DNA of 37,533 nucleotides, from positions 1-37,533 of the IMG/VR virus record IMGVR_UViG_3300035661_000169; one strand, written 5' to 3'. The position numbers and the translations under genes were made by a program. Under the pieces are notes generated by a model, which saw nothing but the letters and a program-made list of their open reading frames with translations, searched no databases and had not been told where the DNA came from. The stretch comes from a virus. Positions 1-37,533 of the stretch are shown here, in pieces (position 1 is the stretch's first letter; every line of letters begins with the position of its first letter).

Positions 1-49
1 GCTTCCGCCTGACGTTGCCGCAGCCCTCGCCAAGCACGGAGCCAAGTAA
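1..49 (+). CDS. 3' end of ejection-type protein gene (copy of the end of 36065-37462)
   Basis: The first 49 bases encode the last 15 codons and TAA stop of the ejection-type protein whose full gene is at 36065-37462. They are present twice only because the circular genome was written out with a 120-base overlap. The stop TAA overlaps the ATG of the next gene (TAATG), so the two are translationally coupled. Confidence 0.9.
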   Translation, partial: LPPDVAAALAKHGAK

Positions 50-1905
50 TGCCGACCCGCGCCGAGGTCTATCAAGCCATCTTGAACGCCGACAAAGCAG
101 GGGACAGCGATTCCGTACGCGCTCTTGGGGCATACCTCAAGACCATGCCTGCAGCTGCGCCTGCGTCGGACGCCATTGACCAAGGCGCGCGGAACTTTGC
201 GCAGGACATGCCAGGCCAGATGAAGTTTTTGGCCGGCGCTGGCAAAGCGATGACCGATATCGGGCGCGGCGTCGGCCAACGCTTTGGCATGGTGGATCAG
301 GCGTCCATTGACGAAGCCAAGCGCATGGATGCGCCGCTGATGCGTACTGGCGCAGGCGTGGCTGGCAACATCACCGGGAACGTTGCGGCCATGCTGCCCG
401 CGGCGCTGATCCCCGGTGTCGGCTCAATTGCTGGCGGTGCGGCGCTTGGTGCTGGCATCGGCGCATTGCAGCCGACCGCATCGGACGACAGCGGTACGGT
501 GTTTGGCGCGGACGTCGGCCCCGTGGCAAGAAACGCCCTGATCGGCGGCGCATTGGGAAGTGGTGCCGTAGTGGTGGGCAGAGCACTTGGATCCGGCTAT
601 CGTGCCGCCAAGGCCGCTGCGGAGCCGTTCACGCAGGCAGGACAGGATGCTATCCTCGGCCGGGCGCTGGTAAAGGCGGCAGGCAAGGATGCGCCTGCCG
701 TCTCCGCTCGACTCCAAGACGCAACCGCGCCCGCCGTTGGCCCATTCCCCGAAGGCCAGGTCAAGGGCGTCATGGGCGAATTGGTGCCCGGCTCGGTACC
801 GACCGTTGGGCAGGCTGCGCAAAACCCAGGTGTTGCGGCTCTGGAGCGCGCTGCGACCGCGACAAACCCAGTAGTCACGAACGACGTGACGGCAGCGTTC
901 AAAGCGCAGAATGCCGCACGGCAGGGCGCTCTTGAAGACATGGCCGGCACAGGCTGGAAACGGGACTTCTTTGCGGCTGACCGTGAATCGGTGGCAAACC
1001 AGTTGTACGGCGAGGCTCGGCGCTTGGGCGTTGATCCTGCCAAGTTGACCCCCGAGGCTCTACAGAACATCGCCAGCTTTTCCAAGCGCGTGCCCGATGA
1101 AGTGCTAGGCCGCGCTCGGCAGCTCGCGCAGATCAGCGGCGAGCCCATGACAGATGCCACCTCAGTGCAGGGAATGCACTGGGTGAAGATGGCGATTGAC
1201 GACCTCATTGGGTCAGCTGACCGGGCTGGAAACACCACGCTCAAACGTGCCTATACAGGACTACAGAAAGACTTGCTAACTGGGCTGGACAACCTGAGCC
1301 CGAGCTACAAGAACGCGCGGCAGACCTTCGCTGAAATGTCCAAGCCCATCAATGAAATGGACACGGTTGCGGCCATCGCTAAGAAGTCAACTAACCCGTT
1401 GACGGGCGACCTCTACCCGCAGAAGTTTGCCCGCGCGTTGAGCGACGACACGGCCGCGGCGGCAACAGGATTTCCAGGCGCGAACCTTGAGAACACGGTT
1501 AGCAACCAAAGCGGCAACCGACTGCAGGCGATCCTTGAGGACTTGCGCCGCTCCAACGCTGCGCAAAACGTTGGTCGCGGGCCTGGATCCGACACGGTGC
1601 AGAAGCTGGCTTACACGAACATGCTTGATCAGGCCGGCGTTCCGACCATGCTGCGGGCGTTCAAACCGGCTGAACTGCTAGGCAACATCGCGGCCCGTGG
1701 TGGCGATGCGGCCTATGCAAAGGCAAATCAGGAACTGAGCAACCGCCTAGCTCAACTGATGCTGAACCCAAGCGAAGCGGCAACCTTGATGCAAGGAGCT
1801 ATCCCGCAAGGTGGGCCGACTCATGCGAACGCGCTGCTCAACCTACTTGCGCAAGCGCGGCGGAATGTTTCCCCGTCGCTTGGTAATGCGCAACGGCGGC
1901 CGTGA
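49..1905 (+). CDS. DNA ejection / internal virion protein (P22 gp16/gp20-like role)
   Basis: 618-residue protein, third in a run of three large Ala/Gly/Gln-rich proteins after the gp10-like gene, the position of the ejection proteins in P22-like phages. Residues about 105-180 are a long run of Gly/Ala and small hydrophobic residues (LPAALIPGVGSIAGGAALGA and following) that could insert into membrane; the rest is predicted mostly helical, without Cys. The start is the ATG that overlaps the preceding stop as TAATG. I recognise the class by composition, hydrophobic stretch and gene order, not by a catalytic motif. Inferred role: packaged in the head and ejected with the DNA to help it cross the cell envelope. 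No peptidoglycan-hydrolase motif was recognised. Confidence 0.7.
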   Translation: MPTRAEVYQAILNADKAGDSDSVRALGAYLKTMPAAAPASDAIDQGARNFAQDMPGQMKFLAGAGKAMTDIGRGVGQRFGMVDQASIDEAKRMDAPLMRTGAGVAGNITGNVAAMLPAALIPGVGSIAGGAALGAGIGALQPTASDDSGTVFGADVGPVARNALIGGALGSGAVVVGRALGSGYRAAKAAAEPFTQAGQDAILGRALVKAAGKDAPAVSARLQDATAPAVGPFPEGQVKGVMGELVPGSVPTVGQAAQNPGVAALERAATATNPVVTNDVTAAFKAQNAARQGALEDMAGTGWKRDFFAADRESVANQLYGEARRLGVDPAKLTPEALQNIASFSKRVPDEVLGRARQLAQISGEPMTDATSVQGMHWVKMAIDDLIGSADRAGNTTLKRAYTGLQKDLLTGLDNLSPSYKNARQTFAEMSKPINEMDTVAAIAKKSTNPLTGDLYPQKFARALSDDTAAAATGFPGANLENTVSNQSGNRLQAILEDLRRSNAAQNVGRGPGSDTVQKLAYTNMLDQAGVPTMLRAFKPAELLGNIAARGGDAAYAKANQELSNRLAQLMLNPSEAATLMQGAIPQGGPTHANALLNLLAQARRNVSPSLGNAQRRP

Positions 1906-2031
1906 GTAAAGCAATGAACGGATCGCGCTTGACGGTATCAAGCCGCGCAGTCGCTTCGACAACCACCAAGCGAACAGAAACACCGCAAGCGTTGCAAACG
2001 GTCGCAAGAACACGGCTGTAGCCCACTCCAT
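1843..2031 (-). CDS. small single-span membrane protein, convergent to ejection gene
   Basis: 62-residue ORF starting MEWATAVFLRPFATLAVFLF, with one strong membrane segment (about residues 4-21) followed by a very basic tail. AGGA lies 7 bases before the ATG on the minus strand; a GTG two codons upstream is an alternative start. Its 3' third is antisense to the end of the ejection gene. The composition resembles the small membrane proteins often found beside phage tail or lysis genes, but it stands alone on the minus strand in a late + operon, so it may be chance coding. Confidence 0.4.
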   Translation of the reverse strand: MEWATAVFLRPFATLAVFLFAWWLSKRLRGLIPSSAIRSLLYSRPPLRITKRRGNIPPRLRK

Positions 2032-2047
2032 CCGCACATCCTACACC

Positions 2048-2070
2048 AGGTTCCTTCGGGCGCCTTTTTC
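2048..2070 (+). terminator. probable rho-independent terminator before tailspike gene
   Basis: A 7-bp imperfect stem (AGGTTCC / GGCGCCT, one mismatch) closes a TTCG tetraloop and is followed by five T. It lies between the ejection gene and the tailspike gene on the + strand and could reduce read-through into the tailspike. Confidence 0.55.
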
Positions 2071-2084
2071 GTTTTGGACACCCT

Positions 2085-3884
2085 ATGGCATACCTCTTCA
2101 CCGCTGGCCGCTTCCAAGGCTTCGACAACACCGGGGCAGCGCTGGCCGGCGGGTTGGTCTACACCTATGCAGCAGGGACAACGACTCCGCTTGCCACGTA
2201 CACCAACCAAGGCGGCGGGACTCCGAACGCTAACCCGGTTGTGCTTGACTCCGCTGGCCGGGCCTCGATCTGGCTTAGCAGCTCTGCATACCGGATCATC
2301 GTCAAGACTTCGACCGGCACCACGCTGACCGACGATGACAACATTTCCGCCGCTGCATCGCTTGCAGACCTTGTCGACTCGTCCAGCAGCGCTAAGGGAA
2401 CCGGCCTGATCGGCTGGATTCGCAATGCCGCCAGCGCTGTCGCAAAGACGCTGTATCAGTGGCTGGACTATCAGGATGTCAACGTCTTTGACTTCCTGAC
2501 GGCGGCGCAGATTTCCGACGTTCAATCGAACACCGGAAGCCTTGACGTTACTTCAGGCATGCAGGCGTCGCACAACACCGGAAAAGTTGTTCGCTACCCG
2601 GCCGGCACGTACAAGTTCAGCACGATCACGATTGCGGCTGGGGGTATTCGCGGGGATGGACCCGGCTACACCAAGCTGCTCAGCACCGACACCACGACCG
2701 CGAATGTCATCACGTTTACCGGATCGTTCGTCAACTACGGGCCTGGCAACAACACGAACAACGGGTATTTCAAGGACTTTCTTGTCTCTGTAGCCCAGTC
2801 GCAGAAATCTGCCGGCGCAGGTATCGCCCTTGTCCCTGCCGGTGGCAGCTATACCAATTCGCCTTACTTCGAGAACGTTGCTACTAACTATTTGCCCATC
2901 GGCATTGATAGCACGGCGTCCGAATTCCTGAAGGTTTTAGGCTGCGAGATTCGCGGTTACACGATTGCCGGCGTCAAGATCAACAACACGTACAACTCGG
3001 ACCAAGGCGACGCATTCATTGAGTCAACGGCGTTCGTCACCAACGTTGCCAACACTGGAGCGGGCGTGCTCCAGTTGGCGTCTGGCGGCGTCAAGTTGGT
3101 CGGCAACAAGTTTTTGGGTGGCGCGTACAGCTATCAGATGACCTACACGGGGTCGGGTAGCACCAGCGTGCTTGTCATCAGCGGCAACTCAATGGAGTTG
3201 GCCGGCTTGGCGTGCATCTCGCTGACTCGCTCCAGCGGCGCGTCGATCTTCACGAACATCACGATCACCGGGAACATGGTCGGGCAGACGCCGATCTTCG
3301 TGTCCAGCGATTCGAGCGGCTTTGCCTCCGAGATGACCGTCTCCGGGAACGTCGTGAGCCTCACCACGACCGCCTACGCGACAAACCTTGCCGGCATCAC
3401 GCTGACCAACTTTTCCCGCGTGATGGCCGGAAACAATCTGCTGCGCCTGACTGGCGGCGGAACGAACACCGGCATCAGCTTGGTTACCTGCACCGACAAC
3501 ATCAAGATCGGGCACAACGTCTACATCGGGTGCACGGCCGGAAAGGCGATTGACACGACGGGTAGCGTCTTCACGGTGGCAAAGGAAACGGTCGGGGCCG
3601 ACATCATTCTTGGCACGACGGTCGGCACCTCGACGGCGGGTTATTCGGCAGTTGGCGGCTCGTTCTTGTCCGCGCTGCAAACCGTGACGTGGGCGAACCT
3701 GGGCCTTCAGAACCCGCTGCTTACCCCATCGGTTGCTGATGTGCAGCTCACCTCCTCGTCAGGCAACGGCACGATCTCCGGCGTGGTCATCAGCGCCACA
3801 ACGACCGGTATGACGTTCTACGCCATCACCGCGACAACCGGCCTTGCTGCGCACCTCGCGGTGGCTGTCAGCGGCGTCTTCTAG
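2085..3884 (+). CDS. tailspike with beta-helix (pectate-lyase-like) body
   Basis: 599 residues. The N-terminus (about 1-90, MAYLFTAGRFQGFDNTGAAL and following) is the compact virion-attachment domain common to short-tailed phage spikes, containing the Ala/Gly/Thr-rich pattern ending DDDNI. From about 130 to 500 the sequence is full of short beta-strand turns with periodic Asn, Thr, Ser and Gly (NGYF, GNSM, GNMV, GNVV, GNNL), typical of a right-handed parallel beta-helix. The last about 80 residues are Ser/Thr/Val-rich and probably trimerise. Role by family: receptor binding and possible depolymerisation of host surface polysaccharide. Catalytic residues cannot be assigned by eye. The promoter-proximal lysis genes follow 9 bases downstream. 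Confidence 0.8.
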   Translation: MAYLFTAGRFQGFDNTGAALAGGLVYTYAAGTTTPLATYTNQGGGTPNANPVVLDSAGRASIWLSSSAYRIIVKTSTGTTLTDDDNISAAASLADLVDSSSSAKGTGLIGWIRNAASAVAKTLYQWLDYQDVNVFDFLTAAQISDVQSNTGSLDVTSGMQASHNTGKVVRYPAGTYKFSTITIAAGGIRGDGPGYTKLLSTDTTTANVITFTGSFVNYGPGNNTNNGYFKDFLVSVAQSQKSAGAGIALVPAGGSYTNSPYFENVATNYLPIGIDSTASEFLKVLGCEIRGYTIAGVKINNTYNSDQGDAFIESTAFVTNVANTGAGVLQLASGGVKLVGNKFLGGAYSYQMTYTGSGSTSVLVISGNSMELAGLACISLTRSSGASIFTNITITGNMVGQTPIFVSSDSSGFASEMTVSGNVVSLTTTAYATNLAGITLTNFSRVMAGNNLLRLTGGGTNTGISLVTCTDNIKIGHNVYIGCTAGKAIDTTGSVFTVAKETVGADIILGTTVGTSTAGYSAVGGSFLSALQTVTWANLGLQNPLLTPSVADVQLTSSSGNGTISGVVISATTTGMTFYAITATTGLAAHLAVAVSGVF

Positions 3885-3893
3885 GAGCATCTC

Positions 3894-3989
3894 ATGTGGG
3901 CATGGATCAAGGCAAAAATCGCGGCGCTGTGGGACCAGATCAAGCGCATCGTGCGGCCCAATGCGGGCGGCGGTCCCGGGGAGGAATGA
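3894..3989 (+). CDS. 31-residue amphipathic small protein
   Basis: Starts MWAWIKAKIAALWDQIKRIV, a Trp- and Lys/Arg-rich amphipathic helix, then an Asn/Gly/Pro tail ending GEE. AGGAG lies 8 bases before the ATG and the stop overlaps the next start (ATGA), so it looks like a genuine member of the lysis operon. Function unknown; such a helix could associate with membrane. Confidence 0.6.
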   Translation: MWAWIKAKIAALWDQIKRIVRPNAGGGPGEE

Positions 3990-4357
3990 TGCCCGATTGG
4001 ATGCTGCTTGCGGCTGCTGCGCTGTCGGCTCTATTGCCGCCCGCGCTGGCACATGCTTTGGGCGGCACCGAATCTGCGTGGGCCTATGTGTGCTACGGGC
4101 TTGAGTCCGCCCTACTGTGGGCGTGCATCGGCCAGACATCCGCCACCGTGACGGCAAGGATAATTGCTGCATGGGGCTTCATGGAGGCGGCAGAACGGGC
4201 TGCGGGCCGCCTCTACTTCCCGATGGATCACCCGGTCAAGCTGGAGCCCGGTCAGGGGCTTGCAGATGCCGCCTTCGGATTCCCGATGAGCTGGGTCAGC
4301 GTGTTCGCTGCGCTGTTCGTGGCCGTCGTCTATCGAGAGGTGAAGAGTGAGTCATGA
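3989..4357 (+). CDS. multi-span membrane protein, holin candidate
   Basis: 122 residues starting MPDWMLLAAAALSALLPPAL. Hydrophobic segments at about residues 4-22, 28-46 and 98-114 give two or three membrane spans; the C-terminus is charged (YREVKSES). GAGG precedes the chosen ATG by 4 bases; another ATG three bases earlier is too close to it. It sits just after the tailspike, where P22-like phages carry lysis functions, so a holin or antiholin role is likely but not shown. Confidence 0.6.
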   Translation: MPDWMLLAAAALSALLPPALAHALGGTESAWAYVCYGLESALLWACIGQTSATVTARIIAAWGFMEAAERAAGRLYFPMDHPVKLEPGQGLADAAFGFPMSWVSVFAALFVAVVYREVKSES

Positions 4358-4553
4358 TTCAACTGTGCCGGATGCCGACCTGGCAACAATGGTGCTCAAA
4401 GCTGTTTCCGCATGGGGCGCTGTCGTGCTGGCGCATCTAGGTATCGGCCATTGGTCCGACCTTGCCGCCATGCTGGCAAGCCTCTACACCTTCATCCTGC
4501 TGTGCGAGTGGGCGGTGAAGCGCTGGCGCGGGTCTGCCAAAGAGAGGGCGTGA
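4347..4553 (+). CDS. small holin-like membrane protein
   Basis: 68 residues from a GTG start with GAGGTGA upstream. One or two hydrophobic stretches (about 12-30 and 37-54, ASLYTFILLCEWAVKRW), then a short basic tail (KRWRGSAKERA). This resembles the small phage membrane proteins usually labelled holin. It overlaps the preceding gene by 11 bases, and its stop overlaps the next ATG (ATGA). Confidence 0.6.
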   Translation: MSHDSTVPDADLATMVLKAVSAWGAVVLAHLGIGHWSDLAAMLASLYTFILLCEWAVKRWRGSAKERA

Positions 4554-4751
4554 TGGCGCTAGACCCCATCTCCGCCGGCATCGAGTTGGCAACCGCTGCC
4601 GTCTCTGCCACCACTTGCCGCCGTGCTTGCGCAGATCCATCGGGATGACATCGCGGTCGTCGGTGATGGGTTCGCGGTCAGGGATGCCGATGGACCGCTC
4701 ATGGTCTGCGCGGTCTTCGGCCCAGCGTGTGGGACGGGTTGGGATTCGCAT
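4437..4751 (-). pseudogene. early-operon gene truncated at its 3' end by the junction with the lysis genes
   Basis: The first about 45 residues (from MRIPTRPTRWAEDRADHERS) look like a real charged phage protein. Beyond roughly position 4605 the frame runs antisense through the lysis genes and gives Arg/Pro/His-rich shadow sequence. This suggests the true 3' half has been lost and the ORF now ends by chance. It lies just downstream of the cassette array on the same strand. The start has no clear ribosome-binding site; a TTG at 4769 is the alternative. Function unknown. Confidence 0.45.
4553..4648 (+). pseudogene. truncated lysis-block gene (starts MALDPISAGIELATAAV)
   Basis: 31-residue remnant. 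The first about 17 residues have the start MALDPISAGIEL..., which I know from small phage proteins encoded between holin and endolysin. After about position 4605 the sequence becomes Cys/Arg-rich and stops quickly. The break falls where the convergent minus-strand gene also loses its natural sequence, so a single deletion probably joined the two. No endolysin or spanin follows. Confidence 0.5.
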
Positions 4752-4775
4752 GGCTGCAAAGTTGCGCAACGATGT

Positions 4776-5036
4776 CTAAAACACGTTGGGCGGCTCGCGG
4801 CGTTCCACCAGTCGGCCGCCCTTCGTGACGCTGTGGATCCACGCCAGCACCTTCACCGGGCACACTGCGTAGTTGTGCGCGCCGTTGGTGCCCACGCTCA
4901 GCAGTTCGCCACGCGGGAAGCCCGGCACGCGCTTGGGGCCGTTCTTTGACACGGTGATGGTGTCGCGCCCATCCAGCACGGCGCAGGCGCAGTCGAACGC
5001 CAGCCCGGCCAGTTGTTCCTTCTGTTCGTCGGTCAT
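4776..5036 (-). CDS. cassette 1 ORF: small conserved-looking phage protein
   Basis: 86 residues, MTDEQKEQLAGLAFDCACAV and following, then PRGELLSVGTNGAHNYAVC and KVLAWIHSVTKGG. AAAGGT lies 6-7 bases before the ATG. It has no signal peptide or membrane span; it looks like a small soluble alpha/beta protein of a type I associate with phage accessory genes. The last residues (EPPNVF) and TAG stop are encoded across the left array junction, so the C-terminus depends on the recipient DNA. Function unknown. Confidence 0.7.
   Translation of the reverse strand: MTDEQKEQLAGLAFDCACAVLDGRDTITVSKNGPKRVPGFPRGELLSVGTNGAHNYAVCPVKVLAWIHSVTKGGRLVERREPPNVF
4785..4791 (+). other. left junction of the cassette array: GTTGGGC core without an attC hairpin
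   Basis: The core GTTGGGC matches the GTTRRRY recombination core, but the sequence on its left has no complementary arm and no partner RYYYAAC site. This is the appearance of an attI-like or secondary (non-attC) target into which the first cassette was inserted, the cut being between G4785 and T4786. The last cassette ORF (4776-5036) ends in this recipient flank. Confidence 0.6.
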
Positions 5037-5068
5037 CACACTACCTTTCGTAGCTTCGTTCACCAGCC

Positions 5069-5128
5069 GCCCAACACGCCGCTCAACCCGGACCCGCTGA
5101 CGCGGGCCGGTTATCGGCAACGTTATGC
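5069..5128 (+). repeat. attC site 1 (60 bp)
   Basis: Left end GCCCAAC (5069-5075), right core GTTATGC (5122-5128). The arms pair as left CCGCTCAACCCGGACCCGC against the complement of the right arm, with an unpaired C after CT, an extra C, and an unpaired A before CCCGC; the loop is TGA. The minus-strand methyltransferase gene ends inside it. Confidence 0.8.
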
Positions 5129-5661
5129 CCCAGCAATTCAAGCTGCTCGGGCGCCTCTCGGTTCTTCCAACGCTGCCACGCATCGCCCACAGCGCCAGAG
5201 CCGGGGAACACGTCGCAGAACTCATCTTCGGGCCGCAGGTTCAGCCCCTCGAAAATCCAGAACGAGAACGCATCGGGCTTCGCTCCGGGGAATCCCTTGC
5301 GCATCGCAATTGGTGCGCTCACATGGTCGCGCCATGTCGGCTGCTCCACCAAGCGCGGGCGGGCCGCTGAAAATCGGAAGATCACCGGCTCCCACGTCCA
5401 GGCCCGCGTCACGTTCTTCTTGAAGGCCGCGAACGGCTTTACCCATGTGGCTGTCCGCACGTCAGCAGGGCACATGGGCAAAATCACGCGCAGGCTTGGC
5501 TCATGCAGGCTCAGTGCCCAGCAGTCGAACTCATCGCACAGGCGCTCCACCAGCCGGCGGTGCGCTTCCGGGTCGTCGTACTCCGCAGCTGCCTCGTGTC
5601 GCGTGCCGTAGTGCTTCACGCCGCAGCCCAGGTAGGGCGGGTCAGCGTAGGCGGCGCGCAC
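5083..5661 (-). CDS. cassette 2 ORF: DNA methyltransferase, beta-class (DPPY then FxGSG order)
   Basis: 192 residues from a GTG start. ADPPYLG at residues 7-13 is the catalytic (D/N)PP(Y/W) motif IV of amino-methyltransferases. Near the C-terminus DVFPGSGAVGDAW matches the AdoMet-binding motif I (xxFxGSG). Motif IV before motif I is the beta-class order, as in N4-cytosine and N6-adenine methyltransferases; inferred role is protection from, or mimicry of, host restriction. Only six residues precede DPPY, so the N-terminus is minimal. It starts directly after the stop of the preceding ORF (TGACTGTG), with no attC between them, so the two share one cassette. The C-terminal about 15 residues are encoded by attC site 1. 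Confidence 0.8.
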   Translation of the reverse strand: MRAAYADPPYLGCGVKHYGTRHEAAAEYDDPEAHRRLVERLCDEFDCWALSLHEPSLRVILPMCPADVRTATWVKPFAAFKKNVTRAWTWEPVIFRFSAARPRLVEQPTWRDHVSAPIAMRKGFPGAKPDAFSFWIFEGLNLRPEDEFCDVFPGSGAVGDAWQRWKNREAPEQLELLGHNVADNRPASAGPG

Positions 5662-5663
5662 AG

Positions 5664-5903
5664 TCAGCGGGCGCCCTCGTTTCCGTTTGCGCTACCAAGC
5701 AATGCCAGCAACTTTTCAATCTCGTTTGCGGCTTCCATGTGCAGTTCGCTGTCGCCTTCTGTCAGGTTCCAGCCGTACTTGCTTTCGCCGCCGTGGCACA
5801 CCAGGGTGCGGCGGCGCAGCCGCTCAACTATCGTCGGCTGGGGCATAACTCCTCGCTCGAAAGGAGCGCCAACAGCAGTCGCGGTTTCTTCGTACATAGT
5901 CAC
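5664..5903 (-). CDS. cassette 2 ORF: small protein whose start lies in the attC loop
   Basis: 79 residues. The chosen GTG start (next Met two codons on; leader reads MTMYEETATAVGAPFERGVM) lies in the loop of attC site 9, with GAAAGGG upstream in the attC arm. Residues about 14-21 (PFERGVM) are encoded by the attC left arm and end. The body (PTIVERLRRRTLVCHGGES...) ends in a helix NEIEKLLALLG. Similar leaders begin the methyltransferase at 9047-9922 and the ORF at 8742-9050. Function unknown. Confidence 0.65.
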   Translation of the reverse strand: MTMYEETATAVGAPFERGVMPQPTIVERLRRRTLVCHGGESKYGWNLTEGDSELHMEAANEIEKLLALLGSANGNEGAR

Positions 5904-5930
5904 GGCGCCCTTTCAGCTCGAACGTTAGAG
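5843..5930 (+). repeat. attC site 2 of array (88 bp, loop carries a start codon)
   Basis: Left end GCATAAC (5843-5849), right core GTTAGAG (5924-5930). Arms: GCTCGAAAGGAGCGCC against the complement GCTGAAAGGGCGCC, leaving an unpaired C and an unpaired A separated by six paired bases. The 30-odd-base loop, read on the minus strand, contains GTG ACT ATG, the start of the 5664-5903 ORF. The stop TAA of the next cassette's ORF lies in the right core. Confidence 0.85.
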
Positions 5931-6161
5931 CGCACGAACATCCTCGCGCCCACGAATCTCGGTTTCCAGCAGGTTCTGCTGCGCGGTCAACGCATCACCC
6001 GGCGTGTGCGGCCAGCAGTAGCGGGAGCGCAGCGCGCGGCAGCATTTGTTCCGGCAGGCCGGCACAGCGCACTTCGGCCACTCGTTCATGGTCTTGCAGC
6101 CAAACAATGCGCAGTCTTCCGGCGTGCGGCAGGCTTGGTCAAGCTGTGTGCAGTTCGTCAT
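5925..6161 (-). CDS. cassette 3 ORF: small Cys-rich protein
   Basis: 78 residues with eight Cys: MTNCTQLDQACRTPEDCALF, then GCKTMNEWPKCAVPACRNKC, C and YCWPH. The spacing of paired Cys with a terminal C-W-P-H suggests metal binding, probably zinc. There is no signal peptide, so a cytoplasmic zinc protein is more likely than a disulfide one. No clear ribosome-binding site precedes the ATG. The TAA stop is within the GTTAGAG core of the attC to its left. Function unknown. Confidence 0.65.
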   Translation of the reverse strand: MTNCTQLDQACRTPEDCALFGCKTMNEWPKCAVPACRNKCCRALRSRYCWPHTPGDALTAQQNLLETEIRGREDVRAL

Positions 6162-6185
6162 GTATCACGCTACGGCGCCAGTGCG

Positions 6186-6284
6186 CTCTAACTAATCGCT
6201 CAACCGCAATACCCCGGCAGGTCTAAATCTGTCTGTTTGCCAGCGCCTTGCTGCCGGGGTATCCGGTTAGCTCCAACGTTGGGC
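6186..6284 (+). repeat. attC site 3 of array (99 bp)
   Basis: Left end CTCTAAC (6186-6192), right core GTTGGGC (6278-6284). Arms: GCTCAACCGCAATACCCCGG against the complement GCTAACCGGATACCCCGG, with an unpaired C and an unpaired A six bases further on; a long stem CCCCGGCAG / CTGCCGGGG closes a 30-base loop. Unlike its three relatives of similar length, the loop has no ATG/GTG start in the common frame. Confidence 0.85.
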
Positions 6285-6285
6285 T

Positions 6286-6573
6286 TCATTGCGCACCGCT
6301 GCCGGCGCGAATCTCCCGCGTCATGCGGCACTCATGGTCGGGCCCGCCCTCACAGGTTCCTTCCTGGCAGCCGCAGGTAGGTCGTACCGCCTCGACCGTG
6401 ATCCGCACGCCGGCCCAGCCAGCGCAGTCGCCACGGCTGACCGGGAAGAAGAAGCCTTGTGGCTTGCCTACAGTCATCTGTGCCAGAGGTGACTTCAGCA
6501 CCGACTCGGCCACCAGTTGCGCGGCGAATGGGTTGATGCCTACTGTGTGCAGGTCTTGCATGATGTTGCTCAT
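6286..6573 (-). CDS. cassette 4 ORF: small Cys-containing protein
   Basis: 95 residues, MSNIMQDLHTVGINPFAAQL and following, with a Cys/Gly-rich C-terminal part (CGCQEGTCEGGPDHEC). A weak GAAAGA precedes the ATG. The TGA stop is two bases from the attC core to its left. No family recognised; the C-x-C...C...C pattern could bind a metal. It lies directly downstream of the cassette carrying the C5 methyltransferase. Confidence 0.6.
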   Translation of the reverse strand: MSNIMQDLHTVGINPFAAQLVAESVLKSPLAQMTVGKPQGFFFPVSRGDCAGWAGVRITVEAVRPTCGCQEGTCEGGPDHECRMTREIRAGSGAQ

Positions 6574-6596
6574 AGGTTCTTTCGCTTCGGGCGTCA

Positions 6597-6651
6597 GCCA
6601 AACTGTTCAATCGAGCCGACCGGGCTCGGCGGCTCATCTCAGGTGTTATGG
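6597..6651 (+). repeat. attC site 4 of array (55 bp)
   Basis: Left end GCCAAAC (6597-6603), right core GTTATGG (6645-6651, one deviation from GTTRRRY). Arms: ATCGAGCCGACCG against the complement ATGAGCCGCCG, leaving exactly an unpaired C and an unpaired A with six paired bases between. The stop codon of the C5 methyltransferase lies inside it. Confidence 0.8.
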
Positions 6652-7925
6652 GGCTTCAGGCTCTCCACCATTTCTATCCGGCGGCCCAGCCATCGCGCGC
6701 AGTTCACCGCCCAGGAGTTCCCGAGCGCATTGTATCTCGGCCCATCGGCCGCAGGCTTGCCGCGCCACATGATTGCGGTGTGGCCGTCCTTGAAGCCTTG
6801 CAGCCTCTCGCACTCCACGGGCATCAGGCGGCGCACTGCCGTGGCCTGCTGCACGCCCATCGTGAAGCCGCATGTGTCCAGCGGGCCGGTCTTGTCGCCG
6901 TACTGGATCACGTCGCTCTGGCGTGCGTCGAAAGCAATGCAAGTCTCGTCGGCGTTGTAGCCTGGGCTGTTCGTCTGGCCGCCGCCGCGCGAGCTGCGCG
7001 CAACCTGGGTCGGCGCAACCTCTGGCACGTAGGCTGGGATCAGCGGCGTCCCACGCCCGGTGCCGTCCTCGCTGGCGTCGAAACCATCGGCGCGCAGCGT
7101 GTGCGCAACCATCGTGTCCACATCTTCCCTGTGCGCCATGTTGTGCTTGGCCCGCAGGGTGTGCACAACGCAGTGATTCGCCGCCGCTTCGTCGGCGCCA
7201 AGGCGCCAGCCCGCGCCAGGCCCAACACCAGCCAGCGCGCCCGCAACGATGTTCACGTCGTCTTCCTGTCGGCGGCCGGCGTATCCGCCTTTGCCACTGC
7301 TTTCAGCGCCGCGAGTAAGTGTGGCGGCAACGCGCGCCCCCGAGACTCGGCGCGGCGCAGAATCCCCGCGCAGGCTTTCGCGCTCAAGAAGTACCGCTGC
7401 GGCACTTCGCCAGTCTCCAAGACATCCGACAACGAACACACGGTTCCGTCGCTGGGGGACGGCGCGGCCGTAGCCGTCCACTCGCACAAACTGAGCGTCC
7501 AGAACGCGGTAGGTGAACCCATACCCGAGGAAGCCCAGGAGCCCGAGGAAGGCACCAAAGTCCCGTCCTCCGCTTGATGACAGGACGCCGGGGACGTTCT
7601 CCCAAACCAGCCAGCGGGGCCGATACCTTGCAGCAATGGCACCAAAGGTGAGCATGAGTTGGCCACGCGGGTCATCCAGTCCAGCGCGGAGCCCGGCGTT
7701 GCTGAAGGACTGGCAGGGTGTTCCTCCGCAGAGAACATCGAGAGTTGCATCAGGCCAATCCTTGAAGTTGTTCATGTCGCGCAAGTTGGGCACGGTGGGG
7801 TGGTGGTGCGCCAACACTGCGCTGGCGAACGGGTCAATCTCGCTGAAGAACGCAGCGCGCCAGCCAAGCGGGTTCCATGCCTCGCTTGCCTCCTCTATCC
7901 CGCTGCACACACTTCCAAATCGCAT
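6639..7925 (-). CDS. cassette 5 ORF: C5-cytosine DNA methyltransferase
   Basis: 428 residues. It shows the canonical C5-methyltransferase motifs in order: motif I FGSVCSGIEEASEAW at the N-terminus (AdoMet binding), motif IV GGTPCQSFSNAG with the catalytic Cys of PCQ, motif VI WENVPG, motif VIII PQRRNRVFVVG, then a variable target-recognition region of about 150 residues, motif IX-like MPVECERLQGF and motif X YNALGNSWAV. Start chosen at the ATG just before motif I. The enzyme appears complete. The likely role in a phage is self-methylation against host restriction. Its last few codons extend past the cassette boundary into the neighbouring attC. Confidence 0.92.
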   Translation of the reverse strand: MRFGSVCSGIEEASEAWNPLGWRAAFFSEIDPFASAVLAHHHPTVPNLRDMNNFKDWPDATLDVLCGGTPCQSFSNAGLRAGLDDPRGQLMLTFGAIAARYRPRWLVWENVPGVLSSSGGRDFGAFLGLLGFLGYGFTYRVLDAQFVRVDGYGRAVPQRRNRVFVVGCLGDWRSAAAVLLERESLRGDSAPRRVSGARVAATLTRGAESSGKGGYAGRRQEDDVNIVAGALAGVGPGAGWRLGADEAAANHCVVHTLRAKHNMAHREDVDTMVAHTLRADGFDASEDGTGRGTPLIPAYVPEVAPTQVARSSRGGGQTNSPGYNADETCIAFDARQSDVIQYGDKTGPLDTCGFTMGVQQATAVRRLMPVECERLQGFKDGHTAIMWRGKPAADGPRYNALGNSWAVNCARWLGRRIEMVESLKPHNT

Positions 7926-7950
7926 AGTCCGTCCCGTTTCTCCACCAGCC

Positions 7951-8008
7951 CCATAACACCGCATTCGAGGCGACGGCCTACGGCCGCGCCTCAATGCGAT
8001 CGTTATGC
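7951..8008 (+). repeat. attC site 5 of array (58 bp, cleanest hairpin)
   Basis: Left end CCATAAC (7951-7957), right core GTTATGC (8002-8008). The arms are GCATT-C-GAGGCG-A-CGGCC against a perfect 16-base complement that lacks only the C (7966) and A (7973). These are the two extrahelical bases that set strand choice in integron attC sites. The apical loop is TAC. Confidence 0.85.
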
Positions 8009-8017
8009 AGCACCAAT

Positions 8018-8233
8018 TCAGTCCTTGATACCGCGCAGCGTTTCGAGGCTGCGGAGCATCTGAACCACATCGCCAGCCATCACCGCCTCATCGGCCGCGC
8101 GCAGATCGCGTTCAATGAACGTCGCGGCAAATGTGCCAGCCGGGCCTATCTCGCGATAGTGGCCCAGCACCTCGCGCACGCGGGCCATTTCCTTCGGCAG
8201 TACATCTGCCAGGGTTTCAGTCTGTTCGCTCAT
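8018..8233 (-). CDS. cassette 6 ORF: small helical phage protein
   Basis: 71 residues, MSEQTETLADVLPKEMARVR, then EVLGHYREIGPAGTFAAT and a helix ending LRSLETLRGIKD. Mostly charged helices, no membrane span. Proteins of this type (LPKEMARVREVLGHYxEIGPAG) are common hypothetical genes in proteobacterial phages. Its ATG overlaps, in another frame, the end of a 30-codon leader ORF that starts in the upstream attC loop, which suggests translational coupling. Function unknown. Confidence 0.7.
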   Translation of the reverse strand: MSEQTETLADVLPKEMARVREVLGHYREIGPAGTFAATFIERDLRAADEAVMAGDVVQMLRSLETLRGIKD

Positions 8234-8309
8234 TCTTCACGCTCCGGCAGCAGTGCTGCATAACTCCTCGCTCAAGGGCGAGCCCCAACGGCTGGTCACT
8301 TTGTCCCAT
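8217..8309 (-). CDS. 30-codon leader peptide starting in attC loop
   Basis: On the minus strand the loop of attC site 6 has AGGAG seven bases before ATG (8309). The ORF reads MGQSDQPLGLALERGVMQHC and ends at TGA 8217, overlapping the start of the 8018-8233 gene by 17 bases. The stretch LERGVM is encoded by the attC arm in the same frame as in three other sites. It may be a translated leader that opens the next start. Confidence 0.45.
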   Translation of the reverse strand: MGQSDQPLGLALERGVMQHCCRSVKNERTD

Positions 8310-8359
8310 TTGCATACTCCTGTGCAGCCGTTGTGGCCGCCTTAGCTCGAACGTTAGGC
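8258..8359 (+). repeat. attC site 6 of array (102 bp, loop carries RBS and start)
   Basis: Left end GCATAAC (8258-8264), right core GTTAGGC (8353-8359). Arms: GCTCAAGGGCGAGCC and CAACGGCTG against the complement GCTAAGGCGGCC and CAACGGCTG, with an unpaired C, extra G and unpaired A. The 30-base loop contains AGGAG and ATG on the minus strand. Confidence 0.85.
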
Positions 8360-8396
8360 GCTTCAAGGCGGGCCAGCAGAAAACCGGCCCGCCGCA

Positions 8397-8639
8397 TCAC
8401 GCAGCCGTCACCGACTCGCCCTGAGCGTTCGCGTGGGCGCGCATCATGGCGTCGATGCGCTCGGCCAGGACATCCGCGTACCCGGCCATGAAAAACGACT
8501 GGCAGCGCAGCCGGGTCGCCTCTGCTTCCTTCAGGCCCGCAAATATCGGCGTCTGGAAAAACGCTTTCAGCTTGTTGTGGCGCTCGGTCAGTTCGCGGTG
8601 CTCGTCGATCACTCGCTGTTCGTGCGGGGCAAAGTCCAT
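8397..8639 (-). CDS. cassette 7 ORF: small helical-hairpin phage protein (crAss001_48-related type)
   Basis: 80 residues. The pattern HEQRVIDEHRELTERHNKL, KAFF, F.GL.EAEATRLRCQ, then Y.DVLAERIDAM matches the widespread short phage family with Q-R-V-x-x-E, E-L..K-L..F and Y..V-L..R-I, usually annotated crAss001_48-related. It is probably two antiparallel helices. AAGGA precedes the ATG by 8-9 bases. It may resemble the helical-hairpin cyclic-nucleotide sponges of the Acb2/Tad1 kind, but I cannot confirm this from sequence alone. Neighbouring cassettes encode methyltransferases, so an anti-defence role would fit. Confidence 0.75.
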   Translation of the reverse strand: MDFAPHEQRVIDEHRELTERHNKLKAFFQTPIFAGLKEAEATRLRCQSFFMAGYADVLAERIDAMMRAHANAQGESVTAA

Positions 8640-8680
8640 GTCTGTAGTCCTTCAACGTTGGCGCATGAATCGGGGCACGC

Positions 8681-8738
8681 GCCTAACCCTTCATTCCAGC
8701 GTACACCCTGCGGGTGCCGCTGAATTCCAACGTTAAGC
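8681..8738 (+). repeat. attC site 7 of array (58 bp)
   Basis: Left end GCCTAAC (8681-8687), right core GTTAAGC (8732-8738). Arms: ATTCCAGCGTACACCC against the complement ATTCAGCGGCACCC, with an unpaired C and an unpaired A six bases apart; the loop is about TGC. It resembles classical resistance-cassette attC sites in length and in its CATTC..GAATT arms. Confidence 0.85.
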
Positions 8739-8741
8739 GCC

Positions 8742-9050
8742 CTAAATACGGGTTGCCAAGTGGTGCAGCACATCCCGGAATCGCAGCATGTCGCCCTCGG
8801 CCAGAATCTCGAATGTGTAGCGCGGTACGCGCCGCACCGTCGCTTCGTTCGGTGGGCATCCGGGGCGGCTGATGTCGCGGCTTACCCAGTCCTTCAGCAG
8901 CCCTTGGCCTAGCCCGCATGTTTCCCAAAGCGCATCAAACGCAGCCGCTTTCTGCTCATCGGTGTACTCAGGCATCCCCGCAGGGCGCCTAACCCCTCGT
9001 TCAACTTGACCCGCCACGGCACCGTGGCTTTCCAGCTTGGTCTCGTTCAT
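8742..9050 (-). CDS. cassette 8 ORF: small protein with start inside attC loop
   Basis: 102 residues. The ATG at 9050 lies in the loop of attC site 8, with AGGAG 6-7 bases upstream; the leader MNETKLESHGAVAGQVERGV is encoded by the attC arm and end. An internal ATG (MPEYTDEQKAAAFDAL) at 8969 is the alternative start of the cassette body. The body is soluble (LWETCGLGQGLLKDWVSRD, then FEILAEGDMLRFRDVLHHL). The ATG overlaps the TGA of the upstream methyltransferase gene (ATGA). Function unknown. Confidence 0.65.
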   Translation of the reverse strand: MNETKLESHGAVAGQVERGVRRPAGMPEYTDEQKAAAFDALWETCGLGQGLLKDWVSRDISRPGCPPNEATVRRVPRYTFEILAEGDMLRFRDVLHHLATRI

Positions 9051-9101
9051 CGTTGCTCCTGTGGTGCCCGCGTGGCGGGCAAGTTAGCTCGAACGTTGGG
9101 C
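8987..9101 (+). repeat. attC site 8 of array (115 bp, loop carries RBS and start)
   Basis: Left end GCCTAAC (8987-8993), right core GTTGGGC (9095-9101). Arms: GTTCAACTTGACCCGCCACG against the complement GCTAACTTGCCCGCCACG, leaving an unpaired C and an unpaired A with six paired bases between; further pairing GCACC / GGTGC. The loop, read on the minus strand, holds AGGAG and the ATG of the 8742-9050 ORF. Confidence 0.88.
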
Positions 9102-9922
9102 GGCAACAAGTCACCCTGTGCCAGCCGTTGCGCGATTGCCTTGCACTGGCTCTCGCGCTTCTCAATCAAGATCGCACGGCGCCCCAGCTTGCGGGCTACC
9201 GCGCCAGTCGTGCCGCTGCCGGCGAAGCAGTCCACCACCAGGCCACCGGGCGGCACACTGTACTGCAGCAGCGGGGCCACGATGTCTTCGGGCTTCTGTG
9301 TTTCGTTCACCGCGTAGCCGTGGCAGCTTCGGGCGTAGATCACGCTGCCCATCAGCTTCGGCCCGCCGTCATCGCTGGCGTAGCTGATCGGGCCAATGTC
9401 GCCCCAGTGCGGCGGCCGGGCCTTGCGGCGCACCGTGCGCGCGGTGGCGTCGTTGGTGAACTGCGGCGCCTTGAACACGTCGCCCCACTCGCCCCGGTAG
9501 AAGTGCAGCGCCAGCTCGTGCAACCTGCGGAACCTGTCGTTCGCGTTGTTGCTGCCGTTGTGCTTCTCCCAAACCACATCCTGCGCCAGCTTCCAGCCTG
9601 CGAACTGGCCGCCCTTGTCCATGAACATCCGCATCGAGCCAAAGCACCACACCTGGGGCGCCACCAGCGCCGCCACGTCGGGCCAGCCATCGGGCCACAC
9701 GTCCCACTGCAGCGAAGTCTCGCCGTAGGGCGGGTCTGTCACCACAGCGTCGGCCTGGGGCAGCATCGGCAGCAGCGCCAGCGCGTCGCCGTGGTACAGC
9801 GTCACCGCCTCGTCTTCGTAGTACGGGCGTGGCAGGCCAGCATGGGCCGGTTGCCGACCAACCCCTCGCTCAAGCGGAGCCACAACGGCCCCAGCTTCGG
9901 TGGCTTCTTCCAACATGGTCAT
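9047..9922 (-). CDS. cassette 9 ORF: N4/N6 DNA methyltransferase (beta-class)
   Basis: 291 residues. YHGDALALLPML is followed by VVTDPPYGE (motif IV, catalytic DPPY) in the N-terminal third; VDCFAGSGTTGAVARKLGRR near the C-terminus is AdoMet-binding motif I followed by the usual helix. This order is the beta class (N4-cytosine or N6-adenine). The region between (about 85-225) is the target-recognition part. The start ATG-ACC-ATG lies in the attC loop; the first 28 residues (MTMLEEATEAGAVVAPLERG...) are attC-encoded and could be dispensable. The C-terminal about 18 residues read through the next attC, and the TGA overlaps the next ATG. Probable role: protection of phage DNA from restriction. 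Confidence 0.9.
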   Translation of the reverse strand: MTMLEEATEAGAVVAPLERGVGRQPAHAGLPRPYYEDEAVTLYHGDALALLPMLPQADAVVTDPPYGETSLQWDVWPDGWPDVAALVAPQVWCFGSMRMFMDKGGQFAGWKLAQDVVWEKHNGSNNANDRFRRLHELALHFYRGEWGDVFKAPQFTNDATARTVRRKARPPHWGDIGPISYASDDGGPKLMGSVIYARSCHGYAVNETQKPEDIVAPLLQYSVPPGGLVVDCFAGSGTTGAVARKLGRRAILIEKRESQCKAIAQRLAQGDLLPPNVRANLPATRAPQEQR

Positions 9923-9955
9923 GCCGTTGTGTCCCGCTTAGCTCGAACGTTAGGC
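9856..9955 (+). repeat. attC site 9 of array (100 bp, loop carries start codon)
   Basis: Left end GACCAAC (9856-9862), right core GTTAGGC (9949-9955). Arms: GCTCAAGCGGAG against the complement GCTAAGCGGG, with an unpaired C and an unpaired A six bases apart, continuing as CACAACGGC / GCCGTTGTG. The loop holds the methyltransferase start on the minus strand; TAA of the next ORF lies in the right core (GCC-TAA-C on the minus strand). Confidence 0.88.
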
Positions 9956-10288
9956 CACAGGGCCAGCTTTGCAGGTAGCCCACGCTTTGTCGAACTCGCG
10001 CATTGCAGCCGCTGGCGTGTCACCGAAGCCCGCGATGCCGTCTTGTAGGTTGTCGCCGTACAGCGCGCACCACTGGTTGCCGTCCATCTTCAGCGCCAGC
10101 CGGTACACTGCGCTGGGCGCCGCGTAGGCTTCAGCCGCCTTGGTGACTTCGTAGCCAATCAGCGTGGCTGCGCACTCGACGTAGTGCGCCAAGTTGGCTT
10201 CGCGCATCACGGCTTCCACGGCTTGACCTATGTCGCCATTGCTCAGGCGCGAGCGCACTGCGTCGTAAATCGGTTGGTATGCTTCCAT
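9950..10288 (-). CDS. cassette 10 ORF: conserved-type phage protein, two parts
   Basis: 112 residues: an N-terminal helical part (MEAYQPIYDAVRSRLSNGDI and on) and a C-terminal beta/alpha part with LKMDGNQWCALYGDNLQDGI then GFGDTPAAAMREFDKAW. The latter motif is common in small hypothetical proteins of proteobacterial phages and resembles HicB-like folds in its beta-strand followed by AM..F...W helix. GGAG lies 6-7 bases before the ATG. The stop TAA is formed by the attC core GTTAGGC on the complementary strand, a compact cassette end. Function unknown. Confidence 0.75.
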   Translation of the reverse strand: MEAYQPIYDAVRSRLSNGDIGQAVEAVMREANLAHYVECAATLIGYEVTKAAEAYAAPSAVYRLALKMDGNQWCALYGDNLQDGIAGFGDTPAAAMREFDKAWATCKAGPVA

Positions 10289-10315
10289 TTTGTTCTCCTA
10301 CTTTGTCAAGTTGTG

Positions 10316-10371
10316 GCCCAATTCGTCATTCGAGCCGACCGAGTACGGCGGCTCAATTCCCAACGTTAGGC
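10316..10371 (+). repeat. attC site 10 of array (56 bp, right end)
   Basis: Left end GCCCAAT (10316-10322; last base deviates from RYYYAAC), right core GTTAGGC (10365-10371). Arms: ATTCGAGCCGACCG against the complement ATTGAGCCGCCG, leaving an unpaired C and an unpaired A with six paired bases between; the right arm reads GGCTCAATTCCCAAC just before the core, close to classical aadA-type attC. It marks the right end of the array, five bases from the stop of the next phage gene. Confidence 0.85.
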
Positions 10372-10375
10372 CCGC

Positions 10376-10624
10376 TCAATTCGAGTACACCGCGCCGCAG
10401 TTGTTGCAGCCGTAGGCGGTGCAGTCGTCCCACAGGTCGTCGGAGCCGCAGCGCTTGCAGCGCCCGGTGTAAGGCCCTGTCGGCTTGTTCTTCGGGTTCA
10501 CCACGCTGGCCAGCTTGAGGCGGAAGGTTACGGCCGGCACGTCGTGCGGTCCGCTCTTTTGGGTGCGGCCGACGAAAGTAGTCAGCTCGCACTCGGTCTC
10601 GGCAAGGAGTTGGAATAGGGGCAT
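10376..10624 (-). CDS. zinc-ribbon protein, early operon
   Basis: 82 residues: an N-terminal beta-rich part (FVGRTQKSGPHDVPAVTFRL) and a C-terminal four-Cys zinc ribbon, CKRCGSDDL...GCNNCGAVYSN (C-x2-C...C-x2-C). GGAGA precedes the ATG by about 6 bases. It is the first phage gene upstream of the cassette array. The role may be nucleic-acid binding, but this is not established. Confidence 0.75.
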   Translation of the reverse strand: MPLFQLLAETECELTTFVGRTQKSGPHDVPAVTFRLKLASVVNPKNKPTGPYTGRCKRCGSDDLWDDCTAYGCNNCGAVYSN

Positions 10625-10648
10625 GGGTTCTCCGTTGGTGGTGAGGGG

Positions 10649-11266
10649 TTAGGCGGCCAGTGCCTGCTCGTGGCGGCCTTCCTTGATCGCTCTGTAGACC
10701 TCGATGCAGGCTTGCACGTCGACCAGCGCGCTGTGCGCTCCCACCAGCTCGCGGCCGGTGAAGAAGCGGTAGGCCTCGCCCAGGTTCGGCATCTTGTGGT
10801 GGAAACGCTTGGCCGCCTTCATCTTCTCGGTGGGCGGCAGCTTCAGGATCGGCGTGGAGAGGATCGCGGTGCACTCGGCTGCGCCGTCCTTCCAGCCGTC
10901 GGCCTGCGAGGCTTCGAAGTGCCGCATGCAGGCGATACGCACGATGCGGGCATCGAACTGCTGGTTGTGGGCCACGCGCAAGCGGCTGCCCACCATGTCG
11001 AGAAGCATCTCCACCGACAGCGACTCGGGCACGCCGACGTCAGCCGCCATCTCGGTCGTGATGCCGTGGATCGCGGCCACCTCGTCGGGGATCGTCCAGC
11101 CCTCGGGGCGGCAGATCACGTCGATGGTCGCCAGCGTCTTCCAGGTGTCGAGGTCCACGAGGCAGGCGCCGAGCTGCACGATGTGCGGCTGGCGCGGGTC
11201 TTCGCTGGGCTCGTTGAAGAGGGGTAGGCCGGTGGTCTCGGTGTCGTAGAAGGCGACGGGATTCAT
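10649..11266 (-). CDS. DnaQ-like 3'-5' exonuclease (DEDDh)
   Basis: 205 residues. AFYDTETTGLP at residues 4-14 is Exo I (D..E), HNQQFDARIVR is Exo II (D), and HSALVDVQA is Exo III with the DEDDh His and Asp. Start at ATG 11266, overlapping the end of the ATPase gene upstream (ATGA). It probably proofreads or trims DNA ends as part of the recombination/replication block with the ATPase and the PD-(D/E)XK nuclease. Confidence 0.88.
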   Translation of the reverse strand: MNPVAFYDTETTGLPLFNEPSEDPRQPHIVQLGACLVDLDTWKTLATIDVICRPEGWTIPDEVAAIHGITTEMAADVGVPESLSVEMLLDMVGSRLRVAHNQQFDARIVRIACMRHFEASQADGWKDGAAECTAILSTPILKLPPTEKMKAAKRFHHKMPNLGEAYRFFTGRELVGAHSALVDVQACIEVYRAIKEGRHEQALAA

Positions 11267-13047
11267 GCAGCCTCCGCCAGTTGGCCTACGACGCCACCCT
11301 CGACCCAGTACGCCTGGGCCAGAGCCGACAGTCCCTGCGGCGGCTGCTTCAGCGTGCCGAAGACGAGCGCGGTGTCGATCTCCTCGTTGTCGGCCAGCAC
11401 GTCCAGCCACGCCAGCAGATCGGCGCGGCCCTGCAGGTCCAGGCAATCAAATCTGTCGATGACCAGCAGCCGCGCGCCGCTGATCTGCGCCACAGCCTCG
11501 GCCAGCATCGCGTCGCAGCGCCACTTCTCCGACTCGCTCAGCAGCCGGTACTCGCGGCCGGCGGCCGTGATCGCCATGTCGGCACTGATCACCACGGTCG
11601 GCCAGCCGGCGTCGGCCGCGCTCTGCGCCAGGCGCTCGTTGATCGGCCCCAGCGCTTCGGCCAGGATCTCGGCCGGGATGCCGTTCGGGCCCAGCGCATC
11701 GCCCAGCGCGTCCCAATCCAGCACGTCGGCGGCATGGCCAGCTGCGGCCTTGGTCTTAGCCTCGGCACCTTCGACCAGCGCCTTGATGCTCTTCTGCGCG
11801 TCGATCTTCGTCACCAGCTCGGAGCGCTTGGTTTTCAGTGTGGCGGCCTGTTCGCGCGCTTCGGCCAGCGCCGCAGCGTCGAAGACCTCTGCCAGCTCGG
11901 CGGTGATGCTGTCGGCTTCGGCCTTGGCGCGCTTGGCCGCGTCCAGATCGCGGCGGTCGTTGGCGACGGCGCTTGCAGCCACTTGGTGTGCGTGCTGCAG
12001 CTCGGGCAGGCGGGCAGCGGCTTCCGGGTTGCTGTCGGTCGTGCCGATCTCCCCGTGCGTGCGCTCGTAGGCGTCCAGCGCGGCGCAGGCATCGCCCCTG
12101 CCTGCAGCATCGTCCGGGATGTAGTGCAGGGCGTCCGCCAGGCTGGAGGCCAGATCGTGCACCAGGCCCACGCGCGGTGCGCCACCGTGCGCGTCCTCGG
12201 CCACTTTCAGCGACGCGGCCACGCCAGCCAGCGTTTGCTCATCGGTCGCCAGTTTCACCTCGATGCGGCCGATGCGCGCCGCTTGTTCCTGCGGCCCCGG
12301 CAGCTTCGCCCGCAACGCGGCGCGCCGCTGTTCCTCCGCCTGCAGCTTGCCGATGCTCTGCTGCCATTGCTCGGCGGCCACGTCCAGGTGCTGTAGCTCG
12401 GTGACCAGCGCCGCGCCGATCTTGGCGTCGAAGGGTGGCACGCTGGCGCGCCAGGTCTTGGCCTTGTCGCTGCCGTAGGCCTCCCCGGTGACGGTCTTCC
12501 ACGCGCCCTTGGCCTGGGTCGCCTTCTCCTTCGCATCCTTCGATGCGGCGTCGAAGCCGGAACGAAGTAGCGGTTCGACGCGCGTGATCTTGGCTCCGTC
12601 CAGGCCCCGGGCCTTCAGCCGCTCGACGATGGCCGGGCCGTCCGTCTTCAGGCTCATCAGGTCGTAGAGGAACGCGCGGCGCTCGGTGTGCGTGATCCGG
12701 GCCAACGCCTGCGCGTCCAGTACGAACGACAGCACCGGGTCGTGCGAGCGCTTGCTGAAGCTGTCGGTGATCTTGCCGCTGCGGTTGATCGTCACGCAGT
12801 ACTCGTCGCCGTCGACGGTCTTCAGCTCGCAGACGGCCAGGTCGGCGCCTTCGCGGATCAGAGCCGGCGCTTCCTTCTTCAGCCCAACGCGGCCCAGGTC
12901 GGCGGTCAGGGCCAGCGCTACGGCGTCTTTGAGACTTGATTTGCCTGCCCCGTTTGCTCCGCAAACAAGACTGATGGGCGTCGAGAGTTCGATGTCGGCC
13001 GCCTCGATGCCCAGGAAGTGGCTGACGTGGATGGAGGTGATCTTCAT
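11263..13047 (-). CDS. SbcC/RecN-like AAA ATPase
   Basis: 594 residues. Walker A GANGAGKSS near residue 31-39 after the typical N-terminal strand pattern (IHVSHFLGIEAADIEL); a central region of about 250 residues rich in Ala, Lys, Glu and Leu, probably coiled coil; and a C-terminal LLVIDRFDCLDLQGRA with Walker B. This is the SMC/RecF/RecN/SbcC layout in a short phage version. Inferred role: DNA end processing or recombination with the neighbouring exonucleases. A Zn-hook CxxC is not visible. Confidence 0.82.
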   Translation of the reverse strand: MKITSIHVSHFLGIEAADIELSTPISLVCGANGAGKSSLKDAVALALTADLGRVGLKKEAPALIREGADLAVCELKTVDGDEYCVTINRSGKITDSFSKRSHDPVLSFVLDAQALARITHTERRAFLYDLMSLKTDGPAIVERLKARGLDGAKITRVEPLLRSGFDAASKDAKEKATQAKGAWKTVTGEAYGSDKAKTWRASVPPFDAKIGAALVTELQHLDVAAEQWQQSIGKLQAEEQRRAALRAKLPGPQEQAARIGRIEVKLATDEQTLAGVAASLKVAEDAHGGAPRVGLVHDLASSLADALHYIPDDAAGRGDACAALDAYERTHGEIGTTDSNPEAAARLPELQHAHQVAASAVANDRRDLDAAKRAKAEADSITAELAEVFDAAALAEAREQAATLKTKRSELVTKIDAQKSIKALVEGAEAKTKAAAGHAADVLDWDALGDALGPNGIPAEILAEALGPINERLAQSAADAGWPTVVISADMAITAAGREYRLLSESEKWRCDAMLAEAVAQISGARLLVIDRFDCLDLQGRADLLAWLDVLADNEEIDTALVFGTLKQPPQGLSALAQAYWVEGGVVGQLAEAA

Positions 13048-13057
13048 GGTTGTGGGC

Positions 13058-14089
13058 TCACTCCACGGAAGGGCCGGCGGCGCGCGGGCGGCGGCTGGTG
13101 GGGGCCGGGGCCTGGGCCGGAGGCGGGTGATTGCCGGCGCCCGGGTCCGGATCCATGTCTCCGAAGCCGGCGTCGTCGTCGGATGCCGGCGGCTTCGGTG
13201 CGGCGCTGGTGGCGGGCGGCTGCGCGGGCGGCTGGGCCGGCGGTTGAGCGGGCGGCGGTGCGCCGATCTCGCCGGTCGACGTGTCGACTCCGCCGATCAG
13301 GCCCAGCGCGGCTGCCGAACGGCGGAAAGCGTCCAGGCCCTGCCCGGCAGCGCCGGCCAGGCCGGTCAGCTCGTCATAGGTTAGGCCTTCCAGCGCCTGG
13401 CGGTCCAGGGCGATTCCGTGCTTCGCGGCATGCGCACCGGCTGCGGCGCGACGCTGCTGGATAGTGGCTTCCTGCGAAGCGTTGCCCGCCTTCAAGCACC
13501 GTTCCTTGAAGTCCCGGATCACCGACTGCGGCAGCACCGACAGCACGCCATTTCGGAAGGCCTTGCTCTCGGCGATCACGTCGTAGTGCGGCCTGTCGTA
13601 GGTCGAGCCGTCGCGCTTGGTCTCGGTCTTCGATTCCTTCTTGCGCACCTCGATGGAGTTCCCGGTCTTGATGTCCTGGATCTCCATCACGCACTCGTAG
13701 AAGTCGGTCTCGTCCGACAGCTCGTGAAGCGTGCGGGTCTCGATCGACAGCGGCGTGAAGGTGCGGAAGATGAACAGCGCGCCGCGCTTCTCTATCGTCG
13801 CCACGATGCGCGACTTTATGCCCTTGTACTGGCTGGCCAGCTCGCGGGCGCCCACCACCGACACTCCGGTGACGCGCTTGCCCTTGATGTCGAAGTCGTA
13901 GACGAAGGCATTGCTCGACTCGCCGTGCAACAGCTCGCTGCGGATCAGCGCGTTGTCGCGCTCCTGCATGACGTGCCAGGCGTCCGGGTCGAACTTGCTG
14001 TAGTGCGGCTGGTTAAGCAGCGGGTTCAGCAGCGCGGCGGCATCGGCGTTCTGCTGGGTGCGGAGTTGGGCGACGGTAGGTGTTGCCAT
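13058..14089 (-). CDS. probable phage recombination/annealing protein
   Basis: 343 residues. The N-terminal 230 residues are an alpha/beta domain (HYSKFDPDAWHVMQERDNAL, RVTGVSVVGARELASQYKGI, RKKESKTETKRDGSTYDRPH, AESKAFRNGVLSVLPQSVIR), with an invariant-looking 'AF.N......P' segment like that of phage single-strand annealing proteins. The C-terminal 100 residues are low-complexity Pro/Ala with an acidic tip. It lies between the SbcC-like ATPase and the PD-(D/E)XK exonuclease, where RecT/Erf-type proteins sit. I could not assign it to a named family. Confidence 0.55.
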   Translation of the reverse strand: MATPTVAQLRTQQNADAAALLNPLLNQPHYSKFDPDAWHVMQERDNALIRSELLHGESSNAFVYDFDIKGKRVTGVSVVGARELASQYKGIKSRIVATIEKRGALFIFRTFTPLSIETRTLHELSDETDFYECVMEIQDIKTGNSIEVRKKESKTETKRDGSTYDRPHYDVIAESKAFRNGVLSVLPQSVIRDFKERCLKAGNASQEATIQQRRAAAGAHAAKHGIALDRQALEGLTYDELTGLAGAAGQGLDAFRRSAAALGLIGGVDTSTGEIGAPPPAQPPAQPPAQPPATSAAPKPPASDDDAGFGDMDPDPGAGNHPPPAQAPAPTSRRPRAAGPSVE

Positions 14090-14119
14090 GTGGTGGTTGT
14101 CCTGGGTGGTTGTGATCGA

Positions 14120-14191
14120 TCAGCCCTTGAAGCGGCACGTCGAGTGCGCAGGCTGCGCGGCGCGCAGTTCAGCGAGTTGGGCGGTTGCCAT
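14120..14191 (-). CDS. possible 23-residue peptide
   Basis: MATAQLAELRAAQPAHSTCR and three more residues, TGA at 14120. Its start resembles the first residues of the next gene (MATPTVAQLRTQQ), so it may be a partial duplicate of that gene's beginning. Weak ribosome-binding site. It fills most of the 116-base gap between the exonuclease and the annealing-protein genes. Confidence 0.3.
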   Translation of the reverse strand: MATAQLAELRAAQPAHSTCRFKG

Positions 14192-14205
14192 TGGTGCGTT
14201 CTCTT

Positions 14206-15057
14206 TCACTCGTGGAAGTTGCAAGTAGCCCAGCGCGCGCAGTAGCGTTCAGCGCACAGCATCGACTGGGGATTCGGGGGGAACAGGCCGGTACGGAACA
14301 TGTCCGCGGCGAACTCGATCAGACCGCGCGATGTCTCGGTGCCCAGCATCACGGCCTTGGCATCAAAGATAGGCGACGCCATCGCCTTGGGCTTGCCGGA
14401 CGTGTGCAGGGCCAGGATCTGGCCGCCGACCGTCTGCACGCCCTCGGTGTGCTCGTAGAGCAGCTGATAGGTGCCGATCTGGGGCTTGCGGCCTTTGAGC
14501 ACGACGGCATCGCGCCCGGTTTTCTTGTCTTTGGCGATGACTCGGCCGCCGCTCTTGATGTCCGGGATCACTACCCCGCCTTCGGCGCGGGCGACGCGGG
14601 CGCGGTCCATCGAGCCGGTGAGGCGCACCACATGGCCGCCGCCGCAGTCGATGTCCAGCGGCTTTAGCTTCTGCTCGACGCTGATGAACTCGAAGCGCGG
14701 CGAGATGTCGAAGCAGTAGTCGCGGTGCAGGCTCAGGCCGATGGACTCCGCCTCCTTCAGCGTCAGGTCGTCCTGGCTGTAGTCGACCTCGCGCTCGGGC
14801 TTGTAGAGGGTGTCGACGAACGCGCCGGCCGCGTCGTTGACGCTGATCTTGTCGCCGCCGGGCAATCGGCCGTTGTCGAACTTGGCGGTGCTGGCGTGGA
14901 TGGCGGTGCCGAGCTGGGCGCGCAGGCCGGAAGGCTTGCGCATGCCGAGAAGGTGCTCGCCTTCCCACTTGTGCCCACAGTCGAACAGCGAGCCCCACGA
15001 GGATGCGCGCACGCTGGTGGTGTGCACGGCGCTGGGCAGCGACTCGGGCGCATTCAC
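14206..15057 (-). CDS. PD-(D/E)XK exonuclease (RecB/Cas4-like)
   Basis: 283 residues from a GTG that overlaps the stop of the upstream gene (GTGA), with AAGGTGATG just before. Key segments: GTAIHAS (the conserved His region), VVIPDIKSGGRVI (the D..x(D/E)xK catalytic strand), and a C-terminal Cys cluster MLCAERYCARWATC that could hold an Fe-S centre as in Cas4/AddB-type nucleases. With the annealing protein and ATPase it forms a two-component recombination module. Confidence 0.82.
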   Translation of the reverse strand: MNAPESLPSAVHTTSVRASSWGSLFDCGHKWEGEHLLGMRKPSGLRAQLGTAIHASTAKFDNGRLPGGDKISVNDAAGAFVDTLYKPEREVDYSQDDLTLKEAESIGLSLHRDYCFDISPRFEFISVEQKLKPLDIDCGGGHVVRLTGSMDRARVARAEGGVVIPDIKSGGRVIAKDKKTGRDAVVLKGRKPQIGTYQLLYEHTEGVQTVGGQILALHTSGKPKAMASPIFDAKAVMLGTETSRGLIEFAADMFRTGLFPPNPQSMLCAERYCARWATCNFHE

Positions 15058-15428
15058 GTCATCACCTTCGCAACAGGCGCCGAAGCCGGCGCGGGTTTGT
15101 CGATGGGCGTCTGCAGGCGCAGCGAGAGCAGTCCGACCACGACCGCAATGAGCGCGAAAACTCCGACGATCCACAGCGCGATCTGGAAGCCTTCGCTGAT
15201 GTCGCTCTTGGCGCTCGGCTGGCGGTCTTCGATGTCTGGCACGCAGTCGCATATGCGCCCCTGCAGGCAATTGCGGTTGCAGTCGGCCGGGCGGAAGTTC
15301 TCTGCCAGCGAGTCTCCGCCGTGGTCGATGCTCATCGGCTGCGTGTTGTGCGCCAGCACTGCGGCGGCGATCACGTTCGGGTCGGCGAGGGGCGCTGTGT
15401 CGGCGCGGCGGAATTGGAAGACGGTCAT
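15054..15428 (-). CDS. small membrane-anchored protein
   Basis: 124 residues. The N-terminal soluble part has a Cys motif (CNRNCLQGRICDC); one membrane span near the C-terminus (ALWIVGVFALIAVVVGLLSL), then a short Pro/Ala tail. It overlaps the exonuclease gene by four bases. Function unknown. Confidence 0.65.
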   Translation of the reverse strand: MTVFQFRRADTAPLADPNVIAAAVLAHNTQPMSIDHGGDSLAENFRPADCNRNCLQGRICDCVPDIEDRQPSAKSDISEGFQIALWIVGVFALIAVVVGLLSLRLQTPIDKPAPASAPVAKVMT

Positions 15429-15430
15429 GA

Positions 15431-15613
15431 TCAGGCTCCCAGGTAGTGCGCCAGAAGCAGGGCCACGCTGACGCCGATGAAGATGGCCAGCAGCACGCCG
15501 GCCAATCGATGCACGTTGCTGACGCGGTGCACCTCGATGGCGCAGGCGCGCTCGCAGGGGAAGGCCTCGGCCAGCGAGCGCGCGAAGCGGCGGGTGGTGG
15601 GCCAGCCGTTCAC
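15431..15613 (-). CDS. small single-span membrane protein
   Basis: 60 residues with one C-terminal span (RLAGVLLAIFIGVSVALLLA) after a charged N-terminal half (MNGWPTTRRFARSLAEAFPC). It overlaps the upstream gene by four bases (ATGA). It probably belongs to the same early operon; function unknown. Confidence 0.6.
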   Translation of the reverse strand: MNGWPTTRRFARSLAEAFPCERACAIEVHRVSNVHRLAGVLLAIFIGVSVALLLAHYLGA

Positions 15614-16146
15614 GCGAACCTCGCTTCAGCCCGCGCCTCGGCCTTCATGTCCTCGGATTCCTGGCGCTGCTCGTCCAGCCAGTCCGCGCCGCGCTGAATC
15701 CAGGCTTCATGCACCGCGTCGGCGAATTGGTCAGCATCGACCCACACGCCGTTGACCAGCGCGCACAGTACGGTGACGCTCTCGTCGTAGTGCGGCTCGT
15801 TCCAGCCATCGCCTTCCTCGGGCTGGTATTCGAACTCCACCAGCACTTCGGCATCGTCCAAGAAGCACGGAACGTGGAAGCAGCCGGATTGCGGCGTCGC
15901 GTTGCGCCCGGCCAGCGCGTCCAGCTCGCCGCACAGCGCGCGGATCGCGCCTTCGTAGTTCGCGGCCAGCGCCGGCTGGCTGGTGTAGCCGCTGACCGTG
16001 GCGTTATCCGTGCACATGGCGCGGATCGTCTCGAAGCGCTGGCTTCGGATAGCGCGGGTCGTGGCCTTGACGGCACGGTCGGCTGCGTCGGCCTGAGCCT
16101 TGCGTTCGGGCGTGTCGGCCAGGAGGGTTTCGAGGCATGCGCTCAT
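15610..16146 (-). CDS. hypothetical acidic protein
   Basis: 178 residues. Helical N-terminus (PERKAQADAADRAVKATTRA), a central beta-rich part with VEFEYQPEEGDGWNEPHYDE and VTVLCALVNGVWVDADQFAD, and a charged helical C-terminus. CCGGAGCAGCCC precedes the ATG (GGAG, 7 bases). No family recognised. Confidence 0.65.
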   Translation of the reverse strand: MSACLETLLADTPERKAQADAADRAVKATTRAIRSQRFETIRAMCTDNATVSGYTSQPALAANYEGAIRALCGELDALAGRNATPQSGCFHVPCFLDDAEVLVEFEYQPEEGDGWNEPHYDESVTVLCALVNGVWVDADQFADAVHEAWIQRGADWLDEQRQESEDMKAEARAEARFA

Positions 16147-16176
16147 GGGCTGCTCCGGGTGCTGTGAGGTTGAGGG

Positions 16177-17163
16177 TTAGGCGGCGACCGGCTTGCCGCC
16201 TTCATCCAGCTGATAGAAGATATGCGGCTCAATGCCGTCCTGGCCAACGATGCCGGCCCATGCGTGCGTGATGCGCCATTCGCTGTTGCGCCGCGTGAGG
16301 AAAAGCGCGGACCCAAGAGCGCCTCGCGCCTTGCCATTGCGCCCAGGCGCGCAAGCGGTTGCGTTCTTGCCGCTGGCCGTAGCCGCACCGTAGTTTCCGC
16401 TGGCCGTGGCCGCGCCGTAGTTGCCGCTGGCCGTGGCCGCGCCGTAGTAGCCGCTGGCCGTGGCCGCGCCGTAGTTGCCGCTGGCCGTGGCCGCGCCGCA
16501 GTCGCCGCTGGCCGTGGCCGCGCCGCAGTAGCCGCTGGCCGTGGCCGCGCCGCAGTTGCCGCTGGCCGTGGCTGCGCCGCAGTCGCCGCTGGCCGTGGCC
16601 GCGCCATAGTCGCCGCTGGCCGTGGCCGAGCCGTAGTTGCCGCTGGCCGTGGCCGCGCCGCAGTCGCCGCTGGCCGTGGCCGCGCCGCAGTCGCCGCTGG
16701 CCGTGGCCGCGCCGTAGTTGCCGCTGGCCGTGGCCGAATCGTTGCACCTCTGCGCCGATACCGAGGCGTTTTGCTTCTTTGACCAGTCTCCTTGAGCTGA
16801 CTTGCAGCGGTCCATCGTGTACTTGATCGCAGCCTTTACAAGACCGGCAAGGTCAATGGTCGCCGTGACGGTCAGGCGCGAACTGGCGATCTTTGAATCG
16901 TTTTTGTGGCGCGCAAGGGTGCCGCCCTGTTCGACCACCGCATACACCGACTTTTCCGGGCGGTAGTAGCGCAGCACATGCAGCGGGTATTCGCATGCAT
17001 GGAAGCCGGATTCGCAGGCGACGACTGAGTCTCTGTGCTCGTAGGTCTTGCCGACCTCGAACTGATAGCCGCGGCAGGTCCAGTCGGCGTTGAAGCCCTT
17101 GTATGAGACGACCGTCTCGGCGGGTTTGGTGTCTTCGTCCGGCTTGGCCTTGCGGGTTGTCAT
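16177..17163 (-). CDS. DUF7666-type protein with 14 nine-residue repeats
   Basis: 328 residues, first gene of the minus-strand early operon. The N-terminal domain (about 19-110) has the pattern SYKGFNADWTCRGYQFEVGK, then ESGFHACEYPLHVLRYY, which I associate with a phage domain often annotated DUF7666. Residues about 142-267 are 14 copies of [A/S]ATASG[N/D/Y][Y/C]G encoded by a 27-bp tandem repeat; the C-terminal about 60 residues are a folded cap (WRITHAWAGIVGQDGI). Each repeat may add a turn to a beta-solenoid. GGAGA precedes ATG 17163; transcription would come from the PL-like promoter at 17195-17223. Confidence 0.75.
   Translation of the reverse strand: MTTRKAKPDEDTKPAETVVSYKGFNADWTCRGYQFEVGKTYEHRDSVVACESGFHACEYPLHVLRYYRPEKSVYAVVEQGGTLARHKNDSKIASSRLTVTATIDLAGLVKAAIKYTMDRCKSAQGDWSKKQNASVSAQRCNDSATASGNYGAATASGDCGAATASGDCGAATASGNYGSATASGDYGAATASGDCGAATASGNCGAATASGYCGAATASGDCGAATASGNYGAATASGYYGAATASGNYGAATASGNYGAATASGKNATACAPGRNGKARGALGSALFLTRRNSEWRITHAWAGIVGQDGIEPHIFYQLDEGGKPVAA
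16370..16747 (+). repeat. 27-bp coding minisatellite, 14 units
   Basis: Fourteen tandem units of 27 bp (CCGCTGGCCGTGGCCGCGCC plus 7 variable bases) inside the 16177-17163 gene. The last seven bases vary most (GTAGTTG, GCAGTCG, GTAGTAG), changing residues 7-8 of each repeat between Asn/Asp/Tyr and Tyr/Cys. The copy number would change in whole codons. Confidence 0.95.
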
Positions 17164-17194
17164 CTGTCTCTCCGGTTGCTGTGTCGATGGAGAG

Positions 17195-17223
17195 AGTATC
17201 GGCTCGCCAATACCTACTGTCAA
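17195..17223 (-). promoter_or_regulatory. PL-like early promoter
   Basis: Read on the minus strand: -35 TTGACA (17223-17218), 17-base spacer, -10 GATACT (17200-17195). It points into the 16177-17163 gene and the whole minus-strand early operon including the cassette array. The spacer and -10 are covered by the palindrome 17196-17213. Confidence 0.75.
17196..17213. promoter_or_regulatory. operator O1 at PL-like promoter
   Basis: GTATCGGC-TC-GCCAATAC, an 18-bp near-palindrome that matches the operator at the divergent promoter (17480-17497) in 15 of 18 bases. A second related site, CAATAGGCCGCCCAATAA (17221-17238), overlaps the -35 region. Likely bound by the Cro-like protein. Confidence 0.7.
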
Positions 17224-17276
17224 TAGGCCGCCCAATAAAAGATGCGAAAGTTCGCGCGCCTGCCGTTGCGACAGCG

Positions 17277-17441
17277 CTACTTGCTGGGCGTCTGCTCTGA
17301 GGTAAGGGCGCGCTTCGCGGATTGAGCCGCGTCAAGCACCATCTGTCGTCCAGTCTCTGGAAGCTCGCGCCAGAGGAACACCAACTCGTGGGTCCATCCC
17401 CGCTCACACGGGGCAGCCTTGCACCGCAACAGGGAGCACAC
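17277..17441 (-). pseudogene. 54-codon ORF in the cI position: probable repressor remnant
   Basis: GTG start 17441, stop 17277, between the two operators on the minus strand, where a lambdoid cI gene would lie. The C-terminal 37 residues (HELVFLWRELPETGRQMVLD and on) have natural composition and resemble a C-terminal dimerisation helix pair; the N-terminus is Cys-rich and unlikely, and no helix-turn-helix is present. No ribosome-binding site. It could be the tail of a deleted repressor or a small active regulator. Confidence 0.4.
17391..17417 (-). other. single type I-E CRISPR-repeat-like hairpin
   Basis: On the minus strand GCTGCCCCGTGTGAGCGGGG followed by ATGGACC: a CCCCG/CGGGG stem with the ATGGACC tail typical of type I-E repeats. 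There is only one copy and no array or cas gene. It overlaps the repressor-remnant ORF, so chance in GC-rich DNA is possible. Confidence 0.3.
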
Positions 17442-17468
17442 GTGGCGCTTATTGCATTGGCGGGCCTA

Positions 17469-17497
17469 TTGACATTGCTGTATCGGCGTGCCAATAT
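17469..17497 (+). promoter_or_regulatory. PR-like promoter for the cro gene
   Basis: -35 TTGACA (17469-17474), 17-base spacer, -10 CAATAT (17492-17497). The expected start of transcription, 7 bases on, coincides with the ATG of the cro-like gene at 17504, and no ribosome-binding site is present, so the mRNA looks leaderless. Confidence 0.75.
17480..17497. promoter_or_regulatory. operator O1 at PR-like promoter
   Basis: GTATCGGC-GT-GCCAATAT, a near-palindrome covering spacer and -10. A second related site, GCATTGGCGGGCCTATTG (17454-17471), lies over the -35. Each divergent promoter thus has the same two-operator layout. Confidence 0.7.
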
Positions 17498-17503
17498 CCG
17501 GCC

Positions 17504-17734
17504 ATGACCAAAGACCAGGCCGTCAAGCACTTCGGGACTCAGCAGGCGTTGGCCGCTGCCTTGGGCATGAGTCAAGGGTCCGTCTCGCTGTGGAAGGAAT
17601 ACCCGCCAGCGATTCGGCAGATCCAACTGGAGGCGATCACCGATGGCGCGCTGAAGGCTGAACCTGGATGCGCGTTGCCTGTGGTGAAGACTTCCACGGC
17701 AGCATCGGATGCCGCCCCCGAGGTCAGCGCATGA
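17504..17734 (+). CDS. Cro-like helix-turn-helix regulator
   Basis: 76 residues. MTKDQAVKHFGTQQALAAAL and GMSQGSVSLWKEYPPAIRQI form a helix-turn-helix (QQALAAALGMSQGSVSLWKE) of the small Cro/YdaS type. Probably binds the GTATCGGC..GCCAATAC operators flanking the region. Translation apparently starts at the 5' end of the transcript. Confidence 0.85.
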   Translation: MTKDQAVKHFGTQQALAAALGMSQGSVSLWKEYPPAIRQIQLEAITDGALKAEPGCALPVVKTSTAASDAAPEVSA

Positions 17735-17858
17735 AGTGCCCAAGCATCCCAAGCCCGACAACCGCAGGCCGCTCTGCAGCCATCTAATCGCGGGGCACAG
17801 CATGTCGAAGTCCGACCGAGAAACTACCCGGAGTTGCGCCCGGGGCCGCTTCACCAAC

Positions 17859-17930
17859 AGCAGCCGAGGAAGACGGCAATCCGCCGGGCTCATAACCCGG
17901 AGACATGCGGTTCGACTCCGCGGGCTGCAA
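17859..17930 (+). tRNA. tRNA-Met(CAT)-like gene with initiator features
   Basis: 72 bases fold as a cloverleaf. The anticodon arm CCGGG-CTCATAA-CCCGG (anticodon CAT 17891-17893) has the three G-C pairs typical of initiator tRNA. T arm TGCGG-TTCGACT-CCGCG; acceptor AGCAGCC / GGCTGCA with six pairs and an unpaired 1:72 position, another initiator hallmark; D arm GGA / TCC with GG in the loop. CCA is not encoded (CCG follows). It lies in the otherwise empty 325-base stretch between the cro-like and cII-like genes. It might also be an atypical elongator CAT tRNA (Met or Ile2); a tRNA covariance search would decide. Confidence 0.7.
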
Positions 17931-18059
17931 CCGTTGTCTCCACGCACGCACTTGACGCCGGCCGATCCGGTGGCGCACCTCACCTCCCTGGTGACGCCGC
18001 GTGCTTTGCCCAGGCCCGCAAGGGCTTGGGCTACTTCTTCGATGTGGCGTGTGCTTGAC

Positions 18060-18371
18060 ATGTCCCAACTGTTCCTGACCCCGCCTGAACGCGCCAGAAA
18101 GATCGCCTCGTCGGTCCTTCAGCGGCTGAACGGCGATGAAACGCAGGCGTCCCTGGCCGTCGCGCTCGGGGTCAGTGCACCAACCGTGAACCGCATGGTC
18201 AACGAACACCTCGACAAGTTCGCCGGCATCTTGGCCCACCTCGGGCTGAAGGTGGTTCCGTCCGAGTTTCGTTGCGTGAGCGGCGACACCTACGAGTTCC
18301 TGACCCGCACGCACGCCCGCGTCATGCAGAAGGCGCCTGAGCTGATCTGGGACGTGGAGGAGGGGGCTTGA
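18060..18371 (+). CDS. CII-like transcription activator
   Basis: 103 residues starting MSQLFLTPPERARKIASSVL; a helix-turn-helix at ETQASLAVALGVSAPTVNRM is followed by KFAGILAHLGLKVVPSE, the CII-family pattern. An upstream in-frame ATG at 18042 is possible; neither has a clear ribosome-binding site. The stop overlaps the next start. With no integrase or full repressor in the genome its lysogeny role is doubtful. Confidence 0.75.
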   Translation: MSQLFLTPPERARKIASSVLQRLNGDETQASLAVALGVSAPTVNRMVNEHLDKFAGILAHLGLKVVPSEFRCVSGDTYEFLTRTHARVMQKAPELIWDVEEGA

Positions 18372-19318
18372 AACGCCCAGCATCGCAGTACTACTGGGGC
18401 GACTGGCGGCGCGACACGGCGCTACAGGCTTGCTCCATTGCAGCGCGCGGCCTATGGCACGAGATGAACTGCCTCATGCACGACTGCGAGCCCTACGGCC
18501 ACTTGCTGGTCGGCAGCGCACCGATGCTGCCGCCGCAGTTGGCCCGCCTGGTCGGCATCACGGCGAAGGAATGCGCCACGCTGATGAGAGAGCTGGAGCA
18601 GGCCGGGGTATTCAGTCGGACCGACGAAGGCACGATCTTCAGCCGCCGAATGGTGCGCGATGAAGCCCTCCGGGAGCGCCGCGCGAACGGGGGTCAGGCC
18701 GGCGCGGAGCACGGCGTGAAGGGCGCCGAGCACGGAAAGAAGGGGGGTAGGCCGCGACAGTCAGAGGGGGGTTCGGAAACCCCCCTTACTGCCGACAAAC
18801 AACCCCCCCCTGCATTTGCATCTGCATCTGCAGAAGATAAGACAGAGGAACACCACCCCCCTGGAGGGTCGGACGACGACGACACCGAAACCCTGGGCAA
18901 TCCCACGGCCTACGGCGCGGTGACGATGGCCCTCCGCAAGGCCGGCATAGCCCGAGCAAACCCCGGGCACCAGGGCTTTCGGATGCTGGTCGACGCGGGG
19001 GTGACGACCGAGGAGTTCCTGGGCTACGTCGAGGCAGCGAAGAAGGCCGACGACCCGTTCCGCTACCTCGTGGCCACCGTCGCCAAGGAGCGAGAGCGCG
19101 CCAAGGAATCCGCCGGCAAGGTGCTGCGCGGCAGCGTGACGCAGGCCGACCCGCTCGCCTGGCGCAAGTCCGACCGCGGCATTCGCGCCATGGCCCGCCA
19201 AGTCGGCGCCGGGAATCCCCGCGACGGCGAGAGCTACGCCGAGTACGAGGCCCGCGTCGTCGCCTCCTGGCGCCGCGCCGGAGAGCCCACACCGCAACCC
19301 GCAACGGAGGCCGCATGA
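18368..19318 (+). CDS. phage replication initiator (O-like)
   Basis: 316 residues from a TTG start with a strong GGAGGAGGGGG just before it. The N-terminal winged-helix-like region (SQYYWGDWRRDTALQACSIA, GLWHEMNCLMH, LARLVGITAKECATLMRELE) is typical of phage replication proteins that load on the origin; a hydrophilic linker (about 110-175) precedes a C-terminal DnaT/O-like helical part (FRYLVATVAKERERAKE). The start overlaps the cII stop. The origin may lie within this gene, but no iterons were identified by eye. Confidence 0.8.
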   Translation: MKRPASQYYWGDWRRDTALQACSIAARGLWHEMNCLMHDCEPYGHLLVGSAPMLPPQLARLVGITAKECATLMRELEQAGVFSRTDEGTIFSRRMVRDEALRERRANGGQAGAEHGVKGAEHGKKGGRPRQSEGGSETPLTADKQPPPAFASASAEDKTEEHHPPGGSDDDDTETLGNPTAYGAVTMALRKAGIARANPGHQGFRMLVDAGVTTEEFLGYVEAAKKADDPFRYLVATVAKERERAKESAGKVLRGSVTQADPLAWRKSDRGIRAMARQVGAGNPRDGESYAEYEARVVASWRRAGEPTPQPATEAA

Positions 19319-19836
19319 GCACCGAAACCGCCGACGCCGGCACAGCCGCGAAGGGCGCCGCGAAGTCGATCCGCCAGCGCGTCCGTGAGGCAGCGAGCCC
19401 GCCCGAGGACAAGGCCCAGCGCATCGGCGGCTGCGAGGCCTACGGGTGCCCATGCCGCGGCAGCGTCGACCTCGGCAGCGGGGGAAAGTTCTTCTGCCAG
19501 TGGCATGCCTGGGCCGACCCGAGCGCTTGGGCCGACGTGACGGCATCGCTCGAGCAGCACCGCTGGCTGATCGACCACATCGAAGAGCTTCAGCGCCTCT
19601 ACGCGAAGCCGTCGAAAGGTGCGCCATGGATCCGCGTGGCCGAGACCTACTGGCGCGAGCAGCCGGAGATGATGCCGACGCCGGTGGAGCGGACGAACTG
19701 GAACTTCTACCTCTGGCGGCTGCGCGAGGAGCTGGCGCACCGCTGCGGGCTGCGCAAGGAGCGGCCGGTGGCGCGCAAGCCTGAGCGCGAGAGCTGGGGA
19801 CCGGTGCAGCGAGTGGAGGTCGACGAGCATGCTTGA
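19315..19836 (+). CDS. zinc-finger-like hypothetical protein
   Basis: 173 residues with a metal-binding cluster CEAYGCPCRG...FFCQWHA (C-x4-C-x-C...C-x2-H), the remainder helical with Trp/Arg-rich segments (WRVAETYW, NWNFYLWRLREEL). Overlaps the replication gene by four bases. It may be a helicase loader or DNA-binding factor by position; not shown. Confidence 0.7.
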   Translation: MSTETADAGTAAKGAAKSIRQRVREAASPPEDKAQRIGGCEAYGCPCRGSVDLGSGGKFFCQWHAWADPSAWADVTASLEQHRWLIDHIEELQRLYAKPSKGAPWIRVAETYWREQPEMMPTPVERTNWNFYLWRLREELAHRCGLRKERPVARKPERESWGPVQRVEVDEHA

Positions 19837-20089
19837 CGAGACCACCGCGACCTACGCCGAAGGCTTCGATGCCGGCGAGCGCCAGGCCTTTGCGGACCGC
19901 ACGAACGAGCGGCGCGGATTGCCCCTCCACCAAGCCAGCACCGAGTGGCAGCGGGGGTTTCACGACGGCTACAGGCCGCGCACGAGGCGCTGGGCGCAGG
20001 GCTGGCGTGACACCTCTGGGGCGCTCGTTTCTTCCTGCCAACGCGCCGACGCCGTTGGTTCACCCGAGTTGACTGGAGCGAACACCTGA
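19829..20089 (+). CDS. small hypothetical protein
   Basis: 86 residues, MLDETTATYAEGFDAGERQA, then WQRGFHDGYRPRTRRWAQGW, with repeated G-F-D-A-G / G-F-H-D-G-Y elements. The start overlaps the preceding gene by 8 bases and the stop overlaps the next ATG. Function unknown. Confidence 0.65.
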   Translation: MLDETTATYAEGFDAGERQAFADRTNERRGLPLHQASTEWQRGFHDGYRPRTRRWAQGWRDTSGALVSSCQRADAVGSPELTGANT

Positions 20090-20556
20090 TGCCCGCCAAG
20101 AACAAAACCCCCAACGCGATTCGGGGCTCATGCTTCGACGCGGTTCGCATGCGCGACCTTCGCCCGGCGCTAAGCCGCGGCGCGATGAAGAAGCACGAGA
20201 TCGCCATGCTGTGGCGTGTGTCGGAGCTGACAGCGCAGCACGTCCTTGGCCGGCTCAGGCAGTCCGGCGAAATATGCAAGCTGTGGACGAACGAGCGCGT
20301 CGTGCTGTGGATGCTGCCCGCGGACTTGCCTGCCGCCAAAGCCATGGTCGAGGCGATCAAGCGGGAGGCATTCAAGGCCAAGCGTCAGCGCAGCAACGCC
20401 AGGCACTACCTGAAGCGCAACGGCATTGACCCCGGCGCGCTGGAGTCTGACGACACGGACGAACTGCCCGTGAAACGCACGATTTGCCCAGCCGGGGCGC
20501 CGCTTCCGTTCGAGGTGACGGCAGCGCGCAGTGCGTTCGAGTGGAGGCCGGCGTGA
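20089..20556 (+). CDS. helix-turn-helix-containing hypothetical protein
   Basis: 155 residues. KKHEIAMLWRVSELTAQHVLGRLRQSGEI resembles a winged helix (DNA-binding) and is followed by a basic helix (KRQRSNARHYLKRNG). Its stop overlaps the GTG start of the RusA-like gene. It could be a replication or regulatory accessory factor. Confidence 0.65.
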   Translation: MPAKNKTPNAIRGSCFDAVRMRDLRPALSRGAMKKHEIAMLWRVSELTAQHVLGRLRQSGEICKLWTNERVVLWMLPADLPAAKAMVEAIKREAFKAKRQRSNARHYLKRNGIDPGALESDDTDELPVKRTICPAGAPLPFEVTAARSAFEWRPA

Positions 20557-20975
20557 TCACGAACATCGCTTTCACCGTGCCTGGGGAGCCACAAGGGAAA
20601 GGGAGATGTCGCGTCGGCAAGAGCGGCGGCCATGCGCGGATGTTCACGCCGGCCAAGACCGTGGCGTATGAAGGATTGGTTGCGATGGCAGCACAAACCG
20701 CGATGGGCTCAGGTATCCCGTTTTCCGGGCCGCTGGCCGTCGAAATCGAGGCAGTCCATACCGTACCAGCGTCATGGTCGAAAAAACGCAGGAACGACGC
20801 TTTAAGCGGTTTGCTGCATCCGACCGTCAAGCCGGACATCGACAACATCGCCAAGGCCATCGCGGACGGCGGCAACGGCGTTGCGTGGGTGGACGACAAG
20901 CAAATTGTGAAGCTGGCGATGTTGCGGCGCTATGGTGAAACGCCCGGCGTGCTGGTGCGGGTAGCGCAACTGTGA
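20553..20975 (+). CDS. rusA: RusA-like Holliday-junction resolvase
   Basis: 140 residues from a GTG start with GGAGG upstream. FTVPGEPQGKGRCR at the N-terminus and PTVKPDIDNIAKAIADG followed by WVDDKQIVKLAM carry the conserved aspartates and Lys of RusA endonucleases (D-x-D-N..K, and D-D-x-Q). Cuts four-way junctions during phage recombination or before packaging. Confidence 0.9.
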   Translation: MITNIAFTVPGEPQGKGRCRVGKSGGHARMFTPAKTVAYEGLVAMAAQTAMGSGIPFSGPLAVEIEAVHTVPASWSKKRRNDALSGLLHPTVKPDIDNIAKAIADGGNGVAWVDDKQIVKLAMLRRYGETPGVLVRVAQL

Positions 20976-20988
20976 GGATGGAGGCGGG

Positions 20989-21357
20989 ATGAAGCGAGAC
21001 GCGGTAGATTTCCAAGCCATTCCAGAGCGCCAGCTATGCATACATGCGCGGCTAGAAAATTGGGGCAGGGCCAACAACAGCCCGACATCCGGCGCATGTT
21101 CGCCGATGTTCAGGCTTTACCGCAGCGATGAGGTGTGGCATGCCCCGGAACCGTCCATACCCGTAGACCGAGCAGACGCCGCCAAGATCGCCAAAGGAGT
21201 GCGCGAGCTGCCAGAACCGCACATGCGGGCATTGGGCTGGTTCTACGTTACGCCAGGCTCGCCGATGAAGATAAGGCGCGTGATCGGTTGCACTGCTGAA
21301 GCGCTAGCCCGCTATGTGCTGGACGGCAGGACGATGCTGATCAATCGAATGATTTGA
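20989..21357 (+). CDS. probable Q-type late regulator (sigma-70 region-4-like)
   Basis: 122 residues. The C-terminal half ELPEPHMRALGWFYVTPGSP, IRRVIGCTAEALARYVLDGR resembles the helix-turn-helix of late regulators of the Q/RinA/ArpU kind. It ends 3 bases after the start of a strong promoter and just ahead of a leader with an intrinsic terminator, the same order as lambda Q, PR' and tR'. Role inferred from that context. Confidence 0.65.
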   Translation: MKRDAVDFQAIPERQLCIHARLENWGRANNSPTSGACSPMFRLYRSDEVWHAPEPSIPVDRADAAKIAKGVRELPEPHMRALGWFYVTPGSPMKIRRVIGCTAEALARYVLDGRTMLINRMI

Positions 21358-21382
21358 CGAACATTTGACGCCGCGATATACA
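21354..21382 (+). promoter_or_regulatory. late promoter (PR'-like)
   Basis: -35 TTGACG (21354-21359), exactly 17 bases, -10 TATACA (21377-21382). It directs the late operon beginning with the small terminase gene. The -35 overlaps the stop codon of the regulator gene upstream. Confidence 0.75.
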
Positions 21383-21462
21383 ATCGCCCCAACTTGCGAG
21401 CACTAGCACAGGCGAGCCCATCCATTCTGGAGGCGGCGCCGACAGCGCTAGACCGTGAGTCG

Positions 21463-21486
21463 AAGCCTCCGCAATGGGGGCTTTTT
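21463..21486 (+). terminator. intrinsic terminator in the late leader (tR'-like)
   Basis: Stem AAGCCTCC / GGGGGCTT (8 bp, one G-T) with a five-base loop GCAAT and a T run. It lies about 75 bases downstream of the late promoter and 55 bases before the terminase gene, so late transcription must read through it, consistent with antitermination. Confidence 0.8.
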
Positions 21487-21540
21487 GCTTTGTGCACCGC
21501 AGCGACTTGGCGCGCATCGCCATGACTGCCGAGAGGCCCC

Positions 21541-21924
21541 ATGTTCACGCAAGAGAAAGCGGACGCAGTTTGTGCGTTGGTCGCTGAAGGCGAAAGCCTG
21601 CGAAAAGCCTGTGAGTCGGTCGGGATGAAGCATCCGACGTTCCTGTTGTGGTGCGATCAGAATCAAGCGCTGGCTGACCAATACACGCGCGCACGCTCTG
21701 TGGGCGCTGACATTGAGTTTGAAGGCCTGCAAGAGTTGGCCGATGAGCCGCCAGAGAAGACCGCCAGCGGCAGCGTGGATGCTGGCTGGGTGGCTTGGCA
21801 GCGGAACAGGATCGACGTGCGCAAGTGGTCGCTTTCAAAGAAGGCGCCAAAGAAGTACGGCGACAAGGTGGATCTGACGCACAGCGGCGGCGACAAGCCG
21901 GTTGAGTTCCGTTGGCTGAAGTAG
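21541..21924 (+). CDS. terS: terminase small subunit
   Basis: 127 residues. N-terminal helix-turn-helix (ADAVCALVAEGESLRKACES, VGMKHPTFLLWC) of the type found in phage terminase small subunits, and a C-terminal KKAPKKYGDKVDLTHSG motif common to this family. It recognises the packaging site on phage DNA. Confidence 0.88.
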   Translation: MFTQEKADAVCALVAEGESLRKACESVGMKHPTFLLWCDQNQALADQYTRARSVGADIEFEGLQELADEPPEKTASGSVDAGWVAWQRNRIDVRKWSLSKKAPKKYGDKVDLTHSGGDKPVEFRWLK

Positions 21925-23198
21925 TCATCCCGTACAAGCCGCGGGAGGCCTTCGAGAGTTACCACGACAGCGACAGGCGCTTTTGCTTGACCGTCGCACA
22001 TCGCCGGGCTGGCAAGACTGTTGCGCGCATCAACAAGCTGATCCGGGCGGCTGCGAGTTGTGAGAAGCAGGCGCCCAGGTTTGGCTATCTTGCCCCGTAC
22101 TACATCCAGGCGAAGGACATCGCTTGGGCCTACCTGAAGCATTACACCGCGCCGATCATGCAGGCGGTTGGCGGAAAGCCGAACGAATCGGAGTTGTCGG
22201 TGCAGTTCGGGCACAACGGCGCGCAGATCAGGCTTTACGGGGCCGAGAACGCAGAGCGACTGCGGGGCTTGTACTTTGACGGCTTGGCGGCGGACGAAGC
22301 CCAGGACATCGCCCCGAGCGCGCTGACGCAAGTAATCATGCCCGCGCTTTCGGACCGCCAGGGATGGCTTGACCTGAGCGGGACTCCGAAAGGCTGGGCA
22401 AACCTGCTTGGCGCGACATACAAGCGCGCAAGGGACGACCCCGAATGGTTCGTTCAAGTGCTGAAGGCCAGCGAGACCGGACTGATATCGCGCGACGAGC
22501 TAGAACGGTTGCGGCGCTCGATGCCTGAAAACGAGTACTTGCAAGAGTTTGAGTGCAGCTTTGATGCGGCCATCACTGGCGCCTACTACGCCAAAGAACT
22601 GCAGCGCGCCGAAGAAGAAGGGCGCATCACATCGGTCCCGCATGACCCGATGTTGCAGACTCACACGGCGTGGGACTTGGGTGTCTCGGATAGCATGTCA
22701 ATCTGGTTCATGCAGGTGGTTGGCCGCGAGATTCGCATCATCGACTACCTAGAGGCCCAAGGACACGGGCTGGACTACTACGCGCATGAACTGCGCAAGA
22801 AGCCATACCTATACGGCAAGCACTACGGCCCTCACGACATCCGGGTTCGAGAACTCGGAAGCGGCAAGAGCCGTTGGGAAATCGCCAGGGGGCTTGGAAT
22901 CACGTTCAACGTGGTCAAGCAGATTCCAGTGACTGATGGCATGAACGCTGTTCGCATGACGCTGCCGCGCTGCTACTTCGACGCCAAGAAATGCGCAGTC
23001 GGGATTGATGCGCTAAGGCAGTACCGAGAAAAGTTCGATGAGAAGCGAGGCATTGCACTTGGCCCGCTTCACGACTGGACGAGTCACGCGGCCGACGCTT
23101 TCCGGTATCTGGCGATTGGCCACACCGATCCGCAGCCCAGGCGCTCGGATGACGACGAAGACGAATACGCACCCAGCTCGCACGGATGGATGGGGTAA
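21912..23198 (+). CDS. terL: terminase large subunit (ATPase-nuclease)
   Basis: 428 residues from a TTG inside the small-subunit gene. ATPase: AHRRAGKTVARI is Walker A, GLAADEAQDIAPSA is Walker B with the catalytic Glu, and LSGTPKG is the coupling motif. Nuclease: TAWDLGVSDSMSIWF holds the first Asp and HAADAFRYLAIG the last one. It packages DNA into the prohead through the portal. Confidence 0.95.
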   Translation: MAEVVIPYKPREAFESYHDSDRRFCLTVAHRRAGKTVARINKLIRAAASCEKQAPRFGYLAPYYIQAKDIAWAYLKHYTAPIMQAVGGKPNESELSVQFGHNGAQIRLYGAENAERLRGLYFDGLAADEAQDIAPSALTQVIMPALSDRQGWLDLSGTPKGWANLLGATYKRARDDPEWFVQVLKASETGLISRDELERLRRSMPENEYLQEFECSFDAAITGAYYAKELQRAEEEGRITSVPHDPMLQTHTAWDLGVSDSMSIWFMQVVGREIRIIDYLEAQGHGLDYYAHELRKKPYLYGKHYGPHDIRVRELGSGKSRWEIARGLGITFNVVKQIPVTDGMNAVRMTLPRCYFDAKKCAVGIDALRQYREKFDEKRGIALGPLHDWTSHAADAFRYLAIGHTDPQPRRSDDDEDEYAPSSHGWMG

Positions 23199-23201
23199 AC
23201 G

Positions 23202-23336
23202 ATGGATCCGGTTGCAATCGTAATTGTGCTGTTCCCCATCGCCGCGGGGCTGTTGGGCTTCATGTGTGGCGTCTGGTACGGCGAGGCAAAAGCCGCCGAA
23301 GAGTCCACGGCAAGAGCATTCCAGAAAATCGAATGA
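23202..23336 (+). CDS. 44-residue single-span membrane protein
   Basis: MDPVAIVIVLFPIAAGLLGF forms one membrane segment; the C-terminal half is charged (YGEAKAAEESTARAFQKIE). Its stop overlaps the next ATG (ATGA), which makes it a credible small gene. Confidence 0.6.
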   Translation: MDPVAIVIVLFPIAAGLLGFMCGVWYGEAKAAEESTARAFQKIE

Positions 23337-23668
23337 AGCCAGGAACCATCGCGCACGGCCCGTCATCGCTTCGGGTGACGTTCAGCCTCATGGTGCCGGT
23401 GAACATCCGCGGCCATGTGCGCGAGATCACCAGCGTCAACACTCCGCATAGCGAGCGCCGCAAGGGTCACGCATCGGCGCTGATGCGCAAGGTGTGCGGC
23501 CAGGCCGACAGTGAGCGCATGACGTTGGTTTTGCAAGTGAACCCTTACGACGAATGCCCAATGACAAAGCGCGACCTGATGCGCTGGTATGGGGCGTTTG
23601 ACTTCAAGCCCATCCAGGCCGATCCGCTGGTGATGGCGCGACCGCCGAAAACCATTCTCAATGGCTGA
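23333..23668 (+). CDS. GNAT-like acetyltransferase-fold protein
   Basis: 111 residues starting MKPGTIAHGPSSLRVTFSLM. The segment SERRKGHASALMRKVCGQAD matches GNAT motif A (R/Q-x-x-G-x-A), followed by a strand LVLQVNPYDECPMTKRDLM and FDFKPI typical of the fold. Its position between terminase and portal is a known location for such small proteins in P22-like phages; substrate unknown. Confidence 0.65.
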   Translation: MKPGTIAHGPSSLRVTFSLMVPVNIRGHVREITSVNTPHSERRKGHASALMRKVCGQADSERMTLVLQVNPYDECPMTKRDLMRWYGAFDFKPIQADPLVMARPPKTILNG

Positions 23669-25781
23669 AAAGACCACCGGACAAGCCGCCGAAGACCTCC
23701 TGAAAGAGGCTCGGGACAGGCTCGCCATGTGCATCCGCCACTCCGACGATGACCGTAAGGAAGCCGCTGAGGACTTCCGGTTCATCGCCGGTAAGCAGTG
23801 GCCCGAGGACATGCGCCAGCTCCGCGAGGTGGAGAAGCGCCCGGTCCTGATCATCAATAAGCTGCCAGCGTTCGTGCACCAGGTCATCAATGACCAGCGC
23901 ATGAACCGGCCGAGCATCAAGGTGCACCCGGTAGACGACGGCGCGGATGAGGACATTGCTGGCGTCATTCAAGGCATGGTGCGGTACATCGAGTACAACT
24001 CGAACGCGGATGTCTGCTATGACACGGCAGTGAGCCACGCGACCATCGGCGGGTTCGGTTACTTCCGCCTCGGCACGGACTACGAAAGCCCCGAGAGCTT
24101 CGATCAGGAGATCAAGTTTCGCCGGGTGCAAAACCCGTTCTCGGTGTACATGGACCCGTTCAGCATGGAGCCAGATGGATCTGACCAGCGGTTTTGCTTC
24201 ATCACCGAGCTGCTAAACAAAGAAGAGTTCAAGCGCTCATACCCTGATGCAGACACAGCAAACTTCGACACGCTGACGGTGGGTTCCGGTGACTCTGCCA
24301 TCATCTGGATCAGCGAGGATTCGGTGCGGATCGCCGAGTACTACAAGATAAAGAGCACTGCCGACACGCTGGTTCGCCTGCAAGACGGTCGCGACGTGTT
24401 CAAGAGCGACATGCAGCCCGGAGACCTTCCGATGCTGGGTGACGACGGCTTGCCCAAGGAGCGTGCCAGCGAGAAGAACAAGGTCTGTTGGTACAAGATC
24501 ACCGGCCGCGAAATCCTTGAAGAAACCGAGATTCCCTGCAAGTGGATTCCGGTTTTCCCGGTCTACGGCGATGAGCAGATCGTGGATGGCAAGATTCAGC
24601 GCAACGGCATGGTGCGATTCGCCCGTGACCCGCAGCGCATGTACAACTTCTGGATGACTTCAGCGACCGAAGAGGTAAGCCTGCGTCCCAAGGCTCCATA
24701 CATTGGCGCAGTGGGTCAATTCGAGACGGCAAAAAAGGACTGGAAGCAAGCGAACGTCAAGAGCTTGCCGTTCCTCGAATACGACCCGATCACTGTCGAT
24801 GGCACGATGGCCCCGGCCCCCCAGCGTCAGCAGATGGCCGACGTGCCAACGGGTGTTCTCGCCATGGCGATGCACGCTAGCGACAACATCAAGGCCACTA
24901 CGGGCATTTTCGACGCCTCCCTTGGGGCGCAGGGCAACGAGACATCAGGTCGGGCGATCACGGCACGTCAGCGCGAAGGCGACACGGCGAACTTCCACTT
25001 TGCCGACAACCTCGCCCGAACCATCCGCCACGCTGGCCGGTGCATCGTCAACATGCTGCCGAAGGTGTACGACACGCCTCGAATCGTTCGCGTGCTGGGC
25101 GAAGACGACAAGATGGACATGCGCCAGGTCAATGCACCGTTGCCGCCTGAAAAGCAAGAGTACGACGAGCAACGTCAGGCCATCAAAACTGTCGAGAACG
25201 ACCTCACGGTCGGCAAGTACGATGTGACCATTGGTGTCGGCCCGAGCTACAACACCAAGCGCGCCGAGTTTGTCGATGCTGCCATGCAGTTGGGCCAAAG
25301 CGCCCCGCAAATATGGCAAGCGGCTGGCGACCTGATCGTTCGCGGCATGGACTGGCCCAAGGCCGAAGAGATTGCCGACCGCATCAAGCGCACGATACCG
25401 CCTCAGATTCTTGGCCCGGATGGCGAGGAAGGCCAGCAACAGCAGTTGCCGCCGCAAGTCATCGCCGCGCTTCAGCAGGCCAGCACCGAGATTCAGCAGT
25501 TGCAGGAAGCCCTGCAAAAGTCTGAAAGCGGCATGGCTGTAAAAACGCTTGAGGGCCAGATCAAGGCGCACCTTGCCGATATCCAGCAGCAGACCGCTGT
25601 TCAAGTCGCGCAGATCAACGCAGAGAGCCGCCAAGACGTTGCCGAACTCACCGGCATGGTGCAGCTCCTGCTACAGAAAATGCAGCCACCTCCGCAGCTA
25701 GCGGGGGCAGTCGCAGAAGACCTATCCCAAGATGAACAGCAAGAGGATCCGCAAGGGGCCTCACCTGTTTCTGGGGCCTAA
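23661..25781 (+). CDS. portal protein (P22 gp1-like)
   Basis: 706 residues (P22 portal is 725). The N-terminus MAEKTTGQAAEDLLKEARDR and FIAGKQWPEDM, KRPVLIINKLPAFVHQVIND are hallmarks of P22-type portals; the C-terminus is Gln-rich and helical (EIQQLQEALQKSE, QAQ), likely the barrel. Start overlaps the preceding gene by 8 bases. It forms the dodecameric DNA entry ring. Confidence 0.93.
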   Translation: MAEKTTGQAAEDLLKEARDRLAMCIRHSDDDRKEAAEDFRFIAGKQWPEDMRQLREVEKRPVLIINKLPAFVHQVINDQRMNRPSIKVHPVDDGADEDIAGVIQGMVRYIEYNSNADVCYDTAVSHATIGGFGYFRLGTDYESPESFDQEIKFRRVQNPFSVYMDPFSMEPDGSDQRFCFITELLNKEEFKRSYPDADTANFDTLTVGSGDSAIIWISEDSVRIAEYYKIKSTADTLVRLQDGRDVFKSDMQPGDLPMLGDDGLPKERASEKNKVCWYKITGREILEETEIPCKWIPVFPVYGDEQIVDGKIQRNGMVRFARDPQRMYNFWMTSATEEVSLRPKAPYIGAVGQFETAKKDWKQANVKSLPFLEYDPITVDGTMAPAPQRQQMADVPTGVLAMAMHASDNIKATTGIFDASLGAQGNETSGRAITARQREGDTANFHFADNLARTIRHAGRCIVNMLPKVYDTPRIVRVLGEDDKMDMRQVNAPLPPEKQEYDEQRQAIKTVENDLTVGKYDVTIGVGPSYNTKRAEFVDAAMQLGQSAPQIWQAAGDLIVRGMDWPKAEEIADRIKRTIPPQILGPDGEEGQQQQLPPQVIAALQQASTEIQQLQEALQKSESGMAVKTLEGQIKAHLADIQQQTAVQVAQINAESRQDVAELTGMVQLLLQKMQPPPQLAGAVAEDLSQDEQQEDPQGASPVSGA

Positions 25782-25811
25782 GTTTCCAACAACCACTTGC
25801 CGGGTAGCGGC

Positions 25812-26567
25812 ATGACCATGAGCACTGAAGAAACCAACGTCCAGCCGGCGGAGACGCAAAACCAGCCCGATACCACGCAAACCGCCCCGGAAGTCGTGAC
25901 CCCGGAAGTCGATACGCAGCAGACCGAAGCGCCGGCAGAGTCCAAAGAGGACGACGCCGATAAGGCGCGGAAAGCTATGCAGCGCCGCATCGACAAGCGA
26001 ACCGCCGATGTCTACCGGGAGCGTGCTGAGAAAGAGCAGCTTCAGCGGGAATTGGCGGACCTGAGAGCCCGCGCAAGTGGGCAGCCTGAGCAACAAACAC
26101 AGCAAGTCGACCCCTACGCGCTGGCGCGAGAAATCGCCCAGATGGAGAAGGTCAACGACAAGGCCAACGGCATCGCCAAGGACGGCGAAAAGCGGTTCCC
26201 TGACTTCAAGGACGCACTGGTGACGGTGGCCGAAGAAGCGGGGCAGCTTTTCGACTCCAAAGGCAAGCCAACGGCCATCGGTGACGCGATCCTGGACGCG
26301 GACGACCCCGCTGCACTGCTGCACTACCTGGGCAAAAACCCAGACCTGGCTGCTGAACTGCAAGGGCTTTCACCGGCACAGCTTGGCCGACGCATCGGGC
26401 GCATGGAAGCCCAAATGTCATCCTCGCCGCAGCCAAAACCGGTCAGCAAAGCGCCTGACCCCGCACGGCCCATTGCAGCTACGCAATCCGCCAAGAACCC
26501 GGCCAATATGTCCATGGCCGAGTACGAAGCGATGCGCAGGGCGCAAGGGGCTCGCTGGGCTCGATAG
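25812..26567 (+). CDS. scaffolding protein
   Basis: 251 residues from ATG 25812 (MTMSTEETNVQPAETQNQPD); ATG 25818 is an alternative. Acidic, Gln/Pro-rich N-terminus, a charged coiled-coil stretch (KAMQRRIDKRTADVYRERAE), and a basic C-terminus (MSMAEYEAMRRAQGARWAR) like the coat-binding tail of scaffolds. It lies between portal and coat genes, the expected place; P22 scaffold is 303 residues. Confidence 0.85.
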   Translation: MTMSTEETNVQPAETQNQPDTTQTAPEVVTPEVDTQQTEAPAESKEDDADKARKAMQRRIDKRTADVYRERAEKEQLQRELADLRARASGQPEQQTQQVDPYALAREIAQMEKVNDKANGIAKDGEKRFPDFKDALVTVAEEAGQLFDSKGKPTAIGDAILDADDPAALLHYLGKNPDLAAELQGLSPAQLGRRIGRMEAQMSSSPQPKPVSKAPDPARPIAATQSAKNPANMSMAEYEAMRRAQGARWAR

Positions 26568-26587
26568 CTTTACTGACCTCCGCAACA

Positions 26588-26611
26588 GAACCGCTCTCGG
26601 GCGGTTTTTTC
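26588..26611 (+). terminator. rho-independent terminator between scaffold and coat genes
   Basis: AACCGC / GCGGTT stem with a TCTCGG loop and six T. It probably tunes the scaffold:coat ratio by partial termination or protects mRNA ends; the coat gene start is 17 bases on. Confidence 0.8.
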
Positions 26612-26627
26612 GTTTCTGAGGTCCATC

Positions 26628-27845
26628 ATGGCAAACACCCTTGCTACCTGTTCAATCCTGGCGAAGGAATCCCTCGCCATCCTGAAGAACATGCTGACTT
26701 TCACGGCCGGCGTGAATCGTGACTGGGAAGATGAGTTTGCGGGCAACCAAGCCCGCGGTTACTCGCCCGGCGTCACCATCAACATCAAGAAGCCGCCGCG
26801 CTACACCTACCGCGCGGGCCGGGTTGCTGTCCCGCAGGCAACCACGGAAACGACTGTCCCGCTGACCCTCTCGCAGGGCGGTATTGACCTGTCGTTCCTG
26901 TCTGTCGAGCGCACCCTGAGCTTGCAGCAGATGGAGCAGAAGCTCCAAGCCGCTGTGGCGACGGTGGCAAACGAAATCGACCGCCAAGGCCTGCAATTAG
27001 CCTACCTGAACACCGCGAACGCGACTAACATCGCATCGGGTGCTGGTGGCGCGACTCCGGCGACTTCCATCGCATCGGTGCAGATTTTCACGGACGCGAA
27101 TCGTCGTCTCGACGAGATGGCTGCGCCTCGTGACAGGCAACGCCAGATGATCGCCGGGCCGGCCCTGAATGCTGCGCTAGTGTCCGGTCTGTCGGGTCTG
27201 TTCAACAGCCAGCCGAAGGTCAGTGCGCAGTACGGCACCGGCCTAGTGGTCGACTCGCTGGGAATTAACTTCGGCATGGACCAGAACGTCGTCACGCACA
27301 CCAACGGCGCAGCTACTGCGACCAATGCGGCGATGACGGGCCAGTCTGGTTCGGCTATCACCGTCACTGCGGTGGCCGGCGGCACCTTGGCGAAGGGCAC
27401 CGTGATCGCGTTCCCCGGCGTGTTTGCCGTGAACCCGCAGAGCCGCCAATCGACCGGCGTGCTGATGCAGTTCGTGGTTACATCCGACGTGGCGCTGGGC
27501 GCGACCTCGATCCCGATCAGCCCGGCGATGGTGACCTCTGGCCCGTTCCAGAACTGCACCGCGTCGACGCAATCTGCGGCCTACACGATCTTCGGCGCGG
27601 CCTCGACGGCGTACCAACAGAACATCGTTTACCACAAGGATGCTTACACCCTTGCGTGCGTGCCCCTGTGGAAGCCGCCGAAGAATGGCGTGCTGGACAG
27701 TGCTACCGAGACCGATGGTGGCCTGAGCGTTCGCATCGTGCAGTTCTACGACGGCGTGAACGACAACGCGATTTTCCGCATGGACGTGCTGTTCGGCTGG
27801 GCTGCAACGTACCCGGAACTCGGCTGCCGCGTGTACCTCGCCTGA
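26628..27845 (+). CDS. major capsid (coat) protein, P22-like
   Basis: 405 residues (P22 coat 430). MANTLATCSILAKESLAILK, NRDWEDEFAGNQARGYSPGV and VNIKKPPRY-like segments match the P22 coat family; an inserted beta-rich region (about 225-310) corresponds to the I-domain. Preceded by GAGG 8 bases before the ATG. HK97-type fold by family. Confidence 0.92.
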   Translation: MANTLATCSILAKESLAILKNMLTFTAGVNRDWEDEFAGNQARGYSPGVTINIKKPPRYTYRAGRVAVPQATTETTVPLTLSQGGIDLSFLSVERTLSLQQMEQKLQAAVATVANEIDRQGLQLAYLNTANATNIASGAGGATPATSIASVQIFTDANRRLDEMAAPRDRQRQMIAGPALNAALVSGLSGLFNSQPKVSAQYGTGLVVDSLGINFGMDQNVVTHTNGAATATNAAMTGQSGSAITVTAVAGGTLAKGTVIAFPGVFAVNPQSRQSTGVLMQFVVTSDVALGATSIPISPAMVTSGPFQNCTASTQSAAYTIFGAASTAYQQNIVYHKDAYTLACVPLWKPPKNGVLDSATETDGGLSVRIVQFYDGVNDNAIFRMDVLFGWAATYPELGCRVYLA

Positions 27846-27893
27846 TGGCTGGCCCTTTGGGGCCTTCCTCGAAACATATCAAGGAATTTGATC

Positions 27894-28601
27894 ATGACTG
27901 TCACTCTCACCCGCCCGTATTCGGGCTTTGCTTCGGGCGCAGTGGTCACGCTGCCTTCGGACACGGAATCGGCGCTCATCGCGCAGGGCTTGGCTACTGC
28001 GTCGCTGACGACCTCGGAAGTGCCGAGCTACGGCGGCCCCAGCCAGTTCGTCAACCAAGGCGGCAACATTGCCTTGGTTAACTCGGCCGGCCAGAGCACG
28101 CCGACGTTCCCGCAAGGCCCGTCGATTTTGCCGAACATGCCGCTTGGCACTGCCGCTTTGACGGCAGCCGGCGCTTCGTCGGTCCACGTCGCCGGAACGC
28201 TGAACGTCAGCGAAATCTTCATCCCCTACTGGAACACCTGGAAGGGCCTCGCGGTCCTGAACGGCACCATTGTCGGCACCGACAATATGCTGGTGGCGCT
28301 GTACGGCTCTAGCGGCGCGCTGCTGGCGAACTCGGCCGTCGCCGGCACCCTGAGCGCTGGTGCAAGCGCGTTCCAGAACCGCGACTTCCTGACGCCGGTT
28401 ACCTTGGCGCCGGGCCGTTACTGGTGCGCAGTACAGAGCAACGGCACCACGGCGACATCGAACAAGTTTGTCGCGGCCAACGGCGTCAACGTGCTGACCA
28501 CCTCGTCTGTTGGCGTGTTCGGCACCATCCCGGCGTCGATCACCGTCCCCACGACGTTCACGACCGCTGTTGGTTGCGTCTGCCAGCTCTACACGGTCTG
28601 A
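27894..28601 (+). CDS. structural protein, possible decoration/capsid fibre
   Basis: 235 residues; ATG 27894 chosen for AAGGA 8 bases upstream. MTVTLTRPYSGFASGAVVTL, then SDTESALIAQGLATA, is a short module repeated at the start of the 29377 gene. The rest is beta-rich Ala/Gly/Thr with Trp at turns (FIPYWNTWKGLAVLNG). Directly after the coat gene, so a capsid decoration or head fibre is likely. Confidence 0.65.
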   Translation: MTVTLTRPYSGFASGAVVTLPSDTESALIAQGLATASLTTSEVPSYGGPSQFVNQGGNIALVNSAGQSTPTFPQGPSILPNMPLGTAALTAAGASSVHVAGTLNVSEIFIPYWNTWKGLAVLNGTIVGTDNMLVALYGSSGALLANSAVAGTLSAGASAFQNRDFLTPVTLAPGRYWCAVQSNGTTATSNKFVAANGVNVLTTSSVGVFGTIPASITVPTTFTTAVGCVCQLYTV

Positions 28602-28633
28602 TTTTCTCCGTGCCTGTTGCAATGCATTGATGC

Positions 28634-28663
28634 GGGCGGGCCTTTGGGCTCGCCCCTCTTTTT
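28634..28663 (+). terminator. rho-independent terminator after the decoration gene
   Basis: Nine-bp stem GGGCGGGCC / GGCTCGCCC with loop TTTG (one G-T pair), followed by CTC and five T. It separates the head genes from the neck genes. Confidence 0.82.
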
Positions 28664-28672
28664 GGGGCGTAG

Positions 28673-29377
28673 ATGGCGACCGCACTGGACTACATCACGC
28701 GGGCAATGAAGCTCGCAAACATCCTTGGTGAGGGCCAATCTCCGTCCGCTGAACAAGGCCAGAACGGCTTGGACACGCTGAACGACATGCTTCAGGCGTG
28801 GAGTCTTGACTCGCTCACGGTCTACCAGACGACGAACGATCAAGTCTCACTGGTCCCCGCTCAGTCGGTGTACACGATAGGCATTGGTGGCAATTTCAAC
28901 TTGGATCGCCCCGTGCAGATCAACTCTGCATATGTCGATTACCAAGGGATCAGCTACCCGGTAAACCAGATCAATCAGGACGAGTACAACCTGATCACGC
29001 TGAAGTCCATGACGCAGCCCTTGCCGCGCATGTTCCTGTATGTGAACACCGACCCGCTGGGCACGCTTACGTTGTGGCCAGTGCCCAATCAAGCTCTGAC
29101 GTTCACCATTTCGGTGGACCGAATTCTGAGCGTTGTCGCCAGCCTAGCTACGACGATGAGCTTCCCGCCAGGCTATGCCAAGTTGATCCGCTCGCATCTT
29201 GCGGTGGAACTGTGCACCGAATACGGCAGGGATCCTCCGCCTTCGCTTCAGAAACAAGCCCAAGAGGCAATCGCGTCCGTGAAGAAGGCCAACCGCACGC
29301 AAACCGTCGCTGAGTACGATTCGGCGCTGATCGGGCCGCCTTCTGGATTGGCCGGGTTCCTTGGGGGCTACTACTGA
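28673..29377 (+). CDS. head-tail adaptor (P22 gp4-like)
   Basis: 234 residues. MATALDYITRAMKLANILGE, GLDTLNDMLQAWSLDSLTVY and PPGYAKLIRSHLAVELCTEYGR match the gp4/tail-accessory-factor family (P22 gp4 is 166 residues). It joins portal to tail. Its stop overlaps the next ATG. Confidence 0.85.
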   Translation: MATALDYITRAMKLANILGEGQSPSAEQGQNGLDTLNDMLQAWSLDSLTVYQTTNDQVSLVPAQSVYTIGIGGNFNLDRPVQINSAYVDYQGISYPVNQINQDEYNLITLKSMTQPLPRMFLYVNTDPLGTLTLWPVPNQALTFTISVDRILSVVASLATTMSFPPGYAKLIRSHLAVELCTEYGRDPPPSLQKQAQEAIASVKKANRTQTVAEYDSALIGPPSGLAGFLGGYY

Positions 29378-30642
29378 TGACCATTATTCTGAATCAGCCA
29401 TATGCGACGTATGCCAACGGTGCAACCGTCGATCTGGACAACGACACCGAGGCGGCTTTGGTCGCTCAGGGGCGGGCCTCGTACAGCGGCACAATTCCCG
29501 GCAGCGCGTTCCAGCCGTTGACTGCTGCGGAACAGCAGAACGTCCGCGACAACAACGCGGCGACTTCTGGCTATTCTGCGCTCACCTCCGCGCAAGCGGC
29601 AGCGGTGGTTGGCGCGATCACCAACGCCTATCCAGAGGCACCATCCAACGTGGTTGCGGTGGCCTCCGAAGCATCAGCGCTGGTCTATTTCAGCCCTGCT
29701 TTGCGAGCTGCGACCTACACGGTCACCGCCAGCAACGGAGCAACAGCAAGCGGCGTAGCGTCGCCGATCACCGTCACTGGCTTGACCAACGGCGTGGCCT
29801 ACACGTTCACCGTCACTTCGGTGAGTAGCTCCAGCCTCACGGCTACCTCCGCTGCGTCCAACAGCGTCACGCCTACCTCCATGCCGGCGCACATGACCGG
29901 CATCACCGGCCTGATGGCGTGGTGGGATGCCGGCCAGCAAACGGTTCTGTCGGACAGCGCTGCCCAAGGGACATGGACCGACTCAAGCGGCAACGGCTAC
30001 AACGCGACACCTGCAGGAGGGGCATCGACACCGCTCTACCGTCTTGCGGCCAATTGGGGCGGCGGCACCACTGGCAAGCCGGCCATTCAATTCACCACGG
30101 CCGGCAATCTGGAGCGATTCAATACCACGCTGACTCCCGCACTTGTCGGCCCAGAAGCAACGGTCTTTGTGGTGGCCGACAAGTCCAGCAGTCTCAATAC
30201 GCAATCTCTGCGCGATGGGCGCATCTTAACCAGCGAGCTGACGGCGGCAGACCGAGGTTTTTGCGTCCAATCGTCGGACAGCAACAACGGCAGCGGCAAC
30301 GACTGCCTCGCCATGCGCGGCTCGTCGAACGAAATCAACGCCACCAGCGTCATCAGCCTGTCCACACCGTACATCTTCACCGTCGTGACCGGCGCGCAGG
30401 TCTTCCTCAACGGCACCCGGCAGGCGCCCAACGGAATGGCAGTAGGGCCGCTGCTCAGGCGCTACAACATGTTCACACTGGGCAACATCGCGGGCGGTGT
30501 CGGAAACCATATGCACCCAGGGCGGATTGCAGAAATCCAAGTGTGGCGAGGGCGTTTATCTGATGCGAGCCGAATCCGAATTCAGAACGGACTCGCCACC
30601 AAGTACGCCATGACCGCCCCTGCAACGGACGCTACGCTATGA
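29377..30642 (+). CDS. fibre-like protein with fibronectin III and concanavalin-like lectin domains
   Basis: 421 residues. N-terminal module (NQPYATYANGATVDLDNDTE) shared with 27894-28601; a fibronectin-III-like domain at about 88-168 (PSNVVAVASEASALVYFSPA, GLTNGVAYTFTVTSVSSSSL); a LamG/concanavalin-A-like domain at about 175-410 (GLMAWWDAGQQTVLSDSAAQ, NGYNATP, AEIQVWRGRLSDASR). Probable surface-binding appendage. Placed inside the neck-gene block. Confidence 0.8.
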   Translation: MTIILNQPYATYANGATVDLDNDTEAALVAQGRASYSGTIPGSAFQPLTAAEQQNVRDNNAATSGYSALTSAQAAAVVGAITNAYPEAPSNVVAVASEASALVYFSPALRAATYTVTASNGATASGVASPITVTGLTNGVAYTFTVTSVSSSSLTATSAASNSVTPTSMPAHMTGITGLMAWWDAGQQTVLSDSAAQGTWTDSSGNGYNATPAGGASTPLYRLAANWGGGTTGKPAIQFTTAGNLERFNTTLTPALVGPEATVFVVADKSSSLNTQSLRDGRILTSELTAADRGFCVQSSDSNNGSGNDCLAMRGSSNEINATSVISLSTPYIFTVVTGAQVFLNGTRQAPNGMAVGPLLRRYNMFTLGNIAGGVGNHMHPGRIAEIQVWRGRLSDASRIRIQNGLATKYAMTAPATDATL

Positions 30643-32309
30643 CCATCAAGACCACAGTAGCTGGCCGCTATATCGGCATCGGCCCGCCCGCCGAGGCTGG
30701 TCCTCAGACCGAGTGGATCGACACATCGCTGGCGGGGGCGCGCTTTCCAGGTCATCCAGGGCGCTCCTGGGTGGTGGCAGACTTGGGGTCAAGCGCGCCA
30801 AGCCAAGAGGCGAACTTGATCGTCAACCCGGTAGACGGCAAGGTCTACCTGTTTTGCAATCAGGGCGGCAACCTCGTCCTCTACACCACGACCAACCCGA
30901 CTGATCCAACGGGCCGCAGTTGGACCAAGATCGGCATCGTGATGGGCGGTGGCGTCGGGGGTGAAGCTCAAAGCGTGATCCACCCCGGCAAACTGGTGGA
31001 CGGCAATACGCTGTACATCTACTACTGCCCGACCAGCGCCACGACCGCGGTCAAGGTGGCGAGTGCCACGATGGCTGCGCTGGCAGCCACCCCGCTGACC
31101 GCATTTGGCAGCCAGGCCACCGTTTTCAGCAAGGCCGGTGGAATCGTGCCGGGCCTGTCGCAATTTGGCAATTTCATGGGCATCAAGATGCCCAATGGGA
31201 CATACCGTCTTTACATCGAGGGCCAGGGCACAAATACCGATTCTTGGCAAACGATGGTCGCCGAGTGCGCAACCCCGACAGGCACATTCGTCGCCCGCAC
31301 CGGAGTCCTTGCGAGTCTCGATCCAGCACTGGTATTCGGCACCAACAAAGACAACCCAGTGCCGACGAACATCAGCAGTTTGCAGATGTACAACTTCCGG
31401 TCGTACTCAAGCTGTGGCCCTGTCGTGTTCGAGAACGGCCAATATGTCATGCTGGTTCACGCCGGCCCCTACGGCTCCAACGAAGGCGCCCCGCAGTCCG
31501 ACATCTACAAGGCTTTCAGCCCTGACGGGATTGATTTCTACATCGACCTGCAGGCTTACCCGTGCTACTCGCGGATGGACCACCGCTGGGAGATTGACCA
31601 GGTTGCAGACATCGAGGTTGTTGACCTCACCGGCTATGGCGACTGGCTTGCAGTGTGGACCGCGGCGACCAACAACACCGGCAATTCTCGATTCCTGCTC
31701 AAGTCCTGCATGCTGTCGCCAACGGCAAAAAAGTGGAACGGGTTTGGCTGGACCATCATCGACCAAGATGCTCCGCCGACGTTGCAGCGCCAACTGATCC
31801 GCGCACCCAACATGAACGACTCGGCGACGGTCATCAAGCCGTTCGATGACTTCACATTCAACGCGGGCGCAGGGACATCGACATTGGTGTTGCCGACAAT
31901 GGCTGTTGGTGTGCGTGTCGCTGTGTCCAACAACAGCACAACGGCAACCGGCTGTGTGGCGCTGACGGCGCCAACGGGCAGCGCCTTTGTCAACGGTGCC
32001 ACGACGTTCTACATCCCCTATGGGCAACGGGTCGAGTTCAACACAGCCTATGAGTTGAGCGGCATCGGGCAGATTTTAGCTTCCCAGCCTTCGCGCATCG
32101 TCGGCACCGCAACGCTGGTGGCCGGCACCGTGACCGTCAGCGACACGCGCGTGACCGCGAACGCCAATATCACTCTGAGCACCAACACGGTCGGTGGTAC
32201 GCCTGGAGCGCTGTACGTCAGTGCCAAAACTCCGGGTACTTCGTTCGTGATTACCTCTACCAACGGCGCCGACACATCAACGGTCAACTGGACGATGACG
32301 TTCCCATGA
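30639..32309 (+). CDS. putative glycan-active beta-propeller protein (GH43-like)
   Basis: 556 residues. Blade-like repeats with ANLIVNPVDGKVYLFCNQ, HPGKLVDGNTLYIYYC, NFMGIKMPNGTYRLYIEG, VVFENGQYVMLVHAGP and DIYKAFSPDGIDFYIDL resemble the five-bladed fold of GH43/GH32-type enzymes; the last about 150 residues are beta-rich (AGTVTVSDTRVTANANITLS), a common fibre C-terminus. Overlaps the neighbours by four bases on each side. Catalytic residues not assigned; receptor binding without catalysis is possible. Confidence 0.65.
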   Translation: MTIKTTVAGRYIGIGPPAEAGPQTEWIDTSLAGARFPGHPGRSWVVADLGSSAPSQEANLIVNPVDGKVYLFCNQGGNLVLYTTTNPTDPTGRSWTKIGIVMGGGVGGEAQSVIHPGKLVDGNTLYIYYCPTSATTAVKVASATMAALAATPLTAFGSQATVFSKAGGIVPGLSQFGNFMGIKMPNGTYRLYIEGQGTNTDSWQTMVAECATPTGTFVARTGVLASLDPALVFGTNKDNPVPTNISSLQMYNFRSYSSCGPVVFENGQYVMLVHAGPYGSNEGAPQSDIYKAFSPDGIDFYIDLQAYPCYSRMDHRWEIDQVADIEVVDLTGYGDWLAVWTAATNNTGNSRFLLKSCMLSPTAKKWNGFGWTIIDQDAPPTLQRQLIRAPNMNDSATVIKPFDDFTFNAGAGTSTLVLPTMAVGVRVAVSNNSTTATGCVALTAPTGSAFVNGATTFYIPYGQRVEFNTAYELSGIGQILASQPSRIVGTATLVAGTVTVSDTRVTANANITLSTNTVGGTPGALYVSAKTPGTSFVITSTNGADTSTVNWTMTFP

Positions 32310-33727
32310 CCACCCCCAACAAAGCGCAAGGCCAAATGCTCCCATTCGTTGGTCCCTCTTACCAACTGGCAAACCGCAAGGCCAGCGTACAGAGGGCGGT
32401 GAACCTGTACCTTGTCGGCCTGGAGACGCCCAGCAAAGCGCCGTTCATCATGCAGAGCGTGCCGGGCTTGGTCCTGTTCGCCACGCTGGGGGATGAGTTC
32501 CGTGGTGCTTATGATGCCGACAGCCGGTGTTTTGCCGTATTCGGCGCCACGCTGTATGAGTTTGCTGCTAACGGCACTGCGACCAACCGAGGGGCGCTGC
32601 TGACAAACTCTGGCCCCGTTGACTTCGCGTGGGGCTTGACGCAGCTTGTCGTGGTGGACGGGACGAACGGCTATGTATTCACGCTGGCTAGCAATGCCTT
32701 CGGGAAGATCACTTCGGCCAACTGGCTGGGCTCGAACCGTGTCGCGTACCTCGATGGGTTCTTCATCTTCGTTGACCCCGGCACGCAAGAGTTCTACATC
32801 AGCGCGATTGACGATGCGACAACGCTTGACGCGCTGGACTTCGCTTCAGCGGAAAGCGCGCCGGATGACCTGATCGCGCACCTCGTCGACCACCGTGAAC
32901 TGTGGCTATTCGGCCAACTCACCACCGAAGTATGGTTCAACAGTGGGGCGGCTGATTTCCCGTTCAGTCGCAATCAAGGCGCGAGCATCGAAGTCGGCTG
33001 TATTGCCACGTTTAGCGCGCAGAAGATCGACAACAGCGTTATGTGGATCGGCCGGGACAAGAACGGCTCAGGATTGGTCTACAGGGCCAGAGGCTACCAA
33101 CCAGATCGGGTCAGCACCATTGCGGTGGAAGAGGCTTTGCAGGCATCGACGGACCTGTCGTCTGCTGTGGCCTACGTGTACCAACAGAACGGGCAGACGT
33201 TCTACTGCATCAACGCGCCGGGCCTAACCGCTACGTGGTGCTATGAGATTGCCTCTGGCGCATGGCATGAGCGGTGCGATCTGGACGGCGCCGGGCAGTT
33301 CAAAGCCCATCGAGCGACGGGCCATGTGTTCGCGTTCGGCAAACATCTTGTCGGTGATGCAGGCGGTTACTTCTATCAGATGAGCACCACCGTCTACACG
33401 TTCAACGGTGACCCCATCAAGCGGACCCGGATCAGCCCGAACAACGCTCTCCCGTTCAGGCAACGCGAGTTCTACGCCGAAGGCTTCACGCTGGACTGCA
33501 CTACCGGCCTGGCTGCTTCAGGTACGCCGCTGATCGACCTGTCATGGTCGGATGACGGCGGCTTCAGGTGGGGGAACCCTGTGCAAAGGTCTGCGGGTGC
33601 TTTGGGCAACTACTACACGCGCGTGTGCTGGCAGAACGTCAACGGCCCCGAGGCGCGGGACCGCGTGTGGCGGGTTGACTTCACCGAGAACGCGCCGTTC
33701 TCAATCATCAACGGGGACGCTCGATGA
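32306..33727 (+). CDS. tail nozzle/packaged-DNA stabilisation protein (P22 gp10-like)
   Basis: 473 residues, nearly the 472 of P22 gp10. Typical segments: PFVGPSYQLANRKASVQRAVNLY near the start, GTQEFYISAIDD, SAPDDLIAHLVDHRELWLFG, IEVGCIATFSAQKIDN and WSDDGGFRWGN at the end. It forms the tail hub that carries the spike. Confidence 0.92.
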   Translation: MTTPNKAQGQMLPFVGPSYQLANRKASVQRAVNLYLVGLETPSKAPFIMQSVPGLVLFATLGDEFRGAYDADSRCFAVFGATLYEFAANGTATNRGALLTNSGPVDFAWGLTQLVVVDGTNGYVFTLASNAFGKITSANWLGSNRVAYLDGFFIFVDPGTQEFYISAIDDATTLDALDFASAESAPDDLIAHLVDHRELWLFGQLTTEVWFNSGAADFPFSRNQGASIEVGCIATFSAQKIDNSVMWIGRDKNGSGLVYRARGYQPDRVSTIAVEEALQASTDLSSAVAYVYQQNGQTFYCINAPGLTATWCYEIASGAWHERCDLDGAGQFKAHRATGHVFAFGKHLVGDAGGYFYQMSTTVYTFNGDPIKRTRISPNNALPFRQREFYAEGFTLDCTTGLAASGTPLIDLSWSDDGGFRWGNPVQRSAGALGNYYTRVCWQNVNGPEARDRVWRVDFTENAPFSIINGDAR

Positions 33728-34308
33728 CCATTCCGGCCACGACAAAGAACAACATGCTCGGCGGCCAGACGTTCACCGACGCCAGCCTGCACACGGCATT
33801 CCCGGGATCCGCTGGAACCAACGAAGTGACAGGAGGTGCGCCTGCCTATGCCCGCAAGGCAATCACGATGAACTCCGCTTCGGGCGGCCAACGGGCATTG
33901 AACGCCGCCGTCACGTTTGACGTTCCTGCGTGCACGGTTAAGTGGGTTGGATTCTGGAACGCTGCGGTGTTTGTTGGTTGTGCGCCCAACGGGGGAGCAA
34001 CGCCCAAAAACTTCATGTCGGTTGCCTCGACTGACCTTGTGTACTCGGCCGCTCACGGGTTCTCCGACACGAACAAGATCACGTTTTACAACGGCACCCC
34101 TCCTGCCCCTCTGGCTGAAGGTACGACCTACTTTGTGCGCGATTCAACGACCGACACGTTCAAGGTAGCAGCAACCGCAGGCGGCGTGGCAATCGACCTG
34201 ACGGCCGCGCCTTCGTTCGGTTGCGTGCTGTGCGCCATCACTGAAGACGTTTACGCGGTGCAGGGCACTCACCAGCTAAGTTCGGCAACGGTAGCCATCC
34301 CGGACTGA
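33724..34308 (+). CDS. virion structural protein, beta-rich
   Basis: 194 residues with PAYARKAITMNSASGG and FTVSASTDLVYSAAHG-like beta repeats, plus APLAEGTTYFVRDSTTD resembling Ig-like phage tail domains. Overlaps the gp10-like gene by four bases. It probably decorates the tail. Confidence 0.65.
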   Translation: MTIPATTKNNMLGGQTFTDASLHTAFPGSAGTNEVTGGAPAYARKAITMNSASGGQRALNAAVTFDVPACTVKWVGFWNAAVFVGCAPNGGATPKNFMSVASTDLVYSAAHGFSDTNKITFYNGTPPAPLAEGTTYFVRDSTTDTFKVAATAGGVAIDLTAAPSFGCVLCAITEDVYAVQGTHQLSSATVAIPD

Positions 34309-34309
34309 C

Positions 34310-34789
34310 ATGGCATCTACCGGGGCGGTCCTCTACATCAAGCCGACCGTCACCTTAGGGGTTGCGCCAGGTCATCACACCGGAGCGGTGATCTATGTCC
34401 CGTTCCGCGAAGTGTCTGGCATCTTCAGCGCTACCGGGGTAAGCGCTTCGGCCAACCTGTCCAATCTGCGCAGCTTCCTGCCTCATTCCCGCCAGCCGGT
34501 GGACTCGGCTGGGAACCTGATGGATCCGAGTTGGTATCGGTTCTTCCAGATGTTTGTGGACGTGTTTCTTGGTGGCGTTGGGTCGCTGACCATTGCTGAC
34601 ATCGTGTCCGCTGTGACCGTCAGCCAAGAGAACACAACGGCTCTTTCCAGCCTTACGCAACAGATCGCCTCTCAAAACCTGACCAACGCTGCGGCCCTAA
34701 GCGTGGTGGCCCAAGTTGCACGAGACAACTCTCTGACGGGCGCCACCCAGATTCCCCCGGTGCAGCTCAACTACACGGACATCCCGTAA
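34310..34789 (+). CDS. tail-associated protein with coiled coil
   Basis: 159 residues. Beta-rich first half (GAVLYIKPTVTLGVAPG, GAVIYVPFREVSG), a middle motif SWYRFFQMFVDVFLGG found in phage tail/fibre linker proteins, then helical (TTALSSLTQQIASQNLTNAA). The stop overlaps the next ATG. Function not certain. Confidence 0.6.
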   Translation: MASTGAVLYIKPTVTLGVAPGHHTGAVIYVPFREVSGIFSATGVSASANLSNLRSFLPHSRQPVDSAGNLMDPSWYRFFQMFVDVFLGGVGSLTIADIVSAVTVSQENTTALSSLTQQIASQNLTNAAALSVVAQVARDNSLTGATQIPPVQLNYTDIP

Positions 34790-36063
34790 TGTTTCAAGAA
34801 TCATTCAACTACGGCGACCCTTCTGGCTGGCTGATGCAGGGCGACCCTGGCTACATGACCCAGGACAACAGCGGCGGGGAGTACGGCGGCCAAGGCATGT
34901 CGCGCGATCCGCTTGCGGCGGCCAATCTTCCTGGCTGGTATCCGGGCGTTGACTGGGCAAAACAGGGTTGGGCAGGGGGTCAAACCTACACCGGCGGCTC
35001 CGTCGATGCCCAAGGCAACAACACAGAAACCGTGTCTCCTGAGTTCCAGCAATGGCTCCAGCAGAAAGGGTACAAGCAAGGGTACAACGGCAGCAACCAG
35101 CATGCGGGCTTGTTCGACAAGTCGGGTTCACTCGTGCCCGGCAGCGAGACGGACCTGAATGACCACATGAGCATGCTTCAGTATCTGTCGCCTGTGTTGA
35201 TGGCGGCCGGCGCAAACTACTTCATGCCGGGGGCAATCGGCGCCGAAGGCGCGCTAGCAGGCAGCGAAGGCGCATCACTTGGCGGGGCTGATGGATTGGT
35301 TGCTGGAGAAGGCGCCGGGACCGCCCCGGAGCTTGCTGGCGGCGCCTTCAATGAGGCCGGCATCAGTAGCCCGAGTTTTGGCATGAATGCTGATTTTGCT
35401 GGCGTCTCGCCAATGAACGGGGGCGGCATGGATTCACTTATTCCGGGCATCTCGAACGGCTCACTGCTGAACTTTGGCGGCAATCTGCTGTCAGGCTACA
35501 TGGGCGCCAACGCTGCCAACAAAGGCAGGAACGCACTCGTGCAGGCAGGGCAGCAGTCAAACGACCTGCAAAAGTACATGTACGACACGACGCGCAGCGA
35601 TTACGCGCCGTACCGCGAAGAAGGCATTTCCGCCCTGTCGCAGATTCAAGCGCTGCTCAAAGACCCGTCCAGCATCTCCCAGCAGCCCGGCTATAAGTTC
35701 GGCATGGACCAAGGCACCAAGGCCTTAAACAACGGCGCAGCAGCCAGAGGCATGACCTACAGCGGCCAGCAAGGCAAGGCCCTTCAGCAGTACGGCCAGG
35801 ATTACGCCGGAACCAAGCTGAACGACACGTACAACCGACTCGCCGGCATTGCTGGCATTGGTCAGACGGCGACAAGCGGAACGGCCAACGCAGGCGCGAA
35901 CTACGCCGGCAACGTCGGAAACACCTTGCAGAACATGGGCAACGCCAATGCTTCTGGCTACGTCGGTTCATCCAATGCCTGGGGCGGCGCCATCGGCAAC
36001 GCGCTTGGAAATTACCAGATGAACGACCTGTACTCCAAGTACCTGCAACCCCGAGGCGGCTGA
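34789..36063 (+). CDS. DNA ejection-type protein, Gly-rich
   Basis: 424 residues. N-terminal 130 residues include NLPGWYPGVDWAKQGW; a hydrophobic Gly/Ala segment (YLSPVLMAAGANYFMPGAIG); C-terminal half helical (RNALVQAGQQSNDLQKYMYD, PGYKFGMDQGTKALNNGAAA) similar to proteins that follow gp10 in many podoviruses. It probably leaves the virion with the DNA. Confidence 0.7.
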   Translation: MFQESFNYGDPSGWLMQGDPGYMTQDNSGGEYGGQGMSRDPLAAANLPGWYPGVDWAKQGWAGGQTYTGGSVDAQGNNTETVSPEFQQWLQQKGYKQGYNGSNQHAGLFDKSGSLVPGSETDLNDHMSMLQYLSPVLMAAGANYFMPGAIGAEGALAGSEGASLGGADGLVAGEGAGTAPELAGGAFNEAGISSPSFGMNADFAGVSPMNGGGMDSLIPGISNGSLLNFGGNLLSGYMGANAANKGRNALVQAGQQSNDLQKYMYDTTRSDYAPYREEGISALSQIQALLKDPSSISQQPGYKFGMDQGTKALNNGAAARGMTYSGQQGKALQQYGQDYAGTKLNDTYNRLAGIAGIGQTATSGTANAGANYAGNVGNTLQNMGNANASGYVGSSNAWGGAIGNALGNYQMNDLYSKYLQPRGG

Positions 36064-36064
36064 C

Positions 36065-37462
36065 ATGCCACTAGACGCATCCATCATCCAAGGCATCAAG
36101 CCGTTTCAGGTCCAGCCGCAATCCAACATGCTCATGCAACTCATGCAGTTGCAAGGCGCGCAGCGGCAGAACGAGCTTGGCGCGTTGCAGGCCGACGAGA
36201 CGCGGCAAGGCTTGGCGGAAAAGGCGGGGCTTCGCAGCTACTTGCAAGCCAACCCGAACCTTGACAGCCCAGAGGGTCAATCGGGTCTGTACCGAGCGGC
36301 TCCGACACAAGCGGGAGGCATTCTCAAAAGCCGCGCCGATATCGCAAGCGCACAGTCCACGACCGCCAAGAACAACGCCGAAGCTGCGAAGATCAATGCC
36401 GAACGCGCGCACACCGCCATCGTGCAGACGTTGCAGACCATGCCGACGCAGTACGACCCGCAAGCGCTGGGCGAGTGGTACAAGCAAGCGCTCTCCAATG
36501 GCGTTCCCGGCGTGACCATGCAGACCGCGCAGGCAGAGTTGCAGAAGATTCCGCAGGATCAGGCTGGCTATGCCCAATGGCGACAGCAGCAACTGATGCG
36601 CGGCGTTGACGCGGCAAAGCAGATTGAAATGGCGATGCCGAAATACGTGGACCTTGGCTCGGCACAAGTGAACACCAACCCGCTCAGCAGCGCAGCGCCA
36701 CTCATAAACACGGTCAGCCCCAACACGGTGGCAAACAACCGCCAGAGCGCGGCCGACGTGGCAACCACTCAGGCGGGAGAAAACCTGCGCGCTGGCGTGC
36801 TTCCGGGCGGCGGCTTGTCGCCCGACATGGAGACAACGGCAAAAGCCATTGCTAAGGGCCAACTTCCGGCCCCGACTGGCATGGCGCTGCTGAACCCGAA
36901 GAATCAGCGCGTGTTGGCTCGGGTCATGGAAATCAACCCTGAGTACGACTCGACCACGGTTGACGCCAAGAAGAAAGCGGCCAAGGACTTCACTACGGGA
37001 AGCCAAGGGAACGCGATGCGGTCGTTCGCGGTGGCCGGGCAACACTTGGACCAACTCGGACAACTTGTCGACGCACTGAACAACGGAAATCTGCAAATCG
37101 CCAACAAGATCGGCAACATGTACGCCGAACAGACCGGAAGCGCGGCGCCTACCAATTTTGACGCGGCAAAGGATGTCGTGTCGAAAGAAGTCGTCAAAGC
37201 CATCGTTGCCGGTGGTGGCGGTGTCTCTGAGCGGCAAGAACTATCCGACCTGATGAGCAAGGCCAAGAGCCCGGCGCAATTGAAGGGCGTGATTCAGCAG
37301 TACCGGAACCTGATGGCGGCCCAGCATGAAGCGCTGCTTCAGCAACGCGACGCAGCCGGTCTGCCTCGTTCGTCGTTGCCCGGCTATGGTCCAAGCGCTG
37401 ACGGCAGTTCATCGCTTCCGCCTGACGTTGCCGCAGCCCTCGCCAAGCACGGAGCCAAGTAA
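36065..37462 (+). CDS. ejection-type internal virion protein
   Basis: 465 residues, mostly Gln/Ala-rich helix (FQVQPQSNMLMQLMQLQGAQ, QAELQKIPQDQAGYAQWRQQ, LDQLGQLVDALNNGN) with DVVSKEVVKAIVAGGGGVSE near the C-terminus, as in phage ejection proteins. It ends in the terminal overlap; its stop overlaps the ATG of the next ejection gene (49-1905 on the circle). Confidence 0.7.
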   Translation: MPLDASIIQGIKPFQVQPQSNMLMQLMQLQGAQRQNELGALQADETRQGLAEKAGLRSYLQANPNLDSPEGQSGLYRAAPTQAGGILKSRADIASAQSTTAKNNAEAAKINAERAHTAIVQTLQTMPTQYDPQALGEWYKQALSNGVPGVTMQTAQAELQKIPQDQAGYAQWRQQQLMRGVDAAKQIEMAMPKYVDLGSAQVNTNPLSSAAPLINTVSPNTVANNRQSAADVATTQAGENLRAGVLPGGGLSPDMETTAKAIAKGQLPAPTGMALLNPKNQRVLARVMEINPEYDSTTVDAKKKAAKDFTTGSQGNAMRSFAVAGQHLDQLGQLVDALNNGNLQIANKIGNMYAEQTGSAAPTNFDAAKDVVSKEVVKAIVAGGGGVSERQELSDLMSKAKSPAQLKGVIQQYRNLMAAQHEALLQQRDAAGLPRSSLPGYGPSADGSSSLPPDVAAALAKHGAK

Positions 37463-37533
37463 TGCCGACCCGCGCCGAGGTCTATCAAGCCATCTTGAAC
37501 GCCGACAAAGCAGGGGACAGCGATTCCGTGCGC
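37462..37533 (+). CDS. 5' end of the 49-1905 ejection gene (overlap copy)
   Basis: The first 24 codons are identical to 49-120 except for one synonymous base (A at 117, G at 37530, both Val codons). This is the same gene read again across the circle join, not a second gene. Confidence 0.9.
   Translation, partial: MPTRAEVYQAILNADKAGDSDSVR

Follow-up and report, generated by a model that had tools for sequence, protein, structure and literature searches.

Integrons are seen as gene-capture platforms of bacteria (and archaea), and attC clusters in phages have been read as accidental captures. A survey of 10,705 phages described 17 CALINs, in virulent as well as temperate phages, and IntI1 recombined five of six tested phage attC sites with attI1 (Qi et al. 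2023, PMC9892861). Cassette orientation was treated there as typical or as mosaicism, and where temperate phages carried complete integrons, these were taken to be pieces of host or class 1 integrons (PMC9892861). An earlier note on the DNA analyzed here had put forward attC cassettes in a phage as a candidate for something undescribed; this suggestion falls, since phage attC clusters without an integrase and with methyltransferase cassettes were already known (PMC9892861).

The DNA is a viral stretch of 37,533 nucleotides, hereafter the window. Ten attC sites on the + strand delimit ten cassettes from position 4786 to 10365, which bears out the array proposed in the earlier note. As that note also held, the array is embedded in a phage genome, given the terminase, portal, head, and head-closure genes confirmed in the window, and IntI was not found anywhere in the record. 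With ten attC sites and no intI, the window falls within the usual definition of a CALIN (at least two attC sites, no nearby intI), and an attI-like site is also present. The array sits at the end of the early genes (10376..17163, − strand; exonuclease, SbcC-like, and recombination genes; PHROGs phrog_192, phrog_77, and phrog_69), which lie upstream of it in the same direction and probably form one operon that continues into it, as judged by gene order and strand. A holin-like gene (4347..4553, + strand; phrog_920, E 6.5e-4) converges on the array from the other side. The two window ends have 120 bp in common (119/120 identical), so that the genome closes or is terminally redundant; the circle claimed earlier is one of these two possibilities. 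No Rfam family matched the array, the sole match in the window being a tRNA, and megablast of 24.9 kb of the window against 50,697 GenBank phages gave no match.

To evaluate the attC sites, we used a covariance model trained on 22 bacterial and class 1 plasmid attC sites, with no phage attC included. The model matched five of the ten sites on the + strand (54.9, 49.6, 46.2, 30.7, and 28.0 bits; E 4.5e-13 to 1.6e-5), and its next best match in the whole window had an E value of only 0.72. The other five went unscored because their loops are long and the model is a short-loop one. All ten were found by a scan for extrahelical bases. Within the array region, 8 of its matches scored 9 or more, whereas 200 dinucleotide shuffles yielded 0.135 such matches on average and 2 at most. 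When the minus strand was folded as single-stranded DNA, the z-scores of the sites ranged from -1.2 to -6.8. Moreover, the first 12 bases of each cassette are complementary to its own R'' at 106 of 120 positions, a value reached in 0 of 100,000 permutations; such own-end complementarity is what a cassette needs to form a circle. The ten sites are therefore genuine attC sites, five by the independent model and the rest by the scan and end complementarity. The earlier reading of an unpaired C followed six paired bases on (seven once) by an unpaired A was slightly optimistic: this spacing is exact in sites 2, 4, 5, 8, and 10, and the others have a mismatch or one extra base.

All cassettes are given here on the − strand and all attC sites on the + strand, from left to right. 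Cassette 1 (4786..5122), 90% identical to an internal cassette of another phage contig, holds gene 4776-5036, whose stop codon comes from the attI-like site, and ends in attC 1 (5069..5128; 28.0 bits, E 1.6e-5; fold z -2.7). Cassette 2 (5123..5924; own-end complementarity 12/12) has two open reading frames, 5083-5661, with a DPPY motif and no Pfam match, and 5664-5903, which starts inside attC 2 (5843..5930; scan 13.0). Cassettes 3 (5925..6278; complementarity 12/12) and 4 (6279..6645) carry genes of unknown function at 5925-6161 and 6286-6573, with attC 3 at 6186..6284 (scan 10.0; fold z -4.5) and attC 4 at 6597..6651 (30.7 bits, E 2.7e-6). Cassette 4 lies between two attC sites and has the weakest own-end complementarity, 7/12. 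Cassette 5 (6646..8002) encodes a C5-cytosine DNA methyltransferase from 6639 to about 7926 (PF00145, E 1.3e-38; TIGR00675 above cut-off) and has attC 5 (7951..8008; 49.6 bits; fold z -6.75). In cassette 6 (8003..8353; complementarity 12/12), gene 8018-8233 is of unknown function and attC 6 spans 8258..8359 (found by the scan; fold z -3.3). Cassette 7 (8354..8732) encodes a crAss001_48-related phage protein at 8397-8639 (PF21825, E 2.2e-17), and its site, attC 7 (8681..8738; E 4.5e-13), illustrates how strongly the model chooses the strand, with 54.9 bits on + and 8.0 on −. The start codons of gene 8742-9050 in cassette 8 (8733..9095; complementarity 11/12) and of the N6/N4 DNA methyltransferase 9047-9922 in cassette 9 (9096..9949; PF01555, E 6.5e-28) lie inside attC 8 (8987..9101; scan 14.5; fold z -4.1) and attC 9 (9856..9955; scan 9.5; fold z -2.6), respectively. 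Other viral contigs encode relatives of this methyltransferase with 70-89% identity, of which two lie within inverted arrays; six loci with such relatives (L051-L054, L057, and L058) showed no credible attC. Cassette 10 (9950..10365; complementarity 9/12), an open reading frame of unknown function at 9950-10288, closes the array with the distal attC 10 (10316..10371; 46.2 bits, E 1.2e-10).

As seen from these positions, all ten genes run opposite to the canonical polarity, in which the gene is codirectional with its attC, and the strand calls of the covariance model support this reversal. The same inverted arrays recur in dozens of other viral contigs. In one pipeline, viral contigs gave 0 genes in the same and 184 in the opposite direction, versus 114 and 9 in bacterial contigs with the same attC type, the contigs compared being mostly metagenomic fragments, some of which overlap one another; of 48 comparison contigs, only about half had a terminase that the models applied could recognize. 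Among long attC sites, the start codon lay inside the attC in 28 of 59 cases. A 108-kb AT-rich viral contig (L346) shows canonical polarity by eye, so the inversion is not universal among viruses, and a second viral attC pattern mostly found no arrays. In the literature, we found no earlier reports of reversed polarity, of a phage IntI clade, or of attC-internal start codons.

The proximal edge of the array is formed by a putative attI (4749..4791, + strand; CATGGCTGCAAAGTTGCGCAACGATGTCTAAAACACG|TTGGGC), assigned by similarity and position. The earlier reading had missed both this site and the inverted gene polarity. The attI-like site is also present in a related phage (L078), in a flank 78% identical overall, with different cassettes at the same place, the kind of relative that the earlier note had proposed to look for. 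A pattern search with the attI core alone found L371, L372, L375, L376, L377, and others, in each of which an inverted attC array follows the core, and attI-like edges were seen in many further arrays. In a bacterial locus (L301), the core AAAACACG|TTAGGC lies about 206 bp upstream of intI; the window core matches bacterial Burkholderiales attI and not the attI of integrase-bearing phages.

Such integrase-bearing phages exist among the related arrays (e.g., L320-L322, L324-L326, L328, L331, and L334). Their IntI proteins score 412-428 bits against a cut-off of 265 and form a clade of their own with 15 members (support 97/97), and a conserved attI abuts the start of intI. One phage IntI is 48-55% identical to bacterial IntI, and in the GenBank phage collection the best matches to the new IntI are less than 60% identical. 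An IntI-like protein with 45% identity is encoded by the virus Rctr41k, in which no convincing inverted array was found. No close relatives of the phage IntI were found in 300 Burkholderiales genomes at E<=1e-118, a null result that shows little because this protein search had no positive control.

The array might nevertheless be a passive relic, that is, a bacterial chromosomal integron block caught by illegitimate recombination and now immobile. The window carries no integrase, its attC sites belong to a type known from the integrons of Rubrivivax and other Burkholderiales, and illegitimate or off-target recombination has been proposed for phage CALINs (PMC9892861). However, such a block would retain bacterial polarity, whereas all tested viral loci with this attC type show the inversion. 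Cassettes also differ at a common attI, common cassettes have exact boundaries, and natural indels are exact. Window cassette 1 lies within the array of a relative (L132), with homology beginning exactly at G|TT. The contigs L321 and L163 match L320 at 100% identity over flanks of 1095 and 580 bp and differ from it by one 523-bp cassette at attI that runs from G|TT to G|TT. Two further indels have attC-sized overlaps of 65-68 bp; the pairs with exact cassette indels are L320/L321, L124/L159, and L160/L083. As judged by these comparisons, entire cassettes are gained or lost at G|TT in the relatives; no such event was seen in the window phage itself. The first relatives, found via the terminase and via a recombination gene, showed no array, and two early-gene relatives (G003 and G004) have HNH and phage-integrase-like genes at its position, as read from their open reading frames. 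Bacterial arrays match few of the phage cassette proteins, and two contigs with strong matches (L236 and L272) look like phage contigs in MAGs. We consider a relic unlikely: in the sequences compared, the array is not merely a captured bacterial one, given its attI-like site, the inversion of all its genes, and its place in a large family of viral arrays of this kind, of which some encode an integrase.

The hairpins could instead be RNA elements of the phage operon, acting in processing, attenuation, or translation control and resembling attC by accident, an idea that arises because the strand that folds has the sequence of the mRNA and because loops contain start codons. The hairpins do sit at the 5' end of genes, and genes often start inside them, but an RNA function predicts neither the extrahelical bases and the match to a bacterial-trained model nor the complementary unit ends, the whole-unit indels at G|TT, and an intI next to attI in relatives. 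This explanation is very improbable, and the hairpins may have an RNA role in addition. An assembly chimera of phage and bacterial integron, conceivable for a metagenomic contig, is hardly credible given the GC contents of array (64.0%) and genome (63.0%), the left junction common to the independent contig L078, and the same architecture in dozens of contigs as well as in MW202573, a complete phage record of GenBank.

Overall, the array probably represents the cassettes of a phage integron with reversed polarity, with real attC sites, inverted polarity, an attI-like edge, shared cassettes, and precise cassette gain and loss in relatives all readable at the sequence level. An integron integrase would use the site at 4749-4791 and both insert and remove the attC-bounded units at G|TT. 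Relative to bacterial cassettes, these are built backwards: the attC lies 5' of each gene and sometimes holds the start codon, so the cassettes would be read as the tail of the leftward early operon and not from an attI promoter. In some related phages, the integrase gene is part of the phage genome, at the end of the early operon; in the window phage, the integrase would most likely be supplied in trans, since its attI core matches that of Burkholderiales and not that of integrase-bearing phages. The benefit may be early accessory genes that can be exchanged quickly, notably DNA methyltransferases that possibly blunt host restriction. With somewhat less confidence, we favor a phage-own integron class, comprising an IntI clade and an attI particular to phages together with a separate reversed-polarity cassette pool, in which the attC 5' of the gene often gives the start codon and the strand that recombines is the non-template one, displaced in the early operon; phages without an integrase, such as that of the window, would use host IntI. 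These arrays directly test whether cassette genes follow the polarity of attC, as is assumed, and the cassette pool defined here may be misread by annotation that assumes bacterial polarity. They indicate a system by which phages exchange early genes, DNA methyltransferases among them, and suggest how phages could quickly swap counter-defence genes.

Compared with known systems, the window resembles the phage CALINs (PMC9892861) in having attC clusters without intI, often with DNA methyltransferase cassettes, but that study reported neither a family with inverted polarity nor a comparable clade of phage IntI. One of its phages, MW202573, is inverted, with four attC sites on − and genes on +; TJE1 has canonical polarity by the test used here. 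The complete integrons of temperate phages (Vibrio, Shewanella, and P1; PMC9892861) carry phage-borne intI, attI, and attC, as do the new arrays that encode an integrase. Spirochaete integrons, which carry a reverse-oriented intI (PMC9668308), also have an unusual relative orientation; however, there the integrase gene is reversed, whereas in the phage arrays it is the cassette genes that run against attC and the intI direction is usual relative to attI and attC. Class 1 integrons and the sedentary chromosomal integrons of Burkholderiales (Rubrivivax and Ideonella) share with the phage arrays the attC type, the attI core, and a homologous IntI, but their attC lies at the 3' end of the gene instead of the 5' end, and the phage IntI proteins fall in a clade separate from the bacterial ones. 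Given the systematic reversal of polarity, the phage IntI clade with its attI, and the exact gain and loss of cassettes, phages appear to run integrons of their own.

The attC-like sites of the window were evaluated with a covariance model trained on 22 attC sites from class 1 plasmid integrons and bacterial chromosomes, with zero phage sites, and applied to the window unfiltered. The model gave five significant matches (54.9 to 28.0 bits), all on the + strand and all inside the cluster at 4786-10365; the next-best match within the 37.5 kb had an E value of 0.72. The earlier note had described this cluster as an attC array without an integrase; no IntI was found in the whole record. The remaining five sites, which have longer loops, some containing a start codon, were recovered by extrahelical-base scans (8 matches observed versus 0.135 per region in shuffled sequence). 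Moreover, the 12 bases that open each cassette pair with its own R'' (106/120 complementary, equaled by 0 of 100,000 permutations) and complement it better than the R'' of the neighboring cassette, as would be expected of units closing into circles. Overall, these sequence features indicate that the window sites are attC.

The window is an entire IMG/VR virus record of 37,533 bases; its ends match each other over 120 bp with one mismatch, and the window encodes a terminase, portal, major head protein, and head-closure protein. The early region, on the - strand, runs from approximately 17.2 kb leftward through recombination genes into the cluster at 4.8 to 10.4 kb, which is faced by a holin-like gene on the + strand. 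We also observed a tRNA-Met gene (17859-17932) in the control region and a first early gene (16177-17163) whose product is rich in degenerate repeats (GAATASGDC/GNY...). Directly upstream of the array, the gene at 10376-10624 shares its N terminus with a 285-aa gene of the early-gene relative G004 and differs from it in a zinc-finger-like C-terminal part. No phage tyrosine integrase gene was seen in the window; the relatives G003 and G004 and the IntI-bearing L324 have one.

The polarity of an attC site is set by its extrahelical bases. In the window, the attC sites lie on the + strand and all cassette genes on the - strand; on known class 1 integrons, the same scan assigned attC to the gene strand. 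Viral and bacterial contigs chosen by one 18-base attC pattern were then passed through a single gene-calling and polarity pipeline, with a custom codon model trained on window genes. In the bacterial loci (n = 39), 114 genes were codirectional with attC versus 9 opposite, compared with 0 codirectional versus 184 opposite in the viral loci (n = 42, representing somewhat fewer distinct contigs since some overlap). The outcome did not change with a second attC pattern in contigs where polarity was callable, and the strand chosen by the covariance model was consistent with it. The comparison contigs are metagenomic, many being linear fragments, and a search of 48 contigs with two terminase models detected the gene in roughly half.

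Among viral genes beside long attC sites, 28/59 begin within the attC loop, so that the L''/R'' half would give the protein an N-terminal peptide, for example LSEGLG or VERGVRP; the window methyltransferase 9 (N terminus MTMLEEATEAGAVVAPLERGVGRQ) is one of them. By the same test, the gene end precedes attC in 102/103 bacterial cassettes.

The left edge of the window array (4749-4791) resembles attI and is conserved in phage L078, where the cassettes diverge from about 20 bp into cassette 1; L078 is a related phage with other cassettes at the same place, as the earlier note had sought. A pattern holding the attI core and no attC information returned eight loci in which an inverted array comes after the core (L078, L104, L360, L371, L372, L375, L376, and L377), together with chance matches lacking attC. 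In bacteria, the core AAAACACG|TTAGGC lies approximately 206 bp upstream of intI in L301 and approximately 1 kb upstream in L306. One viral contig (IMGVR_UViG_3300022179_000796; L376 and L377) has two attI-like sites with one or more attC after each, and so perhaps carries two arrays. The core TGTCTAAAACACG|TTAGGC is also repeated within the bacterial arrays L201, L212, L223, L233, L235, and L276 (mostly Rubrivivax contigs), possibly as attI-type cassettes; delta-attI cassettes of mobile integrons are described in a 2026 paper (PMC12901181). A small - strand gene (4606-4769) adjoins the attI-like site, its start codon beside the element at the position where intI starts in integrase-bearing phages. 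It is homologous to a 96-aa gene of L078 (MKFPKITLRSATDRANHERDMGIPDREPI...), appears truncated in the window, and has relatives in the corresponding position in L092 and L093; there was no PHROG match, and the L078 copy had no Pfam match.

IntI was present in 2/38 related viral records, and a search with one phage IntI retrieved 17 viral contigs with related integrases. In the tree, 15 rows formed one clade (support 97/97), separate from nine bacterial IntI and IntI1, and the five phage IntI tested scored 412 to 428 bits against the TIGR02249 cutoff of 265. In contigs that contain attC, the early genes are usually followed by inverted cassettes, then attI and intI, in one reading direction, with attI (GGTGTTACGCCGCGG....CTGCGGTCGAATTGACG|TTAGGC) abutting the intI start codon. 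In L324, a phage-type tyrosine integrase gene directly follows intI, and a gene of similar length does so in several other contigs.

Sequence comparisons indicate that the cassettes move. The contigs L321/L163 share stretches of 1,095 and 580 bp with L320 at 100% identity but have one additional 523-bp cassette at attI, bounded exactly G|TT to G|TT; in two more contig pairs the differences are 313 and 363 bp, and the overlaps of 65 to 68 bp are attC-sized. An internal cassette of L132 matches window cassette 1 at 90% identity, and this homology begins at G|TT and ends within attC. L236, a phage-like contig of an Aquincola MAG, also carries the cassette that L321 gained; such contigs aside, few phage cassette proteins match bacterial arrays.

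Most likely, new cassettes enter at attI, where the leftward early operon ends, and are expressed by read-through from the phage promoter, which would require genes opposite to attC because recombination geometry fixes attC polarity. The operon's non-template strand would then be the one that recombines, and transcription may expose it. Lacking intI and carrying a host-like attI core, the window phage probably uses a host integrase, and attC type, attI core, and GC content suggest a Burkholderiales source. DNA methyltransferases (two among the ten window cassettes and four in L056) suggest protection from restriction as a main role of the cargo.

For inverted polarity, the phage IntI clade, and start codons in attC, we found no earlier report in the literature searched, which included few subscription papers and preprints, and priority is not proven. 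Phage CALINs and integrons have already been reported, with methyltransferase cassettes and attC functional with IntI1 (PMC9892861). The complete GenBank phage MW202573, given there as a CALIN in a main text silent on inverted polarity, is inverted at 2069-3738 (four attC on the - strand, genes on the + strand). Phage TJE1 from the same study has canonical polarity, as seemingly do the genes beside three attC in L346 (IMGVR_UViG_3300031368_000001), an AT-rich 108-kb viral contig; therefore, the inversion belongs to this family of arrays and not to all viruses.
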